A stretch of DNA of 64,000 nt. It comes from Calorimonas adulescens. GTDB taxonomy: Bacteria; Bacillota; Thermoanaerobacteria; Thermoanaerobacterales; UBA4877. The DNA is taken from NCBI RefSeq assembly GCF_008274215.1, contig NZ_VTPS01000006.1:1-64000 (forward strand). The letters run 5' to 3'. How positions within the stretch are numbered: the stretch's first letter is position 1; each line of letters begins with the position of its first letter. Positions 1-64,000 of the stretch are shown one piece after another. The position numbers were made by a program, and so were the translations under genes. Under the pieces are notes generated by a model. That model ran no database searches. It was not told the DNA's origin and was given only the letters and a program-made list of their open reading frames with translations.

Positions 1-26
1 CCCCCACAACTGTAAAAAGGAGTGAG

Positions 27-992
27 ATGATGAGACAGTACATAACAAGAAGACTTATACAGATGATACCTATACTCATAGGTATATCCATACTCCTTTT
101 CTTTATACTGCAACTGGCACCCGGTGATATATTTTCGACTATGATGAATCCGCATATGACAGCGGAAATGAAAGAAGAACTAAGGCATCAGCTTCATTTA
201 GACCAACCTGTATATATACAGTATTTCTACTGGGTACGGGGGGTCTTAAAGGGTGATTTTGGGGACTCATTCTACTTTAAACAGCCCGTCACAAGGGTCA
301 TAAATACTTACATATGGAACTCGTTCCTTCTTTCCCTTGTATCCTTTATCCTGAGTGTAATAATTTCAATACCCATTGGTGTAATATCTGCCACGAGGCA
401 GTACTCAAGGTTTGACTATTTCTTTACAGTGGTAGCCCTTATAGGCATATCCATCCCCTCCTTTTATTTTGGCCTTTTGCTTATCAAATGGTTTGCTGTA
501 GACCTGAAGTTATTTCCTGTGTCAGGCATGATTACTCCGGGGGCAAACCCTGCAGGTGTTGAAAAAGCAGCAGATGTACTCTATCATATGGCCCTGCCAT
601 GTATAGTCCTGACTCTTAGCAATGTGGCCGGACTCATGAGATACACCCGTTCATCCATGCTGGAGGTCATAAGGCAGGACTATATAAAGACGGCCAGGGC
701 CAAGGGATTGAGGGAGAAGGTTGTGATATATAAACATGCTTTGAGGAATGCTATGATACCTGTTATAACCATCTTCGGCATGTGGCTACCCGGCCTGTTT
801 TCGGGTGCTATAATTACCGAGTCCATCTTCAACTGGCCTGGCATAGGACCTATAGAACTTTTGGCCGTGAACAACAGGGACTATCCCCTGCTGATGGGAA
901 TAAACCTGATATTAGCCCTCCTTACCCTCCTTGGCAACCTGATAGCAGACATTACGTATGCGCTGATTGACCCGAGGATCAGGTTGAAATGA
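27..992 (+). CDS. oppB: Oligopeptide/dipeptide ABC transporter permease (OppB/DppB family)
   Basis: Inner-membrane permease of a peptide importer. The 321-residue protein has an N-terminal membrane helix (about residues 7-29), then the BPD_transp_1 domain with five further hydrophobic segments, and the family EAA loop near residues 210-235 (TARAKGLREK) that docks on the ATPases. It starts at ATG 27 or 30 behind AAAGGAG. It is followed at 18 nt by the partner permease and heads oppBCDF, so it works with OppC, OppD, OppF and the OppA lipoprotein at 4268. The substrate (peptides, or possibly an oligosaccharide, since some family members take these up) is inferred from family and OppA type. The upstream promoter lies outside the window. 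Confidence 0.93.
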   Translation: MMRQYITRRLIQMIPILIGISILLFFILQLAPGDIFSTMMNPHMTAEMKEELRHQLHLDQPVYIQYFYWVRGVLKGDFGDSFYFKQPVTRVINTYIWNSFLLSLVSFILSVIISIPIGVISATRQYSRFDYFFTVVALIGISIPSFYFGLLLIKWFAVDLKLFPVSGMITPGANPAGVEKAADVLYHMALPCIVLTLSNVAGLMRYTRSSMLEVIRQDYIKTARAKGLREKVVIYKHALRNAMIPVITIFGMWLPGLFSGAIITESIFNWPGIGPIELLAVNNRDYPLLMGINLILALLTLLGNLIADITYALIDPRIRLK

Positions 993-1010
993 GAAGGGAG
1001 ATGATGAGAT

Positions 1011-1928
1011 ATGGAAGCAAAACCAATTGAAGATGTGAGGGAGTTTAATGAAGAGGACATAATGAGCCCGTGGAAGCTGGCCTGGAGACGTCTTAAGAAA
1101 AATAAGCTGGCTATGCTGGGGCTTTATATACTTCTATTTATGGTTTTGATGTCTGTAGTAGGTCCCATTGTATCTCCATACACAATGGAACAGATGGACC
1201 TTTCCAATATACAATCACCACCATCCCTGGCGCATCCACTGGGCACAGATGAGGTGGGGAGGGATGTGATGACCAGACTCTTTTATGCCGGGAGAATCTC
1301 ATTGTCGGTGGGCCTTCTTGCGGTGGCCATAAGTGTGGTCATAGGTAGCGTGCTGGGTGGAATAGCGGGTTACTACGGTGGACTTATTGATTCTTTGATA
1401 ATGCGTATTGTGGATATATTTATGTCATTCCCGTTTTTACCGCTCCTTATAACCATTGCAGCGGTGATGTCAGACTGGAAGGTGCCTCCGCAGTACAGGA
1501 TGTTTGTGGTCATGATATTGATTGGAATCCTATCCTGGCCAGGCCTGGCCAGGATAGTGAGAGGCCAGATACTGTCATTGAGGGAACAGGAGTTTATGCA
1601 GGCTGCAGAAGCCCTTGGCATACGGGACAGGAGGAAAATATTCCGTCACCTGCTGCCCAATACCTATGCCTCTATTATAGTTTCGGCCACCCTGGATTTG
1701 GGCAGTGCCATACTCACGGAATCGTCATTGAGCTTTTTGGGTCTGGGTGTAACGCCGCCCACCCCGTCATGGGGTCAGATGGTGCAGGTAGCGAGGGACC
1801 TTTATACCCTGCAGATGCAGCCGTGGCTCTGGATACCCCCCGGCATATGCATATTCCTGACTGTTATGGCAATTAATCTTTTTGGCGACGGCCTCAGGGA
1901 TGCCTTAGACCCAAGGCTTAAGAGATAG
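1011..1928 (+). CDS. oppC: Oligopeptide/dipeptide ABC transporter permease (OppC/DppC family)
   Basis: Second permease of the peptide importer, 305 residues. A cytoplasmic N-terminus of about 35 residues carries the OppC_N helix, followed by PLGTDEVGRDV, the standard OppC/DppC motif, and the permease domain with the EAA loop near residues 190-215 (AAEALGIRDRRK). It pairs with OppB to form the pore. ATG 1011 has GGGAGATG upstream. The codons for SWPGLAR (1528-1560) contain two overlapping copies of the GGCCWGGCC repeat inside a perfect 26-bp palindrome (see findings). This shows the repeat is accommodated within a conserved protein motif. Confidence 0.93.
   Translation: MEAKPIEDVREFNEEDIMSPWKLAWRRLKKNKLAMLGLYILLFMVLMSVVGPIVSPYTMEQMDLSNIQSPPSLAHPLGTDEVGRDVMTRLFYAGRISLSVGLLAVAISVVIGSVLGGIAGYYGGLIDSLIMRIVDIFMSFPFLPLLITIAAVMSDWKVPPQYRMFVVMILIGILSWPGLARIVRGQILSLREQEFMQAAEALGIRDRRKIFRHLLPNTYASIIVSATLDLGSAILTESSLSFLGLGVTPPTPSWGQMVQVARDLYTLQMQPWLWIPPGICIFLTVMAINLFGDGLRDALDPRLKR
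1531..1556. repeat. Perfect 26-bp palindrome inside oppC, with two overlapping GGCCWGGCC units
   Basis: Bases 1531-1556 equal their own reverse complement. The centre is GGCCAGGCCTGGCC (1537-1550), flanked by TATCCT and AGGATA. It lies in the oppC reading frame and encodes a conserved permease motif, so coding may account for part of the symmetry. Confidence 0.9.
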
Positions 1929-1940
1929 GAGGGATGTATT

Positions 1941-2915
1941 GTGGCAGATGATCTGTTAGCCGTGCACGATTTAAGGACATATTTCTACACAGAGGACGGA
2001 TTGGTTAAGGCTGTTGATGGCGTCAGTTTTAAAATAAAAAAGAGTGAGGTAGTGGGCATTGTTGGCGAATCGGGTTGTGGCAAGAGTATAACGGCCATGT
2101 CGATTTTAAAGCTGATTGATCCGCCTGGGAGGATAATATCTGGAGAGGTCATTTTTGACGGCGTCAACCTTATAGAACTAAAAGAAGATGATATACGCAA
2201 GATTAGAGGGGCCAGTATATCTGTCATATTTCAGGAGCCAATGACCTCACTAAACCCGGTATTTACCATTGGCGACCAGATAGAGGAGGCCATAATGCTC
2301 CATCAGGGCCTTGATAAGGTAAACGCAAGGAAAAAGGCCATAGAGATGCTTAAGACTGTGGGCATACCACGGGCAGATGAGGTGGTGGATGAATATCCCC
2401 ATGAGCTATCCGGTGGAATGAGGCAGAGGGCAATGATAGCCATGGCCATCTCCTGCAATCCCAAGCTCCTTATAGCGGATGAGCCTACGACGGCACTGGA
2501 TGTCACCATACAGGCCCAGATACTGGAGCTTATGAGGAATCTCAAAAATGACCTTGGTTCCTCAGTCATGCTGATTACCCATGACCTTGGCGTGGTGGCG
2601 GAAATGGCCGACTATGTCATAGTAATGTATGCCGGGAAAATTGTCGAGGAGGCTGAGGTAGTAGAGCTTTTTAAAAATGCCAAACACCCATATACCATAG
2701 GACTTTTGCAGTCCAAACCCGTGATAATGAGAGATGAGGACAGATTAAACTCCATACCCGGACAGGTGCCAAACCCATTACACATGCCATCAGGATGCTA
2801 TTTTCACCCGCGCTGCAGCCATGCGATGGATATTTGCAGGGAAAGCCAGCCGGAGCTCAAAGAGGTATGTGAAGGTCATAAAGCGGCATGCTGGCTCTAT
2901 GAAGGGGTGATATGA
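1941..2915 (+). CDS. oppD: Peptide ABC transporter ATP-binding protein OppD/DppD
   Basis: Cytoplasmic ATPase of the importer, 324 residues. It shows Walker A GESGCGKS (about residues 43-50), Q-loop FQEPMTS, ABC signature LSGGMRQR, Walker [13 protein letters not shown] and an H-loop in MLITHDLG. The C-terminal oligopeptide-transport extension has the family Cys pattern ([15 protein letters not shown] then two more Cys). It starts with GTG 1941 after AGGAGGG, 12 nt from oppC. It forms a heterodimer with OppF, whose start overlaps its stop. Confidence 0.94.
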
Positions 2916-3880
2916 TGGGTGAGGTTTTGCTCAAGGTGAATAACCTCAAGAAGTATTTTCCAATAACAGCAGGTGTCTTTCAACATACTGTGGGTTATGT
3001 AAGGGCAGTGGACGGGGTATCTTTTGAGATAAACAAGGGTGAGACGCTTGGCCTTGTCGGGGAGTCGGGATGCGGTAAGACGACACTGGGACGGACAGTA
3101 ATAAGGCTGCAGGATAGGACGGCTGGAGAGGTATATTTTAAAGGAATGGATGTCTTCAAGCTAAAGAGAGAAGAACTCAGGAAGCTGAGGCCGAAAATGC
3201 AGATAATATTTCAGGACCCTTACAGCTCACTAAATCCAAGGATGACTGTGGGAGAAATAGTGGGCGAGGCTCTCTTGGAGCACAACATGGCTAATCGAAA
3301 TGAACTTCAGGACAAAGTGGTAAGGGCCTTAGAGATGTGCGGTCTTAGCCCGTATCACATAAAGAGATATCCCCATGAGTTTTCAGGAGGCCAGAGACAG
3401 AGGATAGGTATAGCGAGGGCATTGATTTTAGACCCGGACTTCATTGTGGCCGACGAGCCGGTATCTGCACTGGACGTATCCATTCAGGCACAAATTGTAA
3501 ATCTTCTGATGGACCTGCAGCAGAGCTATGGCTTTACCTACCTGTTTATTTCCCACGACCTCAGTGTAGTAAAGCACATAAGTCACAGGGTGGGTGTCAT
3601 GTACCTTGGCTCTATGGTTGAGATGGCAGATAAGAAGGAGCTTTACGAAAATCCACTGCACCCATACACGAAAGCCCTCCTATCGGCAGTGCCGGTACCG
3701 GACCCGACCATTAAGCGGGAGAGGATAATACTGCAGGGTGACATACCCAGCCCCTCCAACCCTCCGTCAGGATGCAAGTTTCATACCCGCTGCCCCTTTG
3801 TGATGAAAAAGTGCAGTGAGGAAATACCCGAATACAAAGATGCAGGGAGTGGGCACTTTGTTGCCTGCCATCTGCTATAG
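2912..3880 (+). CDS. oppF: Peptide ABC transporter ATP-binding protein OppF/DppF
   Basis: Second ATPase of the peptide importer, 322 residues. Walker A is GESGCGKT, the signature FSGGQRQR, Walker [13 protein letters not shown], with H-loop FISHDLS and a C-terminal extension with Cys residues ([15 protein letters not shown]). Start ATG 2912 or 2915 overlaps the oppD stop, so the two are translationally coupled. It is followed at 12 nt by a small membrane protein and then the operon terminator. Confidence 0.94.
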
Positions 3881-3892
3881 GCGGTGGTAAAG

Positions 3893-4051
3893 ATGAAGGA
3901 TGAGGATGAAAAGGATATTAAGCTGGAATGGAGGGACATACTGGCATTGATGATAGCACAGCTTGAAATATTGCTGCCCATGGCGTTGGTTTCCGTAGCT
4001 GGCATGGCAGTGGTATTGTATCTGATTATGAAGGTGTGGCTTAAGACATGA
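3893..4051 (+). CDS. Small single-span membrane protein at the end of the opp operon
   Basis: A 52-residue frame starting at ATG 3893, with GGTGG just upstream, 12 nt after oppF and before the terminator. A charged N-terminus (MKDEDEKDIKLEWRD) precedes one long hydrophobic stretch (about residues 17-45, ALMIAQLEILLPMALVSVAG onward) and a short basic tail, which suggests one or two membrane helices. I do not recognise a family. Position and spacing suggest it is co-transcribed with oppBCDF and could be a transporter accessory subunit, but that is inference. Confidence 0.6.
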   Translation: MKDEDEKDIKLEWRDILALMIAQLEILLPMALVSVAGMAVVLYLIMKVWLKT

Positions 4052-4078
4052 ACGTTTAACAGTAAGCATAATATTATT

Positions 4079-4121
4079 GGCCTGGCCATGATAAACCTTA
4101 AATATCACCGGCCAGGCTTTT
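4079..4121 (+). terminator. Intrinsic terminator of the opp operon
   Basis: Inverted repeat GCCTGGCC (4080-4087) and GGCCAGGC (4110-4117), helped by GATA/TATC pairing inside the loop, then TTTTCT. The left arm is itself a GGCCWGGCC copy and the right arm is one base short of a second copy. Confidence 0.7.
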
Positions 4122-4208
4122 CTATTCTCACCGATCGGTGGGGACGGTTCTTGTGGCTCATAATTTTTCTATAAGGGGAAAACAGCACAGTATCTCGTCA
4201 ACACATGC

Positions 4209-4237
4209 TTGCATTATTATACAATATATATTATAAT
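4209..4237 (+). promoter_or_regulatory. Promoter of oppA
   Basis: TTGCAT (4209-4214), exactly 17 nt, TATAAT (4232-4237), 30 nt before the oppA start. It separates oppA transcription from oppBCDF, as expected for a binding protein needed in excess. Confidence 0.75.
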
Positions 4238-4267
4238 CTATTCAAAAAGCAGTTAGGGGAGGAGAAA

Positions 4268-5920
4268 ATGAACAATAAGAGATTAGTCACTTTAGTGACC
4301 ATTTTTATTTTGCTGTTTTCACTGGCTGGTTGTTCTGGCCAGCCGGCAGGCAATGAGGCACAGCAGGAACAGAACCAGGACAAGGGGCAGTCTGCTAAGA
4401 CATCCCTTGTCTACAATCTCGGGCCGCAGCCGAGGACTATTGACCCTGCTACGTGTGACGAGGTTTATGGGTTTACTGTAATTGACAATGTATTCGAGGG
4501 CCTGGCCAGATACGACAAGAAAGGCAATCCTGAACCCGGCATGGCGGAGTCATGGGAGACTTCAGGTGATGGTCTTACATGGACATTCCACCTGAGAGAT
4601 GCCAAATGGAGTGATGGTAAACCTGTCACAGCTAAAGACTTTGAATACTCGTGGAAAAGAGCGCTGGCGCCTGATACGGCAAGCCCGTATGCCTATCAAC
4701 TTTATTATATTAAAAATGCTAAGGCATACAATGAAGGAAAGGCTGATGCCTCAGAGGTAGGAGTGAAGGCTATAGACGACAAGACCCTCCAGGTAACCCT
4801 GGAAAGCCCAACACTATATTTTCTTACTATAGTCTCCCTTCCAATATCATACCCTGTAAGGGAAGACATTATCAAGGAACATCCGGAGGACTGGACCAAT
4901 AATCCTCAGACATATATCGGAAATGGACCCTTTAAAATGACAGAATGGGTAAATAACGACTCATTCACATTTGTGAAAAATGAAAACTACTGGGATGCTC
5001 AAAATGTCAAACTGGAAAATCTCACCTTTACACTGATGACTGATGAAAACACAGCCCTGAGTGCCTTTAAATCCGGTGAGGTAGACTATATAGACATCGT
5101 GCCGCCGCTGGAGATCCCAAACCTCAGGGACGAGGGCCTGCTGAATACAGTCTTAACCATGAACACCACCATGATAGAGTTCAATACCACCAAAAAACCG
5201 CTGGATGACCCCAGGGTGAGGAAGGCGCTGAGCCTTGCCATAGACAGGAAGACCATAGTTGAAAACATCACCAAGGGAGGAGAGAAAGCTGCCGGTGGCC
5301 TTGTGGCATATGGGTTTCCTGATGCAGAGCAGGGAAAAGACTTTAGAGAGGTGGGCGGAGACTATTACCCTGTAGATAGGGCGGATGTAGAGACGGCAAA
5401 AAAACTTCTGGCTGAGGCCGGATATCCTGATGGGAAGGGTTTCCCGAAGCTCACCTATATATTCAATGACAGGTCTACCAACAAAGAGATTGCACAGGCA
5501 CTCCAACAGATGTGGAAGCAAAACCTTGGTATAGATGTTGAACTCAAGACAGAAGAGTGGCAGGTATTTGTTCAGGACGTAATAAGTGGAAACTATGAAA
5601 TGACGAGGATGGGCTGGCAGGCGGAATATGTAGACCCTATAGCCATGCTTGAGCTGTTTACTACAGGCAGCCCCAACAACGACCCGAGGTGGAGCAACAA
5701 AGAGTATGATGAGCTGATTAAAACAGCAAAGACCAGTACGGACCAAAGGGCACGCATGGAGGCGCTCCATAAGGCAGAGGATATTATTATGGAAGAGATG
5801 CCTATAGCCCCAATATTCTACAGCGTAAAGCAGAATGTGGTAAAGCCGGGACTCAAGGACTATATAGTTTTACCCAATAATGGGGTAGTACTGTTCAGAA
5901 ACGCATACTGGGAGAATTAA
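4268..5920 (+). CDS. oppA: Oligopeptide-binding lipoprotein (OppA family)
   Basis: Extracytoplasmic peptide-binding protein (SBP_bac_5), 550 residues from ATG 4268, chosen for the AGGGGAGGAG site 5 nt upstream. It has a lipoprotein signal peptide with lipobox LAGC (about residues 17-20), a Q/N-rich linker, then the family core: NLGPQPRTIDPA, FEGLARYDK, WTFHLRDAKWSDGKPVTAKDF and YIGNGPFKM. It is the receptor for the adjacent oppBCDF. A close paralogue sits at 50584 in the pyroglutamate cluster, with the same motif series, so the window holds two receptors but one OppBCDF set. Confidence 0.95.
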   Translation: MNNKRLVTLVTIFILLFSLAGCSGQPAGNEAQQEQNQDKGQSAKTSLVYNLGPQPRTIDPATCDEVYGFTVIDNVFEGLARYDKKGNPEPGMAESWETSGDGLTWTFHLRDAKWSDGKPVTAKDFEYSWKRALAPDTASPYAYQLYYIKNAKAYNEGKADASEVGVKAIDDKTLQVTLESPTLYFLTIVSLPISYPVREDIIKEHPEDWTNNPQTYIGNGPFKMTEWVNNDSFTFVKNENYWDAQNVKLENLTFTLMTDENTALSAFKSGEVDYIDIVPPLEIPNLRDEGLLNTVLTMNTTMIEFNTTKKPLDDPRVRKALSLAIDRKTIVENITKGGEKAAGGLVAYGFPDAEQGKDFREVGGDYYPVDRADVETAKKLLAEAGYPDGKGFPKLTYIFNDRSTNKEIAQALQQMWKQNLGIDVELKTEEWQVFVQDVISGNYEMTRMGWQAEYVDPIAMLELFTTGSPNNDPRWSNKEYDELIKTAKTSTDQRARMEALHKAEDIIMEEMPIAPIFYSVKQNVVKPGLKDYIVLPNNGVVLFRNAYWEN

Positions 5921-5940
5921 ACAGCTGAATGGATTTATAA

Positions 5941-5970
5941 AAATTAAGGCCGATGAGGCCTTAATTTTTT
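5941..5970 (+). terminator. Intrinsic terminator after oppA
   Basis: An 11-bp perfect stem, AAATTAAGGCC (5941-5951) with GGCCTTAATTT (5957-5967), loop GATGA, running into T residues. Confidence 0.9.
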
Positions 5971-6216
5971 ATGCATTATTACATCAGTCCTGTCTCTCAT
6001 GGCATATCCTCTCCTGACTGTTTGTTAAGGTAATTATATCATACTTTATCTGACGTTATTTGAAGTGTATGCCATGTCACATACCAGCAAATAATCTGAT
6101 ATCCTCATGGCTGTAAATATCAAACTTAAATTACAGAAGATATCGATATTGACTGGGACAATTCAAAGTGCTACTATTTTCAAGGTAGACTGAATTTAGA
6201 AAAGGTGATATATAAT

Positions 6217-7425
6217 ATGTCCTTATTTCCTGCACTTTCTCACAGAAACTTCAAGCTCTTCTGGTTTGGACAATGCATCTCTCTTATAGGCACATGGATG
6301 CAGAATGTTGGCCAGGCCTGGTTAATACTGCAGTTAACCAATTCTCCGTTTCTTTTAGGTCTTATCACGACTCTACAGACACTACCTGTCATGCTCTTTT
6401 CTTTATTTATCGGGGTATATGTGGATCGCTTTCCCAAACGCAAGCTGGTGATCCTTGCACAGACAGGCCTCATGATACTGGCATTTATCCTATCGTATCT
6501 TACACTTACGGGCACAGTAAAATACTGGCATGTGGCAGTATTGGCCACCATACTTGGTTTTATGAATACCATAGATAACCCTTCAAGACAATCCCTGATG
6601 ATAGAACTGGTAGGCAAAGAAGACCTCTTAAATGCAATAGCATTGAACTCTTCTGCATTCAATCTCGCCAGGATTCTGGGGCCGGCTGTTGCCGGGATAC
6701 TGATAGGCTATCTGGGTATAGGGATATGTTTCTTGTTAAATGGGCTATCATATTTAGCTGTCATTGTAAGCTTGCTACTCATGGATGTGAAGGAAGAAAA
6801 GCGTACTATTGACGAAAGCAGTTCAGTCATCAAGGATATGTTGGAGGGAGTTAGATATATATTTCAAACACCGAGGATATATGTTGCCATCCTCCTGATG
6901 TTTTACATAAGCACATTTGCCATGAACTTCAATATATTAGTACCTGTATTCACCAAAATAGACCTGGGACTGGAGGCATCTCAATATGGTTTTTTAATGT
7001 CAGCAATGGGTGTTGGCGCTCTTATAGGGGCGTTATCCCTGGCCGTGCGGTCTAAATCCGGTCCTCATATGAGGCTACTATTTTTAGGGGCAGTGGGATT
7101 ATCCATATTTCAAGGAATTCTTGGCATGACACAAAACTTTTATTTTGCCATGATTCTCATTGCACTGACAGGGTACTTTATGATAACATTTACAGCCACA
7201 TGTAATACATTAATCCAGATAAATTCAGAAGACCATCTTAGGGGCAGGGTGATGAGCGTCTATACCCTTGTGTTTGTAGGTGTGGCCCCTTTAGGGTCAA
7301 TGTATTCAGGTACCATTTCAGAACATTTTGGGGCAGGTATGACATTCGTTATCTCAGGTATTATCGGCCTGGTAACGTGTACTATAATGTACGTAATAGG
7401 CAGAAAAAGAGGTATCAGTATGTAA
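6217..7425 (+). CDS. MFS transporter (MFS_3/EntS-like efflux family)
   Basis: Twelve-helix membrane transporter of 402 residues from ATG 6217 (AAAAGGTGAT 8 nt upstream; a GTG at 6205 is in frame). The family opening LFPALSHRNFKLFWFGQ and the loop-2 motif YVDRFPKRKL mark the MFS_3 group of drug or siderophore exporters. It stands alone, so its substrate cannot be told from context. The preceding 245 bases after the oppA terminator hold nothing I recognise beyond AT-rich leader sequence. Confidence 0.85.
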   Translation: MSLFPALSHRNFKLFWFGQCISLIGTWMQNVGQAWLILQLTNSPFLLGLITTLQTLPVMLFSLFIGVYVDRFPKRKLVILAQTGLMILAFILSYLTLTGTVKYWHVAVLATILGFMNTIDNPSRQSLMIELVGKEDLLNAIALNSSAFNLARILGPAVAGILIGYLGIGICFLLNGLSYLAVIVSLLLMDVKEEKRTIDESSSVIKDMLEGVRYIFQTPRIYVAILLMFYISTFAMNFNILVPVFTKIDLGLEASQYGFLMSAMGVGALIGALSLAVRSKSGPHMRLLFLGAVGLSIFQGILGMTQNFYFAMILIALTGYFMITFTATCNTLIQINSEDHLRGRVMSVYTLVFVGVAPLGSMYSGTISEHFGAGMTFVISGIIGLVTCTIMYVIGRKRGISM

Positions 7426-7550
7426 AATGATATTAACAAATCCGAGGTTTCTACTATTAAGAGGTTACCTGATGTAGAGGGCATTAAACTGGCCAGACAA
7501 GAACTATGCAAAGAGATAAGTCTTAATGTTGCCGCAGGTAATAAGAAGGT

Positions 7551-7646
7551 ATTGGGGCATTTGCAGTGGTTGTAGGAAGCGCCATAACACGACCACATAT
7601 TATAACACAAAGATATGTAAAAAAAATCAAAGAAGCTGGTTTCTGA
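7551..7646 (+). pseudogene. Remnant of N-acylglucosamine/N-acetylmannosamine-6-phosphate epimerase (NanE) C-terminus
   Basis: An open stretch reading IGAFAVVVGSAITRPHIITQ and then RYVKKIKEAGF-stop matches the end of NanE, whose final TIM-barrel loop carries VVGSAITRP. There is no start codon or N-terminal barrel. The upstream 125 bases (from 7426) are frame-broken and could not be assigned. It is likely the last piece of a deleted gene, with its terminator intact just downstream. Confidence 0.55.
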
Positions 7647-7660
7647 AGCTACAGCTATGT

Positions 7661-7708
7661 AAAAACCATACGGTGTTGTGCCTGCAAGCCGTATGGTTTT
7701 TATTTTTT
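7661..7708 (+). terminator. Intrinsic terminator after the NanE remnant
   Basis: A 13-bp perfect stem AAAAACCATACGG (7661-7673) with CCGTATGGTTTTT (7689-7701), followed by a long T-rich tract. A strong terminator kept although its gene is ruined. Confidence 0.92.
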
Positions 7709-7767
7709 TTATAAATTTTAATCCCCTTGCAGGATTTTTGAAAACGATGTAGAATAATATTATATAG

Positions 7768-7870
7768 TGCAAGCGTATGCATAATAGATATGTTTAATAT
7801 TGCTGGATTCCATTATAATTATACTTATTTTGTAAACGCTTTCTCAATGTATTTTATGCAAACGCTTGAA
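7768..7870 (+). promoter_or_regulatory. Operator region of the maltodextrin operon with LacI/cre-type sites
   Basis: Three sites of LacI/CcpA type: TGCAAGCGTATGCA (7768-7781), TGTAAACGCTTTCT (7831-7844) and TGCAAACGCTTGAA (7857-7870). The last two are 26 bp apart and share TGYAAACGCTT. A -10 like TATAAT lies at 7814-7819, so the downstream pair would block elongation. Likely binders are the LacI-family protein encoded at 13334 and/or CcpA; the sites fit both. Confidence 0.6.
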
Positions 7871-7963
7871 TAGAGAGGAGATGGGGCGCCAGAAAAGGGA
7901 TTCGGGTATTGAAGACAATAAAATATTGTATGTATTTGAATTTAGTCCTTTAGGAGGGGTAAA

Positions 7964-9205
7964 ATGAAAAGGTTTTTAGCAGTTTTGTTGATTGCAGTCT
8001 TAGCAGTATCCATGGCTGCATGTGGTGGTTCAAGCCAGTCACAGCAGAACACAGGGCAGGACAATCAGAGTACAACGGTTGAAGGGAATAAGGGTGTAGA
8101 GCTTACAGTATGGTCTCACCTCACAGAGACCGAGGTCAAGAAGGTGCAGGAAGTGGCAGACAAGTGGGCCTCTGAGACCGGCAACAAGGTAAAGGTGCTC
8201 ACAGATAACAGTGACTTCCAGGCCTTTGCTACAGCAGCCAACAGCGGCAAAGGGCCAGATATCATGTTTGGACTTCCCCATGACAACCTGGGCACATTCT
8301 ACAAGGCAGGGTTATTGGAACCCGTACCGGATGGTGTGATAAACGACAGCGATTATGTACCTCTGGCAATCGATGCGGTAAGCTACGATGGCAAGAAATA
8401 TGCAATACCGCTATCCATGGAGTCCTATGCACTTTTCTACAACACCGATATGATAAAAGAGGCTCCAAAGACATGGGATGAGTTTGTAAATGTAGCACAG
8501 AAGTATGGGTTCATGTATGACATAAACAACTTCTATTTCTCTTATGCTTTTATATCGGGAAACGGCGGATATGTTTTTAAGAATAACGGCGGCAGCTACG
8601 ATGTGAATGACATTGGCCTTAATAATGAAGGCGCAAAGAAAGGGTTTGCTGCAATATATGACATGGTAAACAGGTATAAATTCATGCCTGCAGATATAAA
8701 GGGCGATATAGCCAAGGGCAACTTCCAGAGCAAGAAGATAGGCATGTATATCTCCGGACCATGGGATGTGCAAAGCTTTAAGGACGCTGGGGTAAACTTT
8801 GCTGTGGCTCCTCTGCCAAAGCTGGAGAATGGCAGTGACATGAAACCTTTCGTTGGTGTGCAGGCGGCCTTTGTAAATGCCAATTCCAAGAACAAGGACG
8901 CAGCGTGGGAACTTATGAAGTATCTGGCAGAAAACACCCCTATACCTCTCTTTGAGACTGGTAACAGGATTCCTGTGATAAACTCTGTATTAAACAGCAG
9001 TGAGGTTCAGTCCAACGAGATATTAAAAGGGTTTGCCGATTCCGCTTCAAAGGGAGAGCCGATGCCCAATGTCCCTGAGGTGCAGGCCATGTGGACACCA
9101 GCCAACAACAACCTGACACTGATCACGTCGGGTAAACTGGCTCCTGACAAGGCGGCAGACCAGATTGTGGCGCAGATGAAAGAAGGAATTGCCACAATGC
9201 AATAG
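7964..9205 (+). CDS. Maltose/maltodextrin-type sugar-binding lipoprotein (SBP family 1)
   Basis: Extracellular receptor of a carbohydrate ABC importer, 413 residues. It has a signal peptide with lipobox MAAC (about residues 17-20), a short S/Q/N linker, then the MalE-type fold: LTVWSHLTETEVKKV, ADKWASETG, GPDIMFGLPHD, a GLLEPV segment and KIGMYISGPWDV. ATG 7964 follows TAGGAGG. It is first of the sugar operon and precedes two permeases. No ATPase is encoded nearby, so a shared MsmX-like ATPase elsewhere is presumed. Maltodextrin is inferred from the amylase and glucosidase neighbours. Confidence 0.88.
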   Translation: MKRFLAVLLIAVLAVSMAACGGSSQSQQNTGQDNQSTTVEGNKGVELTVWSHLTETEVKKVQEVADKWASETGNKVKVLTDNSDFQAFATAANSGKGPDIMFGLPHDNLGTFYKAGLLEPVPDGVINDSDYVPLAIDAVSYDGKKYAIPLSMESYALFYNTDMIKEAPKTWDEFVNVAQKYGFMYDINNFYFSYAFISGNGGYVFKNNGGSYDVNDIGLNNEGAKKGFAAIYDMVNRYKFMPADIKGDIAKGNFQSKKIGMYISGPWDVQSFKDAGVNFAVAPLPKLENGSDMKPFVGVQAAFVNANSKNKDAAWELMKYLAENTPIPLFETGNRIPVINSVLNSSEVQSNEILKGFADSASKGEPMPNVPEVQAMWTPANNNLTLITSGKLAPDKAADQIVAQMKEGIATMQ

Positions 9206-9214
9206 AGAGGGCCG

Positions 9215-10144
9215 GTGAACATTATCATGAAAAGAAAAAACAGGGGAGACGGATGGACGGCATACGCCTATCTGTCTCCGGCTCTTATTTCTATGACTGT
9301 TTTGAGCTTCTTTCCAATATTATATACAGTCTATATTGCTTTTACCAACTTTAATCTCAATCATTTTAAAAACTATGAGTTTGTTGGGCTTAAGAACTTT
9401 ATCTATGTACTTACAGGGCCGTTCAAGAATATATTTTTGTCAGTGTTTACGTGGACACTGGTCTTTGCAATAGTGTCTACGGTCCTGTGTTATGTGGTAG
9501 GGCTGATACTGGCTGTCTTACTGAACAACAGGAACATGTGGGAGACAAACATATACAGGGCGATACTTATAATACCATGGGCACTCCCAGGGGCTATTGC
9601 TGTTTTGACGTGGTCAGGGCTTTTGAATGAAACATATGGTGGTATAAACCTTATACTCAGCATATTTAATATTTCGGCCAGGCCATGGATGACAGACCCT
9701 TTCTGGGCGAGGGTAGGCATCATTATCGCCAACGTATGGCTGGGCTATCCCTTTATGATGAATGTATGTCTGGGTGGGCTCCAGGCCATATCGCCGGAGA
9801 TGTATGAGGTGGCAGACTTAGATGGGGCTACATGGTGGCAAAAGCTCACAAAGATAACCATCCCCATGCTTATGCCTTCATCACTGCCGCTCCTTATTTC
9901 GACCTTTGCATATAACTTTAACAATTTCGGCACAGCATACCTCATCATGCAGGGTATGCCGCCCAGGCTGGACACCCAGTTTGCCGGTTATACAGACATA
10001 CTCCTGACTTCCTCATATAAGATGACACTGCAGTTTAACAGGTATGACCTTGGGGCAGCCCTGAGCATAATCATCTTCTTTATAGTTGGCATACTAAGCT
10101 ATATAAATATGAGGATGACCCATGCCTTTGAGGAGGTGGACTAA
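9215..10144 (+). CDS. malF: Maltodextrin ABC transporter permease (MalF family)
   Basis: Membrane permease, about 309 residues, with a short basic N-terminus, a first helix around LSPALISMTVLSFFPI and the EAA loop EVADLDGATWWQKLTKI near residues 201-217. Start could be GTG 9215 (GAGAGG only 4 nt away) or ATG 9227. Its stop abuts the ATG of malG directly, indicating coupling. It lacks the large periplasmic P2 loop of enteric MalF, as usual in Firmicutes. Confidence 0.88.
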   Translation: MNIIMKRKNRGDGWTAYAYLSPALISMTVLSFFPILYTVYIAFTNFNLNHFKNYEFVGLKNFIYVLTGPFKNIFLSVFTWTLVFAIVSTVLCYVVGLILAVLLNNRNMWETNIYRAILIIPWALPGAIAVLTWSGLLNETYGGINLILSIFNISARPWMTDPFWARVGIIIANVWLGYPFMMNVCLGGLQAISPEMYEVADLDGATWWQKLTKITIPMLMPSSLPLLISTFAYNFNNFGTAYLIMQGMPPRLDTQFAGYTDILLTSSYKMTLQFNRYDLGAALSIIIFFIVGILSYINMRMTHAFEEVD

Positions 10145-11026
10145 ATGCAGGAACCTGTAGTGATGGCTACAATGAAGAGAGAGGCCCATAGAGAGAGAGT
10201 AAAGCCGCAGGACAGGAGGCTGCTCTGGATAAGCAGGATAATAATCTGGGTTGTGATTATAGCAGTTCTCTTCCCTGTATACTGGGTTTTAATGGCTTCA
10301 TTGAGCCCCGGGGATGCGTTTTTCACAGGGAGCCTTCTCCCTAAGGAAGTGAGCCTGGACAACTATGTGGAGGTCATAAATGATACTGATTTCCTTATAT
10401 GGATTAAAAACAGCATGATACTCTGCACAGGGGTTTCTATAATACAGCTCTTCATGACAACCACATCGGCATATGCCTTCAGCAGGATGAGGTTTAAGGG
10501 AAGGAAATATGGCCTCATGACATTGCTGATACTGCAGATGTTCCCTACAATAATGGCCATACCAGCCATATACGGCATACTGGTCAGGATTAATATGCTG
10601 GATAGCATATATGCCCTTATGCTTGTCCTGGCTGGCGGGAACGCATTTAATATATGGCTTTTGAAGGGATATATTGACAGCATACCCAGGGAACTGGATG
10701 AGGCAGCCAAGGTGGACGGTGCCACACACTGGCAGATATTTACCAGGATTATACTGCCCCTTATTGTACCTATGCTGGTAGTCATATTCCTCTTCAGCTT
10801 CATAGGTGTGTACAGTGAGTTTGCCATTACCAGCGCTGTCATCCATGACCCGGGAAGCTACACTGTGGCTTTGGGCCTTCAGAGGTTCATATTAAACCAG
10901 TTTGCCGCCCACTGGACACTCTTTGCTGCAGCTGCTGTCATGGCTTCACTGCCCATAACCATAGTGTTTATGCTTCTTCAGAGATACCTGCAGGCAGGCC
11001 TGGCCGCCGGGGCAGTGAAAGGTTAA
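10145..11026 (+). CDS. malG: Maltodextrin ABC transporter permease (MalG family)
   Basis: Second sugar permease, 293 residues. It has a cytoplasmic basic N-terminus of about 30 residues, six hydrophobic segments and the EAA loop ELDEAAKVDGATHWQIF near residues 182-198. It follows malF without a gap and ends just before the GH13 gene, so transport and hydrolysis are one transcript. The C-terminal QRYLQAGLAAGAVKG is typical of MalG, and its codons include a GGCCTGGCC repeat. Confidence 0.9.
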   Translation: MQEPVVMATMKREAHRERVKPQDRRLLWISRIIIWVVIIAVLFPVYWVLMASLSPGDAFFTGSLLPKEVSLDNYVEVINDTDFLIWIKNSMILCTGVSIIQLFMTTTSAYAFSRMRFKGRKYGLMTLLILQMFPTIMAIPAIYGILVRINMLDSIYALMLVLAGGNAFNIWLLKGYIDSIPRELDEAAKVDGATHWQIFTRIILPLIVPMLVVIFLFSFIGVYSEFAITSAVIHDPGSYTVALGLQRFILNQFAAHWTLFAAAAVMASLPITIVFMLLQRYLQAGLAAGAVKG

Positions 11027-11036
11027 GGTGCATGTT

Positions 11037-12788
11037 ATGAATAGAGAGGCTATATATCACAGGACTATGCTCCCTTTTGCATATCCCGTAGGGGAGCATG
11101 AGCTTAGATTGGTATTGAGAGCTGCTAAAGATGACATATATTTTTCGGAGGTCTTCTATGGCGATAGGTATGCAGAGCCGGGGAGTGAGGTAAGTACCCT
11201 TATGAGAAAAGAGGCCTCTGACAGTCTCTTCGACTATTATACCGTGACATTGTATACTGAGGAAAAGAGGGTAAGGTACTTCTTCCACCTGAGTGACAGA
11301 AGGGAGGACATCTGGTATTCCGAGAAGGGGTTCAGTGTGGCCAGGCCGAAAGAGGGGCTGTTTCAATACCCATATATCTGCCCAGCCGACCTCTTTTCGG
11401 AGCCGGAATGGATAAGGGGAAGGACCATGTACCAGATATTCCCTGATAGGTTCTGCAATGGAGATAGGGACAACGACCCCGAGGGCTGTCTAAAGTGGGG
11501 CGAGACTCCGAAAGCTGACTCCTTTTTTGGAGGGGATTTAAAGGGCATTATAGATAGGCTGGACTACCTTGCAGACCTTGGCATTGGTGTAATATACCTG
11601 ACACCTATATTCAAATCTCCATCCAACCACAAGTATGACACTGCAGACTACTACAGCATAGACCCGGCCTTTGGCGACAGGGACATCTTAAAAAGACTGG
11701 TGTCAGAGGCCCACCGGAGGGATATAAAGGTAATTTTAGATGGTGTATTTAACCACTGTGGGAAGGACTTCTTTGCATTTCAGGATGTAGTAAAGCATGG
11801 AGCCTCATCGCCATATAAGGACTGGTTTAATATACACAGCTTCCCGGTCAGAGCAGGTAAAGACCCCAATTATGAGACTTTTGCCAGTGGGGTGTATACC
11901 ATGCCCAAGCTCATGACCCATAACCCTGAGTTGCGCGAGTATCTGATTAAGGTGGGGGAACACTGGGTGAGGGAGGTGGACATAGACGGATGGAGGCTGG
12001 ATGTGGCTAATGAGATAGACCATGACTTCTGGCGGGAATTCCGGAAGCGCGTCAAGGCTATAAAGCCCGACGCCTTTATTATAGGCGAGGTGTGGCATGA
12101 CTCCCTGGAATGGCTGAGGGGCGACCAGTTTGACTCAGTGATGAACTACCCATGGAGAGAGGCAGTACTGGATTTCTTTGCCAGAGGAGAGATTGATGCG
12201 GTGGGGTTTGATGAGAGAGTGGCGGGACTTCGTATGGCCCACTCCTCCAATATCTGGCCTGGCCTTGTAAACCTCCTCGGGAGCCACGATACAGCGAGGG
12301 TTCTGACCCTCTGCAGCGACAGGAGAAGGGCAGCCTTAGCAGCGGTGTTTCAGATGACATACCCAGGCCTCCCCATGATCTACTATGGGGATGAGATAGG
12401 CATGGAGGGCGGCGATGACCCTGACTGCCGCAGGACATTCATATGGGATGAGGAGGGACAGGACAACAAGCTCTTAAATTTATATAGACAGCTCATAAAA
12501 CTGCGCAGGATATTTCCGCATCTTTCTGATGGCGACTACAGGACATGGCATACTGAGGGGAATGTGTATGCATATATCAATGACGGTATAGGGGTTGTGA
12601 TAAATAACAGTGATGAAGATATATCATTAAGGCTGGATAACTTTACCATACACAGGACAGTGGACATCCTGAGCAGGAAAAGCTATGGATTGGGGAGGTA
12701 TCTATCCATAGACTTAAAGCCGTATTCAGCAGCCATTCTCCTTACAGAACGTGACTATGAAAAAATGAGGGAGGCAGGGGCATGTTAA
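11037..12788 (+). CDS. GH13 neopullulanase / cyclomaltodextrinase
   Basis: Intracellular alpha-glucanase, 583 residues, no signal peptide. An N-terminal starch-binding-like beta domain (about 1-120) precedes the barrel that opens with MYQIFPDRFCNGD. Catalytic residues: Asp in DGWRLDVAN (about 321), Glu in IIGEVWHD (about 350), Asp in LLGSHDTAR (about 416). ATG 11037 has AAGGTG 6 nt upstream; a GTG at 11028 is in frame. The N-domain and domain order fit the GH13_20 group acting on imported maltodextrins or cyclodextrins. It is cotranscribed with the transporter. Confidence 0.9.
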   Translation: MNREAIYHRTMLPFAYPVGEHELRLVLRAAKDDIYFSEVFYGDRYAEPGSEVSTLMRKEASDSLFDYYTVTLYTEEKRVRYFFHLSDRREDIWYSEKGFSVARPKEGLFQYPYICPADLFSEPEWIRGRTMYQIFPDRFCNGDRDNDPEGCLKWGETPKADSFFGGDLKGIIDRLDYLADLGIGVIYLTPIFKSPSNHKYDTADYYSIDPAFGDRDILKRLVSEAHRRDIKVILDGVFNHCGKDFFAFQDVVKHGASSPYKDWFNIHSFPVRAGKDPNYETFASGVYTMPKLMTHNPELREYLIKVGEHWVREVDIDGWRLDVANEIDHDFWREFRKRVKAIKPDAFIIGEVWHDSLEWLRGDQFDSVMNYPWREAVLDFFARGEIDAVGFDERVAGLRMAHSSNIWPGLVNLLGSHDTARVLTLCSDRRRAALAAVFQMTYPGLPMIYYGDEIGMEGGDDPDCRRTFIWDEEGQDNKLLNLYRQLIKLRRIFPHLSDGDYRTWHTEGNVYAYINDGIGVVINNSDEDISLRLDNFTIHRTVDILSRKSYGLGRYLSIDLKPYSAAILLTERDYEKMREAGAC

Positions 12789-13257
12789 AAAGGCAAAGAT
12801 ATTTAGCACTCCTATTAGCACTCATACTCATCATAGCACTGGTATCTGCTGGATGCACCCCTGCCAGAAAGACAGACTGAAAGAGCCAGGTGATATATTT
12901 TGTTATGACAAACAGGTTATACGACGGTGACAGGGCCAATGATATAGACATAAACCCGGCTGACCCCAAGGCATACCACGGGGGAGACCTGCAGGGGCTC
13001 ATTGACAAACTGGACTATATAAAGGGTTTGGGGGCTACTGCCATATGGAAGGCAGCAAGGCCATAAGATACGGGGAATATATGCCCCTTGAGGACGATGA
13101 GGTCGTAGGGTTTATAAGGAAGTATGAGGATAAATATGCCCTTGTATTTATAAATAATACTGATAAAATGATAGATAAGATTTTTATCCTGCCTGAGGAT
13201 GCAGGTATAAAAGATGGGATCACCTTAAAGGATAAACTCTCCGTATGGTTCCCATAG
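12783..13257 (+). pseudogene. Ruined secreted GH13 alpha-amylase lipoprotein
   Basis: ATG 12783 (overlapping the previous stop) begins a good lipoprotein signal peptide ending in lipobox VSAGC, but TGA follows about 32 codons in. The frame then resumes with QVIYFVMTNRLYDGD, a polysaccharide-secreting GH13 start (YHGGDLQGLIDKLDYIKGLG). It breaks near 13044, where the whole catalytic barrel is missing, and ends with a C-terminal beta domain (FINNTDKMIDKIFILPEDAG). So it has one nonsense mutation and a large internal deletion. The cell once exported a starch-degrading enzyme from this operon. Confidence 0.8.
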
Positions 13258-13333
13258 CGACATCACTTTGAATATATCTGTAGTTAGAATATAGTGACAG
13301 GTAATTTGCATGTACATATGTGAGGTGTTTAAG

Positions 13334-14374
13334 ATGGCGGTAACCATAAAGGATGTGGCGGCACGGGCAGGGGTAAATCCCTCTACAGTATCCAGGGTGC
13401 TGGCTGAGAGCCCGCTGATAAGCGAGGAGACAAAGGAAAGGGTAAGAATGGCTATAAAGGAGCTGGGCTACCACCCAAACGCCATTGCACGCAGTTTAGC
13501 CATGAGCTCCAGCCGTACCATTGGCCTTGTTATATCCAGGCCGACAGAACAGGCATTTGCCAATCCATTCTTTCCAGAGGTCATAAGGGGCATAGGCACT
13601 GTCCTGGAAAGGGAGGGCTACCACCTCATGCTGGAGATGGCCTCTGATGCAGAGTCGGAGGGAAGGACCACCCTTCAGATGTTAAAAAGCAGGAGGGTTG
13701 ATGGGGTCATACTCACCAGTTCCAGGATTGGGGATCGTCTGATTTCAAGGCTTATAGAGGAAAACCTGCCCTTTGTCCTCATAGGCAGGCCCATTGACAG
13801 GGAATACCAGGAAGTAGATCCCGTCCTCTGGGTGGACAACGACAATGTGCAGGTGGGATATATGGCTACTGAACACCTCATATTGAATGGGAGAAAGGAC
13901 ATTGCCATGGTAAACGGCCCCAGGGACCTGGTGGTTTCCTATGACAGGTTTTGCGGCTACAGGAAAGCCATGCATATGTATGGCAGGGAAATTAGGGATG
14001 AGTTTCTGATTAATGTCACCTTTACAGAGGATGGTGGGATTCAGGCGGCAGAGCATTTTATTAAATCCGGCAGGATGCCCGATGCCATATTTGCGGCTGA
14101 CGACAGCATTGCCTTAGGAGCTATAATGAGGCTTAAAGAACAGGGCATAACGGTACCCGATGATGTGGCTGTGGTGGGTGTAAACGACAGCCCCATAGGC
14201 AGGGTGGCCAGGCCGTCCCTCACCACAATGAGCGTTGAGATATTCGATATGGGTGTACGGGCGGCAGAAATGCTCATAGAGAGGATAAATGACGGGGATA
14301 TACCCTCCTACCATATAGTCTTTCCTTCGGAGCTTATAGTGAGGGAGTCCAGTACGGCTTTAAAGGCAGAATAG
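13334..14374 (+). CDS. LacI/GalR-family transcriptional regulator (MalR-like)
   Basis: DNA-binding repressor, 346 residues. The N-terminal HTH VTIKDVAARAGVNPSTVSRV (residues 3-22) and hinge helix (NAIARSLAMSSS) precede a periplasmic-binding-protein-like sensor domain with the C-terminal PSLTTMSVEIFDMG motif. ATG 13334 has GAGGTG 8 nt upstream, preferred over the in-frame ATG 13310. It lies between sugar-hydrolase genes and probably binds the TGYAAACGCTT sites at 7831-7870, with a maltodextrin-derived inducer; this is inferred from position. Confidence 0.88.
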   Translation: MAVTIKDVAARAGVNPSTVSRVLAESPLISEETKERVRMAIKELGYHPNAIARSLAMSSSRTIGLVISRPTEQAFANPFFPEVIRGIGTVLEREGYHLMLEMASDAESEGRTTLQMLKSRRVDGVILTSSRIGDRLISRLIEENLPFVLIGRPIDREYQEVDPVLWVDNDNVQVGYMATEHLILNGRKDIAMVNGPRDLVVSYDRFCGYRKAMHMYGREIRDEFLINVTFTEDGGIQAAEHFIKSGRMPDAIFAADDSIALGAIMRLKEQGITVPDDVAVVGVNDSPIGRVARPSLTTMSVEIFDMGVRAAEMLIERINDGDIPSYHIVFPSELIVRESSTALKAE

Positions 14375-14391
14375 TTGAGGAGGCTTGTTTA

Positions 14392-16671
14392 ATGCTTGGG
14401 AAGATTGTCTCATACGATTGGACTGAAAACAGTGTGGTGCTCAATGGAGAAAGCTTTAGTATCTATATTGACATTTTGAGCAATGATATAGTAAATATTG
14501 CTGCCTCAAGGGGAGAAAGACCGGGCCACAGCCAGGCAGTGGTGATGAATAGACAGAATGCCGAGCTTCAGGTTGAGGAGAATGACGGGTACATTGATAT
14601 TTATACAGCCTCATTCAGGCTCAGGGTGTCCATAGAGGACAGCATTATGGAGATAAATGATGGCAAGGGGCTTTTACTTAAAGGTATGGATCTTAATCTT
14701 GTGGACGATGACAGGTCGTGTTCTCTGAATATAAGGGAAGGGGAACACTTCTATGGTCTGGGTGAAAAGACAGGTTTTCTGGACAAGAAGGGCTACAGGT
14801 ACACAATGTGGAATACAGACTGTTATGATACACATACCGAAGGCACTGATGCCATGTATGAGAGCTTTCCCTTTTATATAGGGTTTAATAGGAGTGGCTG
14901 CTATGGCATCTATTTTGACAACACATTCAGGACATATTTTGACATGGGCAAAACCGACCCTGAGAGGGTGAGGTTTGGGGCAGAGCATGGCCCCATGAGT
15001 TTTTTCTTCATATATGGAAGGGATATAAAGGACGTGGTAAAGGGCTACACAGAAGTGACAGGCAGGATGGATATGCCGCCGCTCTGGGCACTGGGCTACC
15101 AGCAGAGTAAATACAGCTATTACCCGCAGGATAGGGTTGTGGAGCTGGCGAAGTCATTCAGAGAGAAGGATATACCGGCCGATGTCATTTATCTTGACAT
15201 ACACTATATGAATGGATTCAGGGTGTTTACCTTTGATAAGGAGAGGTTTCCTGACCCCAAGGCCATGATAGACGAGCTCAAGGAAATGGGCTTTAAGGTG
15301 GTCACCATCATAGACCCCGGGCTCAAGGCAGACGGATCTTACAGTGTATTTGTTGAAGGGCTTAAAAACCACTATTTTGTGACTGACAAAAACGGCCTGC
15401 CCTTTACCGGCAAGGTATGGCCTGGCCTCACCTGCCTGCCCGACTTTTCCAGGGACGATGTGAAGAGGTGGTGGGGTGACAACCATAAGGAGTTTATCGA
15501 AATGGGCATAGCGGGCATATGGAACGACATGAACGAGCCCGCAGTAATGGACACACCCACCAGGACAATGCCCGAGGATATGGTACACCAGAATAATGGC
15601 AAACCCATCAGGCATGAAGAGTTTCACAATGTATATGCCCTCAATATGGCTATGGCGACAAAGGACGCCCTCTTGAGATTCAGGCCTAATGAGAGGCCCT
15701 TCATCCTCACCAGGGCGGCATTCTCAGGGATACAGAGGTATGCGGCCGTATGGACAGGGGACAACAGGAGCTACTGGGAACATCTGAAGATGTCCATGCC
15801 CATGCTTTTAAATATAGGTCTTTCGGGTGAGCCCTTCTGTGGTGCCGATATAGGCGGCTTTACTGACGACTGCAGCGAAGAGCTGCTTATAAGATGGACA
15901 CAGCTGGGTGTATTTTATCCCTTCTGCAGAAACCACAATGGCTTAGAGTCTAAGGACCAGGAACCGTGGGCCTTTGGCAGGAGGGCCGAGGATATAACCA
16001 GAGAGTTCATAAAGCTGCGATACAGACTTCTGCCATACATGTATAACCTGTTCTATGAGGCTAACACCACCGGCATACCGGTCATGAGGCCGCTTATAAT
16101 GGAATATCCTGGCGACGAGATGTGTGCTGAGGTATTTGATGAATTCATGCTGGGTGAGAGCATACTGGTTGCACCGGTCTACGAACCCGGTAAGAGGGTC
16201 AAGGAGGTTTACCTTCCGGAAGGCAGGTGGATTGCCTGGTGGACAGGAGAGGAGTATCAGGGAGGCAGGTACTACCTTGTAGATGCCCCGCTGGATAGGA
16301 TGCCTATCTTTATAAAGGCTGGGGCGGTCCTCCCGATGGCCAGGCCAATGAAAAGTACATCAGACGGCATGGTTACGGAGTTTCACATCTTCCCCGGCGC
16401 TATGTCGGGCGAATATGTTTACTACGAGGACGACTGCCATACATTAAACTACATGAATGGAGAGTATAACCTCTACAGGATAAGCTACAGCAAAGGTGCA
16501 GAGGCTGCTGACATAAAGGTAGAAAAGCTATATTATGGGTATAGCGAAGGCCAGAGGCAGTTCCAGGTTGTATTAAGAGGAGAAAAGAATATCGAAAAGG
16601 TCCGGGTAAACGGCCAGGCCGCTGAGCCGGTTGCCAGAGACGGAGATGTAATAGTAGATATGACAATATAG
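14392..16671 (+). CDS. GH31 alpha-glucosidase
   Basis: Intracellular alpha-glucosidase, 759 residues, releasing glucose from the products of the GH13 enzyme. It shows an N-terminal beta-sandwich with HFYGLGEKTG (about 120), the barrel with DVIYLDIHYM, nucleophile Asp in GIWNDMNEPAV (about residues 375-385), FILTRAAFSGIQRY, WTGDNRSYWEHL and FCGADIGGF, and two C-terminal beta domains. ATG 14392 follows TGAGGAGG. It ends the maltodextrin operon just before a strong terminator. Confidence 0.93.
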   Translation: MLGKIVSYDWTENSVVLNGESFSIYIDILSNDIVNIAASRGERPGHSQAVVMNRQNAELQVEENDGYIDIYTASFRLRVSIEDSIMEINDGKGLLLKGMDLNLVDDDRSCSLNIREGEHFYGLGEKTGFLDKKGYRYTMWNTDCYDTHTEGTDAMYESFPFYIGFNRSGCYGIYFDNTFRTYFDMGKTDPERVRFGAEHGPMSFFFIYGRDIKDVVKGYTEVTGRMDMPPLWALGYQQSKYSYYPQDRVVELAKSFREKDIPADVIYLDIHYMNGFRVFTFDKERFPDPKAMIDELKEMGFKVVTIIDPGLKADGSYSVFVEGLKNHYFVTDKNGLPFTGKVWPGLTCLPDFSRDDVKRWWGDNHKEFIEMGIAGIWNDMNEPAVMDTPTRTMPEDMVHQNNGKPIRHEEFHNVYALNMAMATKDALLRFRPNERPFILTRAAFSGIQRYAAVWTGDNRSYWEHLKMSMPMLLNIGLSGEPFCGADIGGFTDDCSEELLIRWTQLGVFYPFCRNHNGLESKDQEPWAFGRRAEDITREFIKLRYRLLPYMYNLFYEANTTGIPVMRPLIMEYPGDEMCAEVFDEFMLGESILVAPVYEPGKRVKEVYLPEGRWIAWWTGEEYQGGRYYLVDAPLDRMPIFIKAGAVLPMARPMKSTSDGMVTEFHIFPGAMSGEYVYYEDDCHTLNYMNGEYNLYRISYSKGAEAADIKVEKLYYGYSEGQRQFQVVLRGEKNIEKVRVNGQAAEPVARDGDVIVDMTI

Positions 16672-16675
16672 CTTT

Positions 16676-16702
16676 AGCGCTCCAGATGGGGCGCTTAATT
16701 TT
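16676..16702 (+). terminator. Intrinsic terminator of the maltodextrin locus; left copy of a 20-nt repeat
   Basis: AGCGCTCCAGATGGGGCGCT (16676-16695) folds into an 8-bp stem (one G-T pair) with loop AGAT, followed by TAATTTTTT. The identical 20 bases recur at 35867-35886 at the end of the BREX operon. Confidence 0.88.
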
Positions 16703-16717
16703 TTGGTTTATATTAAA

Positions 16718-17662
16718 TCATTTCCTAAATACAAATAAGGCTTTATAGTTTGTGACAAGTATTTCATTTATAGAACCTCTGCGGCTGCTATTGGAATTTA
16801 TCATACGTTTGGCCTGTATTCGGTGGATATAATAGTTTCTGTAAAGTTCATCAAAGAATTCGTCATTTGGGTTTTCGTTTTTGGGGTCGGAGTTGCTGAG
16901 CATAATCTTAGCGCCTCTTTCATCAAGTCTTTCAAAAAATTCTGCAAGTGCTATTTGCTCTCGATCATCAAAATCAGATTTATTATATGATGTAAAGTTT
17001 GATGTATCATTAAGAGGCCTGTAGGGTGGGTCAAGGTAGACAAAAGTATTGTTTTCGACGTATTTTATACTTTCCCTGTAATCAGCCTCGAAGATTTTAA
17101 CTCTTTGCAGCAAAGCATGGGCTGCATACAAATTATCCTCATCGCATATCGTGGGTTTTTTATAACGTCCTGCTGGTACGTTGAAAAGTCCCTGCTGGTT
17201 TACCCTGTATAGCCCGTTGTAGCATGTTCTGTTTAGAAAAATGAATAATGCTGCCTTTTCGATGTCTGGCCTGGCCTCCTCTATTGGGGTCAAGTTATAA
17301 ACAGACCTTATCTTATAATACATTTTTTCACGTTCTTCAAAGGTGCTTTTTAAATATTCTGCCTCGAGCATTTTGAGTTTATATATCAGCTCGTCAACAC
17401 AATATTTGACAGCATTGTATGAGTTTATAAGGTCCTTATTTATATCAAATATGTATGCTTCTTCTATGTTGTATTTTTGCATAATATCAAATAAAACGGC
17501 ACCACTGCCGACAAATGGTTCTACATATCTCTTAACATTTCCGTTGACTAACTCTTCTGGATAAAATTTCAGAAATGTAGTAAGCAGCTGACTCTTCCCA
17601 CCAGCCCATTTTACGAAAGGCCTGGCCGGTATATCAGTTCTTAAATTCACTATAGCTTCCAT
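16718..17662 (-). CDS. Dam-family (D12 class) DNA adenine-N6 methyltransferase
   Basis: SAM-dependent adenine methyltransferase, 314 residues, alpha class. It has FVKWAGGKSQLL (about 17-28, motif X), VEPFVGSGAVLFD (about 48, motif I) and catalytic FVYLDPPYRPL (about 209-219, motif IV). The set matches M.DpnII/Dam enzymes, which modify GATC; the specificity is inferred. No restriction gene is adjacent, so it is an orphan or a leftover of an R-M pair. It runs opposite to its neighbours. An extended -10 (TGGTATAAT on the minus strand, 17698-17706) lies upstream, and AGG-poor GGGGG precedes the start. Confidence 0.9.
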   Translation of the reverse strand: MEAIVNLRTDIPARPFVKWAGGKSQLLTTFLKFYPEELVNGNVKRYVEPFVGSGAVLFDIMQKYNIEEAYIFDINKDLINSYNAVKYCVDELIYKLKMLEAEYLKSTFEEREKMYYKIRSVYNLTPIEEARPDIEKAALFIFLNRTCYNGLYRVNQQGLFNVPAGRYKKPTICDEDNLYAAHALLQRVKIFEADYRESIKYVENNTFVYLDPPYRPLNDTSNFTSYNKSDFDDREQIALAEFFERLDERGAKIMLSNSDPKNENPNDEFFDELYRNYYIHRIQAKRMINSNSSRRGSINEILVTNYKALFVFRK

Positions 17663-17697
17663 TGGTGCATACCCCCATATGTCCCTTAATTATTTTT

Positions 17698-17706
17698 ATT
17701 ATACCA
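17698..17706 (-). promoter_or_regulatory. Extended -10 promoter of the Dam-type methyltransferase gene
   Basis: On the minus strand TGGTATAAT is an extended -10 element 36 nt before the methyltransferase start. No clear -35 is seen, which is usual for extended -10 promoters. Confidence 0.5.
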
Positions 17707-17756
17707 TAATTTCAGAAATGAGCGGGGTATTATATACTGTAACCTGTGATGATAGT

Positions 17757-17775
17757 GCGCCCTACTGGAGGGCGC
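17757..17775. terminator. GC-rich hairpin related to the 20-nt repeat
   Basis: GCGCCCT (17757-17763) pairs with AGGGCGC (17769-17775), loop ACTGG, then TCAATTTATTTATT. It looks like the inverted form of the hairpins at 16676 and 35867. It is probably the terminator of a gene that is no longer present, since the gene to its left runs the other way. Confidence 0.6.
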
Positions 17776-17806
17776 TCAATTTATTTATTATCAACAACGT
17801 GTCACA

Positions 17807-17838
17807 TTCTTTTAAAAAAATGGAGGAATTTTATATAA
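17807..17838. repeat. 32-bp near-perfect direct repeat, copy 1
   Basis: 30 of 32 bases match 20058-20089 (differences at offsets 13 and 17). It begins TTCTTTTAAAAA and ends GGAATTTTATATAA. This copy precedes the RAMP remnant and the other precedes brxF. Confidence 0.9.
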
Positions 17839-18108
17839 GCAGATATTGAACTGTGCGATAGTGCGGCCATATCTTTGAAAACCAGGACGGTCATTGATGA
17901 AGGGAAATTCGATATGGAACTTTTACCGGCTGGCACTAGGTTCACACTCTCATTTGAATATATGGTATTAGAAAAAGGCCTTTCTGCTAATATAACTGAG
18001 TATTTTGTGGCGGCCCTCAGTGCTTTAGAATCAGGGGAAATCCCCATCGGTAAAAGAAAAAGGAGGGGTTTTGGCAGATGTCATGCAGAAAACTGGAGTG
18101 TATACTAG
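17839..18108 (+). pseudogene. RAMP-superfamily (Cas7/Csm3-like) fragment, part 1
   Basis: The open frame (no ATG at its head; a TTG at 17875) reads LCDSAAISLKTRTVIDEGKF and then DMELLPAGTRFTLSFE, followed by a glycine-rich KRKRRGFGRC loop. This is the layout of type III CRISPR RAMP proteins: a conserved Arg-rich beta strand, a PAGT-F strand and the Gly-rich loop. The N-terminus is missing. It is a relic of a type III CRISPR-Cas effector or related RAMP module. No cas10, cas1/2 or repeat array is nearby. Confidence 0.6.
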
Positions 18109-18114
18109 TATGAC

Positions 18115-18531
18115 ATGAGTAAACCGGATGGCCTTATATGTTGGCTGGAAAGGGATAAGAATAATCCTGAGGGTATAGACAGTATAGCCGCTTCAATAAA
18201 TATGATGAATGAATATACGGATGAATTTATATTAAAGGCGACATTTAAAATAAATGGTTCTGTGCTGATCAAGGGCCAATCTATGGATGAAAATACTCCT
18301 GATTCGGTTCATATACATTCTTTTGGAAATAATAAGTATGTACCTATAATCAGCGGTACAAGTTTGGCCAGCGCTCTTAGAGCCAGAGCATATAGGATAA
18401 TCAATACTATAGGCGCAAGCCAGGACATTGTGGATGGAATATTTGGTTCCCCACGCGAAGAAAGGAAGGATCGTACAGTCGGTAGATTATGGATCAGCGA
18501 GAGTACAGTTGAAGACGCAAGAAAGTCCTGA
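18115..18531 (+). pseudogene. RAMP-superfamily fragment, part 2
   Basis: The frame begins 7 bases after the previous fragment (ATG 18115). About 100 residues in, it carries PIISGTSLASALRARAYRI, a close match to the [I/V]PGSSLKGALR helix near the N-terminus of RAMP proteins, then a DRTVGRLWISES strand. It stops at 18529-18531 where the family would continue. Together with part 1 it suggests a tandem two-RAMP protein or two genes, both decayed. Confidence 0.55.
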
Positions 18532-18792
18532 AATTCAAAGACAGAAAGGTTTTGCCGTACCTTTATTATAGATGCCGTGCCGTTGATATATTATAAAAGA
18601 TGAACTGAATATAGAGTTTGCCATAGTAGAAAACAGTCAGAGCGACGCCGTATATAAATGTGTGTACCTGTCGGCATAGGCAAGAAAAGGGATATTGCCT
18701 TTTATGCGGAGATACTATCAGGAATAACGTTTAAGGAAAATGAAATAAGCCTCATACCATTTTATATATCACATCTATTGGATTACTTTTGA
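18532..18792 (+). pseudogene. Degenerate downstream part of the RAMP gene
   Basis: No long frame. Pieces in two frames (KDELNIEFAIVENSQSDA; then RDIAFYAEILSGITFKENEI) read like the continuation of a RAMP protein with several stops and frameshifts. Assignment is by position and protein-like composition only. Confidence 0.35.
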
Positions 18793-18971
18793 TAACTTGT
18801 CATAACATTATTTTTGACACAGCAAATAATGTATATTTGTAATTTACAATGCAATTTAATATTGTTAAAATATTAAAAGGAGAGGTTATGAATATTAATT
18901 GAATAACATAGCTTAAGCGTAAATATATGCAACCAGACAAAGTAAGAATATTTAAAGAGAGGTATTTATTC

Positions 18972-19205
18972 ATGCCAACTGTGTATAGAGAAGGGAAATA
19001 TAGATTTTTCTTTTTTAGTAATGAAGGAGTAGAACCTCCACACATACATGTGGAGTCAGATAATAAATATGCAAAATTTTGGCTTGATCGTGTGACCTTA
19101 GCCGAATCTTATGGATTTAAAGCATTTGAATTATCCGAAATAAGCAAAATAATTGAAAAAAATTTATATATGCTGAGGAGGGAATGGGATGAGTATTTTG
19201 AATAA
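18972..19205 (+). CDS. DUF4160 protein
   Basis: A 77-residue cytoplasmic protein. The DUF4160 signature is clear: MPTVYREGKYRFFFFSNEG, EPPHIHVE, AKFWL and a C-terminal helix ending in the WDEYF segment. ATG 18972 has AAAGAGAGG 9 nt upstream; an in-frame ATG at 18927 is less well placed. It overlaps the next gene by 17 nt. DUF4160 and DUF2442 proteins are commonly encoded as neighbours and are often listed among toxin-antitoxin-like pairs; no activity can be claimed from sequence. The DNA is AT-richer than the flanks, suggesting transfer. Confidence 0.85.
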   Translation: MPTVYREGKYRFFFFSNEGVEPPHIHVESDNKYAKFWLDRVTLAESYGFKAFELSEISKIIEKNLYMLRREWDEYFE

Positions 19206-19458
19206 CGATATTTTCAAAGCAGTAGCTGTTGATGTTTGGTTTGATGACGACAAATTATATATTTTGCTAAGTGATGGCCGTGAAATGGGGGTCCCTTTAG
19301 AGTGGTTTCCCAAGCTCAAGAAAGCGACTCCCGAAGAAAAAGCTGATTGGCGTTTGATTGGTGGTGGAATAGGAATACGATGGGAAAAACTTGATGAAGA
19401 TATCTCGATTGAAGGTATTATCCGAGGGAGGGGAGCAGTATATAGGTCTATCAATTAA
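19189..19458 (+). CDS. DUF2442 protein
   Basis: An 89-residue protein with DUF2442 features: AVAVDVWFDDDKLYILLSDG, VPLEWFPKL, a central A-T-PEE helix (KKATPEEKADW) and the WEKLDEDISIEGII end. ATG 19189 follows GAGGAGGGA inside the DUF4160 gene, so the pair is translationally coupled. Its stop meets the stop of the convergent transposase remnant. Possible antitoxin-like partner of DUF4160; function not established here. Confidence 0.85.
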   Translation: MSILNNDIFKAVAVDVWFDDDKLYILLSDGREMGVPLEWFPKLKKATPEEKADWRLIGGGIGIRWEKLDEDISIEGIIRGRGAVYRSIN

Positions 19459-19985
19459 AAGAGTTCAGTTTTTACTTTTCCGTATTGAGGAATATTGGGC
19501 AGCCATAGTGCTTGTCTTATCATTTCATAGTCTTTATTTGATTTGCTTTTTAAATAGTATTCTTTATCGCTTTTTATCTTAGTAATTATGATGAGGTTTG
19601 CACTTTTTAATGCCTCATGGATTCTTTCTGTAGATATCTTTACATTCTTTTGCTGTAATATATATTCTAAGTATCTTTGTATTACCAGCGCCAGGTAGCA
19701 AAGAACGAAGTGGCCTTCAATACTTGATTTTGTCAATACAAATATAGGCCTTGCTTCAAAGTTGGATTTTAATACCCTGAAGCTTTCTTCTATCTTCCAT
19801 AGTCCATTAACTGCCTTGCCTGAAGAGCAGACCTTGTAAGCCATGACATATTCAAATCCCATGGATTTTATGTACCTTAAATGTTCACTAAAATTTGATA
19901 CAAGTGATATTAAGCATGTAGGTAGGTAATGAGGGTTCAAATTGTTGAGAAAATGATGGCTATGCAGTAGTGGAAACACAGCCAT
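19455..19985 (-). pseudogene. C-terminal remnant of an IS1634-family (IS4 superfamily) transposase
   Basis: About 170 residues that match the end of IS1634-type DDE transposases: GLWKIEESFRVLKSNFEARP, with the catalytic Glu of IEESFR, then GHFVLCYLALVIQRYLE. The N-terminal two-thirds with both catalytic Asp residues is absent and no terminal repeats were found, so it is immobile. It sits between the DUF4160/DUF2442 pair and the BREX operon and marks insertion and deletion in this block. Confidence 0.8.
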
Positions 19986-20018
19986 ATGAGAATATATAAG
20001 AGTGAGTAACCCTCTAAG

Positions 20019-20050
20019 ATTAAAAGTCCCCAGCTATGGGGGCTTTTAAT
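20019..20050 (+). terminator. Intrinsic terminator-like hairpin
   Basis: A 13-bp stem: ATTAAAAGTCCCC (20019-20031) with GGGGGCTTTTAAT (20038-20050), loop AGCTAT, one G-T pair, then TATCTACTTC. It could end either a lost upstream gene or shield the BREX promoter. Confidence 0.7.
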
Positions 20051-20057
20051 TATCTAC

Positions 20058-20090
20058 TTCTTTTAAAAAGATGAAGGAATTTTATATAAT
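20058..20090 (+). promoter_or_regulatory. 32-bp repeat copy 2 with candidate BREX promoter
   Basis: Bases 20058-20089 repeat 17807-17838 at 30/32. In this copy the element supplies TTTAAA (20062-20067), 17 nt, TATAAT (20085-20090), about 95 nt before brxF. Copy 1 lacks the final T of the -10. Confidence 0.5.
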
Positions 20091-20184
20091 TTGTAGAAAT
20101 ATTAAACTAATAATCACGTCTTTTGATGGATACATGACACACCGTGACAGAATGGTGGTTTAAAATATAAGGGGATGGTTTGAT

Positions 20185-20664
20185 TTGGATATTGAAGAAA
20201 AAATAATGGGGCTATTGAACAATCTGGATAACTCGTATTATCGGTTGATACTCATTGTAGGCGCAGGCGGCTCTGGAAAGACGGACATTTTGAAATCCAT
20301 TGCTGACCAGTGTGGGACATATGTCAACCTGGGCCTGGCCCTATCCGAGAAGCTCCTGGAGTATCCTATAGAGGAGAGGGCATATAAGGCCACAGACTGT
20401 CTCAGGGAGATATTAAACAGCATAGAGAAGGAACCGCTCCTGATAGATAATATTGAGCTGCTCTTTGCCCCACACCTCAAGTTAAATCCCTTGAGCCTTT
20501 TGAAGCATGAGAGCAGATACAGAAAGATTGTTGCGGCCTGGCCTGGCCGATTTGAAAACGACAAACTCATATATGCCGAGTACGGCCATCCGGAATACAA
20601 GACATACGGCAAGAATGGCATTGAGGTACCCATATTAGACTTAGAGAGGAGACAAATCCAATGA
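20185..20664 (+). CDS. brxF: BREX type 3 P-loop protein BrxF
   Basis: Small ATP-binding protein, 159 residues, first gene of type 3 BREX systems. Walker A is GAGGSGKTD (about residues 26-34) and a Walker B-like PLLIDNIELLF lies near residue 89. It starts with TTG 20185 behind AAGGGGATGG, and no ATG fits. Its stop overlaps brxC by 4 nt (ATGA). Its precise role is unknown; it belongs to the anti-phage exclusion system encoded through 35868. Three GGCCTGGCC repeats lie in its codons. Confidence 0.88.
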   Translation: MDIEEKIMGLLNNLDNSYYRLILIVGAGGSGKTDILKSIADQCGTYVNLGLALSEKLLEYPIEERAYKATDCLREILNSIEKEPLLIDNIELLFAPHLKLNPLSLLKHESRYRKIVAAWPGRFENDKLIYAEYGHPEYKTYGKNGIEVPILDLERRQIQ

Positions 20665-23600
20665 AATACAGCGAACTCATCCATTTTGAACCCATAGAGA
20701 CGGTAACCCAATTAAAGAGCGCCGATGACAAAGAAAAGGCGAAGTCTCTTATAAAGACCTATGTCATGTCCGATAAAATGGCAGATATGATATCAACGAT
20801 AGTAATTCAAAACCTGCGCTTTGATATCCCACAGGATAACAAAGGGGTATTTATAGTGGGCAACTATGGTACGGGCAAGTCCCATCTTATGTCTGTCATC
20901 TCCTCAATAGCAGAACACGAGGATCTTTTAGCACTGGTTGACAACCAGAGGTTTGTAAATGATGCGGCTGCCATTGCAGGTAGGTTTAAGGTATTGAGGA
21001 TAGAGATCGGAGGTGTTGAGACGCCCCTCAGAGATATAATACTAAACAAAATAGAGGAACACCTTAAGTCTCTGGGGATAGAGTACAGATTTCCCTCTGC
21101 CAGTACCATAGCCAACAACAAAGAAAGCCTTATGGAAATGATGTCACTGTTTCAGGATAAATATCCCGACTGCGGCTACCTGATTGTGGTAGACGAACTC
21201 CTCGATTATTTGAGAGGACAGAAGGAACATGAAATGATAAAGAGCCTGGGCTTTTTAAGAGAACTGGGCGAGGTGGCCAGCCTGAGCCGCATAAGGGTTA
21301 TAGCAGGGATACAGGAGGCCCTTTATGATGTTCCATCTTTTCAGAGGATGGCACAGGCTATCAAGAGGGTTATGGATAGGTTTAAACAGTTGTTTATTAC
21401 CCGTGAAGACATATCCTATGTCATATCAAATAGGCTCTTGAAAAAGGATGATAAACAGAAGAAATGGATAAGAAGACACCTTGAGAAATTCAGCCATCTC
21501 TATGAGGATATGTCCAGCAGGATGGACAGATACGTAGAGCTTTTCCCCATACACCCGATGTACATAGATGTCTTTGAAAAGATACTGGTGGTGGAAAAGA
21601 GGGAGATATTAAAGACTGTTTCAAGGGATATAAAGAAGATTATTGATAAAGAGATAGGGGATGAAGAGCCAGACCTGATATCCTTTGACGCCTATTGGAG
21701 TCATCTGAAGGAGGAAAAAGAATTGAGGACCATTCCCGGTGTGCGGGATGTTATAGACAAGGGAGGCAGACTGGAGGATATCATAGACCACTCTTTTCCC
21801 AAGAAGAGTACAAAGCCTCTGGCGTTAAGAATAATTCATGCCATCTGTGTATATCGCCTCACCACAGATGATTACACGAGCCCTATAGGTCTTACGGCAA
21901 AGCAGATGAGGGACGACCTCTGCCTTTATACCCATGTACCGGAGCTGACAGATGATTTTCTTCTTACTACAGTGGAGACCAGCTTGAAAGATATAATAAA
22001 GACGGTAAGCGGTCGGTTTATCGGCCATAATCAGGACAACGGGCAGTATTATCTCGATATCAAAAAGGACATAGACTATGATGCGGAGATAGAAAAAGAG
22101 GCCGATATCTTAGAGGAAGACGACCTTACAGATTCTTATTATGATGCCATATTAAAGGTTATGAAGTGGGATAAATCGGAATATGTACGTGGCATGAAGA
22201 TATGGGAGTATGACCTGCTGTGGGACGAGAAAAAAGTGATGCGGGAGGGCTACCTCTTCCTCGGCACCCCGGCGGATAGACCGACTGCACAGCCTCCCCA
22301 TGACTTTTATATTTACTTCATTAGTCCCTATGAGGGCGGAGGCTACTTTAAAGAGGATAAAGAGGATGAGGTATTCTTTGTATTAAAAAGGATGGATAAG
22401 GAGTTTGAATGGCATATAAAACTATACGCAGCATCCATAAGCCGGGCCAGCAGATCTTCTGCCGATGACAAAAAGATATATAATGCCAAGGCTGAGCAGC
22501 ATATGAAAGACATGGTAAATTGGCTTACAAAAAATGTTAGCAGTGCATTTGAGGTGATATACAGGGGAGTGAATTATGATTTATCTGAGGTTATAAAAGG
22601 CAGCTATGGACTTAAGGAGTTTAAAGACTATATCGACAGGGCGGCTTCAAACCTCCTATCCACATGGTTCAGGTCTGTTGCACCGGAATATCCTTCATTT
22701 AAAACCATAATAACCAAGGAAAACCGTGAGAAGGCGTTTAAGGATGCCTTAGACTACCTTAACGGCAGACATAGCGACAATGGACGCAGGGTCCTTGAGG
22801 CCCTTGAGCTCTTAGATGGGGACGAGGTGAGACCGGGCAAGTCAAGGTATGCCAGGAGTATACTGGAAAAGCTAAATACCCTTGAACCCGGCAGGGTCCT
22901 CAACAGGAAGGATATCCTTACAGAGATAAACGGCTATTATTACGACACTGCATACAGGCTTGAGGCGGAGTGGGTATTTGTTGCCATGGCTGCCCTTGTA
23001 TACAGTGGAGACATTGTAGTATCGATATCAGGAAAGGATTATGATGCTGCCGGTATGGATGAGCTGGCTAAGATGAATCCATTTAATCTTGTAAACTTTG
23101 CATATATTAAGAGGCCGGAGGGCCCTCCCATAGCTGCCATAAGGAAACTCATGGAGTTCCTGGGTTTGCCTCCAGGCCAGGCCAATTACTGGAATACCAG
23201 CGACACGGTAAACTCCGTTTTATCCAGTGCTGATGCTCTGACGAACAGGGTCATTGAGGCACAGAAAATCCTGTCAGCCGGTATCTCAGCCTGGGGCATA
23301 CCGTTTATAGACGACAAGGACATGATTGACTATAAGGAGGATATGAAAAAGCTATCAAATTTCCTGGACGGCCTTAAGAAGTTTAACACACCGGCTAAAT
23401 TGAAGAATTTCAGATATCAAGAAGCCGAGCTTGACGGCTACAAGGAATATGTAAAGATAATAGAAAAGATAGAAAAGCTAAAGGCTTTTAAGGATGAGAT
23501 AGACAGTATGACATCCTATCTCATGCAGGCAGAAGCATATATTGGGGATAAGGATTTGGAGGATGAAGTCAATAACCTTAAGGGTGAGCTCAAAGAGGCA

Positions 23601-24320
23601 GTTAAAAACGCTGCGAAATTGGATTCGAGTTTTATAGCCTCCTATAAGAAAAAACTGCAGTCTGCCATAGAGCGATACATTGACTGGTATATGGATAACC
23701 ACAAAAAATACAGGCTGGATGTAAATGATGATAACAGAAAAAAGAAAATAATGAATGGCGAGATTAAGTCAAAACTGGATGCCCTCAAAAATATTAAGGT
23801 GGTAAGCAGGTCTAAATATTTGGAGCTACTTGACAAATTGTCAAAATTGCAGACATGCTACAGTCTTACCAAGCAGGACATGGAGAAAAGCCCTGTATGC
23901 CATCACTGCGGCTTTAATCCACAGCAGGAAAATATCTTGGTATATGGAGAGCTGGACAAAATAGAAGAGGAAATGTCAGGGCTTCTATACCAGTGGAAAG
24001 ATGTCATACTGGATAATATTGAGGACCCGGCATTGAAAGACGATTTGCAGCTTTTAAACCCTGAACAGAGGAAAATCATCGAGGACTTTAAAAGAAGCAG
24101 GGAGCTACCTGACAGGATTGATTATCAGTTTGTAAGTACCATAGAGACGCTTTTAGAGGGCCTTGACGGGGTGAAAATATCAACAGATGACCTGATAAGC
24201 ACGCTTAAGGGCAATGGTACTCCATACACTATGGATGAGATGTATAGAAGATTTGATGAATATATAAAGAGTAAGACCAGGGGAAAGAACAAGGAAAAAA
24301 TCAGGATTATCATAGAATGA
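20661..24320 (+). CDS. brxC: BREX system ATPase BrxC (DUF6079), first copy
   Basis: Large AAA-type ATPase of the BREX complex, 1219 residues, cytoplasmic. The opening MKYSELIHFEPIETV is the family start. Walker A is GNYGTGKSH (about 67-75), Walker B YLIVVDELLDYLRG (about 173-186), sensor-like RVIAGIQEALYD. A long helical middle precedes a C-terminal C-x14-16-CxxC zinc-ribbon-like knuckle (CYSL to CHHCGF, about 1068-1082). It is coupled on both sides, to brxF and pglX. A second, divergent BrxC follows pglX, which is not the standard type 3 layout. Confidence 0.92.
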   Translation: MKYSELIHFEPIETVTQLKSADDKEKAKSLIKTYVMSDKMADMISTIVIQNLRFDIPQDNKGVFIVGNYGTGKSHLMSVISSIAEHEDLLALVDNQRFVNDAAAIAGRFKVLRIEIGGVETPLRDIILNKIEEHLKSLGIEYRFPSASTIANNKESLMEMMSLFQDKYPDCGYLIVVDELLDYLRGQKEHEMIKSLGFLRELGEVASLSRIRVIAGIQEALYDVPSFQRMAQAIKRVMDRFKQLFITREDISYVISNRLLKKDDKQKKWIRRHLEKFSHLYEDMSSRMDRYVELFPIHPMYIDVFEKILVVEKREILKTVSRDIKKIIDKEIGDEEPDLISFDAYWSHLKEEKELRTIPGVRDVIDKGGRLEDIIDHSFPKKSTKPLALRIIHAICVYRLTTDDYTSPIGLTAKQMRDDLCLYTHVPELTDDFLLTTVETSLKDIIKTVSGRFIGHNQDNGQYYLDIKKDIDYDAEIEKEADILEEDDLTDSYYDAILKVMKWDKSEYVRGMKIWEYDLLWDEKKVMREGYLFLGTPADRPTAQPPHDFYIYFISPYEGGGYFKEDKEDEVFFVLKRMDKEFEWHIKLYAASISRASRSSADDKKIYNAKAEQHMKDMVNWLTKNVSSAFEVIYRGVNYDLSEVIKGSYGLKEFKDYIDRAASNLLSTWFRSVAPEYPSFKTIITKENREKAFKDALDYLNGRHSDNGRRVLEALELLDGDEVRPGKSRYARSILEKLNTLEPGRVLNRKDILTEINGYYYDTAYRLEAEWVFVAMAALVYSGDIVVSISGKDYDAAGMDELAKMNPFNLVNFAYIKRPEGPPIAAIRKLMEFLGLPPGQANYWNTSDTVNSVLSSADALTNRVIEAQKILSAGISAWGIPFIDDKDMIDYKEDMKKLSNFLDGLKKFNTPAKLKNFRYQEAELDGYKEYVKIIEKIEKLKAFKDEIDSMTSYLMQAEAYIGDKDLEDEVNNLKGELKEAVKNAAKLDSSFIASYKKKLQSAIERYIDWYMDNHKKYRLDVNDDNRKKKIMNGEIKSKLDALKNIKVVSRSKYLELLDKLSKLQTCYSLTKQDMEKSPVCHHCGFNPQQENILVYGELDKIEEEMSGLLYQWKDVILDNIEDPALKDDLQLLNPEQRKIIEDFKRSRELPDRIDYQFVSTIETLLEGLDGVKISTDDLISTLKGNGTPYTMDEMYRRFDEYIKSKTRGKNKEKIRIIIE

Positions 24321-24334
24321 CGGGAGGATATCCG

Positions 24335-26902
24335 ATGGAGCTGACAAAAGAAGTGCTGGACAAGGTAAGGCATATAGAGGGTTTTCCCATAGGGAGGGAT
24401 GAGGACATCATAGCCATCTCAGACCCTCCTTACTATACAGCCTGCCCCAATCCATTTATAGACGAGTTTATTGAGAGGTATGGCCGTCCCTATGATGAGG
24501 AAAATGACAGCTATCACAGGGAGCCATTCACTGCTGATATATCTGAGGGCAAGAACGACCCCATATACAATGCCCATTCGTACCACACCAAGGTACCGCA
24601 TAAGGCCATAATGAGGTACATACTACACTACACAGAGCCGGGGGATATTGTATTTGACGGGTTTTGCGGCACAGGCATGACGGGGGTAGCTGCCCAGACG
24701 TGCGGCAATCCAGATCCTGAATTTAAGCTGAAGGTAGAAAACGAGATGAAGGCGAGGGGAGAAGAGGTGAAGTGGGGTGCCAGGAGGGCTATCCTGTGCG
24801 ACCTTTCTCCTGCTGCCACATTCATAGCCTATAACTACAACAGTCCAGTAAATGCTGCGGAGTTTGAGAAAGAGGCCAAGAGGATACTGGATGAGGTAGA
24901 AAAAGAGTGCGGCTGGATGTATGAAACCTATCACACAATAGATGGCGAGATTCAAAATGACGTAAAAGGCATGCCCATAAAGGGCAGGATAAACTACACC
25001 GTGTGGTCGGATGTTTTTGTCTGTCCGAGCTGCAGTGAGGAGGTAGTCTTCTGGGATGCAGCGGTAGACAAGGAGAGCGGCAAAGTCTTGGACGAGTTTG
25101 AGTGTCCTCACTGCGGGGCGTCATTATCCAAGGGAAAGATGGAGAGGGCCTGGAGGACATACTATGATAAGGCCATAGGCGAGACGGTGAGGCAGGCAAA
25201 GCAGGTGCCTGTCCTCATAAACTACACAGCCATGGGCAGGAGATATGAGAAAAAACCCGATGCCTATGACTTAGAGCTCATAGACAGGATAGAGGGCATG
25301 GATATACCATACTGGTATCCGACGGATAAAATACCGAAAGGAGATAAAACAGGAGAACCTCTGAGAATAGGCATAACCCATGTGCACCATTTTTATACAA
25401 AGAGGAATTTATGGGTATTGAGTGCACTGTATGAGAAAGCTAAACAGATTAATGATGATAATATAATTTCTAAATTAATATGGTTACTAAATTCCTCTCA
25501 AGAAAGAACTTCTGTACTAAATAGATATTTATTTGACAGGGGAGGCGGTGGTAAGGTTTCAGGAACTTTGTACATACCTTCACTGGTTAAAGAAAATTCA
25601 GTGTTTCATCATGTAAATCATCGGAAAGATTTAATTATTTCATGTTTAAATGTAAGTAAAAAAAATAATTTTCATAATTGTATATTTACACAAGCATGTT
25701 TTAATACCACTATCCCATCTAATTCCATAGACTATATATTCACTGTTCCTCCATTTGGCGATAACCTTATGTATTCGGAACTCAACTTCCTCTGGGAGGC
25801 ATGGCTTAAGGTCTTTACCAACAATAAACAAGAGGCCATCATAAACAGAGTGCAGGGTAAGGGGCTGCATGAGTACCAGGAGCTCATGGAAAAGTGCTTT
25901 GCTGAGATGTACAGGGTATTGAAGCCGGGCAGATGGATGACCGTGGAGTTTCACAATAGCAAAAACAGCGTCTGGAACGCCATACAGCAAGCCATACTCA
26001 AGGCGGGTTTTGTTATTGCGGATGTGAGGTCTCTGGATAAAAAGCAGGGGAGTTTTAATCAGGTTACGACAACCACTGCCATGAAAAAGGACATGATTAT
26101 CTCGGCATACAAGCCCAGGGCATCATTTGTAGAGGGATTCTTGAATAAGGCAGGCACGGAGGAGGCTGTATGGGATTATGTAAGGCAGCACCTGGAGAAG
26201 CTCCCGGTTGTTGTCGAAACTGACAAGGGAGAGATAGATATCGTAAAGGAGAGGACTCCACAGCTTCTCTACGACAGCATGATAAAGTTCCATGTGATGC
26301 ATGGCCTGGCCATACCCATGGGTGCCGCAGACTTTTACGCCGGGCTTGAAAAACACTTTATAGAAAGAGACGGGATGTATTTCCTTCCCACTCAGGTGAG
26401 CATTTATGACCGAAGGCGGATGATGGAAAATATGTCAGATCAGTTTTCATTCTTAGTCTCTGATGAGAAGACAGCCATCCAGTGGCTTTTGTGGGAACTG
26501 AGCAAAAGCTCTCAGACGTATCAGGATATAGAGCCGAAATTCCTGAAGGCATTCCACCAGGCAAGGCATGAGAGTATGCCTGAGCTTTCAGAGATTCTTG
26601 AAGAAAACTTTCTCAAGGATGAAGAGGGTAGATGGTATATACCCGATCCAAACAAGAAGTCAGATCTGGAAAGACTTAGAGAAAAGACACTGCTAAAACA
26701 GTTCGAGGAGTATAAAAACAGCAGGGGCAGGCTAAAAGAATTCAGGAGTGAGGCCATAAGGGCCGGATTTAAGAAGTGTTGGGGAGATAAAGACTACAAG
26801 ACCATAGCTGATATAGGGGACAGGCTGCCATCCGACATACTGGAAGAGGACGATGTCATCATGATGTATTATGATAATGCCCTCACGAGGTTGGGGCAGT
26901 GA
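24335..26902 (+). CDS. pglX: BREX type 3 DNA methyltransferase PglX (PglXI type)
   Basis: Adenine-type methyltransferase that marks host DNA in BREX, 855 residues from ATG 24335 (GGGAGG 9 nt upstream; ATG 24317 overlaps brxC). SDPPYYTACPNPF lies near residue 23; motif I VFDGFCGTGMTG near 107; a zinc ribbon CPSC...CPHC near 229-262; motif IV-like FTVPPFGDNLMYSELNFLWE near 469. The motif IV triad is normally D/N/S-P-P-F/Y; here the first residue is Val (codon GTT, 25745-25747), one base from GAT. Bases about 25400-25745 are markedly AT-richer than the rest of the gene, as if exchanged. Activity is therefore uncertain. Confidence 0.88.
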   Translation: MELTKEVLDKVRHIEGFPIGRDEDIIAISDPPYYTACPNPFIDEFIERYGRPYDEENDSYHREPFTADISEGKNDPIYNAHSYHTKVPHKAIMRYILHYTEPGDIVFDGFCGTGMTGVAAQTCGNPDPEFKLKVENEMKARGEEVKWGARRAILCDLSPAATFIAYNYNSPVNAAEFEKEAKRILDEVEKECGWMYETYHTIDGEIQNDVKGMPIKGRINYTVWSDVFVCPSCSEEVVFWDAAVDKESGKVLDEFECPHCGASLSKGKMERAWRTYYDKAIGETVRQAKQVPVLINYTAMGRRYEKKPDAYDLELIDRIEGMDIPYWYPTDKIPKGDKTGEPLRIGITHVHHFYTKRNLWVLSALYEKAKQINDDNIISKLIWLLNSSQERTSVLNRYLFDRGGGGKVSGTLYIPSLVKENSVFHHVNHRKDLIISCLNVSKKNNFHNCIFTQACFNTTIPSNSIDYIFTVPPFGDNLMYSELNFLWEAWLKVFTNNKQEAIINRVQGKGLHEYQELMEKCFAEMYRVLKPGRWMTVEFHNSKNSVWNAIQQAILKAGFVIADVRSLDKKQGSFNQVTTTTAMKKDMIISAYKPRASFVEGFLNKAGTEEAVWDYVRQHLEKLPVVVETDKGEIDIVKERTPQLLYDSMIKFHVMHGLAIPMGAADFYAGLEKHFIERDGMYFLPTQVSIYDRRRMMENMSDQFSFLVSDEKTAIQWLLWELSKSSQTYQDIEPKFLKAFHQARHESMPELSEILEENFLKDEEGRWYIPDPNKKSDLERLREKTLLKQFEEYKNSRGRLKEFRSEAIRAGFKKCWGDKDYKTIADIGDRLPSDILEEDDVIMMYYDNALTRLGQ

Positions 26903-26920
26903 TATATTAGGGGGATATTT

Positions 26921-29900
26921 ATGAAGTATCGTGAATTAATGGAATTTGAGCCCATAGAAACTGTGATAAGCCTGAGCGACGCCTCGTCGAACATGGATAA
27001 GGCTGCAGGCATGGTAGAAAGTTATGTGACATCGGAGAAAATGACGAGCAATATAGATAGGCTTATAATCTCAAACCTTAATCTTGATGGCGCTGGCAGA
27101 AAGGGTATATTTGTGGTGGGAAATTATGGTTCAGGTAAGTCTCACCTCATGTCTGTCGTATCCTCCATAGCAGAACATAAGGGACTGCTCGAGCATCTGA
27201 AAGATGAAAAGCTAAGGGAATACATGGACAGGATTGCAGGCAGGTTTGAGGTACTCAGGATAGAGTTGGGGGCTTCACTCATATCGCTCAGGGATGCCGT
27301 GACAAAAGAGATAGAAAAGGATCTGCTCAAGAGAGGCATAACATATAGATTCCCACCGATGGATAGTATACCAAACAATAAGCAGTGCACCTTGGAGATG
27401 ATGTCTCTCTTTAAGAAGCATTATCCTGAAAAAGGCTATCTCATTGTGGTGGATGAGCTTCTGGACTTTATAAGGGGCAAAAAGGAAAATGAGGTAATAC
27501 TGGACCTTAACTACCTGAGGGAAATGGGTGAACTTTGCGGTATCTCGGACATCAGATTTATCACCGGGATACAGGAGCCGCTTTTTGATAACCCATCTTT
27601 TCACTTCCTTGCTGATTCTGTAAGAAGAGTGGCAGACAGGTTTGACCAGTTCATTATAACCAATGAGGACATAGCCAATGTGGTGTCAAAAAGGCTTTTG
27701 AAGAAAAATGAGGAACAGCGAAAAAAGATAAGGGAGCATATATGGCGGTACTGCAAACTCTATACCGGAATGTCAGAAAACCTGGAAAGGTATATAGACC
27801 TGTACCCGATTCACCCAGCATTCTTTGATATGGTGGGCCAGGTTTTAACATCCAGCAACAGAGAGGTATTAAAGGCTGTGTCTGTGATCATGAGAGACAG
27901 GTTGGATAAGGATATCGGGAATGGACCGGGTATAATCTCTTATGATGGGTACTGGGAGTATATACTAAAGACTCCCTCTGCTACAGCAGATCCGGGCATA
28001 AACCGTGTAATGGAAAGATATGCTGACCTGCACAGGATTATTTCAGAGTCATCTATAGATGAGGATAAAAAGAAGGTTATATACAGGATTATAAATGCAT
28101 TGAGCGTGTATAGGCTGGTAGGTGGAGACACAGACAGCGATAGAGGGGTTTCCTTGAATGGACTCATTGATGGGCTCAATCTTTTCCCTGCCATTCATGA
28201 ACTTAAACGAGATGCCCTTAAGGAGTCTGTCAATCAGTGCATTACGGAGCTTATGAAGGCAACAAGGTCCCAGTTTATAATGTTCAACAGGGAAAAAGAG
28301 GAATATTATCTGGACCTGAAGAGGGACATTGATTATGACGCAAAGATTGATGAGGCTGTGGATGTAATAAGCAACGATGCACTCAACAGATACTTTTATG
28401 AGATATTGCTCAATAAATTGGAACTGGCTGAATCGAGCAAAATAGCGGATGCTCACCTGCTGTGGAGTTATAGCCTCATCTGGAAAGAGAAGAATATCGA
28501 AAGAGGAGTCTATATCAAATTTGGACTCCCTGAAGAAAACAGCCCCTTAGGAGATATGCTGTGCGCCCTGTTTGTGGGGCCATATAATGATATAGAACCT
28601 GATCAGATAAGGGATAACTATCTCTATTTTATCATGAGAAACTATGATGAGAAATTTGAAAACGACCTCAAACACTATTCGGCTGCCAGATATCTGTACC
28701 AACTTGCCACAGATGATATCAAGCAGATCTATGATGAAAAGTGCAGGAAATATGCCAGAGGCCTGAATGAATGGCTTGATATACATATGAGAAATGCCTT
28801 TGACGTAAGGTATGGAGGTAAAAAGATCAAAATCGATAGGCAGAATGATAAAATGAGTTTCAAAGAGATCATAGATGAATGCATAAACATGGGCCTGTAT
28901 GACTATATGGCGACAATACTGCCGGATTATCCAAGGTTTAATACCGTCATCACCAATAAAAACAGAAATGAGGTCTTCAGGGCCGCAATTAACTTTTTAT
29001 CAGGAAAGAGGAATGAACTGGGGAAAAAGATACTGGAGTCTTTGGAGCTGTGGGATGGTACGGAAGTCAACATTCATGACTCTAAATATGCTGGATATTT
29101 TCTGGGATTATTGAATGATAAACCGGATGGTATAGCAAGAGAAGATATAATTGACGGCTTTGATCTGGATAGGCGTTTTAGACTGGAGACAGAATGGGTG
29201 GCAGTTGTCCTGCTTTCCTTAGTCTACTGCGGCGAAGCTGTACTAAAGCTGCAAAAGGACGAGATAAATCTCCTGAATATATCAGGTTTAAGCCGATATA
29301 ATGTGTCAGAGATTACTTTATTTTCAGGATATCGTAAAATGGAAAAACCATCTGCAGAGGAGATTGAAAGGATTTACAGAGCAGTTGGCGGCGAAGGCGA
29401 ATGTGTATTTGATGAGAGGTCGGTAAAGTCATTTATTGATGGGATAAATACATTAAAAAAGGATATCAATACCTGCCTGTCAGCTTTATCAGAGGATTTG
29501 AGGGTCTTTGACCTTGCTGTGCTTACTGGTGAGGATGTAAATAAGTATAAGGATGAGCTCAAGCAATTCAACAAGATACTGGACTACTATAAAGAATACA
29601 ATACCCCTATCAGATTGCGAAATATGAAGGTTTATGAGGGTGATGAGGGACATATCTATGAGATGAAAGCCATTATAGACAGGCTTAAGAGCCTTAAACT
29701 GTTAAAAGAGGTTACAAGGTCATACAATGGATATCTCATGGAAGTAGAAAAATGGTATGATGACGAGATCTGGAAAAGTGAATTTGAAGCTATAAAGAAA
29801 GATTTGATGTATAGGGTAAAGGAACCGGGGCTATTAAATGAGGAAACCATAGATGATGTACTGAGGAAGCTGGATGATTTGAAATCAAGATATATACACG

Positions 29901-30529
29901 CTTATATAGACATACACAATAGATGCAGGGCAGATAAAAACTTGGAGAGACTGCGGACAGAGATATTGAATAGCACATATAAGAAACAGATAGATATGCT
30001 CAGGTCTATAAACCTTAAGTTGCCATTAGCAAACTATAATGATTTAATAAACAGTGCTGCTTCCATAAAGGTGTGCCAGGAACTTGACGAGGGAGATATG
30101 CAGGGCAATCCCCTCTGCCCATATTGCAAATTTAAACCAGTTTCCAGAGAATATGTAGATGCAAATACACTGGAAAATATTATAAATGAACTGAAAAAGG
30201 ATTATGATGACTGTGCCAGCCTGATTGTCGATACCCTTGAAGACCCTATGGTGCTGAGCAGGACCCAATATCTGCAGGAGGATGATAAGAAGATTATAAA
30301 AAGTATCATAGAGAATAAAAAGCTGCCCGACGAAATGAATTTGAAAATTGTTAATATCATAAATGAGCTGCTGGACAATTCGGAGATTATAGAAGTGGGT
30401 CTTGAGGATATATTTAAGGATATAAGGGCAAAAAGAAAAATATTTACAGCCGATGAGCTAAAAAATTATCTCATAGGATATGTGGATTCAATTGTAGGCA
30501 ATAAAAAGGTTAAACTTGTGATTAAATGA
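26921..30529 (+). CDS. BREX system ATPase BrxC (DUF6079), second divergent copy
   Basis: A full-length second BrxC, 1202 residues, starting at ATG 26921 with AGGGGGGA upstream and 18 nt after pglX. It keeps every element of the first copy in order: MKYRELMEFEPIETV, Walker A GNYGSGKSH (about 67-75), Walker B YLIVVDELLDFIRG, FITGIQEPLFDNPSF, and the C-terminal CQEL to CPYCKF knuckle (about 1051-1067). Divergence rises sharply after about residue 350, so this is an old paralogue rather than a fresh duplication. Base composition is AT-richer than brxC copy 1. All motifs are intact, so it is likely active. It may form a mixed ring with BrxC1 or serve a different partner. Confidence 0.9.
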   Translation: MKYRELMEFEPIETVISLSDASSNMDKAAGMVESYVTSEKMTSNIDRLIISNLNLDGAGRKGIFVVGNYGSGKSHLMSVVSSIAEHKGLLEHLKDEKLREYMDRIAGRFEVLRIELGASLISLRDAVTKEIEKDLLKRGITYRFPPMDSIPNNKQCTLEMMSLFKKHYPEKGYLIVVDELLDFIRGKKENEVILDLNYLREMGELCGISDIRFITGIQEPLFDNPSFHFLADSVRRVADRFDQFIITNEDIANVVSKRLLKKNEEQRKKIREHIWRYCKLYTGMSENLERYIDLYPIHPAFFDMVGQVLTSSNREVLKAVSVIMRDRLDKDIGNGPGIISYDGYWEYILKTPSATADPGINRVMERYADLHRIISESSIDEDKKKVIYRIINALSVYRLVGGDTDSDRGVSLNGLIDGLNLFPAIHELKRDALKESVNQCITELMKATRSQFIMFNREKEEYYLDLKRDIDYDAKIDEAVDVISNDALNRYFYEILLNKLELAESSKIADAHLLWSYSLIWKEKNIERGVYIKFGLPEENSPLGDMLCALFVGPYNDIEPDQIRDNYLYFIMRNYDEKFENDLKHYSAARYLYQLATDDIKQIYDEKCRKYARGLNEWLDIHMRNAFDVRYGGKKIKIDRQNDKMSFKEIIDECINMGLYDYMATILPDYPRFNTVITNKNRNEVFRAAINFLSGKRNELGKKILESLELWDGTEVNIHDSKYAGYFLGLLNDKPDGIAREDIIDGFDLDRRFRLETEWVAVVLLSLVYCGEAVLKLQKDEINLLNISGLSRYNVSEITLFSGYRKMEKPSAEEIERIYRAVGGEGECVFDERSVKSFIDGINTLKKDINTCLSALSEDLRVFDLAVLTGEDVNKYKDELKQFNKILDYYKEYNTPIRLRNMKVYEGDEGHIYEMKAIIDRLKSLKLLKEVTRSYNGYLMEVEKWYDDEIWKSEFEAIKKDLMYRVKEPGLLNEETIDDVLRKLDDLKSRYIHAYIDIHNRCRADKNLERLRTEILNSTYKKQIDMLRSINLKLPLANYNDLINSAASIKVCQELDEGDMQGNPLCPYCKFKPVSREYVDANTLENIINELKKDYDDCASLIVDTLEDPMVLSRTQYLQEDDKKIIKSIIENKKLPDEMNLKIVNIINELLDNSEIIEVGLEDIFKDIRAKRKIFTADELKNYLIGYVDSIVGNKKVKLVIK

Positions 30530-30542
30530 TAGGATGATTGTT

Positions 30543-33293
30543 ATGGGAGAAAATGTACATTGGGTCTTTGATAGGTGGAATAATAAACCGGTTAAAGCTG
30601 TAGAGAGATATGAGCTTTGGAATACAACAAACTGCTTAGTGTATGACCCAACATCAGGGAGGATATACACCCTGCCGGCTGACGGAGTTGGGGATATAAA
30701 TGAGGGTTATGTTTATGATGAACACAGGATAAGGTATATCCTTGCCGGGGCAAAGCTCAAGGAATTGATAGCAAGACAGAGCATCCTTTCGCCGATTGGC
30801 AGCAATATTATTCCCCTGCCCCATCAGATATATGCCTTAGTGAGGGCAATAAGCTCGAATAGGATAAGGTTTCTACTTGCTGATGAGGTGGGACTGGGGA
30901 AGACTATAGAGGCTGGGCTTATAATGACAGAGATGGAGATGAGAGGGCTTGTAAAGAGGGTGCTAATCGTCACTCCCTCCAGTTTAACTCTGCAATGGAA
31001 GGAAGAGATGCGGCTAAAATTTAACGAGGATTTTCACATTGTCAGGTCAGAGGACCTGACTTCGCTGAAGCATATCTATAATGACAGTAACATATGGACA
31101 GAGTTTGATAAGGTCATATGCTCCATGGATGCTATAAAGCCCATTAAAAGGAGACAGGGCTGGACACAGGAAGAGATCGATGAATACAACAGATTGCGCT
31201 TTAATGACCTGATTGAGGCGGGATGGGATATGGTGATTGTGGATGAGGCGCACAGGCTGGGTGGAAGCAGCGAGGCGGTGGCGAGACATGACCTGGGGGA
31301 GGGCCTGGCCAATTCTGCCACACATTTACTTCTCCTGACTGCCACACCTCATCAGGGGAAGAGTGAACCCTTCTGGAGAGTAATGAAGCTCTTAGACAGT
31401 GAGGCATTTCCCAATGCAAAGGCACTTACGAAGGAACAGGTCTCTCCCTATGTGATTCGCACCGAAAAAAGAAAGGCAATAGATGGCAGTGGTGCACTTC
31501 TATTTAAAAAGAGGGAGACCTTCATGAGGGAAATAGCCTGGGGCCCAAGACATGAGGAACAGTCAAACCTATATAAAGAGGTTACAAAGTATGCCTCTGA
31601 AGGGTACTGCATTGCTAAGAAAGAAAAAAAGGTATTTTTGGGGTTTCTGATGACCCTTATGCAGAGGATGGTCACCAGCAGCACCAGGGCTATAAGGGTA
31701 AGCCTTGAAAAAAGACTATCAGTTTTAAAGGATGAGGCTTCTAATCAGGCGGGACTAAATGAGGAAGAACTTATCGATATGGATGCCCAGGAAGTCTTAG
31801 ATAATGTTATATCCATAGGTTCATATAACACAAAAAAGGAGATAAAGGAGCTGGAGAGGCTTATAAACCTTGCTAAACAGGCTGAGCGTCAGTTTATAGA
31901 TGTAAAGCTGGAATGGCTTGTAGAGGAGATCAACAGTTTAAAACTGAGATTTGGAAACGATGAGAAGATACTTATATTTACGGAGTTTGTTGCCACACAG
32001 GGATATATATGCGACTACCTTATGAGTCACGGGCATAAGGTAGCCCTCATAAACGGTAAAATGGGTATCAATGAAAGGATCAGTTCTCTTGAAGATTTTG
32101 CTGGAGACTGTGACATACTGATATCCACAGATGCCGGTGGAGAGGGACTGAATCTGCAGTTTTGCCACATAGTTATAAACTACGATATGCCCTGGAATCC
32201 GATGAAGATAGAACAAAGGATAGGCAGGGTAGATAGGATAGGGCAGACAAGGGATGTCATAGCGATAAACCTTATGATTCAGGATACTGTGGAATGCAGG
32301 GTGAGAAAGATACTGGAAGACAAACTCAGAGTAATTATGGAAGAGTTTGGTGTGGACAAGATGTCAGATATACTCGATTCTGCTCTGTCGGAAGAGGAAG
32401 CAATGGAGATGGTCATGAATTCTGTTATGAGTCCTGAGGATATAGAGTATTATGTGGATAGGTATATTGAAAATGTGAAGAGCAGATCTAAATATATTAA
32501 GGAGTTTAATGATATCCTCAGCGATGAAAAAGAACTCAGCATAGATATATTGAAAAACATTAAATACGGAGAAATATATGAACTGTTGAGGACGATGTTT
32601 ATAAATTATGTGCTTTATAATGGAGGAACAGTAAAAGAGGGCAAAAATGGTTTTGACATAACCATTGATGGGGTCAGAAGATATAAAGGGGTTACTTTTG
32701 ACCCTTCAGGGAATGGTGCAAATGCTATAACACTAAATCATGAGTATGTTAAAAAGATGATACAAGAACTGCCTGTATATCCTGAAGGGCAGGCTGTACC
32801 GAAGATAAAGATTGATGGCCTGGCCAATGAGGAGGGCTATTGGTCTTTATGGCAGATAACATTAAATGATAGCCCCAATGATGTGAAGATTTTTCCTTTC
32901 TTTATAAATAATGAGGGGAAGATGAGACTCCCGTCTGCAGAGGCCATCTGGGACAGGCTTGTATCTACTGATGCTCACATAACATATGATGGTATGAAGG
33001 AAATTGAGGATGGGGTTTATGGGGAATTATACAAAAGGGTAAGTGAGTATGCCTCAAGCATGTTTTATGAAATTAGAGATGCATATATAAAGAATAGGGA
33101 TGAAGAGAGGAAACGCATGGAATATGCCTTTACCTTGAAGAAGGAAATGATAGGGAGGGTGGGCCTTGAAACGGTTAAGAGACATAGACTGAATGAGTTA
33201 GAAAAAGAGAAAAAGGCATGGGAAGATAAATTTGCAAAATCAAGGAATATTATACCCTCGCTGTACCCATTGTGTATCCTCTACATGGAGTGA
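30543..33293 (+). CDS. brxHII: BREX type 3 helicase BrxHII (SNF2/DEAH superfamily 2)
   Basis: DNA-dependent ATPase/helicase, 916 residues from ATG 30543 (AGGATG upstream; ATG 30534 in frame). Helicase motifs: I ADEVGLGKTIEAGL (about 113-126), II VDEAHRLGG (about 231), III LTATPHQGK, V STDAGGEGLNLQF, VI EQRIGRVDRIGQ (about 556). The C-terminal half has the family's long helical tail. Part of the BREX operon; its stop overlaps the pglZ start region. Confidence 0.92.
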   Translation: MGENVHWVFDRWNNKPVKAVERYELWNTTNCLVYDPTSGRIYTLPADGVGDINEGYVYDEHRIRYILAGAKLKELIARQSILSPIGSNIIPLPHQIYALVRAISSNRIRFLLADEVGLGKTIEAGLIMTEMEMRGLVKRVLIVTPSSLTLQWKEEMRLKFNEDFHIVRSEDLTSLKHIYNDSNIWTEFDKVICSMDAIKPIKRRQGWTQEEIDEYNRLRFNDLIEAGWDMVIVDEAHRLGGSSEAVARHDLGEGLANSATHLLLLTATPHQGKSEPFWRVMKLLDSEAFPNAKALTKEQVSPYVIRTEKRKAIDGSGALLFKKRETFMREIAWGPRHEEQSNLYKEVTKYASEGYCIAKKEKKVFLGFLMTLMQRMVTSSTRAIRVSLEKRLSVLKDEASNQAGLNEEELIDMDAQEVLDNVISIGSYNTKKEIKELERLINLAKQAERQFIDVKLEWLVEEINSLKLRFGNDEKILIFTEFVATQGYICDYLMSHGHKVALINGKMGINERISSLEDFAGDCDILISTDAGGEGLNLQFCHIVINYDMPWNPMKIEQRIGRVDRIGQTRDVIAINLMIQDTVECRVRKILEDKLRVIMEEFGVDKMSDILDSALSEEEAMEMVMNSVMSPEDIEYYVDRYIENVKSRSKYIKEFNDILSDEKELSIDILKNIKYGEIYELLRTMFINYVLYNGGTVKEGKNGFDITIDGVRRYKGVTFDPSGNGANAITLNHEYVKKMIQELPVYPEGQAVPKIKIDGLANEEGYWSLWQITLNDSPNDVKIFPFFINNEGKMRLPSAEAIWDRLVSTDAHITYDGMKEIEDGVYGELYKRVSEYASSMFYEIRDAYIKNRDEERKRMEYAFTLKKEMIGRVGLETVKRHRLNELEKEKKAWEDKFAKSRNIIPSLYPLCILYME

Positions 33294-33298
33294 TGGAT

Positions 33299-35152
33299 AT
33301 GTTTTATGAGGAACTGCTCAACGGGATTTCGTCGAGAAAAGGCCAGATCATAATAATACATGACCCCGATGGCTTTTTCTCGGAGGTTACAGTGTCAGAG
33401 CTTTTTGATGGCAGTATAGATGTACATTATTTTAATGACCCTGACCTATTCAGATACGAATATGAAAGGGATTACAGGCAGCGCAGGGATAACGGCACTC
33501 TGGATAAAGTGTTCATGGTTATATGCAGTAATAATAGGGGTATTCCATATGATGTGTTAAGCAAGGGCAGCCTTGTCGATATGGAGTTAAGCAGGATTTT
33601 TCCGCTTCTTGACAGTAGAGTTATAAGATCGTTAAATCCCTCTCTATTAACGTTGCTTTATGATGTGTATTCCAGATATAACGGGGGAAAGATGACCGCA
33701 GACGAAACATTGGACTTTATTATCTCTGAGGTATTTAACCTGAGCATAGATAAGATAAAGGGTGTTGAGGATTTGATTTCTGCTTTGCTTAACCTTATGT
33801 ATCAGGATAAAATGTTGCCTCCGGATATGATTGAATATATTATAAGGAAACAAAGAATCAATATTGATCCGGAATATATCAGTGACAAAACAGGGCTTAT
33901 GGAGTATCTTCAGAACCAGTGGGCTAAATTTGTAAGCGGTGAAGAATCAATTGACTTTGACAGGCTGAAATTATACATGGACAATCTATTTACCGATGGG
34001 TATTTAAGGCCTTTAGAGGTAGAAAATATGGATGGTATCTCATCATGGATGGCAGCAGGGGTATATGTGGACAGGGCAAAGACCCTTGCCAAAAGGATGC
34101 TGGATATAACCAGGAGGCTTGAGTCGTTGCTTGCTGATGCAAGATCCTATAAGGATTGGTTTGATATTGCCGGTCTGTGGGCTGAAGTGTCAATGATAAG
34201 ACATGATGGCAATATAGATACAGGGGTTGCCAGTGAATTTGAAAGGGTAAGGGATGATGTTGAGACAAAATTTGCAGACTGGCTTTTAAAGCGGTATGGT
34301 AGTTTGCCCTATCTCTCATATGTTTCAGGTCCTGTCATGGTACATCATATACCCTGGTATTTGAAAAGCAGGGCATACCACAATAAGATTGCATTGATAG
34401 TCATGGACGGTATGTCACTTAGTGATTGGACGGTAATAGAGTCATGCTTTAAAGACAAGGAGATGCGATTTCATGATGGCAAATGCTTTGCCTGGATACC
34501 AACCATTACACCGATTTCCAGGAGGGCTATATTTTCAGGGCAGATACCAATGAATTTTATAGGCCAGGACTTCAGCACATATCCTGAGGGCAAAGAATGG
34601 GCGAGATTTTGGAGTGAGGCAGGCTTTGGGCATACAGACATAGCCTATTATAAGTTTATTGACGTACCGGATAAGCTTGAATCGCTAAATTATGATGCAG
34701 ATATAATAGGGGTTGTGATAGACGCTGTAGATAATCTGGCACATTCTTCAAAATTATCTATAGATGGGCTTCATGAAAATTTGAGGCTGTGGATGAAGAA
34801 TGGCCGTTTAGAGAGGTTTATAAGAGAATTAATGGAAAAGAGCTTTGACGTATATTTAACCTCAGACCATGGTAATGTGGCTGCTGTAGGGACAGGTATG
34901 GAACGTGGAGGGTATGTCCCTGATATAGACGGAGAGAGGGTTAGAGTTTATAATAGAGTTAGTGACAGCGGAAATGATTCAGGGCACCATGAAATACGTT
35001 GGCCCGGGTATGGCTTGCCGCAGGGTTATGTATTCTATGTCATGGAGGGCAATGGAGCATATGCACGGAGTGATCAACCTGTTGTTGGACATGGAGGAAT
35101 ATCCATTGAAGAAGTAATTGTACCATTTGTGCACTTGAGAAAGGATGCTTGA
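33299..35152 (+). CDS. pglZ: BREX type 3 alkaline-phosphatase-superfamily protein PglZ
   Basis: Core BREX protein, about 618 residues. The PglZ domain is C-terminal: ALIVMDGMSLSDW (about 366, metal-binding Asp), PTITPISRRAIFSG, YLTSDHGNVAAVG (about 518) and VGHGGISIEEVIVPF (about 594). The N-terminal half is helical and specific to type 3. Start ATG 33299 has GGAGTG 7 nt upstream; ATG 33293 overlaps the helicase stop. Its exact enzymatic role is unknown. Confidence 0.92.
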   Translation: MFYEELLNGISSRKGQIIIIHDPDGFFSEVTVSELFDGSIDVHYFNDPDLFRYEYERDYRQRRDNGTLDKVFMVICSNNRGIPYDVLSKGSLVDMELSRIFPLLDSRVIRSLNPSLLTLLYDVYSRYNGGKMTADETLDFIISEVFNLSIDKIKGVEDLISALLNLMYQDKMLPPDMIEYIIRKQRINIDPEYISDKTGLMEYLQNQWAKFVSGEESIDFDRLKLYMDNLFTDGYLRPLEVENMDGISSWMAAGVYVDRAKTLAKRMLDITRRLESLLADARSYKDWFDIAGLWAEVSMIRHDGNIDTGVASEFERVRDDVETKFADWLLKRYGSLPYLSYVSGPVMVHHIPWYLKSRAYHNKIALIVMDGMSLSDWTVIESCFKDKEMRFHDGKCFAWIPTITPISRRAIFSGQIPMNFIGQDFSTYPEGKEWARFWSEAGFGHTDIAYYKFIDVPDKLESLNYDADIIGVVIDAVDNLAHSSKLSIDGLHENLRLWMKNGRLERFIRELMEKSFDVYLTSDHGNVAAVGTGMERGGYVPDIDGERVRVYNRVSDSGNDSGHHEIRWPGYGLPQGYVFYVMEGNGAYARSDQPVVGHGGISIEEVIVPFVHLRKDA

Positions 35153-35154
35153 AT

Positions 35155-35868
35155 ATGATTAAAAAAGTGGGTTTTAGCAGGGCTTTGAAATTAGAATGGT
35201 TAAATTCTACTGTGGAGATATATGAGAATACCAAAGATTTAGAAACCACACGTAAATTAGTTAAGGAGTATCTTACTTATAAGATAAAGGGAAGAGTATC
35301 TCTCTCAAAATGTACCGGTATGTTGATGGATACATGGGTTGATGTCCCTGATGAATATAGATCGTTTATAAATAAGGGAATTGAATTATATGACGGTTCA
35401 GATTCAGAGCAAAAAATAATATTACACTGGGGAGCTTTAATGGTAGCTTTTCCTATTTTTACCGACATATCCTCAACTATTGGCAGGTTTCTTTACTTAC
35501 ATGATAGTTTTAACGCATCATCAGTAAAAAAGAGGATATACGAACTATGGGGCGAAAGAAGCACTGTGGAGCGTGTAGTAAGATATTCTCTGGTTACAAT
35601 GTCAGATTTTGGGGTAATATCCCGTGATAAAAAGGCCGGCGAATATAAAAGAGGGAAGTGCATTGTAGTTGACAACCCGGAACATAAACTGTTTCTTATC
35701 AACTCTTATATGCTTGCCACCAATAGGAAGACACTGCAGTATGATACCATAGAAGAACAATATCCACTCTTCCCATTTAAAATGAATCTGGCCACCCATG
35801 AGATAAACGGTTCAAACGTTTTGACGCTAAACAGGTTCGACAATCAGACATTTGTTGTAATGAAGTAG
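35155..35868 (+). CDS. brxA: BREX protein BrxA (DUF1819)
   Basis: Last BREX gene, 237 residues from ATG 35155 (AGGATG 7 nt upstream; TTG 35149 in frame). BrxA family features: FSRALKLEWLNSTVEIYE at the N-terminus (the DUF1819 opening with an invariant-looking Arg/Leu helix), HWGALMVAFPIFTDISSTIG, and a winged-helix-like VKKRIYELWGERSTVERVVR segment. BrxA is a small helical DNA-binding component. The stop codon is built into the terminator hairpin. The order brxF-brxC-pglX-[brxC2]-brxH-pglZ-brxA makes the system complete. Confidence 0.85.
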   Translation: MIKKVGFSRALKLEWLNSTVEIYENTKDLETTRKLVKEYLTYKIKGRVSLSKCTGMLMDTWVDVPDEYRSFINKGIELYDGSDSEQKIILHWGALMVAFPIFTDISSTIGRFLYLHDSFNASSVKKRIYELWGERSTVERVVRYSLVTMSDFGVISRDKKAGEYKRGKCIVVDNPEHKLFLINSYMLATNRKTLQYDTIEEQYPLFPFKMNLATHEINGSNVLTLNRFDNQTFVVMK

Positions 35869-35886
35869 CGCTCCAGATGGGGCGCT
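35867..35886 (+). terminator. Hairpin ending the BREX operon; right copy of the 20-nt repeat
   Basis: AGCGCTCCAGATGGGGCGCT, identical to 16676-16695 and in the same orientation. The first two bases belong to the brxA TAG. Here it is followed by CAAATTGTTTCT, a weaker T tract, and an ISLre2 element begins immediately after. Confidence 0.8.
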
Positions 35887-35889
35887 CAA

Positions 35890-36948
35890 ATTGTTTCTAA
35901 AAAAATTTTGATAGTGTAAAATTTCAGTAGGTAACGAAGCAGGAAAATGAGGTATGAATGTAGAAAAAAGACCTCACCGGGGAAAAACCAAAAATCAAAA
36001 CAAAGGAAGGTGAGGTCTGATATTTTATTAGATATTCGACACATAGTGGGTATAATCCTGCTTTTTGCTCAAGGTTTAATGAAAATAATAAGGGAGAGTA
36101 AAGACTTTTATGAGCTGGAGAGAGGGATACATGAACTTACACAAAAAGTATCAAGACAACTTCTTGAGTGGGCAGCAGAAGAGATGGACAGAAAGTTAAT
36201 GGAGAACCGAGACAAAAGAGTGTGGGAAGTAATAGGATTTAGAGCGAAGCAGGTAATAAGCATTTTTGGGGAATTCACATATAGGAGAAGATTATACAGG
36301 AACAAAGAGACAGGTGAGATGAAATTTCTTTTAGATGAACTATTAGGGATTCCGACAGGAGCCAGAATAACACCGGGGATAAGGGAAATAGCGACAAAAC
36401 TAGCTACAGAAATGACTTTTGGGAAGACAGCAGAAATATTAAGCTATCTTTTCCCTCACATTAGCGCAATGACAATATGGAAGGCAGTGCAAGAAGTGGG
36501 AGATGAAATAAAGAAGGAAAGCGAAGAAGAGAAAGAAGCTGTGTTTGAATATGGAGAGATAGCAGAGGGAAAAGAAGAAACGGCAAAGCTTTATATAGAA
36601 AGAGACGAGGTAGTAATAAGACTGCAGAGGTCAGATAAGAAGAAAGGAGAAATAAAGCACTTTGTAATCTATGAAGGGAAAGAAGAAGAGTCGCAGGGAA
36701 GATATAGACTAAAGAACAAACTAGTAGTAAGCGGTTTAGCAGAAGGAGGGAGCATGTGGGAAGAAGTATACGCGAAAGTAGGTAACAAATAGAAATTAGA
36801 CAAAATAGGGAAAGTGTATATAGGAGGGGACGGAGCAGAATGGCCAAAAGGAGGATTAGAATACTTTTCGGGAGCAGAATATAGACTGGATCCCTATCAC
36901 TTGCAGACACGGACAAAGTTAGGTTACAAGCTTTACAATAATGAGTAA
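35890..36948 (+). mobile_element. Truncated ISLre2-family insertion sequence
   Basis: The transposase frame runs from ATG 35947 to a TAG at 36790, then continues in the same frame to 36948. The first part has the ISLre2 N-terminal helices and GEFTYRRRLYRNKETGE, LGIPTGARITPGIRE and MTIWKAVQEVG; the continuation has YIGGDGAEWPKGG and YRLDPYHLQ, the conserved DDE-like region. So there is one nonsense codon, and the C-terminal third and right end are lost. The likely left end is close to 35905 (GTGTAAAATTTCAG). No GGCCWGGCC repeat occurs in it. It landed between the BREX operon and the methyltransferase at 37102. Confidence 0.85.
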
Positions 36949-37101
36949 TGATATTAATATGTATATTAGATACATAAGGTATAACCATTTCCAAGAAAGC
37001 CCTCTATAACGTTTTAAGGGGCAACTGTTAATGAGAGATTTAGAGAACCTACATACGAAAAAAGGCTGAAAGATTTTTAGATTTAGTAAGGAAGTAAGAG
37101 A

Positions 37102-38025
37102 ATGGATAATCGAAAATATAATAGAAGCGGAACCCGAACAAGTTCTTTCGGAACACCAGGAAGAATTAATCATGATTCGTCAGAATTTTACAACAGCAAC
37201 TTATATAGTGAATTAAAACTCCCTGACAAAGTTAAATATATAGAAAATACTATTCCAACAGACAAAGTAAATAAGATATACTGTAAATCAAGTGAAATAA
37301 TGGATGATATTCCCGACAGCAGTGTGCATTTAATGGTTACATCGCCACCATATAATGTAAAAAAAGAATATGATGAAGATTTATTACTAAAAGAATACAG
37401 AGAATTATTAAAGAAAGTTTTTAAGGAAACTTATAAAAAATTAGTCACCGGCGGAAGAGCATGCATTAACATTGCAAACTTAGGCAGGAAACCCTATATC
37501 CCATTACACTCTTTTATAATTGAAGATATGATTGACATTGGCTTTTTTATGAGAGGCGAAATAATATGGAATAAGGCATCAAGTGCAAGCCCTTCAACAG
37601 CGTGGGGGAGCTGGCTTTCTGCAGCAAATCCTGTTTTGAGAGATATTCACGAATATATCTTAGTTTTTTCAAAAGAATCTTTTTCAAGAAAAAGTAGTGG
37701 TAAAGAAAGCACAATAAGCAAAGAAGATTTTTTAGAGTGGACCAAAAGTGTATGGACTTTTCCTGCAGTGTCTGCCAAAAGTATTGGACATCCGGCTCCA
37801 TTTCCTGAAGAATTGCCACATAGATTAATACAACTCTATACATTTAAAGGTGATGTTGTCTTAGACCCATTTTGTGGTAGCGGTACTACATGTCTGGCTG
37901 CTTTAAGAGATGGGAGAAAGTACATAGGATATGAGATAGTCCCAGAGTATGTTGAACTGGCCAATAAAAGGATTAATGCATACTATAAACAAATTTCTTT
38001 TGAAAATAGTCAGCATACTTTATAA
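37102..38025 (+). CDS. Beta-class DNA methyltransferase (N4-cytosine/N6-adenine)
   Basis: SAM-dependent methyltransferase, 307 residues, type II style. RTSSFGTPGRINHDSSEFY near residue 12 is the usual start of this subgroup; catalytic VTSPPYNVKKEYDED sits at about 78-92; WTFPAVSAKSIGHPAPFP and motif I VVLDPFCGSGTT (about 252-263) follow, so motif IV precedes motif I (beta class). SPPY is commoner in N4-cytosine enzymes. Start ATG 37102 follows AAGGAAG. No endonuclease remains next to it; an ISLre2 remnant lies where one might have been. It ends just before the chromosomal aroH. Confidence 0.87.
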   Translation: MDNRKYNRSGTRTSSFGTPGRINHDSSEFYNSNLYSELKLPDKVKYIENTIPTDKVNKIYCKSSEIMDDIPDSSVHLMVTSPPYNVKKEYDEDLLLKEYRELLKKVFKETYKKLVTGGRACINIANLGRKPYIPLHSFIIEDMIDIGFFMRGEIIWNKASSASPSTAWGSWLSAANPVLRDIHEYILVFSKESFSRKSSGKESTISKEDFLEWTKSVWTFPAVSAKSIGHPAPFPEELPHRLIQLYTFKGDVVLDPFCGSGTTCLAALRDGRKYIGYEIVPEYVELANKRINAYYKQISFENSQHTL

Positions 38026-38060
38026 TAGTTTGCTGAATGAGGTTAATGGGAGATGAGCGT

Positions 38061-38420
38061 ATGGTCAGAGGTATCCGCGGTGCGACTACCTGTGAGAATA
38101 CAGCCGCTTCCATAGAGGAGGCTGTAATGGAGCTCACATCAGCCATGATGGAAGAAAACGATGTTGCCCCGGAAGATGTTGCGTGCATAATATACTCGGT
38201 AACTTCAGACATTGATGCTGTCTTTCCTGCTTCCTGCGCCAGGAAACTTGGCCTTAATAATGTGGCCCTCTTAGATGTGCAGGAGATGGCAAAGCCCGGT
38301 GACCTACACCACTGCATAAGGGCGCTTATGCTGGTTAATACTGATAAAAGGCAGGATGAGATGAGATTTGTATATCTGAGAGAGGCTGAAGCTTTAAGGC
38401 CGGATAAGGTGGGGAAGTGA
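38061..38420 (+). CDS. aroH: Monofunctional chorismate mutase (AroH family)
   Basis: Cytoplasmic enzyme converting chorismate to prephenate for Phe/Tyr synthesis. 119 residues from ATG 38061 (GGGAGATG upstream), starting MVRGIRGATTCENTAASIEE as in Bacillus subtilis AroH, where Arg7 binds substrate. CIIYSVTSDIDAVFPA contributes further active-site residues. No other aromatic-pathway gene is nearby. It marks the return from accessory to core chromosome. Confidence 0.92.
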   Translation: MVRGIRGATTCENTAASIEEAVMELTSAMMEENDVAPEDVACIIYSVTSDIDAVFPASCARKLGLNNVALLDVQEMAKPGDLHHCIRALMLVNTDKRQDEMRFVYLREAEALRPDKVGK

Positions 38421-38424
38421 TAGA

Positions 38425-39543
38425 ATGGATTCCTTTGAAAAACTGAAGATACTTGGCCAGGCCTCCAAGTACGACATGTGCGGCTGCGGTAGGCCAAATG
38501 AGGACGACTACATAAAGAATGGTATATACAGGGTGCATACGCCAGATGGCATATGCTCCATATTTAAGGTGCTGCTTACAAATAAATGTCATAGAGACTG
38601 TGCCTACTGTGTAAACCGGTTTGAAAATAACACGGAGAGGACATCCTTTACCCCGGAGGAACTGGCAAAGGTGTTTATGGAGGTGAGGAGAAGGCACTCC
38701 ATTCAAGGCCTGTTTTTAAGCTCTGCTATTGATAAAAATCCTGACAGCGACATGTCCTCACTTATAGATACTGCAAAGATATTGAGGACAAGATATAACT
38801 TCAAAGGCTATATACACATGAAGGTCATGCCGGGCGCTTCCCGAGCTGCCATAGAGGAGGCTTCAAAGGTGGCAAATCGTCTCTCCCTGAATATAGAGGT
38901 GCCATCGGAAAGATATATGGAAAGACTGACAAGGGCCAAGAGGTTTGGGGAGATATTAAACGGCATGAGTGAGATTAAAAGGCTTAAAGATAAGGGAATT
39001 CGTGTATCGCAGACTACCCAGTTCATTGTGGGGGCCGCAGGAGAGAGCGACAGGGAGATAGTAGACGAGGCATACAGACTAAAGAGGGAATTCAACCTTG
39101 CCAGGGTATATTTTAGTGCATTTCGCCCTGTAGAGGGCACGCCTATGGAAGGGAAAGAGCCTACCCCACTTATGAGAGAGTACAGATTGTACCAGGTGGA
39201 TTTCCTCTTCAGCCAGTATGGGTTTAAGCCAGAAGACCTGAGCTATGAGAAAGACGGAAACCTGCCCATGGATAAAGACCCGAAGTATGTCTTTGCTTTA
39301 AATCATCCTGAGATCTATCCTGTGGAGATAAACACGGCAGACTATAATCTGCTTTTGTTGGTGCCGGGGATTGGACCTGTATCAGCGAAGAGGATATTAG
39401 AACGCAGGGTAAAAGATCCATATCATAGCATAGATGAACTTAAAGGTACCGGGACAGTTTTAAAAAGGGCCAGGCCGTTTATAACTATAAATGGCAAAAG
39501 TTTCACAGAAGAGAATAAACCCAAACAATTGTCCTTTATATAG
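38425..39543 (+). CDS. Radical SAM protein with C-terminal helix-hairpin-helix (putative DNA modification/repair family)
   Basis: Radical SAM enzyme of 372 residues. The cluster motif CHRDCAYC (CX3CX2C) lies at about 55-62 after an N-terminal Cys-rich segment (YDMCGCGR). A HhH DNA-binding motif INTADYNLLLLVPGIGPVSA lies at about 305-324. This is the TIGR03916 type, usually encoded beside a TIGR03915 partner carrying a UDG domain; here no partner is present and the neighbour is aroH, 4 nt upstream. ATG 38425. A reaction is not known for the family. Confidence 0.85.
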   Translation: MDSFEKLKILGQASKYDMCGCGRPNEDDYIKNGIYRVHTPDGICSIFKVLLTNKCHRDCAYCVNRFENNTERTSFTPEELAKVFMEVRRRHSIQGLFLSSAIDKNPDSDMSSLIDTAKILRTRYNFKGYIHMKVMPGASRAAIEEASKVANRLSLNIEVPSERYMERLTRAKRFGEILNGMSEIKRLKDKGIRVSQTTQFIVGAAGESDREIVDEAYRLKREFNLARVYFSAFRPVEGTPMEGKEPTPLMREYRLYQVDFLFSQYGFKPEDLSYEKDGNLPMDKDPKYVFALNHPEIYPVEINTADYNLLLLVPGIGPVSAKRILERRVKDPYHSIDELKGTGTVLKRARPFITINGKSFTEENKPKQLSFI

Positions 39544-39868
39544 GCGCCGTCTTCAGAGAGCCTTCAGTTGTATCTTATTAGATATAGTTAAACCAAGTAA
39601 CTGCATCTGTAAAATATAAATATCTTTACCACATCCCACACATCTTTCGCAAAATAGCCGCAATAATAACCACTAAATTTCTACATTTTTACTGAAGACC
39701 TTGGGAAATATGACCATATTGACGTCGCTCCCGCAGCGGACTTATAATTAAAGAAGCATAAAAGGTCTAAGTTATATATTTATTCAGATTTATTATTCTT
39801 TTGCGTGAATTTATGATATACCTGAGACTTTACACTGGAACAACAATATTGGGAATGGGGGAAATAAA
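39544..39868. other. Intergenic stretch with chemoreceptor promoter
   Basis: No open frame of note. A clear promoter lies at 39719-39748; about 120 nt of leader follow it, without a recognised riboswitch. A short CG-rich inverted repeat (GTCGCT/AGCGGAC, 39724-39740) fills the promoter spacer and may be an operator. Confidence 0.5.
39719..39748 (+). promoter_or_regulatory. Promoter of the chemoreceptor gene
   Basis: TTGACG (39719-39724), 18 nt, TATAAT (39743-39748): a sigma-A-type promoter, not the flagellar sigma-D type often found before chemoreceptors. Confidence 0.7.
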
Positions 39869-41827
39869 GTGACGCTTAAAAAATTATTTATAATAGGCCT
39901 TTGCAGTGTAATATTGTGGCAGGTAATTTTGTTTTTTCTTCCTGTCAGCAGGATACTTTTTACTATCCTGTCTACAATAGGAAACTCATTGATCTTCTAT
40001 CTACTAATAAGAAATTATTTCAAGGTCAACTTAAATGGATATGATGGCAGCAATAAGGCAATGGATACATATTCAAGGTCACTACCAGCAGAGGATATAA
40101 CCACTAAATCAAACCAAAACGCTTCAAGAAGGCTTACATCAAGGCTTGATGAAAACGTTTACGAGAGTCTGCTTTCTATCTCTGAGACAATGGGATTTGA
40201 CACACAGCAGCTCGCATGGCTGTCTAAAGACAATATAAAGATGTTTGAACAGATAGCAAAGATTTTCTATGACATAGAAGAATTCAGCCAACAGAATGCA
40301 GCAAGTACTGAGGAGATAACTGCGAACATCAGTGAGCTCGTTACAATATCAGAAAGATTGAAAAATGGGATTTTAAAGATTGAGGGTCAATCATCCGAAT
40401 CCACAAGCATGTTAAAGCAGGATAAAAAGACATTAGACAGTATAGGTGGCCTCTTAATGGACCTCACCCGCGTCATAAAGGATGCCTCGGACAACAATTT
40501 AGAGCTCCAGAATTCTTCCCAAAAGATATATAAGATTGTGGAATATATAGATACCATATCAAAACAGACAAACTTATTAGCGCTGAATGCATCTATTGAG
40601 GCGGCAAGGGTTGGAGAGGCTGGAAAAGGTTTTGCGGTAGTGGCACAGGAGATTAAAAAACTTGCTGATGAGACAAAAAAATCTATTTTTGAGATAGAAG
40701 AAATTACTGATGAAATATCTGAGAAAATAACAAATTCAAATGACGCAATGAAGACATGTATGGAGAAGCTCAAAGACGTCGAATCGGCTGCCTCAGTGTC
40801 TACAGATGTTATCATACAGATAGAAAACGTAGTAGAAAATATTACAAATTCTCTTACGGACCTTACAGAGATGTCTCTTACACAGATGAACGCAGCCACT
40901 GAAATAGAACAGGCTGCTGAGGCTATAGCGAAAGCTGTCGAAGACACCTATAATATAACAATGAATTTAATTAAAAAGGTTGATGTTCAAAGCAGCAAAA
41001 ATGATGAGATGCTGAAGTTTAGTAACAAACTGTGCGATACAGCTTCAACCCTGCAAACTATGATTGCAATGCTGAAGACAGACAAAGAAATTATTTTTGG
41101 GATCAATCCTTTCACATCTCCCGAAAATATAAAGAGGATGTATGTGCCAATACTTGAAAGGGTCTGTATGGGTGTGGGTTACAAGGCCAGGACCATAATA
41201 GTTAAAGATTATGATGCATTAAATGATGGAATAAAGAGGGGCGTTATAGATATTGGATGGTTTTCACCCTTTGCATATGTAAATGCACACGAAAAAAGCG
41301 GCGTAAAACCTATAGTTACGCCTAAGGTAAATGGCAGGTTTGCATATAATGGCTATATAATAGCTAAAAAGTCAAGCGGTATACACTCAATTGCTGATTT
41401 AAAAAATAAGCACTTTGGTTATGTAGATCCTGAGAGTGCATCAGGGTATATATACGCAAGACATATACTTAAAACAAATGGCATTGATCCAGATACGATT
41501 TTCAGCAAAACCTCTTTTATGGGAAGCCATGATAATGTAATTAAAGCTGTCCTTTCGGGTGAAATAGACGCAGGAGCTACATACAATGAAGCTATAGATA
41601 TGGCTGCTGCCAATGGCTTGCCTGTAAATGAACTTGAGATAATTGCACAGACCGAGGATATACCTAAAGACGCCATAGCAGTAAGCCCGAATATGCCTGA
41701 GGATACTGTATTAAAGTTGCAAAAGGCCTTTGTAGGATTTAATGATTTCAGTGGAATTGAAAGTCCGGTACAGGGATTTGTAGAAAGCAATGACAGCACA
41801 TATGATGTAATAAGAGCTATAGCATGA
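39869..41827 (+). CDS. Chemoreceptor with MCP signalling domain fused to a C-terminal PhnD-like binding domain
   Basis: 652 residues from GTG 39869 (GGGGGAAA upstream). Two membrane helices lie close together at the N-terminus (about 4-48) with almost no external loop. A cytoplasmic MCP module carries the hairpin tip [20 protein letters not shown] (about 233-252). From about residue 408 to the end is a phosphate/phosphonate-type binding protein ([57 protein letters not shown]). That places a PhnD-like sensor in the cytoplasm behind the signalling tip, the reverse of normal receptors. The ligand is unknown. No che genes are in the window. Confidence 0.87.
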
Positions 41828-41900
41828 GGGTGGCTTGCACTGTGGTTACACTACCGATTGCGTTCCCTGCTTGTAGCAGTGGTTATAGATATGGTAATGA

Positions 41901-41941
41901 TGTAAAGTACTTTTTGCACTGGCAACCAGCTATGGTATAAT
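41901..41941 (+). promoter_or_regulatory. Promoter with TGTAAAGTACTTT element (copy 1)
   Basis: TGTAAAGTACTTT (41901-41913) overlaps a promoter: TTTGCA (41913-41918), 17 nt, extended -10 TGGTATAAT (ends 41941). The 13-mer recurs at 47219-47231 before the M14 peptidase gene. Its core AAAGTACTTT is a palindrome and a candidate operator of the cluster. Confidence 0.6.
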
Positions 41942-41943
41942 AA

Positions 41944-42159
41944 TTACCCGGCATACCCTATTTCAAGAACAATCCGGGAGTAACTTCCAATCTAGTGGTA
42001 ATAAAGGTACAGCCCGAGGTAAGCCCATGGGGCGAGATTGTCTGTGAGCTTGGTGAGGCTGAGGACATCAAGACTGTGGATATAGACATAGGTCTGGTGG
42101 ATAAGGTGAGAAGGGATATAACTGTCTTTAAGGACAGAAGGCCTGCTGTGTACTTATAA
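41944..42159 (+). pseudogene. C-terminal remnant of a carbon-nitrogen hydrolase (nitrilase/omega-amidase family)
   Basis: About 70 codons in frame ending VSPWGEIVCELGEAED, VDIDIGLVDKVRRDI and KDRRPAVYL, which matches the tail of omega-amidase-type enzymes. The catalytic Glu-Lys-Cys portion is missing. A good promoter still stands just upstream, so an intact gene once headed this cluster. Confidence 0.7.
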
Positions 42160-42194
42160 AACTGATGTGCCGATGTTTTTATGATGTTTATACT

Positions 42195-42240
42195 GGCTGA
42201 CGACGCAATGGCATTTTACTTGTGTCGGTCGGCCTTTTTT
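42195..42240 (+). terminator. Intrinsic terminator after the amidase remnant
   Basis: GGCTGACGAC (42195-42204) pairs with GTCGGTCGGCC (42224-42234), with one bulge and one G-T pair, followed by TTTTTT. Confidence 0.75.
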
Positions 42241-42341
42241 GTAAACTATTTATCATTTTTTATGATTAATACTTTATAGAAGCAAAATTATTTATTGTTT
42301 ATAATATCAGCAATTTATAATTAGGAAGGGAGTGTGTATAA

Positions 42342-43046
42342 ATGATTAAACTCATCGGCATCTTAATCATCATAGTTGGTTTTATATTCAGGGTAGATAC
42401 ACTGCTTACAGTGCTGGTTGCAGGTATTCTAACGGGACTCATATCTGGAATGGATATAATGTCTATACTGGATACAATGGGAAAAGCTTTTGTGGACAAC
42501 AGGTCGATGTCTCTCTTTGTGTTGACTTTACCAGCAATAGGCCTGGCCGAAAAGCACGGCCTGAAGGAACAAGCTGCAAGGCTTATTGGCTCCATCAGGG
42601 CGGCTACGGCAGGGCGAGTAATGTCTATATATCTTGTTTTAAGGACAATAATTGCAGGATTGGGACTGAGACTGGGCGGACACCCGCAGTTTATTCGTCC
42701 TTTAATAGCACCGATGGCTGAAGGGGCTATTAAAGCTAAGTACGGTGTAGATGAGCTGCCTGAGGACTTATATGAAGATGTGATGGGTCTTGCGGCGTCT
42801 TCAGAGAACTACGGTAATTTCTATGGACAGAATATATTTATTGCAGCCAGTGGGCTTTTGCTTATCCAGGGTGTTTTTAAAGAGGCAGGCATTTCTGTTG
42901 ACCTTATGGTCATGTCCAGATATGCGATACCGGTAGGCATAATGGCTGTAATATATGGTGTTATCCAGTATTATTTCTTTGACAAGAAAATAGAAAAGAG
43001 GATGGAAGGGGTGAAGGGAAATGCTGCAAAACCTTCTAAATCTTGA
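42342..43046 (+). CDS. DUF969 membrane permease subunit
   Basis: Integral membrane protein, 234 residues, about six helices, with the DUF969 core IGLAEKHGLKEQAARLI, LRLGGHPQFIRPLIAPMAEG and SSENYGNFYGQNIFIA. ATG 42342 follows AGGAAGG. It overlaps the DUF979 gene by 26 nt. DUF969/DUF979 pairs usually lie beside pcp and 5-oxoprolinase genes, as here, so uptake of pyroglutamate or related compounds is likely, by inference. Confidence 0.88.
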   Translation: MIKLIGILIIIVGFIFRVDTLLTVLVAGILTGLISGMDIMSILDTMGKAFVDNRSMSLFVLTLPAIGLAEKHGLKEQAARLIGSIRAATAGRVMSIYLVLRTIIAGLGLRLGGHPQFIRPLIAPMAEGAIKAKYGVDELPEDLYEDVMGLAASSENYGNFYGQNIFIAASGLLLIQGVFKEAGISVDLMVMSRYAIPVGIMAVIYGVIQYYFFDKKIEKRMEGVKGNAAKPSKS

Positions 43047-43947
43047 TTATATGTACTTTTTAACGGGGCTGCTGCTGATAGTCATATCCATATATACCTG
43101 CATGGACAAAAATAACCCGGCAAGATATACCACAGCTCTCTTTTGGACACTTTTTGGGCTCACATTTATGGCACCCATAGTTCACCTGCCCAATTTTATC
43201 GTTGGTATTTTCCTGATTGTAATGGCTGTTCTCTCTGGCGGAAAGATGGTCAGGCTTGGTTCTTATAAAGAGCCTACTCCTCATGAGAGAGAAAAAGAAG
43301 CGGAGAGAAGAGGAAATTCTCTCTTTATGCCGATATTAATCATCCCGATTGTAACCTTTGTGGTTGCTCAGTTTACAAAACTGGGGGCACTGGTAGGCCT
43401 GGCCTTAGCCTCAATAGCTGCCATTATTGTGGCTATGATTATGCTTCGAGAAGGCTTTTCCGGCACCATGGAGGAGTCAAGAAGGCTGGTAGACTCTATA
43501 AGTACAGCTGCAACACTTCCACAGCTGCTGGCTGCTCTGGGCGCTGTATTTAATGCTGCAGGCGTAGGCACAGTGGTGGCAGGACTCATCTCATCTGTTA
43601 TCCCTGTAAACATTCCACTTGCCACGTTAATTGCGTATTTCCTTGGCATGTCTATTTTTACCATAATTATGGGCAACGCCTTTGCTGCCTTTGCCGTAAT
43701 AACTACTGGTATAGGGATACCACTGGTGGTGCAGATGCACAGTGCTGACCCGGCCATACTGGGTGTCCTGGGTATGCTGGCGGGGTATTGCGGCACTCTG
43801 GTTACACCCATGGCGGCCAATTTTAACATTGTCCCGGTTGCCCTTTTAAATATGAAGGATACGTTTGGTGTTATTAAAAAACAGATTCCTGTAGCAGTTT
43901 TGATGTGGATTAGCATACTCATATTTGGATACATTGTGCTGTTTTAA
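43021..43947 (+). CDS. DUF979 membrane permease subunit
   Basis: Integral membrane protein, 308 residues, about nine helices, DUF979 family (MAPIVHLPNFIVGIFLI, NIPLATLIAYFLGMSIFTII, GMLAGYCGTLVTPMAANFN). Start ATG 43021 overlaps the DUF969 gene, so the two are translationally coupled and presumably form one transporter. A GGCCTGGCC repeat lies in its GLALA codons. Confidence 0.88.
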   Translation: MLQNLLNLDYMYFLTGLLLIVISIYTCMDKNNPARYTTALFWTLFGLTFMAPIVHLPNFIVGIFLIVMAVLSGGKMVRLGSYKEPTPHEREKEAERRGNSLFMPILIIPIVTFVVAQFTKLGALVGLALASIAAIIVAMIMLREGFSGTMEESRRLVDSISTAATLPQLLAALGAVFNAAGVGTVVAGLISSVIPVNIPLATLIAYFLGMSIFTIIMGNAFAAFAVITTGIGIPLVVQMHSADPAILGVLGMLAGYCGTLVTPMAANFNIVPVALLNMKDTFGVIKKQIPVAVLMWISILIFGYIVLF

Positions 43948-43968
43948 AGTTTAAGGGGGATTATTTAT

Positions 43969-44592
43969 ATGTCTAAGATTTTATTGACAGGTTTTGAGCC
44001 GTTTGGGGGAGAGAAGGTAAACCCATCAGAGCTGGCTGTGAAAGAGCTTGCAGGTAAAACAATCAGTGGACTGGAGGTGGTTACAGGGGTTATACCTGTT
44101 GTGACAAAAAAGTGCATTGACGAAACAGTAAAACTCATTGAGGAGTACTCTCCGGTGGCTGTCATAAATGTCGGCCAGGCCGGAGGCAGGATGGAAATAA
44201 GCGTAGAGAAGGTTGCCATAAATGTCAAAGACTACAGGATACCTGACAATGAGGGCAATCAGCTAAGGTATGCGCCTGTTGTAGAAGACGGGCCGGCGGC
44301 ATATTTTGCTACAATTCCTGTAGAAAAAATTGTTGACAATATGGTGGAAAACGTAGTGCCGTCGTCTGTATCATATACGGCGGGTACATACTGCTGCAAC
44401 GAGGTCTTCTATGGCGTATCCAGCTATATCCATACCAATAACCTCAAGATATTGAATGGATTTATCCACATCCCCTTTATACTGGAACAGGCTGCAGGGG
44501 CAAAGCCTCCAAGGCCGAGCATGTCTTTAGACACTATAGTAAAGGGGCTTGAGATAGCTATAGATACAGTTGCTGAATACATCAGACAATAA
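43969..44592 (+). CDS. pcp: Pyroglutamyl-peptidase I
   Basis: Cytoplasmic cysteine peptidase (C15) that removes N-terminal pyroglutamate, 207 residues. It has the N-terminal LLTGFEPFGGEKVNPS, catalytic Cys in YTAGTYCCNEVFY (about 144) and His in NGFIHIPF (about 168), with Glu near 80. ATG 43969 follows AAGGGGG. It supplies 5-oxoproline for the PxpABC enzyme encoded next. Confidence 0.95.
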   Translation: MSKILLTGFEPFGGEKVNPSELAVKELAGKTISGLEVVTGVIPVVTKKCIDETVKLIEEYSPVAVINVGQAGGRMEISVEKVAINVKDYRIPDNEGNQLRYAPVVEDGPAAYFATIPVEKIVDNMVENVVPSSVSYTAGTYCCNEVFYGVSSYIHTNNLKILNGFIHIPFILEQAAGAKPPRPSMSLDTIVKGLEIAIDTVAEYIRQ

Positions 44593-44663
44593 GGTTACGA
44601 TCCCGGTGGGGGTATACTGTATCGGTATGTCCTCCCCATACCATATATTTATACTGACGGTGG

Positions 44664-45446
44664 GTGGTTACTGTGACGTTTTCTGTAGATCTAAACAGCG
44701 ATGTTGGTGAGAGCTTTGGGGTATATAGGATAGGCATGGACCGTGAGGTATTAAATTATGTCACATCTGCCAACATTGCCTGTGGGTACCATGCAGGTGA
44801 TCCGCTGGTAATGGAAAAGACTGTAGAAATGGCTGTAAAAAATATGGTAGCCATAGGTGCCCATCCCGGTTATCCTGATATCATGGGCTTTGGCAGGAGA
44901 GAATTGAATGTAACACCGGAGGAGGTAAAGGCCTACGTCAAGTATCAGATAGGGGCACTCTATGCCTTTGCTGTTTCTAAAGGTGTAAAGCTGCAGCATG
45001 TGAAGGCCCATGGTGCTATGTACAACATGGCAGTCACTGACTATGGCCTGGCCAAAGCAATAGCAGAGGCAATATCGGAGGTAGATAAAGACCTCATAAT
45101 TCTTGCCATGGCAGGCAGCCAGATGATAGAAGCCGCAAGAGATGCTGGCATTAAGGCCGCAAGTGAGTTTTTTGCCGACAGGGCATACAATGATGACGGC
45201 ACTCTTGTATCAAGAGGCATACCGGGCTCAACCATAGAGGATGAAGAGCTGGCATTAGAGAGGGTCATAGAAGCGGTAGAAGAGGGCAGGGTAGAGACCA
45301 TAACCGGAAGGAGTATAAGCCTTAAGGTTGATTCCATATGTGTCCATGGGGATAACCCAAAGGCTCTGAGATTGGTAAAAAAAATCCGGGAAGGGCTGGA
45401 GAAAAATGGCATTAATGTTGTGCCGCTCTCCCGATTGCATCTATAA
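44664..45446 (+). CDS. pxpA: 5-oxoprolinase subunit A (LamB/YcsF family)
   Basis: Subunit of ATP-dependent 5-oxoprolinase, which opens pyroglutamate to glutamate. About 257-260 residues with VDLNSDVGESFG, SANIACGYHAGDP, VAIGAHPGYPD and LQHVKAHGAMYNMA. The start is GTG 44664 or, as likely, GTG 44673 (MTFSVDLN). It is the first of pxpABC, 72 nt after pcp. Confidence 0.93.
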   Translation: MVTVTFSVDLNSDVGESFGVYRIGMDREVLNYVTSANIACGYHAGDPLVMEKTVEMAVKNMVAIGAHPGYPDIMGFGRRELNVTPEEVKAYVKYQIGALYAFAVSKGVKLQHVKAHGAMYNMAVTDYGLAKAIAEAISEVDKDLIILAMAGSQMIEAARDAGIKAASEFFADRAYNDDGTLVSRGIPGSTIEDEELALERVIEAVEEGRVETITGRSISLKVDSICVHGDNPKALRLVKKIREGLEKNGINVVPLSRLHL

Positions 45447-45479
45447 AAAGGGAAACATGTTGTTCATAGGGGGGAGAGC

Positions 45480-46214
45480 ATGTATAATGAACCCAGGTTT
45501 ATGCCTGTAGGAGACCAGGCTCTGCTTATGGAACTGGGCGACGATATAGAGGAAGGATGTAATGCCTGTATAAAAGGCATGATAGAGCTCATTGAGGAAG
45601 TGGGAGTTAAAGGCATTATCGAGACAATACCCAGCTACAGGTCTATACTTATATATTACGACCCTTTCGTGACAGACTTCAATGAGACAGTAGACAGGCT
45701 TAAAAAGATATATGGCAGACTTGATATAAAAAGTGTAGAAAAAGGGGACACAGTTATAATACCTGTGCTCTATGGCGGCGAGGTGGGGCCCGACCTGCAA
45801 TTTGTAGCCAGGTACACGGGTCTGACTGAAGAAGAGGTCATAGATATACACACATCCATGGATTATCTTATATATATGCTTGGATTTGCGCCTGGCTTTC
45901 CTTATCTTGGAGGGATAGATGAACGGATACAGGTGCCGAGACTTGAGACGCCACGGGAGTGGATTCCAGCAGGCTCGGTAGGCATAGCAGGCAGACAGAC
46001 CGGCATATATACAGTAGATAGCCCTGGTGGCTGGAGGGTTATAGGCCTTACACCGGTTAAGCTGTATGACCCACATAGGGATATACCAGTGATCCTCAGG
46101 ATAGGTGACTACATAAGGTTCAGGCCGGTAACAGTGGAGGAGTTTGACGAGATAAAGAAGGGTGTGGAAAGTGGCACCTATTATCCTGAGGTATTAAGAG
46201 GTGGGGCAGGATGA
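45480..46214 (+). CDS. pxpB: 5-oxoprolinase subunit B (KipI family)
   Basis: 244 residues, cytoplasmic, with the family's FMPVGDQALLMELGD start, YRSILIYYDP, YMLGFAPGFPYLGGID and GSVGIAGRQTGIYTVDSPGGW (split here at residue blocks near 165-185). ATG 45480 follows GGGGGGAG. It overlaps pxpC by 4 nt, as expected for two subunits made together. Confidence 0.93.
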   Translation: MYNEPRFMPVGDQALLMELGDDIEEGCNACIKGMIELIEEVGVKGIIETIPSYRSILIYYDPFVTDFNETVDRLKKIYGRLDIKSVEKGDTVIIPVLYGGEVGPDLQFVARYTGLTEEEVIDIHTSMDYLIYMLGFAPGFPYLGGIDERIQVPRLETPREWIPAGSVGIAGRQTGIYTVDSPGGWRVIGLTPVKLYDPHRDIPVILRIGDYIRFRPVTVEEFDEIKKGVESGTYYPEVLRGGAG

Positions 46215-47146
46215 AGATCCTAAAAGCCGGAATCACATCCGTACAAGACATGGGCAGGTTTGGGTATCAGGCTTACGGTATGCCAACCTCTGGGGCATGT
46301 GACCAGTATTCTTACAGGATTGGCAATATACTGGTAGGAAATGACGATGTAGAGGCCTCATTAGAGTGTATGCTTATGGGTCCCACCATTGAGTTTGAAG
46401 AGGATACGGTATTTGCCATTACAGGGGGATATTTTAATACCACCTTAAATGGAGTGAAGATTTACAACTGGCACTCATACAGGGCCAGGCCGGGTGATAT
46501 ACTCGAGCTGGGCGGCGTTATATCAGGCTGCTTTGGTTATATATCCTTCAGCGGTGGCATAGACGTGTCGCCTGTCATGGGCAGCAGGTCAACCTATATA
46601 AAGGGGAAAATAGGCGGCCTTGAGGGGAGAAATCTGAAGGATGGAGACACCTTAAAGACAGGTGAAGGAAACCTTTTTGCATATGGCAGACAGCTTGAGC
46701 GCATATATATACCACGTTATGAAAGAGATGTGACAGTGAGAGTGGTAATGGGGCCTCAGGATGACTATTTTACGAAGGAAGGTATATATACCTTCTTAAA
46801 TAGCCCCTATGAGGTGACGCAAAGCTCGGACAGGATGGGCTACAGGCTTAAGGGGAAACCAATAGAGCATGCTAAAGGGGCCGATGTGGTATCTGACGGT
46901 GTGCCATTAGGGGCGGTACAGGTTCCGGGAGATGGCCAACCTATAATAATGCTTGTGGATAGACAGACAACAGGGGGATATACAAAGATAGCTACGGTCA
47001 TCACTGCAGATATACCCAGGGTGGCGCAGGCCAGGCCGGGCGATGTCATACATTTTAAAAGCATTTCTTTAGGGGATGCCTATTGGACATACAGGCACTA
47101 CAAGGAACAGTTTGAAATAATAAGATGGTATGTGGAACATAGCTAA
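46211..47146 (+). CDS. pxpC: 5-oxoprolinase subunit C (KipA/biotin-dependent carboxyltransferase-like)
   Basis: 311 residues. The family core is GITSVQDMGRFGYQAYGMP, SGACDQYSYRIGN, ITGGYF, FSGGIDVSPVMGSRSTY, MGPQDDYFT and RQTTGGYTKIATVI. It completes PxpABC. Two GGCCAGGCC copies (46483, 47029) both read as RARPGD, showing repeated use of the same codon solution. Confidence 0.93.
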   Translation: MKILKAGITSVQDMGRFGYQAYGMPTSGACDQYSYRIGNILVGNDDVEASLECMLMGPTIEFEEDTVFAITGGYFNTTLNGVKIYNWHSYRARPGDILELGGVISGCFGYISFSGGIDVSPVMGSRSTYIKGKIGGLEGRNLKDGDTLKTGEGNLFAYGRQLERIYIPRYERDVTVRVVMGPQDDYFTKEGIYTFLNSPYEVTQSSDRMGYRLKGKPIEHAKGADVVSDGVPLGAVQVPGDGQPIIMLVDRQTTGGYTKIATVITADIPRVAQARPGDVIHFKSISLGDAYWTYRHYKEQFEIIRWYVEHS

Positions 47147-47175
47147 GTGACAGCATAATATCGCTGTATTTCTAC

Positions 47176-47203
47176 CATGGACAAAATTTAGATATTGTCC
47201 ATG
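47176..47203. repeat. 9-bp inverted repeat after pxpC
   Basis: CATGGACAA (47176-47184) and TTGTCCATG (47195-47203), 10-nt loop, no T tract. It may be an operator or a weak terminator. Confidence 0.6.
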
Positions 47204-47218
47204 AATATTTACTCAAAG

Positions 47219-47261
47219 TGTAAAGTACTTTGCAGACAAGGCATGCTGACTGTGCTATAAT
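47219..47261 (+). promoter_or_regulatory. Promoter region with TGTAAAGTACTTT element (copy 2)
   Basis: The 13-mer of 41901-41913 recurs at 47219-47231. A -10 TATAAT follows at 47256-47261, 37 nt from the start of the element (35 in copy 1). It precedes the M14 peptidase gene by about 55 nt. Confidence 0.55.
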
Positions 47262-47314
47262 AAGGCACATTATAAGTTTAGCCAGATGAATCAATGAAAT
47301 GAAGGGAACTTTCT

Positions 47315-50300
47315 ATGCGAAGCCTCATTGAAATATTTGAAGTGTTAGGATTGATGCTTGATAACGATGGCGATGGTGTAAGGGATACCTTTGATGGGAA
47401 CATCTGGATAAAAGAGGGATTGAGCGGTGCAGGAAAACTCATAGCTGTAAATCTTGCCGCCATGATAGGCAGGGAGTCCCTTGGATATGACAGAGACCCA
47501 ATTATCAGGATATACGATGGAGGGCCGAAGAGGGGCTTTATCATAGAAGATGGTGGAAGGTCAGGTATTTTCTTAGAAGGGGATGCTGTGAGGATAATCG
47601 TCGGGGAAAAGGGTGGAGGTCTGCTTGAAAGATATATCTTCCAGAAGTTTCCTTACATACCCGGAGACATGGGTACAGGAAACTTGAAGGTTTCCTGCTG
47701 CAGGGATATCACAGGCATTATATTTTACGACAGGGCCATGGAGGTTACACTAAGCGGAAGCGATAACAGGGTCTATATTCCAGTAGATGACTTAAATGTC
47801 AAAGCGCCCCGTAGAGAGAAAAGAGCCAAGCCAATAGATCTCTCGGACCTTTTCAGCTTTAATGGTATGTACCAACGCATGAGAGGGGGTTATTTACCTC
47901 AAACAGCTGCTACCATTATCATTCCTCAGGATATCATGGATTCAGAAATAGAGGAGATAGGAAAGATTGCCCTTAAAATAGGAATAGAGAGCGTAGAGAT
48001 GGTATTTCCACTGTGCATATATGAAGGCCAGGCCTTGAGCCTTACGGACTATCACTGTCCCATTGTCATAGGTCCTTCAAAGCTGTATAACGGCAGTGAG
48101 AGGGGAATAAGCCTTGTTTTGGATGATTCAGGGTTTGGCTTTATATATGTAAACCGTCATGACCTTAAGGCAGCAGCAGATTATTTTCTCAATACCTACC
48201 CATATATCGACGAGAAAAGGATATATTCTCTTGCAAGCATAAAGGACATGGCAGAGAGGTATGCTGCAAGGGATGATGCGATAAAATCCGAGGGCTGTGT
48301 CTCGAAGAAGCTTGAGTGGGAAGTGGATGAGGTAAGGAGGATAATGAGGGAAAAGGTGATTCCCGTTCTCAATAGGGGCGACAGGGTAAATGTGCTCTGT
48401 GCCCTAAGTGAGGAGGAGGTGGTAAGGGAGAGGCTGAAAGACGAAATAACAGGGCTGCTATCACCGAAGGCCGGGCAGATAAATGTGGATATACTCTCCT
48501 CATATAAGCAGGGGTATTACTGGATAAAGGAGAAGGTGATACCTGCCGCATTAAAGTACAGGGGCCAGATCTCCAGGGTGGTGATAACATTCAAGATGGA
48601 GGAAAATGAGCTTTTAAAGAATGACTCCAGGGTGCCTGACATGAACATTCTATCAAAGGGCAGTATAAGCTTCATGGAACTACCCATAAGATGGCTCCTT
48701 GAACTCTACCCGGTGGATAAACTCATTGCTTCTGAACTTTCCATATCAAGGGATGCTATCTGTTTTCAACCGGATAGCGAACACACCTATGGTATTTGCA
48801 TATATGACATGGACTCAAACATCATAATGTCTGATTCCTATGATGCTGCAGTCCATCAGATGAGGTACATGGGGTGTTTCCCTGACACTCCCATGGTAGC
48901 CCCTGAAACAGGCTTTTTAAAGGTGGCTATAAACGGGAAGGCGGCCATTTCAATAGAAATTATGCCTGACAGCCTGAGGGTATGGGAGCATTACCAGGAG
49001 TTTCTCAGTGAGATGCTGGATGTCATAGAAAAAGATGACAGCGATGGGGTGAGATTTGACGGGATTGATTTTGATGTCCGCATGAGCGACATTGATGAAA
49101 ACCTGCCCTTTGACGAGGATAGAATATCCACACTGGAGGCTTTGGAAGAAGACCTGTATTTTGTTACGCTGGACTTCATGAGGATGGCTGAGGGCAGAAC
49201 GGGGAAAAGAATAATACCCGGCCTCATAAGGCCGATTATACACTCAGGCTATGGCTCGCCTGAATTTACAGTTTCCTACAGGATACTCCAGGGAAATGAT
49301 GCTAAGGACAGCAGTATGTCGATTATTGGGATAGAACCATCCGTAGGATTTATAAACCTGAGGATTAAAGGGTATGACGGTGATGGCTTTGAGATAAAGG
49401 TAAGGGAGAGAGGTACAGATGTAGAGGTTTTATCTGCTAATGGAAATGGAATTGCAAATCTGCCAAAAAAAATACTGCTCCATGCATCCCGTCTGAATGA
49501 TGGGGTCATAGGGTATGACGAATATGTAGCGATGGTGTTAAACCTGCAGGGGCCTGGCCTGAGGACAGAGCTTGCTGCTACATCATTGATGGGCAGGTGC
49601 GTATATGCGGTATATATGCATTCCCCGCTCTCAACTGAAATTGTCTCTGAGAACAAATGGTTTTTCATAAAACCCACCCTGCTCATAAACTGCAGGCACC
49701 ATGCCAATGAGGTCTCCAGCACCAATGCCGCATTTATGCTGATAGAAAACACTTTAAAGGAAATGGACAAGCTGAGGAATATAAACCTGGCTATAATACC
49801 TGAAGAGAATGTGGATGGCTCTGCATTCCTGAATGGGCTTATATCCGAGCATCCAAAATGGAAGCACCATCCGGCAAGATACAACGCCCGTGGCGTAGAG
49901 TTTGGACATAAGTACTGGAAGTGCCCTGAAAGCGAGGCCCGTGCCCTGCCCCATGTAGTTGAAAAGACGCTGCCAGTACTGTTTTTGGATGCCCACGGGG
50001 TGCCAAGCCATGAGTGGGATCAGCCATTCTCAGGTTATGTGCCGCCGGCATTCAGGGGGTTTTGGTTACCGCGCAGCTTTATATACTATTACTTCTGGGT
50101 GCCGGCATCCTGCGATAAAAAGGACAGATATATAAAAGAAAACATTAAAAGGCATATAAAGGAATCTCTGCTTGATATTCCATGGATTAAATTAAGGAAT
50201 GAAGACCTCTTAAAGACATACAACAGATATATGGGGGAATGGATGAGGGATATAGTTGGACAGGACCCGGAAGATGGGCTCTTCTTTGAGATACCCGTTA

Positions 50301-50506
50301 ACTCCATGACCCACATAGGCGAGGTCTTTCCATACATCACATATATAGACATGACCTCCGAGGTCATAGATGAGGTGGCACAGGGTGAACACCTGGAGAA
50401 TTGTATCATGGTCCACCTTGCCACATTCAATGCTGTTGTAGCTTGTATGAATGAACTCATTGAAAGGGGGTGGGGGAGAGGTCATATACAGTCTGTAAGG
50501 ATGTAA
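47315..50506 (+). CDS. Very large M14-family (zinc carboxypeptidase-like) metallopeptidase
   Basis: 1063 residues, no signal peptide. The peptidase domain is C-terminal (about 780-1050): zinc motif INCRHHANEVSSTNAAF (HxxE, about 790-806), LDAHGVPSHEW (about 890, a probable third zinc His) and FFEIPVNSMTH (about 990, candidate catalytic Glu). The first 750 residues have no recognised domain beyond an early acidic LDNDGDGVRDTFDG that looks like a calcium loop. ATG 47315 follows AAGGGAA. With the nearby pcp, pxp and oppA genes it points to peptide breakdown. The long N-terminal part is unusual for M14 enzymes. Confidence 0.75.
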   Translation: MRSLIEIFEVLGLMLDNDGDGVRDTFDGNIWIKEGLSGAGKLIAVNLAAMIGRESLGYDRDPIIRIYDGGPKRGFIIEDGGRSGIFLEGDAVRIIVGEKGGGLLERYIFQKFPYIPGDMGTGNLKVSCCRDITGIIFYDRAMEVTLSGSDNRVYIPVDDLNVKAPRREKRAKPIDLSDLFSFNGMYQRMRGGYLPQTAATIIIPQDIMDSEIEEIGKIALKIGIESVEMVFPLCIYEGQALSLTDYHCPIVIGPSKLYNGSERGISLVLDDSGFGFIYVNRHDLKAAADYFLNTYPYIDEKRIYSLASIKDMAERYAARDDAIKSEGCVSKKLEWEVDEVRRIMREKVIPVLNRGDRVNVLCALSEEEVVRERLKDEITGLLSPKAGQINVDILSSYKQGYYWIKEKVIPAALKYRGQISRVVITFKMEENELLKNDSRVPDMNILSKGSISFMELPIRWLLELYPVDKLIASELSISRDAICFQPDSEHTYGICIYDMDSNIIMSDSYDAAVHQMRYMGCFPDTPMVAPETGFLKVAINGKAAISIEIMPDSLRVWEHYQEFLSEMLDVIEKDDSDGVRFDGIDFDVRMSDIDENLPFDEDRISTLEALEEDLYFVTLDFMRMAEGRTGKRIIPGLIRPIIHSGYGSPEFTVSYRILQGNDAKDSSMSIIGIEPSVGFINLRIKGYDGDGFEIKVRERGTDVEVLSANGNGIANLPKKILLHASRLNDGVIGYDEYVAMVLNLQGPGLRTELAATSLMGRCVYAVYMHSPLSTEIVSENKWFFIKPTLLINCRHHANEVSSTNAAFMLIENTLKEMDKLRNINLAIIPEENVDGSAFLNGLISEHPKWKHHPARYNARGVEFGHKYWKCPESEARALPHVVEKTLPVLFLDAHGVPSHEWDQPFSGYVPPAFRGFWLPRSFIYYYFWVPASCDKKDRYIKENIKRHIKESLLDIPWIKLRNEDLLKTYNRYMGEWMRDIVGQDPEDGLFFEIPVNSMTHIGEVFPYITYIDMTSEVIDEVAQGEHLENCIMVHLATFNAVVACMNELIERGWGRGHIQSVRM

Positions 50507-50529
50507 AATAAAATAAATAGTTAATCCAC

Positions 50530-50552
50530 TGTAAGAACCGTGCCTTCTTACA
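50530..50552. repeat. 8-bp inverted repeat in the oppA2 leader
   Basis: TGTAAGAA (50530-50537) and TTCTTACA (50545-50552), loop CCGTGCC, 31 nt before the oppA2 start. It may be an operator or a transcript-stabilising hairpin. Confidence 0.55.
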
Positions 50553-50583
50553 CCTAAACCAACAATTGAAGGGGGAAAATCTG

Positions 50584-52227
50584 ATGAAAAAAATTGCATT
50601 ATTACTGGTACTCATCCTGAGCCTCTCTGCAGTGGCCGGGTGCGGTACTACACCCACAAAGAAGGGTGAAGAAACGCAGAAGACTGCACAGGAGACACCT
50701 GCAGAGGGTCAGACCATAACCTATAACCTTGGTGCACAGCCCGGCAGCATAGACCCTGCAAAATGCAATGAGGTTGTTGGATTTAATGTCATCTACAACG
50801 TATTTGAAGGACTTGTAAGACTGGATAAGGACTCCAACCCTGAACCTGGAATAGCAGAAAAGTGGGATGTTTCAGATGACGGGCTTACCTGGACATTCCA
50901 TTTGAGGGATGCAAAATGGTCTGACGGTAAACCTGTAACCGCTGGAGATTTTGAGTATGCATGGAAGAGGGTATTGGACCCCGCCACAGGTGCGCCCTTT
51001 GCCTATGACCTCTACTACATTAAAAATGGCAGGGCATACAACGAAGGAAAGGCAAGTGCTGACGACGTAGGCGTTAAGGCACAAGATGACAAGACACTGG
51101 TTGTAACCTTGGAGAATCCGACACCATACTTTATCACACTGCTTTCACTGCCTCAGTTTGTGCCGCAGAGAAAAGATATGGTTGAACAGGACCCTGAGGG
51201 CTGGTCTACAAAACCCGAACTGTATATAGGCAATGGCCCATTTAAAATGACAGGGTGGACTATGAATGACTCATATACCTTTGAAAAGAATGAAAACTAT
51301 TGGGATGCAGCATCGGTTAAACCATCTAAGCTGGTATTTACCCTTATGGTTGATGCTAATACTGTTCTTTCTTCATTTGAATCAGGTGAACTGGATATAG
51401 CAGACCTTGTTCCTACACAGGAGATAAATAGACTGCAGAGTGAGGGCAAACTGAAGATATATCCAACCATAGGTACCTATTATGTGCTTTTCAACACGAA
51501 GAAACCACCCTTTGACGATCCAAGGGTGAGGAAAGCCTTCAGCTTGGCCATAGACAGAAGCTCAATAATTAATAATGTTGCAAAGGGCGGACAGATACCG
51601 GCAGGTGCATTCGCACCCTTTGGCTATCCTGACGCTGACCCGACGAAGGACTTTAGAGAAGTGGGCGGAAACTACTATGACACTGAAAAAGCAAATCTTG
51701 AGGAGGCCAGGAAGCTTCTTGCAGAGGCTGGATATCCGGATGGCAAGGGATTCCCTAAGGTGAAATATCTGTACAATACATCTGAGGCACATAAACAGAT
51801 AGGTGAGGCACTGCAAAATATGTGGAAAGAGGGCCTTGGAGTTGACGTTGAATTGGTCAATGAGGAATGGAGTGTCTATCTCGACGACAGACAGCAGGGC
51901 AACTATGATATGGCGAGGGCTGGATGGATGTCGGAATACAGGGATCCAATAGCTATGCTTGAGCTCTTTACCACTGGCAGTGTTAACAATGATGCAAAAT
52001 GGAGCAATAAGGAGTTTGATGAACTGATAAAGGTTGCAAAGTCCACAGCAGACCAGAAGGCTAGAATGGAGGCTCTCCATAAGGCTGAGGATATACTGAT
52101 GAGCGAGATGCCGGTGGCGCCCATATATTTCTATACAAAGACGGTTGCCTATCAGCCAAACCTGAAGGACTTCCAGATTACACCTTTAGCAGGTTATGTA
52201 ATACTGAAGCGAGCCTACAAGGAATAA
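50584..52227 (+). CDS. Second oligopeptide-binding lipoprotein (OppA family)
   Basis: Extracytoplasmic peptide receptor, 547 residues from ATG 50584 (GAAGGGGGAAAA upstream). Lipobox VAGC at about 18-21; core motifs NLGAQPGSIDPAKCNE, FEGLVRLDK, WTFHLRDAKWSDGKPV and YIGNGPFKMTGW. Closely related to the protein at 4268 along its whole length. No permease genes accompany it, so it probably feeds OppBCDF at the left of the window with peptides handled by this cluster. Confidence 0.93.
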   Translation: MKKIALLLVLILSLSAVAGCGTTPTKKGEETQKTAQETPAEGQTITYNLGAQPGSIDPAKCNEVVGFNVIYNVFEGLVRLDKDSNPEPGIAEKWDVSDDGLTWTFHLRDAKWSDGKPVTAGDFEYAWKRVLDPATGAPFAYDLYYIKNGRAYNEGKASADDVGVKAQDDKTLVVTLENPTPYFITLLSLPQFVPQRKDMVEQDPEGWSTKPELYIGNGPFKMTGWTMNDSYTFEKNENYWDAASVKPSKLVFTLMVDANTVLSSFESGELDIADLVPTQEINRLQSEGKLKIYPTIGTYYVLFNTKKPPFDDPRVRKAFSLAIDRSSIINNVAKGGQIPAGAFAPFGYPDADPTKDFREVGGNYYDTEKANLEEARKLLAEAGYPDGKGFPKVKYLYNTSEAHKQIGEALQNMWKEGLGVDVELVNEEWSVYLDDRQQGNYDMARAGWMSEYRDPIAMLELFTTGSVNNDAKWSNKEFDELIKVAKSTADQKARMEALHKAEDILMSEMPVAPIYFYTKTVAYQPNLKDFQITPLAGYVILKRAYKE

Positions 52228-52236
52228 GTTAATTGT

Positions 52237-52280
52237 AACATCCCCTGATAGCAATACAATGCTCATCAGGGGATGTTATT
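52237..52280 (+). terminator. Hairpin after oppA2 (first of two)
   Basis: A 13-bp perfect stem, AACATCCCCTGAT (52237-52249) with ATCAGGGGATGTT (52265-52277), followed by ATTATCTC. A decayed copy of this segment lies at 53605-53675. Confidence 0.8.
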
Positions 52281-52314
52281 ATCTCAAAGCTGGCCTATTC
52301 ACATACATCTACCC

Positions 52315-52360
52315 ATATTCCCCCGGTGATTTTTTGGAGTTCATCGGGGGATATTTTTAT
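52315..52360 (+). terminator. Intrinsic terminator after oppA2 (second of two)
   Basis: ATATTCCCCCGGTGA (52315-52329) pairs with TCATCGGGGGATAT (52341-52354), one G-T pair and one bulge, then TTTTTATC. Confidence 0.88.
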
Positions 52361-52671
52361 CATGGAGTTTTTTGACCCAGCAGCGGGGTAGACCATATCA
52401 TACTTTTTTAATGACACATTATTGAGGATTATGTATAATTCTTTTTATTTCCCAGCAAAATACAATCAAAGAATAATATCACTGGATATGCTCTAAATAG
52501 AGTCTCTACGAACTCTTATAGGTAGTAATTAATGAGACAGAGGGAACAACCAGTTTAATTTTAATAAATAAAAAAGAAAAATTAGAAGAAAATATGCTAA
52601 AATATATATAAGGTAACTGCATATGTTTCTTATTAATATCATAGATTACAGGTTATTCATTGGAGGTTCCT
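52361..52671. other. Intergenic stretch before the Crp/Fnr gene
   Basis: AT-rich, no open frame of note. TGCATATG and TATATATAAGG stretches near 52600-52625 may hold the promoter, but no clean -35/-10 pair stands out. Confidence 0.3.
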
Positions 52672-53346
52672 ATGTTTGATATAAATCCCAAGGATTATTT
52701 TAGGGAAGCATTTAAGACAGCAGGGTGGGACAGGGTCTATAAAAAGGGCGAAATAATACATATGGACGAAGAACCTGGCGAATATATATACTTTATTATC
52801 AAGGGAAAGGTTGCCCATATCATTCATGACAACACCGGTAAAGAAAGGGTAATATTGATAATGGATGATGGGGACATATTCGGCGAGGTAACTCTGTTTG
52901 AAGAGAAGCAAAACCTTGTCATCAGCGAGACTATGGATGATTCTGTGATAAAGAAGATACCAAAAGCTGAGTTTGCAGAGCTTTTGAACAGGGATAACGG
53001 GCTGTACCTCGCTGTAATAAAGCTGCTTTCCCAAAAGTTTCGCTGGCTTATAATGGACATCATCGACCTAAGCTTTGAGAACGTCTACGGCCGGGTTGCA
53101 ACGTATCTTCTTATGCTTATGGACAGGTATGGAGAAAAAGATGATAGGGGCATAACAATAGGTATAAAATTAAGCCAGAATGACATATCCAGGATGGTAG
53201 GAGCAAGCAGGGTCAGTGTGACAAAGGTTATGGAGGAGTTTAGCCGTCTTGGCATACTGGAGGTAAAAAACAAAATGATAACAATAAAGAGCCCGGAGCA
53301 GTTAAAAAGCTGGGCCAATCTTACAGTAGAAAAACTTATAGACTAA
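52672..53346 (+). CDS. Crp/Fnr-family transcriptional regulator
   Basis: 224 residues from ATG 52672 (TTGGAGG 5 nt upstream). An N-terminal cyclic-nucleotide-binding beta roll (YKKGEIIHMDEEPGEYIYFI, DGDIFGEVTLFEEKQ) precedes the dimer helix and a C-terminal HTH (LSQNDISRMVGASRVSVTKV, about 165-184). There are no Cys residues of the Fnr iron-sulphur type, so a small-molecule or other signal is likely. It stands alone; targets unknown. Confidence 0.88.
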   Translation: MFDINPKDYFREAFKTAGWDRVYKKGEIIHMDEEPGEYIYFIIKGKVAHIIHDNTGKERVILIMDDGDIFGEVTLFEEKQNLVISETMDDSVIKKIPKAEFAELLNRDNGLYLAVIKLLSQKFRWLIMDIIDLSFENVYGRVATYLLMLMDRYGEKDDRGITIGIKLSQNDISRMVGASRVSVTKVMEEFSRLGILEVKNKMITIKSPEQLKSWANLTVEKLID

Positions 53347-53382
53347 GGGCCTAACATTTGAGGCCCTTGATCTGTTTTTTCA
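53345..53382 (+). terminator. Intrinsic terminator of the Crp/Fnr gene
   Basis: AAGGGCCT (53345-53352) pairs with AGGCCCTT (53361-53368), then GATCTGTTTTTT. Confidence 0.88.
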
Positions 53383-53429
53383 AGACAGTCGAATATCTTA
53401 TCAATTTTTACTTCATTTGGTCTTTCTGT

Positions 53430-53595
53430 AATCATGGATATTAGCATAGTAATGAGGATAAGATTTATGAAGAACGCCTACAGGAAGCCTGAATAACAGA
53501 GTGGATACAACTATCATAGAGTTTATTGCAGACATGCCAACTGCTATGGGTGCAGCCAGTATTATTGTGCTGGCCGGCCATGTTAGATTAAAAAT
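53430..53595 (-). pseudogene. Possible remnant of a MATE/SpoVB-type membrane protein
   Basis: One minus-strand frame reads IILAAPIAVGMSAINSMIVV followed by STLLFRLPVG, resembling the start of a transmembrane helix pair in MATE/SpoVB flippases. It is short and broken on both sides, and the assignment is weak. Confidence 0.25.
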
Positions 53596-53604
53596 AACAT
53601 ATAA

Positions 53605-53675
53605 AAGGATAAGTTAATTGTGATATCTCTTGATGGCTATACAATGTGCATCGGGAGTTATTATTATCCCAAAAA
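53605..53675. repeat. Decayed duplicate of the oppA2 downstream segment
   Basis: Aligns base for base with 52219-52290 (ATAAGTTAATTGT identical, then about 70% matches). The hairpin is no longer perfect. It suggests that a second copy of a gene end existed here. Confidence 0.7.
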
Positions 53676-53764
53676 AATATTTTATCTTTATCTGTGGCAA
53701 AATAGCATATGATTGATATTCATCAAAAGATGATGCAGAATAAATATAAAAGGAGTGATGCAAC

Positions 53765-53985
53765 CTGAGAACCACATTAAGCATTTCTGACGATGTTATT
53801 AAAGAAGTTGAGAGCATTTATTCTATAAAAAACAGGTCAAAAGCAGTGGAAGAAGCTTTGAAGAATGCAGTAAGGTTTAAAAAATCGCACGGTTAAAGAG
53901 CCTTAAAGGTAAAATCAAATTTGATATTGATCTTGGAGATATAGAAAAAATGAGGGGTTTGGATGATGAAAGATTTGGACGGTAG
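53765..53985 (+). pseudogene. VapB-type antitoxin with a frameshift in an A run
   Basis: From CTG 53765 (GGAG upstream; no ATG in frame) the reading is LRTTLSISDDVIKEVESIYS then IKNRSKAVEEALKNAVRFKK, a ribbon-helix-helix VapB. It meets TAA at 53894. Adding one A to the run near 53879-53884 would restore the typical tail ARLKSLKGKIKFDIDLGDIE up to the stop at 53983-53985. So the break is a single-base loss. Confidence 0.75.
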
Positions 53986-54164
53986 GGTATTGATAGACTC
54001 GTCCATATGGATAGAATATTTTAGGGGTAAAGGTAATATTGCCGAAGAGGTGGACCGGCTAATTGATGAAGACAGAGCAGTTATAATAGGGCCATCTTTA
54101 TGTCTTTACTCTTGATAAACATTTTGATTCTATAGAGGGACTTTTAAAATATCAAGGAGATTGA
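53963..54164 (+). pseudogene. VapC-type PIN toxin with its middle deleted
   Basis: ATG 53963 (overlapping the vapB end) gives VLIDSSIWIEYFRGKGNIAE, the PIN N-terminus with its first catalytic Asp, and stops at 54113-54115. The C-terminal piece LYVFTLDKHFDSIEGLLKY follows in another frame to 54164. Some 60 central residues with the other acidic residues are missing, so the toxin is dead. Confidence 0.78.
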
Positions 54165-54360
54165 AATATAGAACCAACATAAATGAGATTTTTGCATTAG
54201 ATGGCCTGGATCGAGTATGCATCTATCCTTATATTTTAAAGGATAGTGTCTTAGCTACTCGGCCAGGCTCTATGCCAATGGTTCTGGTAGCAAGTTCTAC
54301 TGTCTCTGTTCATACACTCATTCTTTAAGCTGTGAATAGCTCACACATAAAAGAAACCCT

Positions 54361-55266
54361 TTAAACCTCAAGGCTTCCGATAAAATCATTTATGTCTTCT
54401 ATCCTCTTTGCCTCAAGAAACTTTTCTATGCCATCGATTATGTCTATCATTATGTCAGGCTTATTGAAGTTCATAAGGCCTACCTGCACAGCATCTGCAC
54501 CGACCATAAGGTATTCAAGGGCATCCCTGTATGTAGCTATGCCGCCTGAGGCTATTATTGGTATATCTAAGGCTTTCCTTACCTCATATACAAGTCTCAA
54601 TGTTATGGGTTTTATAGCCGGGCCAGAGAGCCCACCCAAGACATTCCCCAGGAGAGGTTTGCCGGTGTCTATGTCAACGGCTAAGGCGAGATAAGTATTG
54701 GCTATGGTCAGGGCATCGGCTCCACCATCTGTTGCGGCCTTTGCAATTTTTACAATATCTGCAACATTGGGAGAGAGCTTTACTATTACGGGCCTTGTGG
54801 CTCTATCCTTGACTGTCCTTGTAACCTTGTAGGTATATTCCTCAAACATGCCAAAAGCCTTCCCGCCGGCCTCGATGTTAGGACAGGATATATTTACCTC
54901 ATACCCCGCTATTCCCTCACCATTTTCCATTATATCTGTTACAAGACCGTATTCCTCCACTGTAAGGCCGGCTATGCTGGCTATTAATGGGACATTAAAT
55001 TTTCTCATAGAGGGGAGCTTTTCTGCTATGAAGTTTTCTGCCCCGTCATTCTGTATGCCTACGGAGTTTATGGCCCCGCAGGCTGTCTCCACTATCCTGG
55101 GAGGTGGGTTGCCATGCCTTGGGTTTAGAGTAACACTTTTGGCTACCACAGCACCCAGCCTTCCTATGTCTATATATTCTTCATAGTCAGCAGGGTTAAA
55201 TGTGCCCGATGCATTCATTACAGGATTTTTGAGCCTCATACCTGAAATTTCAACCGATGTGTTCAT
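54361..55266 (-). CDS. pyrD: Dihydroorotate dehydrogenase B, catalytic subunit
   Basis: Cytoplasmic flavoenzyme of pyrimidine synthesis, class 1B, 301 residues. It has NPVMNASGTFNPADYEEY, the NSVGIQNDG strand, the catalytic Cys in EVNISCPNIEAGG (about 129), IVKLSPNVADI and IIASGGIATYRDALEYLMVG for FMN. Class 1B needs the PyrK electron-transfer subunit, which is not in the window. AGGAGGTGA precedes the ATG. Cotranscribed with pyrC upstream, with a TnpB fragment between. Confidence 0.95.
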   Translation of the reverse strand: MNTSVEISGMRLKNPVMNASGTFNPADYEEYIDIGRLGAVVAKSVTLNPRHGNPPPRIVETACGAINSVGIQNDGAENFIAEKLPSMRKFNVPLIASIAGLTVEEYGLVTDIMENGEGIAGYEVNISCPNIEAGGKAFGMFEEYTYKVTRTVKDRATRPVIVKLSPNVADIVKIAKAATDGGADALTIANTYLALAVDIDTGKPLLGNVLGGLSGPAIKPITLRLVYEVRKALDIPIIASGGIATYRDALEYLMVGADAVQVGLMNFNKPDIMIDIIDGIEKFLEAKRIEDINDFIGSLEV

Positions 55267-55270
55267 ATTA

Positions 55271-55693
55271 TCACCTCCTTACATCAAAGCATGGCCCGTC
55301 TTTGTGCATACCCTTTTGTAGCCTGATCTGGTCTTTACAGGACAGATAAGGCATGCCTTCTAAAATTAGTTGTACATAATTCTTGTATTTATTCTTGACA
55401 TATTGACGAAATATCCTGCAATATTTAACTTTACTTTGAATTGCTATCTGCGCATATTCATCATTTGGTTTTATAACAACTGGTATTTTAAGATTATTCC
55501 ATTCTATATATCCGTCTTTGTATCTTATTCCAGAGGTGTTTGTCTTGCCTTCCAGTGAAATATCTTCACCATATTTTTTAAAACATACTTGCTTTGCATT
55601 TCCGAATATCATTCTTTCAACTGCATTCAATGCTCTTTCAGCTAGTTTTTGAGCGGTTAAACTATCAATGTTCTTTTTGAATTTGTTCTGCAT
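55271..55693 (-). pseudogene. N-terminal fragment of a TnpB-like (IS200/IS605 group) protein
   Basis: 140 residues resembling the N-terminal part of one TnpB subgroup: AERALNAVERMIFGNAKQV, SGIRYKDGYIEWNNLKIPV and YVQLILEGMPYL. The RuvC-like catalytic region and zinc ribbon are absent; it ends with unrelated sequence at the pyrD ribosome binding site. It probably inserted between pyrC and pyrD and then lost its 3' part without stopping the operon. Assignment is by recalled similarity. Confidence 0.55.
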
Positions 55694-55789
55694 CGGTGCA
55701 ACATAAGAATCTATATATACTCATCTGTATTGTAAACCATTAGTCCAGTCAGATTATAGCCATTGGCTGCATGTTTGTTATATAAGATA

Positions 55790-57049
55790 TCAGCCTTCAT
55801 ATATAATCTTCCCTTTGTATATTGTCGTTTTTACTTTACCGACAAGACTGGCACCAGTAAAGGGGGAGTTGGCAGACCTGGAATGAAAGCCATTTACCTG
55901 CCACACCTCATCTGGGTCAAATATGGCTATATCCGCCCTGTGGCCCTCTTTTATATACCCTCTGTCTAAGGAGTAAATCCTGGCCGGGCCTATTGTAAGC
56001 CTTGACAGCAGTTCATTTATAGAAAGGCGGCCTGGCCTTACCAGGTATGTCATTCCAACGGCCAATGCAGTCTCCAGCCCTATAATACCGCTGGGGGCCG
56101 TGGCAAAAGGAGCATCCTTCTCCTCCGTGGTATGCGGGGCATGGTCTGTGGCTATGGCATCTATTGTACCGTCTTTTAAGCCGCCTATTATAGCGAGCCT
56201 GTCATTTTCTGTCCTCAAGGGAGGGTTCATCTTGGCATATGTGCAAAGTTCTCCCACAGCATCTTCAGTAAGGCTAAAGTGATGTGGGGTAGCCTCTGCG
56301 GTGATATGTGCCCCCATACCTTTGGCCCACCTTATTATATCTACAGAAAGGGCGGAGCTTACATGCTGTATGTGTATCCTTGCCCCTGTATTTAAAGCGA
56401 GTATAGCATCCCTGGCTACAAGTACCTCCTCAGCTTCTCTCCTTGCCCCCTTGAGTCCAAGCTTTTCTGCAGCAGGTCCGTAGTTAACACCTGGATTTTC
56501 TATAAGCCTGATATCTTCCTCATGAAATGAGAGGACAACATTCAGGTCTTTAGCTGCCTCCATAGCTTCTAAGGCTATCCTGGGGTTCAATATTCCCCTT
56601 CCATCATCAGAAAAGCCTACCGCACCAGCCTCTATAAGCGCCTTAAAATCAGTAAGTTCTTCTCCTCTAAGGCCTTTAGTTATGGCTGCCACCTGCATTA
56701 CCTCAATATCAGCACTTTTAGCTCTATCAACAATACGGTTCAGTGTATCTACATTATCCACAACTGGACTGGTATTTGCCATGCATATCACAGTGGTATA
56801 ACCGCCTGCTGCCGCTGCCTTTGCACCGGTATATATGTCCTCCTTGTGTGTCTGGCCGGGGTCTCTAAAGTGGCTGTGTATGTCCATAAAGCCCGGGGAG
56901 ACTATGAGCCCATTGGCGTCAATGACCTGACAATCCCCTTCGATTCCCTTATCTATCTTGACCACATTTTCCCCATCTATAAGTATATCCAGGACATCAT
57001 CAGTGCCGGAGAGCGGGTCTATTAATCTGCCACCCTTTATTAATAGCAT
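55790..57049 (-). CDS. pyrC: Dihydroorotase (class I)
   Basis: Zinc amidohydrolase cyclising carbamoyl aspartate, about 419 residues. MDIHSHFRDPGQTHKED (about 59-75) carries the HxH zinc ligands and substrate Arg; GYTTVICMANTSPV, the AEATPHHF strand and IATDHAPHTTEEKD follow. Start ATG at 57049 (MLLIKGGRLIDP) has GGGAGG 8 nt upstream, preferred over the longer frame from 57076. It heads pyrC-pyrD and follows a leader with an attenuator-like T tract. Confidence 0.95.
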   Translation of the reverse strand: MLLIKGGRLIDPLSGTDDVLDILIDGENVVKIDKGIEGDCQVIDANGLIVSPGFMDIHSHFRDPGQTHKEDIYTGAKAAAAGGYTTVICMANTSPVVDNVDTLNRIVDRAKSADIEVMQVAAITKGLRGEELTDFKALIEAGAVGFSDDGRGILNPRIALEAMEAAKDLNVVLSFHEEDIRLIENPGVNYGPAAEKLGLKGARREAEEVLVARDAILALNTGARIHIQHVSSALSVDIIRWAKGMGAHITAEATPHHFSLTEDAVGELCTYAKMNPPLRTENDRLAIIGGLKDGTIDAIATDHAPHTTEEKDAPFATAPSGIIGLETALAVGMTYLVRPGRLSINELLSRLTIGPARIYSLDRGYIKEGHRADIAIFDPDEVWQVNGFHSRSANSPFTGASLVGKVKTTIYKGKIIYEG

Positions 57050-57059
57050 AAGAATTCCT

Positions 57060-57160
57060 CCCTTAAAAAAAAACATGTATATTACCCATGGAGCGAGACA
57101 AACTCTGAGGCAAAGACCAGTGCATTTTATAAGCTGCCCTCTCCGGTTACCACCTTAGCC
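57060..57160 (-). promoter_or_regulatory. Candidate PyrR-type attenuator in the pyrC leader
   Basis: On the minus strand the leader carries AACCGGAGAGGGC (about 57131-57143), containing the PyrR-box core CCNGNGAGG. About 60 nt later there is a run of nine T (57064-57072) just before the pyrC ribosome binding site. The flanking PyrR-box bases fit only partly and the terminator stem is weak as I can pair it, so this is tentative. Confidence 0.35.
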
Positions 57161-57238
57161 TTATTAGACCACTTAGATTCATGGCATTACTTACGGTTAT
57201 CATACCTTCTCACCCCTATGATATAACCCCTGCATATA

Positions 57239-57267
57239 AATATACAGGGTTTATGTTAAGTATACAA
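57239..57267 (-). promoter_or_regulatory. Promoter of pyrC-pyrD
   Basis: Minus strand TTGTAT (57262-57267), 17 nt, TATATT (57239-57244), about 190 nt before pyrC, leaving room for a regulatory leader. Confidence 0.6.
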
Positions 57268-57326
57268 GTCTATTTTATTTGCTCAATGGAGTTACAAATG
57301 AGATAATAGAGGCGGAGGGATGAGAT

Positions 57327-57944
57327 ATGAAGATACATGATATTTCAATGCCGATACATCATGATATGATGGTCTACAAGGATAAGGAAGAAAAAAGGCC
57401 TGCTCTGGAGGTCACCAGGGATTATCCGGAGGGGGCCAGGGAGTCCAAGATACACTTAGAGATGCATACAGGTACCCACGTGGATGCCCCCATGCACATG
57501 ATAGAAGGCGGGGAGAGCATAGACAAGCTGGACCTTTATCAGGTTGTGACAGAGTGCAGGGTTGTAGACCTTACCTATCTCGATGATTCTGTAAAGAGGG
57601 TGGACCTTGTCGATAAGGACATCAAAGGTGGTGAGTTTATACTCCTGAAGACCAAAAACTCTTTTAATGAAAGGTTTAATCCTGAGTTTATATTTCTTGA
57701 AAAATCGGGGGCAGAATTTCTGGCTGAGAAAAGGGTGAAGGGTGTGGGGATAGACTCCCTTGGTATCGAGAGGGGCCAGCCGGTCCATGAGACCCATATA
57801 ACCCTCTTTAAAAACGGCATAGCAATAATTGAAGGGTTAAGGCTTAAGGATATACCTGAGGGCAGGTATTTTCTTGTGGCTGCACCTCTCTATGTGGTTG
57901 GAGCAGAAGGAGCGCCAGCGAGGGCACTTCTTATAGAAATGTAG
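57327..57944 (+). CDS. Cyclase-family hydrolase (kynurenine formamidase-like, PF04199)
   Basis: 205 residues, cytoplasmic metal hydrolase fold. The metal-binding motif is HTGTHVDAPMHM (about 47-58), with LLKTKNSF, VGIDSLGIERG and the C-terminal LVAAPLYVVGAEGAPARALL. Members hydrolyse N-formylkynurenine or related amides/lactones; no tryptophan-degradation gene is near, so the substrate is unknown. ATG 57327 follows GGAGGGATGAG. Divergent from pyrC. Confidence 0.88.
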   Translation: MKIHDISMPIHHDMMVYKDKEEKRPALEVTRDYPEGARESKIHLEMHTGTHVDAPMHMIEGGESIDKLDLYQVVTECRVVDLTYLDDSVKRVDLVDKDIKGGEFILLKTKNSFNERFNPEFIFLEKSGAEFLAEKRVKGVGIDSLGIERGQPVHETHITLFKNGIAIIEGLRLKDIPEGRYFLVAAPLYVVGAEGAPARALLIEM

Positions 57945-58031
57945 TCAAGAGATATGAGATGAATAAAAATCGGGAAAAATATCTATAGTATTGTTATGGA
58001 CAGATAAATAAATTGAGAAAGGGATGAGCCC

Positions 58032-58451
58032 ATGGATGAGCTTGAAAAGATTGATGCCATAAGGGACAGGACCGGAGTCAGCTACAAGGAGGCAAAAGAG
58101 GCCCTGGATAAGAATGAGGGCGATGTGGTGAAGGCCCTCATATACCTGGAGGACAATAAAAAGTCCTGGACCGAGAGTATGACAGTGGCGGGAGCAGACC
58201 TGATTGATAAGGTAAAAGAGATTGTCAGAAAAGGGAATGTAACCAAGATAAGGATAAAAAAGGACGGCAGGGTGATAATGGACATACCGGTCACAGCGGG
58301 TGCCATATCAACCATCCTGCTGCCGCAGCTTACTCTGGCGGGTGCAGCCGTTGCGCTGGTGGCCAACTGCACCATAGAGATAGAAAGGCCCGATAAGGGT
58401 GCGGTAAAGCTCGTGGAGGAAAAGGAGAAGAAGGAAAGCCCTGGGGAGTAA
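58032..58451 (+). CDS. UBA/TS-N domain protein with DUF4342
   Basis: 139 residues. The N-terminal UBA-like helix bundle (IDAIRDRTGVSYKEAKEALD, about 7-26) resembles that of EF-Ts. The DUF4342 part follows: VKEIVRKGNVTKIRIKKDGR and a hydrophobic stretch near 91-112. ATG 58032 follows AAAGGGATGAG. Function unknown. Its stop codon abuts the stop of the convergent symporter gene with no spacer. Confidence 0.83.
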   Translation: MDELEKIDAIRDRTGVSYKEAKEALDKNEGDVVKALIYLEDNKKSWTESMTVAGADLIDKVKEIVRKGNVTKIRIKKDGRVIMDIPVTAGAISTILLPQLTLAGAAVALVANCTIEIERPDKGAVKLVEEKEKKESPGE

Positions 58452-59843
58452 TTATTTCCCGGGAAATAATTTGTTCAACAATTTAATAATATGCAGATTT
58501 CTGGCGGCCAGGCCTGGCCATAGGAGGACTGCAAAAGCAAAAGCAAGGGCTATATACAGAGCTGCATCGACCTTCATGATGAAAAGGACAATATATAGCA
58601 GTGGTGACAGGGATGCGGACAGTATTCCAGACCTTGCTGTGATGCTTTCTTTAAAATACATGGTTGCAAGCAGAGGCAGGAATACAGCAAGCCCCCTTAT
58701 CCCCATGGATATGTATGTAAACTCCAGTATGGGTGTGCTCCATAGGGACATGGTGAGGACCGCACATACTATTCCAAACCCTATTATTATAAGCCTCTCT
58801 ATAAAGAGTTCCCTTTTATCATCGGCAGCAGGGTTTATAAACCCTTTATATATATCCCTGGAGAGCAGGGTAGAGATGCTAAGGAGCAGCCCCGAGGATG
58901 TGATGATGACAGAAATCAGGAGTACAGACAGGACAAGGCCGCCCATGTATGGGTTTAAGACCTTCATACTGAAAAGTGTGAGGGCCATTTTGGGATTTAT
59001 TCCTGGATAATTCTTGCCCATATACATGCCTATGATGGCACATAATATGCCTATAGGCAGGTTTAGGGCCGCCGACGTAAAGCAGGCTGTTTTTGCGGTC
59101 TTTATATCCCTGGCTGAATAGACTGCCTGGAAGTATGCCTGGGTGGAAAGTATGCCTATTATGGAGGAAAAGTATGAGGAGAGGCCAGGCCATACACCCC
59201 TGTTCAACGGGTTAAATGCAGATGCGGGAAAACCCGTGGCCAGGCCCATAAGCCCACCCAGCTTTGATACGGCTATGACGCCTGCTATTAAAAACCCTGC
59301 ATATAGCAGGTATATCTTCATGGTACCGATTATACTGGCGCTTAAGAACCCGCCAAAGAGCACATACACGACAATTAACGCCACAGACAGTATTATTGAG
59401 AGGGATATATTAAGATTGGTAACGGTCATAAACAGGGCAGTGGAGGAGAGTATCTGTGATATAAGCCCCATGACTATGGATATGGCAGAGAATATACTTA
59501 CGAAAAGACTTATCTCTTTTCCATACGTTGGTACCATAAAGCCGCCTATGGTATATACGCCGGAGCGCTTTACAGGTCCTGCATAAAATATCCCGAGGAT
59601 AATAAGGGCGGTTGTGGTACCAAGGACATACAGCAGTGAATTAAAGCCGGATGTATAGGCGATCTCCGCAGTGCCTATGGTAGACGCACCGCCCAGCACT
59701 ATGCCGACAAGGTTGCCGCTCACCATGGATGCTCCCAGTTTTCCGCTTCCAACATTGAAATCGCTCAGGGTCTTTACCTTTTGCCCATAATAGAGTCCTA
59801 TGGCAGAGATTATTATTAGAGTTAAAGAAAATGAAAGATACAT
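58452..59843 (-). CDS. Sodium/solute symporter (SSS family)
   Basis: Integral membrane protein, 463 residues, about 12-13 helices. SSS signs: the N-terminal SDFNVGSGKLGASMVSGNLV and the sodium-site segment IVLGGASTIGTAEIAYTSGF; later LVLSVLLISVIITSSGLLLS with the helix-8 Ser/Thr residues. The substrate is unknown. It contains four GGCCWGGCC units, including an overlapping pair at 58506-58519. Upstream on the same strand is the pyrophosphatase gene, 15 nt away. Confidence 0.88.
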   Translation of the reverse strand: MYLSFSLTLIIISAIGLYYGQKVKTLSDFNVGSGKLGASMVSGNLVGIVLGGASTIGTAEIAYTSGFNSLLYVLGTTTALIILGIFYAGPVKRSGVYTIGGFMVPTYGKEISLFVSIFSAISIVMGLISQILSSTALFMTVTNLNISLSIILSVALIVVYVLFGGFLSASIIGTMKIYLLYAGFLIAGVIAVSKLGGLMGLATGFPASAFNPLNRGVWPGLSSYFSSIIGILSTQAYFQAVYSARDIKTAKTACFTSAALNLPIGILCAIIGMYMGKNYPGINPKMALTLFSMKVLNPYMGGLVLSVLLISVIITSSGLLLSISTLLSRDIYKGFINPAADDKRELFIERLIIIGFGIVCAVLTMSLWSTPILEFTYISMGIRGLAVFLPLLATMYFKESITARSGILSASLSPLLYIVLFIMKVDAALYIALAFAFAVLLWPGLAARNLHIIKLLNKLFPGK

Positions 59844-59858
59844 CTAAATTCGCCTCAT

Positions 59859-61487
59859 TTATTTTTTAAGGGATTTTACAGCCCTGATAATTGGAGGTAT
59901 TACTTGGTTTTTCCTGGAAACAACACCGGGGAGATAGAAACTATTGCCGTAAATATCAATAGAAAAAGCCCTCTCCAGCATATCCCTGTAATCAGAAACC
60001 CAGAGGATCTCAGAACCATTATCTATGATATTTGTCAGCATCAGCAGCAGGACATCATAGTTCCCTTTTTCCTTAAGACCCTTCATATATGAGAGTATAT
60101 CCCTCTTAATGTCTCCCGGGTCAGCCAGGACATTTATTTGTCCTACTCCAATGGTAAAGTCGTCTACATGAAACTCCTTGAAATCGGTGAAGAATATATC
60201 CTCAGGGCTCTTTCCATCAAGGGATGTGCCCTCCTTGAACATCATGCCGGCAAAGCTTTTGATATCGATCCCGGCAATGGAAGCCAGGCTGTGCGCTGCC
60301 TCTATGTCCTTAGGGGTACATGTAGGCGACTTGAATATCAGCGTATCGGAGATGATGGCTGCACACATTATACCGGCTATTTCTGGTGGCGGCATTACAC
60401 CTGCATCCTCATAAATGCCATAGATAATGGTAGATGTGCACCCCACAGGCTGGTTTTTAAAGAGTATGGGTTTATCGGTCACTACTCCGCCGAGGCGGTG
60501 GTGATCTATTATCTCCAGGATGTTTGCCTCATTTATCCCGTCTACTGTCTGAGAGAATTCATTATGGTCTACCAGTATGACATTTTTTGTCTCATAATCC
60601 AAGACGTGGCGCCTGGATATCAGGCCTATTACAGCACCGTTCTCATCTACTACAGGAAAGTTACGGTATCTGTACTGGGACATGGTGTTTGTCACCTCAT
60701 GGATATAATCGTCCTCACTGAATGACACTATATCCCTTTCCTTCATTATATAGGATATGGGTATGCTCTGACTGATATACTTTACGGTATCAAAGGTGTT
60801 GCAGGGCACCAGTATTAAGCTTACCCCGTGTCTCCTGGATAGTTCTATAATATCATCATTTGGCCTTATCCCACCCGTGATGATGAGTGCCCCAGCCCCG
60901 TACTCAATGGCGGCTTTCTGTATGTATGGCCGGTCGCCGACGATTATGGTATCCCCTGGCTGTATCCTTTTTACTACCTCGTCTAAAGACATAGCGGCTA
61001 CTATGAGGTTTCCGCCCAGTTGGCCCTTGCCAGGAGTTATGACTTCCCCGGAAAGGACGCTGGCTGCGTTATTTACGGGTATGTTGAATTTTTCTAAACT
61101 GTTCATCTGTGAAAGATATACCTTGGCCAGGTCGCCTAAAGTGGCCAGGCCGAGGAATTTTCCACTATCGTCAACCACACAGACAGTCCCCATACCGGAC
61201 TCCTGCATGAGCTGCCATGCGGCCAGCATTGGCCAGGACCCGTTTACAGATAGAGGCCTATCGTAATTTATATCCTTTATCTGGGTATAAACGTTCTCTA
61301 TATACTCAGGCTCTTCCAGCCCGAAGTGGTTTAAGACGAACCGGGTCTCCGCATTAACAGGACCCAGTCTGCATGGTACTGCATCCACCCCACTGTGCTG
61401 CCTTTTAAAGTATGCATATGCGATGGCAGAACATATGGAATCTGTATCAGGATTTTTATGACCTATTATGTATATCCTACTGTCCAT
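59859..61487 (-). CDS. ppaC: Manganese-dependent inorganic pyrophosphatase with CBS and DRTGG domains (family II)
   Basis: Cytoplasmic enzyme splitting pyrophosphate, 542 residues, regulated by adenine nucleotides in known homologues. A DHH domain opens with YIIGHKNPDTDSICSAIAYA; a CBS domain (about 66-125), a DRTGG domain (about 130-245) and a second CBS (about 250-300) are inserted; the DHH part resumes with VDHNEFSQ and EIIDHHRLGG; the DHHA2 domain (about 410-535) ends the protein, with RKNQVIPPI supplying the Arg/Lys phosphate-binding motif. Confidence 0.94.
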   Translation of the reverse strand: MDSRIYIIGHKNPDTDSICSAIAYAYFKRQHSGVDAVPCRLGPVNAETRFVLNHFGLEEPEYIENVYTQIKDINYDRPLSVNGSWPMLAAWQLMQESGMGTVCVVDDSGKFLGLATLGDLAKVYLSQMNSLEKFNIPVNNAASVLSGEVITPGKGQLGGNLIVAAMSLDEVVKRIQPGDTIIVGDRPYIQKAAIEYGAGALIITGGIRPNDDIIELSRRHGVSLILVPCNTFDTVKYISQSIPISYIMKERDIVSFSEDDYIHEVTNTMSQYRYRNFPVVDENGAVIGLISRRHVLDYETKNVILVDHNEFSQTVDGINEANILEIIDHHRLGGVVTDKPILFKNQPVGCTSTIIYGIYEDAGVMPPPEIAGIMCAAIISDTLIFKSPTCTPKDIEAAHSLASIAGIDIKSFAGMMFKEGTSLDGKSPEDIFFTDFKEFHVDDFTIGVGQINVLADPGDIKRDILSYMKGLKEKGNYDVLLLMLTNIIDNGSEILWVSDYRDMLERAFSIDIYGNSFYLPGVVSRKNQVIPPIIRAVKSLKK

Positions 61488-61634
61488 TTATCATCCCCAC
61501 CTTATATATTCATGTATAATAATTTCTTAATTTCAGTGTAATAAGTCTATATCAGCATACCAGCAGTATCCATGTGCCTGATCGTTCGTCCTGATACTCT
61601 AATATTTACCACTGCATTACATAGGGTACGCCTC

Positions 61635-61684
61635 CATCCGGCGTCCCCGCCTCAGGTCGGCTCATCCGGCGTCCATGCCGGATG
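61635..61684. repeat. GC-rich REP-like hairpin with a 12-bp direct repeat
   Basis: CATCCGGCGTCC occurs at 61635-61646 and 61663-61674. The second copy starts a perfect 8-bp hairpin, CATCCGGC (61663-61670) with GCCGGATG (61677-61684). No T tract. The surrounding 296-base intergenic space (61488-61783) has no gene. Confidence 0.75.
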
Positions 61685-61783
61685 CCCCTGTTCCATTTGT
61701 TGTAAATCCAAGAGTACCGTGGACTCTCTTTAAGGTCACATTTAATGCTGCATGTCATATTCAAATGAGTTCTTACACCAGAA

Positions 61784-62203
61784 TCATTTTTTATTAAAAA
61801 TTAGATTCCAGAATGTAGTTACAGCCATAAGGCTGGCTGCTATGCCGAGCGACACAAAGCCTGTTAAAAGCCCATATTCTATGGCCAACTTTATATTATC
61901 CTGCACCAGATAGAGCATTGTCTGATAAATATATGCTCCCGGCACCAGAGGCAGTATACCTGGTATTACAAAGAGGGTGGCTGGCTTCTTGAACGTCCTG
62001 GCCATGACCTCTCCAAGCAGCCCTATGATAATGGCTGATAGCACCGTGGCTGCGACAGGAGACTGAAAACGGTCCATTATGATGGTATAACCGGCCTGGC
62101 CCACAGCTGCGCTCAGGGCAGCCAGAGGCAACATCTTCATTGGCAGGTTAAATATTATCCCAAAACCTATTACAGAAAAGAACATATATATCACATTTAA
62201 CAT
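61784..62203 (-). CDS. Threonine/serine exporter family, small subunit (ThrE_2 / DUF3815)
   Basis: 139 residues, four membrane helices, with QAGYTIIMDRFQSPVAATVL and VIPGILPLVPGAYIYQTMLY, the DUF3815 signature. It corresponds to the C-terminal half of the single-chain ThrE exporter. Its ATG directly follows the stop of the larger subunit gene (62204), so the two are coupled. Confidence 0.88.
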   Translation of the reverse strand: MLNVIYMFFSVIGFGIIFNLPMKMLPLAALSAAVGQAGYTIIMDRFQSPVAATVLSAIIIGLLGEVMARTFKKPATLFVIPGILPLVPGAYIYQTMLYLVQDNIKLAIEYGLLTGFVSLGIAASLMAVTTFWNLIFNKK

Positions 62204-62965
62204 TTATATCCCCCTCAGATAAAACCATACCTGCAGCGTAACACCTACGCCGACAGCTATAGCCGCAGCGTTCATCACAGCCTCTGCCGTCCTGGCGGTA
62301 CCAGATATCAGGTCGCCTGACATGAAGTCCCTTGCCCCGTTGGTTATGGCAACACCGGGCACAAGAGGCATTATAGAACCGATGATTATCTTATTTAGAT
62401 TCTGGCCAAAACCCAGATATGTAAATGATAGGGCAAACAGACTTATTATTATACTCCCAAGTAAATTGGTAAGAAATACGGAAAACTCATATCTCTCAAT
62501 GTTATACAGTAGACTTAAGGTTATGAAGACCGTTACAAATGTAGGCAGGAAGTCCGCCCATGTCCCTCCAAATATGAGCATGGACATGGATGCGCCAAGA
62601 CAGCCGCCCAATACACGGTAGAGAGGCCTGTATCGCGGCTTTCTATCGATCTCACTTAAGTATTCAATACCATCATCCAAGCTGATTTTACCCATACAAA
62701 AATCCCTGGAAAAGCTGTTTACCATATCCACCTTGGAAAGGTCTATAATGCGGGAATGAACCCTCCTTATGGCCGTCTCCAGTTTTCCGCTTTCGTCCTC
62801 TATGGATATTATTATGGTAGTAGGGGTAACAAAGGTATGGGATATGTACCCGAGGCTTGATAGTATCATGTCTGCCGTAGTCTCTATACGGTTTGTCTCT
62901 GCTCCGTTTTTTAAAAGGATTTGTGCTGCCATAATGGCAAGGTTTAAAGCCCTTTCATTTTCCAT
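62204..62965 (-). CDS. Threonine/serine exporter family, large subunit (ThrE / DUF1212)
   Basis: 253 residues. A cytoplasmic N-terminal domain of about 115 residues (AQILLKNGAETNRIETTADM is the DUF1212 start) precedes five membrane helices with SIMPLVPGVAITNGARDFMS. Split ThrE systems are common in Firmicutes and export threonine, serine or similar amino acids. AGGTGGTGA precedes the ATG. Confidence 0.9.
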   Translation of the reverse strand: MENERALNLAIMAAQILLKNGAETNRIETTADMILSSLGYISHTFVTPTTIIISIEDESGKLETAIRRVHSRIIDLSKVDMVNSFSRDFCMGKISLDDGIEYLSEIDRKPRYRPLYRVLGGCLGASMSMLIFGGTWADFLPTFVTVFITLSLLYNIERYEFSVFLTNLLGSIIISLFALSFTYLGFGQNLNKIIIGSIMPLVPGVAITNGARDFMSGDLISGTARTAEAVMNAAAIAVGVGVTLQVWFYLRGI

Positions 62966-63399
62966 AGCATCACCACCTAACCTATTATATCATATCCGAT
63001 TAACTGCTGCCTTCTGACCTGAAGTTTCACTGCTATTTTTGTCTATTTGATTACCCTTCCCTTTCATATGGGGTACCTTCCTGTCTGGGCAATCCTGTAT
63101 TCCATTGACAGCGTTTAATATTTACTATAAATGAAAGTATAAGCCTGGCGTTTGTTAAAGCACACGGCACGCCAAAAACAGTGCGATCACTCTTGATGCC
63201 ACAACTACTTTAAAAACTTTAATTATAAACTTAGACGTAAGCATGTTTTTGCTGTTTTATTTCAAATGCACTGAAGGTAATCGTTATAGTAAACGATATT
63301 CAAGTAAAATATATGATAATTCAAGTAAATTTTGCTTGATAAGTAAACTAGGCCAATTTATAATTTATCTTGAGAAAACGATTTTCAGAGGTGCTAATC
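62966..63399. other. Divergent intergenic region before the right-hand LacI gene
   Basis: No gene. TTCAAGTAAA occurs twice (63299-63308, 63320-63329), 21 bp apart, that is two helical turns. The second copy forms an inverted pair TCAAG/CTTGA with bases near the -35. This looks like an operator for the regulator encoded next. Confidence 0.5.
63336..63364 (+). promoter_or_regulatory. Promoter of the right-hand LacI-family gene
   Basis: TTGATA (63336-63341), 17 nt, TATAAT (63359-63364), 35 nt before the TTG start. The repeated TTCAAGTAAA elements lie immediately upstream. Confidence 0.75.
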
Positions 63400-64000
63400 T
63401 TGAATCCAATTAAAAGAAAAAAAATTACAATGAGAGATATTGCTGACGTGCTGAACCTGTCAGTTAATGCTGTCTCACTGGCTTTAAATGATAAAGTGGG
63501 TGTGAGCGAAGAAACAAGGAATTTGGTTATAAAAACTGCGGACGAAATGGGGTATTTCGATGAAAATCCCTCTTTTATTGCCAGGAATCGCCTCAGGAAT
63601 ATCTGCCTAATGGTTGAAGAGAGAAATTTTCGCGATACTCATTTTTATACGAAGGTAATTTTAGGAATAGAAAATGAGGCTAAAAGAAATGATTATGATA
63701 TTTTAGTAAACTTCATGACCAGTGATAAGTTTGAGATTCCATCAAGCGTTGAGAGGAGGAAGGTCTCTGGAGTTATAGTTGTAGGTACTATAAAAGATGA
63801 ACATCTTGAAAAATTATTGAAGTATGATATACCAACTGTCCTTGTTGACCATTGTTCATTTACTATAAGTACAGATGCTGTATTAACTCAAAATATGTCC
63901 GGATCATATATGGCAACGCAATATCTTATTCGAAAAGGACATACACAAATAGGTTTTTTTGGTGAAATCGATTTTTCTTTAAGTTTTAAAGAAAGATGGT
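63400..64000 (+). CDS. LacI/GalR-family transcriptional regulator (partial, runs off the window)
   Basis: About 200 codons are visible. The HTH is ITMRDIADVLNLSVNAVSLA (about 10-29) and the sensor domain includes SGVIVVGTIKDEHLEKLLKY and IRKGHTQIGFFGE. The start is TTG 63400 with AGAGGTG 7 nt upstream, or ATG 63430. The gene continues beyond base 64000, so its target operon is outside the window. Autoregulation is suggested by the paired TTCAAGTAAA elements at its promoter. Confidence 0.85.
   Translation, partial: MNPIKRKKITMRDIADVLNLSVNAVSLALNDKVGVSEETRNLVIKTADEMGYFDENPSFIARNRLRNICLMVEERNFRDTHFYTKVILGIENEAKRNDYDILVNFMTSDKFEIPSSVERRKVSGVIVVGTIKDEHLEKLLKYDIPTVLVDHCSFTISTDAVLTQNMSGSYMATQYLIRKGHTQIGFFGEIDFSLSFKERW

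Follow-up and report, generated by a model that had tools for sequence, protein, structure and literature searches.

A valine opening motif IV of a type III BREX methyltransferase in Calorimonas adulescens, beside a putative exchanged specificity cassette

A type III BREX operon with a second brxC

The stretch of DNA analysed here (the window) comprises 64,000 nucleotides of Calorimonas adulescens, positions 1 to 64,000 of contig NZ_VTPS01000006.1. Between 20185 and 35868 it carries an operon in the order brxF, brxC, pglXI, a second brxC, brxH, pglZ, and brxA: the six genes expected of type III BREX, recognized by PADLOC models and a BREX-3 PglZ, plus one extra. The operon and its neighbors are laid out as follows.

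16718-17662, minus strand: Dam-family methyltransferase (TIGR00571; best PDB match the DpnII methyltransferase, 2dpm)
20185-20664, plus strand: brxF (PADLOC BrxF, 184 bits)
20661-24320, plus strand: brxC, copy 1, in its usual place before pglXI (PADLOC BrxC, 1584 bits, full length)
24317-26902, plus strand: pglXI (BrxXI), type III BREX DNA methyltransferase of 861 aa (PADLOC PDLC02541, 1358 bits)
26921-30529, plus strand: second, divergent brxC (PADLOC BrxC, 1035 bits, full length)
30534-33293, plus strand: brxH, Swi2/Snf2-type helicase (PADLOC BrxHI/BrxHII, 1134 bits)
33272-35152, plus strand: pglZ, BREX-3 type (NF033449 BREX_PglZ_3, 577 bits against a cut-off of 250)
35149-35868, plus strand: brxA (PADLOC BrxA, 235 bits)
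35947-36792: truncated UPF0236 gene, 281 aa (profile positions 7-220 of 400)
37102-38025: beta-class methyltransferase, best solved relative TTHA0409

The position of the first brxC before pglXI agrees with the gene order of relatives. BrxH carries the Pfam domains SNF2-rel_dom and Helicase_C; its best PADLOC model is described as BrxHI, the family name spans BrxHI and BrxHII, and SNF2 is the description reported for BrxHII (PMC12839542). The Brx proteins other than PglXI match their PADLOC models over nearly the whole length. In a query-anchored count of columns invariant among relatives (26-54 relatives per protein, after removal of rows that contain a stop or consist of gaps over more than a quarter of their length), departures number 0 of 8 in BrxF, 1 of 39 in the first BrxC, 0 of 32 in PglZ, 0 of 9 in BrxA, 3 of 118 in BrxH (L134M, V354A, and L492I, all conservative), and 1 of 116 in PglXI (D477V). 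With departures at 5 of 44 such columns, the second BrxC makes the operon less than fully typical. This protein is 34% identical to the first copy and reaches at most 37% full-length identity elsewhere among the matches listed. No second brxC was found in 13 of 13 close neighborhoods, one of which ends inside brxC. A match resembling the second copy occurs at 1e-20 in 47 of 398 genomes of the phylum, the window's included, and among the matches listed (at most two candidates scored a genome) an adjacent brxC pair occurs in the window's genome only, the other double matches being on separate contigs or pieces of one gene.

The earlier note on this DNA had suggested that the two flanking methyltransferases might serve as marking enzymes for the operon, which is probably wrong: neither gene has a tblastn match at 1e-10 in the pglXI loci of relatives, and we discard both as BREX companions. 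The loci compared were those of at least 8 kb with flanks of up to 6 kb, plus the 13 close loci, whose sequence extends some 3 kb past brxF and, for the most part, 2-5 kb or more past brxA. The test is therefore marginal for the upstream gene and fair for the downstream one. No restriction gene was recognized among the neighbors of the Dam-family gene at 18115-18531 and 19455-19985. The short ORF at 18115-18531 has a RAMP-superfamily match (26.6 bits, cut-off 22.1) and is perhaps the remains of a CRISPR-type gene. The truncated UPF0236 gene follows immediately on brxA and separates BREX from the beta-class methyltransferase.

The best stretch of the PDLC02541 match to PglXI covers residues 7-769. 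Translation probably begins at Met7 (24335), since in six relatives an in-frame stop falls on aligned residue 5 or 6. Within the gene the following features bear on function.

24419-24439, plus strand: SDPPYYT, conserved with a variable Asp; not the catalytic motif, from column counts
24653-24676, plus strand: motif I FDGFCGTG, SAM binding, intact, at strand beta-1 (column counts, CcrM profile match, model)
25022-25114, plus strand: cysteines C236, C239, C263, and C266 (zinc finger), in an insert between strands 2 and 3 (invariant columns)
25442-25726, plus strand: AT-rich hypervariable cassette, residues ~376-470, putative variable part of the target recognition domain (GC, identity, pairs)
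25739-25759, plus strand: motif IV, FTVPPFG, F475-G481 (ttc act gtt cct cca ttt ggc, in frame)
25745-25747, plus strand: codon GTT (Val477), which opens motif IV; every relative compared at this column has Asp (translation, columns)

The strong profile match, the SAM motif I, and the four-Cys insert mark the protein as a member of the PglXI family by descent. With the PglXI/BrxXI enzymes described previously (PDLC02541; PMC12839542) it shares, beyond the profile match, a Rossmann core with motif I, the operon context, the long four-Cys insert between strands 2 and 3, and a C-terminal helical part. Unlike them, it opens motif IV with Val rather than Asp and is followed by a second brxC. A 4C zinc finger has been described for BrxXI (PMC12839542); in the insert of the window's protein, Pfam found nothing beyond weak zinc-ribbon matches. 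One relative carries two pglXI genes about 2.3 kb apart, each sharing 51-52% identity with that of the window.

The first residue of motif IV

In the assembly, motif IV of PglXI reads V-P-P-F with a GTT codon, exactly as the earlier note gave it, and the codon also lies, as stated there, at the right edge of an AT-rich block (GC in 150-base windows). Amino-methyltransferases begin motif IV with D, N, or S. By its sequence, the window's PglXI has neither one of these residues, Val477 standing in their place, nor the DPP(F/Y) pattern of a catalytically competent enzyme, its motif being VPPF.

The relatives compared came from a species genome collection (58 loci), genomes of the phylum and relatives, two more classes (26 and 22 genomes), and IMG/VR contigs (9 loci). 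Column counts leave out the distant matches (13, of which 12 gave a row) and the window's own entry; re-fetched neighborhoods and brxC loci were counted once only, and a second, C-terminal match at one locus was omitted. An alignment of the window's protein with 69 homologues (A1), a few with one end truncated, leaves out four proteins with a stop inside the matched stretch, matches spanning fewer than about 750 query residues, and exact duplicates; all of these except the duplicates remain in the counts for column 477 and for SDPPYYT.

All 84 of the other distinct sequences in a first set have Asp at column 477. In an enlarged set, whose 115 rows reduce to 106 distinct relatives, 10 of which do not cover the column, it is Asp in 96 of 96, so that the family alignment proposed as a check has the motif IV Asp invariant and Val in no relative found. 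P478, P479, G481, and N483 are likewise invariant in the enlarged set, and the fourth position of the motif is F in 94 and Y in 2 of the 96. The distant matches, counted apart, have D in 9 and S in 3 of 12 rows, in agreement with the D, N, or S rule. Nine IMG/VR viral contigs also carry PglXI relatives, with 44-62% identity in the best segment, and those covering motif IV have D in 7 of 7. Among the matches listed (101 relatives) there is no further genome of the window's genus, and the one genome of the same family gave no match to PglXI.

As far as sequence and predicted structure tell, FTVPPFG is the catalytic motif IV. The A1 profile matches CcrM (6pbd), a beta-class N6-adenine methyltransferase, at motif I (FDGFCGTG, 23.9 bits), and a second, weak piece (7.6 bits) aligns SIDYIFTDPPFG on SVDLIFADPPYN at motif IV, which puts the catalytic DPPY, weakly for this piece, on DYIFTDPPFG. 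CcrM thus resembles the window's PglXI at motif I and weakly at motif IV, and differs in that its motif IV precedes motif I and its catalytic Asp31 is present. In the AF2 model (mean pLDDT 86.6, pTM 0.77; the other four models 76.3-84.1), motif I falls on strand 1 (111-114), and residue 477 comes immediately behind strand 4 (471-476) of the Rossmann core. This core superposes on the archaeal Trm11 m2G10 (N2-guanosine) methyltransferase with Z 18.0 and an rmsd of 2.5 A over 178 residues, a common fold that is not in itself proof of function, and Foldseek returned Rossmann methyltransferases in general with a query-normalised TM of about 0.1; both comparisons cover residues 26-602 at most, the C-terminal part lying outside them.

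The earlier note had named the N-terminal SDPPYYT, which sits before motif I, as a second candidate for the catalytic site. Its Asp (D36) is D in 84 of 101 relatives and otherwise N (7), Q (3), R (3), S, A, E, or H (1 each); Q, R, A, or E stands there in several enzymes that keep D477 (for example, L004, L007, L017, L083, and L087). Since this residue varies among relatives, it is very unlikely to be the catalytic acid, and with Asp replaced in 17 of 101 and the CcrM match putting DPPY elsewhere, we reject SDPPYYT as the catalytic motif. The same counts bear on whether the Val enzyme could keep useful activity through the backbone groups of motif IV or contacts made by SDPPYYT. The N-terminal motif is well conserved overall (P38 in 101 of 101), and in CcrM, where Asp31 contacts the target N6 amino group, the main-chain carbonyl of the first Pro is reported to contact N6 as well (PMC6787082). 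Against this stand the variability of D36 in enzymes that have D477 and the report that removing the motif IV acid in RlmJ (D164A) abolishes activity, with the same loss for the equivalent changes in EcoDam and EcoRV (PMC3814359); we consider retained activity highly improbable.

The substitution is the one anomaly of the protein. When each member of A1 is compared in turn with the others (columns filled in at least 60 of them), the window's PglXI breaks 1 of 87 otherwise invariant columns, namely D477V, and other members break 0 to 5 of their own. Such perfect conservation elsewhere in pglXI suits an error as well as a recent mutation. The chief alternative is that GTT is an error of sequencing or assembly, or a minority variant that entered the consensus, in which case the real PglXI would be normal and BREX active; the assembly is a 54-contig draft, the operon is otherwise open and conserved, and because everything else in pglXI is perfect, a draft-assembly error is conceivable. 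Errors in modern consensus assemblies are rare, however, and one would have had to strike, by chance, a codon that is among the most constrained in the window. Loss of this gene also appears to occur in relatives, in which pglXI frames are interrupted at L044, L046/L095, L053, L056/L098, L059, L145/L148, and L150, though some of these are possibly assembly faults. On balance, we regard an error as unlikely, while giving it appreciable weight. In the one genome that holds L145 and L148, pglXI lies in two frames, split at residue 359, close to the left border of the cassette described below.

An AT-rich segment ahead of motif IV

GC content falls to 0.24-0.33 over ~25350-25800, against 0.41-0.56 on either side within pglXI (150-base windows). 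Local damage to the window's gene does not account for this block: the cassette (residues ~376-470) has lower GC than the rest of its own gene in 70 of 70 proteins, the window's included, so we reject decay specific to the window in favor of an exchanged segment found across the family. Third-position GC (GC3) is lower in the cassette in 67 of the 70, with a mean difference of -0.22; in the window's gene it is 0.59 in the rest against 0.16 in the cassette. The cassette is the lower of the two also in hosts with a GC3 of 0.8. Cassette GC3 still climbs somewhat with that of the host (slope 0.35), and one exception, L088, barely differs (0.65 against 0.59).

Conservation falls in the same segment. 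Across 75 relatives, mean identity to the window in the four 25-residue blocks of 376-475 is 0.22, 0.47, 0.22, and 0.41, against 0.38-0.95 per block outside it; the variability is uneven, since G416, L418, Y419, and S422 are nearly invariant inside the cassette. Among the 30 pairs most alike elsewhere (0.83-0.98), cassettes are 0.17-0.32 identical in 28; the other two pairs (L032/L047 and L038/L040) share cassettes too, so replacement is not universal. For 30 pairs at least 0.85 identical in the rest, mean cassette identity is 0.29 (0.17-1.00), against 0.83-0.94 in seven control blocks of about equal length; these close pairs come from few clades and are not independent. Pairwise identity in the cassette correlates with that in the rest at 0.18 (control blocks 0.55-0.79), and the nearest neighbor by cassette agrees in 4 of 70 cases, against 18-26 of 70 for the control blocks. 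L027 and L030, whose record titles place them in different phyla, are 62% identical in the cassette against 54% in the core. DNA comparison of 11 close pairs shows identity returning at about codons 461-472, shortly ahead of the motif IV stretch or right where it starts, and the left edge varies by pair between about residues 331 and 375.

A segment that differs between near-identical flanks and is common to otherwise distant genes is what exchange of a target recognition domain (TRD) would leave, and since distant genes share cassettes, fast divergence alone is insufficient. We therefore regard the cassette as probably a horizontally exchanged, variable part of the TRD, which would set the methylated motif. 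The BrxXI TRD has been placed in the insert between strands 2 and 3, with the four-Cys zinc finger at its tip (PMC12839542); because the four Cys are invariant, the part that changes would be the C-terminal portion of the insert, reaching roughly to strand 4. In the main text of PMC12839542, the words recombination, exchange, swap, and AT-rich were not found. Replacement of a specificity segment between related genes is reported as domain movement in the restriction-modification systems of Helicobacter pylori (PMC3077401, PMC3983042); here the cassette lies in a BREX methyltransferase and ends a few codons before motif IV. A silent spare cassette as donor is rejected, a cassette search of the draft genome, which may be incomplete, with E up to 10 having returned only its own gene. 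The window's cassette is nearest to that of L089 (54%), also the nearest core among the A1 proteins, and L089 has Asp at column 477. V477 itself lies about five codons inside the conserved right border of the cassette.

Consequences for methylation and defense

The explanation that we favor, and consider moderately probable from the sequence and from analogy, is a real and recent missense mutation that abolishes methylation and silences BREX without toxicity. A single change of Asp to Val at residue 477 would recently have removed the first catalytic residue of motif IV. The motif IV Asp would normally hydrogen-bond the N6 amino group of the flipped-out adenine and so activate methyl transfer; because Val can neither form this bond nor activate N6, PglXI should bind SAM, and perhaps DNA, without methylating. 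That PglX may not methylate, as the earlier note proposed, is thus supported as the likeliest consequence of the abnormal motif. A recent origin would suit the perfect conservation of the remainder.

For the operon as a whole, the nearest guide is BrxX of Escherichia coli, in which Y511A, a change in motif IV, is reported to abolish DNA binding, methylation, and defense without being toxic, deletion of brxX being likewise non-toxic (PMC11842806). In both cases motif IV of a BREX methyltransferase is affected in an otherwise complete locus. The E. coli case differs in belonging to type I BREX, in its NPPY motif, in which the aromatic residue rather than N/D was changed, and in being an engineered laboratory mutant; because DNA binding is lost too, the defect of Y511A is not purely catalytic. 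What we expect for BREX is thus transferred across types (I to III) and across residues (Tyr to Asp). Since BREX defense in E. coli also needs a working methyltransferase active site, a silent, non-toxic locus would be expected here, its other genes yet to decay. Our literature searches found no type III PglXI mutant by title or start of abstract, and no paper on BREX with phase variation and loss of function. In a Salmonella laboratory strain, BREX (StySA) methylation and restriction are reported lost through changes in pglZ and brxC, with pglX wild-type (PMC9009780). Together, the BrxX mutants, the StySA loss, and the interrupted pglXI genes of relatives favor ordinary loss of a defense gene.

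Alternatively, the substitution may be real and retained, with a catalytically dead PglXI acting as a sensor of DNA sites, in an operon that has no self-mark or another one, perhaps together with the extra BrxC. All genes of the operon are open and conserved apart from residue 477, the second brxC is unusual (0 of 13 close neighborhoods; sole adjacent pair among the matches listed), and BrxX itself is reported to sense BREX sites in E. coli (PMC11842806). Yet the E. coli motif IV mutant loses defense along with methylation, no relative found carries Val that would point to a stable state, and neither flanking methyltransferase was found beside pglXI within the flanks compared in relatives; we consider such a role improbable. 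The cassette is the more secure proposal: an AT-rich segment some 95 residues long, mostly uncoupled from host GC and apparently exchanged between species.

If the base is real, the motif IV Asp would have been lost in nature from a BREX methyltransferase whose operon is otherwise intact. Such a case would serve as a natural experiment on whether a BREX system can do without self-methylation and whether losing it is harmless. The cassette, for its part, supplies borders (~376-470) for the putative specificity part of PglXI, which makes the question of recognition in type III BREX testable.

Follow-up and report, generated by a model that had tools for sequence, protein, structure and literature searches.

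The window analysed here, a 64,000-nucleotide stretch of Calorimonas adulescens DNA, contains on its forward strand, at positions 39869-41827, a complete gene for a 652-residue protein in which a chemoreceptor is fused to a periplasmic-binding-protein (PBP) domain. Translation begins at a GTG codon with a purine-rich ribosome site upstream, a Shine-Dalgarno-like GGGGG at about 39857-39861. From the N-terminus onward, the protein is composed of a two-helix membrane hairpin, a chemoreceptor signalling hairpin and a complete PhnD-type binding domain. Pfam assigns residues 201-355 to MCPsignal (PF00015, E 2.5e-32) and residues 410-645 to Phosphonate-bd (PF12974, model positions 1-242 of 242, E 1.3e-63), and reports no HAMP domain for the 652-residue receptor. 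The first-pass annotation of this DNA had placed a PhnD-like domain, bounded by residues 408 and 652, behind the signalling hairpin; the intact reading frame and the order and extent of the two Pfam matches bear out both the arrangement and the boundary. Because the profile names speak of a phosphonate transporter subunit or of a generic methyl-accepting chemotaxis protein (MCP), the function of such a receptor is easily missed. An identical protein (100%) is encoded in a second assembly (G001, JASEJQ010000082.1), publicly listed as a Thermoanaerobacteraceae metagenome-assembled genome, and about 40 further loci carry the same fusion as a single open reading frame (ORF). These occurrences exclude the misjoined assembly against which the first-pass annotation had cautioned, as well as an artificial reading of two genes as one; no point in favour of either was found, and we accord them next to no probability. 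The fusion architecture is almost certainly real.

In the window the receptor gene is not adjacent to glycerol genes, which assume importance below; its neighbour is a 5-oxoproline operon. Positions 42342-46214 encode DUF969 and DUF979 membrane proteins, then pyroglutamyl-peptidase, PxpA and a PxpB-type carboxyltransferase subunit, a coherent operon for the uptake and degradation of 5-oxoproline. A functional link between this operon and the receptor was considered and set aside: the pairing is not seen in relatives, and is therefore treated as a local coincidence, and a gap of about 515 bp with an apparent gene remnant lies between the receptor gene and the DUF969 gene. In that gap, at 41930-42150, the peptide PGIPYFKNNPGVTSNLVVIKVQPEVSPWGEIVCELGEAEDIKTVDIDIGLVDKV... 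resembles the C-terminal remnant of a nitrilase-type hydrolase; Pfam gave no match for this 71-residue remnant. Upstream of the locus, a UPF0236-family ORF (35947-36792) that matches only positions 7-220 of the 400 in its Pfam model is probably a truncated transposase-like element, and a radical SAM protein with a C-terminal helix-hairpin-helix domain (38425-39543) adjoins a type I chorismate mutase. No sigma-D motility promoter was found 5' of the receptor gene, the best match having three mismatches, and no phnCE transporter genes adjoin it.

The transmembrane hairpin (residues 6-24 and 29-47; 39884-40009) is predicted to lie with both termini inside, has Kyte-Doolittle peaks of 2.67 and 2.05 and is modelled by AlphaFold as helices 3-22 and 28-55. 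Since only about four residues separate the membrane segments, there is essentially no external loop, as the first-pass annotation had observed. Positive charges occupy both flanks (K4, K5, R48 and K52). Among 41 family members, hydropathy identifies two membrane segments in 20, one in three and none in 18; the start codons had been chosen by scoring both the codon and the ribosome site, and a few N-termini may therefore be misplaced. The Acetobacterium members and several others are devoid of any hydrophobic segment, and the tree forces at least four switches between the anchored and the soluble state. The membrane anchor is optional. Because the soluble versions share the binding domain at about 60% identity, an extracellular PBP is very unlikely in the anchored members, and this sharing, together with the basic residues flanking the hairpin, indicates that the C-terminus is cytoplasmic. 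The earlier proposal of a cytoplasmic C-terminal domain thus receives strong support, and we are highly confident that the binding pocket faces the cytoplasm.

The signalling coiled coil is an antiparallel hairpin with an N-arm of approximately residues 91-246 (40139-40606), a conserved tip that would contact CheA and CheW (residues 216-275; 40514-40693), recognized from the MCPsignal match and a median identity of 63%, and a C-arm of approximately residues 252-402 (40622-41074) that runs continuously into the PBP domain. In the AlphaFold model the arms appear as helices 83-246 and 252-401 and the binding domain opens with a strand at 407-412; mean pLDDT is 80, with most of the binding domain at 87-95, while a pTM of 0.49 leaves the relative placement of the domains uncertain. 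An indication of their placement comes from three homologues that lack seven residues in each arm, at 133-142 and 355-361. The midpoint of these paired deletions, at about residue 248, coincides with the modelled tip; the register of the hairpin is therefore fixed, the C-arm terminates next to residue 95 or so, and the PBP is consequently situated at the base of the bundle, the usual site of HAMP input. From residue 93 through the junction of coil and PBP, the 41 proteins contain no indels besides this mirror pair, a pattern to be expected of a join that matters mechanically. A strict methylation-site consensus is present in 20 of the 41 members, for the most part at the position that corresponds to E148-E149; in the window protein, only a relaxed pattern finds a match. 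That the receptor delivers its input to CheA is very probable.

Searches for the MCP-signal plus Phosphonate-bd architecture, of which the first-pass annotation had proposed a survey, yielded the 40 or so further loci from Clostridia and other Bacillota mentioned above. A scan of public genomes contributed 20 named loci, from Clostridium, Acetobacterium, Alkaliphilus and uncultured Bacillota, which show 57-68% binding-domain identity; 20 further anonymous genomes have the same architecture, and in every case it is encoded by one uninterrupted ORF. By profile search, the full-length architecture occurs in 22 of 398 genomes of the phylum and in 18 of 267 genera. When the binding domain alone was used as the query, scores fell from 258 to 168 bits between the fused domains and stand-alone binding proteins, a clear gap, so that the fused domain behaves like a separate clade. 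The nearest relative of the window receptor on the tree is that of G114. When the 41 proteins are compared with that of the window, median identity is highest at the tip (63%), followed by the binding domain (58%), the arms (30-35%) and the membrane hairpin (22%). That the binding domain is conserved nearly as well as the tip, and the arms are not, suggests that the family recognizes a single, constant ligand and not a changing assortment of nutrients.

The binding domain itself (residues 408-652; 41090-41824) has a type II PBP fold, and its best Foldseek match is apo PtxB (5o2k, TM 0.84 on the target). NCBIfam assigns it to the phosphate/phosphite/phosphonate binding-protein subfamily, at 157 bits against a cut-off of 261 for the PhnD equivalog (TIGR03431), which it does not reach. 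Located C-terminally, behind a coiled coil, it has no PhnD-style signal peptide or lipobox. Five residues that are invariant in the 41 proteins, Y448, Y493, S523, S525 and H554, align with those holding the phosphate or phosphite head in PtxB (PMC5700983) and E. coli PhnD. Tyr448 (41210-41212) is the equivalent of PhnD Y47 and PtxB Y55, S523-A-S-G526 (41435-41446) is that of the STS phosphate-binding motif, and His554 (41528-41530) is that of PtxB H160 and GpxB H199 (PMC5700983, PMC12718374), the last as placed by a HMMER alignment to PtxB, MAFFT setting PhnD H157 one column off. The head site is accordingly predicted to accept a phosphate or a phosphonate.

On the tail side, Glu574 (41588-41590; 40 of 41 members) corresponds to E. 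coli PhnD E177, and in the pair Lys600-Asp601 (41666-41671) the aspartate (41 of 41) corresponds to PhnD D205, while the lysine (40 of 41) is fusion-specific, none of the eight stand-alone PBPs compared having Lys at this position. Also fusion-specific is a W464-F-S-P motif (41258-41269), present in all 41 fusions; W464 and F465 are absent from the eight stand-alone proteins examined. To judge from these alignments, the tail environment is unlike that of any characterized member compared. The closest solved relatives by sequence are ArrX, which binds arsenate, and PtxB, which binds phosphite, and on this account the receptor might be thought to sense an inorganic oxyanion (phosphate, phosphite or arsenate) and report phosphorus status or arsenic. 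The capping Tyr from which PtxB derives its phosphite selectivity (PMC5700983) is replaced in the fusion by Asp601, however, and so space is left for a ligand tail. Moreover, neither ars, pst nor ptx genes are among the identified recurrent neighbours, and an oxyanion would leave the glycerol-gene linkage described next unexplained. We regard this reading as quite unlikely.

Clustering of the neighbours of 41 fusion loci revealed a recurrent glycerol theme: the glycerol kinase GlpK, the aquaglyceroporin GlpF and the glycerol-3-phosphate (G3P)-responsive antiterminator GlpP; a dehydrogenase set consisting of an FAD G3P dehydrogenase/oxidase-like protein with a BFD iron-sulphur domain, an FAD pyridine-nucleotide oxidoreductase and a DUF1667 protein; and DhaK, DhaL, a DhaM-type EIIA and a sigma-54 activator with an HPr domain. 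At least one structural glycerol gene or the antiterminator flanks 17 of 40 fusion loci, compared with none of 40 ordinary chemoreceptor loci drawn as controls from the same anonymous genome set. Within that set alone the counts are 10 of 20 fusion loci versus 0 of 40 controls (Fisher p 2.5e-6, kinship being ignored). About half of the fusion loci, those of Acetobacterium included, have no glycerol gene within the flank examined. At the level of whole genomes, 21 of the 22 that encode the fusion possess glpK, as do 172 of the remaining 376 (p about 2e-6), a comparison that ignores kinship and motility, all of the fusion genomes being chemotactic; the exception, G182, has the fusion and no recognizable glpK.

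The arrangement of these genes varies by lineage, from GlpF-GlpP-GlpK-receptor, receptor-GlpP-glp genes and GlpK-GlpF-receptor to glp genes-receptor-DhaKLM and to GlpP-receptor with the remainder elsewhere, so that the glycerol association must have arisen or been rearranged several times. GlpP is the immediate neighbour of the receptor in several loci, including that of G114. In six genomes apart from that of the window (L082-L089), the receptor is repeatedly accompanied by an HPr-containing sigma-54 activator that is shorter than the one in the host's glycerol operon. In G123 and G350 (L091 and L092) the receptor gene comes immediately after the enolase gene that closes a gap-pgk-tpi-eno glycolytic cluster, with glpK approximately 11.5 kb away; this position would also fit a triose-phosphate ligand.

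The same survey bears on a suggestion of the first-pass annotation, namely that the receptor reports on transporter state. ABC transporters are not among the recurrent neighbours of the gene, and it is the pocket for the ligand that is conserved. These findings leave the suggestion unsupported, and with no transporter constantly adjoining it was rejected as the main reading. A broader form of it would have the PBP domain no longer sense a ligand at all but dock on a membrane transporter or a metabolic enzyme and report its state. PBPs normally dock on permeases, and a domain at the membrane-proximal base would be suitably placed to do so. Yet conservation is among the highest at the residues of the pocket, the same pocket is retained in members that are fully soluble, and no permease is a constant neighbour, GlpF standing beside just 7 of 40 loci; such a docking role is very unlikely.

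The best explanation, which we favour with somewhat more confidence than doubt, is a cytoplasmic-facing chemoreceptor for an intracellular C3 phosphate, most likely sn-glycerol-3-phosphate, that reports the uptake and metabolism of glycerol to CheA. Taken separately, a C3 phosphate is the probable candidate ligand, and G3P specifically is a candidate that stands at about an even chance. G3P and dihydroxyacetone phosphate (DHAP) come into question because they are the metabolites common to the flanking glycerol operons; G3P is favoured by the repeated pairing of the receptor with GlpP, and DHAP is less likely. The first-pass annotation had supposed an internal phosphonate-like or other small ligand. 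An internal small ligand is probably correct; 'phosphonate-like' is too literal, given that neighbours and co-occurrence point to glycerol and that no other convincing PhnD relative was found in the window's genome. There is precedent in the literature for two parts of the proposal: GpxB, of the same fold family, binds G3P with a Kd of about 1 uM (PMC12718374), and the chemotactic response of E. coli to glycerol requires glpK (PMC4996493).

The sequence of events would be as follows. Glycerol would enter the cell and be phosphorylated by GlpK, and the phosphate head of the product would be held in the PBP cleft by Y448, Y493, S523, S525 and H554, with its C3 tail near E574, K600 and D601. Closure of the cleft could then shift the lobe joined to the C-arm and alter packing at the base of the bundle, by which CheA activity would be reset at the tip, some 150 residues away. 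Sequence and model show that the CheA-contact tip is intact and that the C-arm ends level with the base of the N-arm, making the PBP membrane-proximal; the anatomy shows that the N-terminal hairpin, where present, serves only as an anchor. Cells so equipped would be expected to swim up gradients of metabolizable glycerol.

A counterpoint to G3P lies in the tail site. The GpxB-type head residues (Tyr, Ser-x-Ser and His) are present as Y493, S523, S525 and H554, but the Arg223/Thr247 pair with which GpxB contacts the glycerol hydroxyls is absent (PMC12718374); by alignment through PhnD E177 and D205, the equivalent positions are E574 and D601, matching E. coli PhnD and not GpxB. In PhnD these residues hold the amine of 2-aminoethylphosphonate (PMC12718374), and the match would speak for an amine-tailed phospho- or phosphono-compound such as phosphoethanolamine, phosphoserine or 2-aminoethylphosphonate itself. 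Such a ligand is nevertheless unlikely, as the near-invariant Lys600 would adjoin its ammonium group, the genomic context is that of glycerol and not of phosphonate or amino-phosphate metabolism, and the window's genome is without another convincing PhnD. In evolutionary terms, the G3P reading describes a clostridial receptor family that would have arisen when a transporter-type binding protein was brought into the cytoplasm, joined to the signalling hairpin at its base and converted to an intracellular G3P sensor for glycerol taxis, an account that we find as easy to doubt as to accept.

Some elements of this system are already known. Chemoreceptors with C-terminal sensor domains have been described, as has the PBP fold in signalling, and a survey found that Pfam profiles for solute-binding proteins also match cytosolic and signalling proteins (PMC9602780). 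TlpD of Helicobacter pylori and other CZB chemoreceptors are likewise cytoplasmic, with a sensor C-terminal to the signalling hairpin and coupled at the base of the C-arm; their sensor, however, is a small zinc-binding helical bundle that detects oxidants, whereas the present sensor is a two-lobed PBP without relation to CZB, and a membrane anchor is common in the family (PMC12871147). PhnD, PtxB, HtxB, ArrX, AioX and GpxB (PF12974) share the fold family and the phosphate-head pocket residues with the fusion, but they are exported binding proteins; the fusion is cytoplasmic, covalently part of a chemoreceptor, endowed with W464 and K600 and without the PtxB-type Tyr cap. If the proposed ligand is right, the fusion would resemble the PacP receptors (sCache_PC3), which respond to phosphorylated C3 compounds with a preference for glycerol 3-phosphate, although PacP employs an extracytoplasmic sCache domain and belongs to plant-associated Proteobacteria, while the present family is clostridial and would use a PBP fold to sense within the cell (PMC12395807). 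Glycerol taxis in E. coli similarly depends on glycerol kinase, that is, on intracellular sensing, but operates through the PTS network, where a dedicated receptor would here read the metabolite directly (PMC4996493). In the open-licence literature searched, we found no description of an MCP-plus-Phosphonate-bd receptor or of its link to glycerol; a chemoreceptor with a C-terminal PhnD-type domain and such a role thus appears to be undescribed so far.

The coupling of taxis to internal metabolism is poorly resolved, and most known routes are indirect (redox, PTS or energy state). If the proposal is true, this widespread clostridial family would provide receptor-based, metabolism-dependent glycerol taxis by detecting a single central metabolite within the cytoplasm. 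In addition, it presents a naturally occurring example of a chemoreceptor that is driven by a PBP from its C-terminal side, at the bundle base, and since both anchored and soluble versions exist, the entry of input into the coiled coil can be compared between them. The candidate ligand is specific and the operon context defined, so that the proposal lends itself to direct testing by binding assays.

The host of the window possesses genes for both sides of the proposed connection. One contig (C3) carries a complete glycerol set, namely GlpP, GlpF, GlpK, the dehydrogenase trio, the HPr-sigma-54 activator, DhaK, DhaL and DhaM, adjoining genes that resemble those of microcompartment glycerol/diol utilization. 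The sigma-54 activator of this operon (L098, 14249-16300) combines an N-terminal HPr-like domain with PAS domains. From its ORFs, another contig (C1) encodes cheW, cheA, cheB, cheC, cheD, a flagellar-type sigma factor and flhF/flhA-like genes, and the genome contains about eight chemoreceptors. An in-frame TAG in cheA was considered and rejected; cheA is an intact ORF of 660 residues, and chemotaxis is therefore not broken at that gene.
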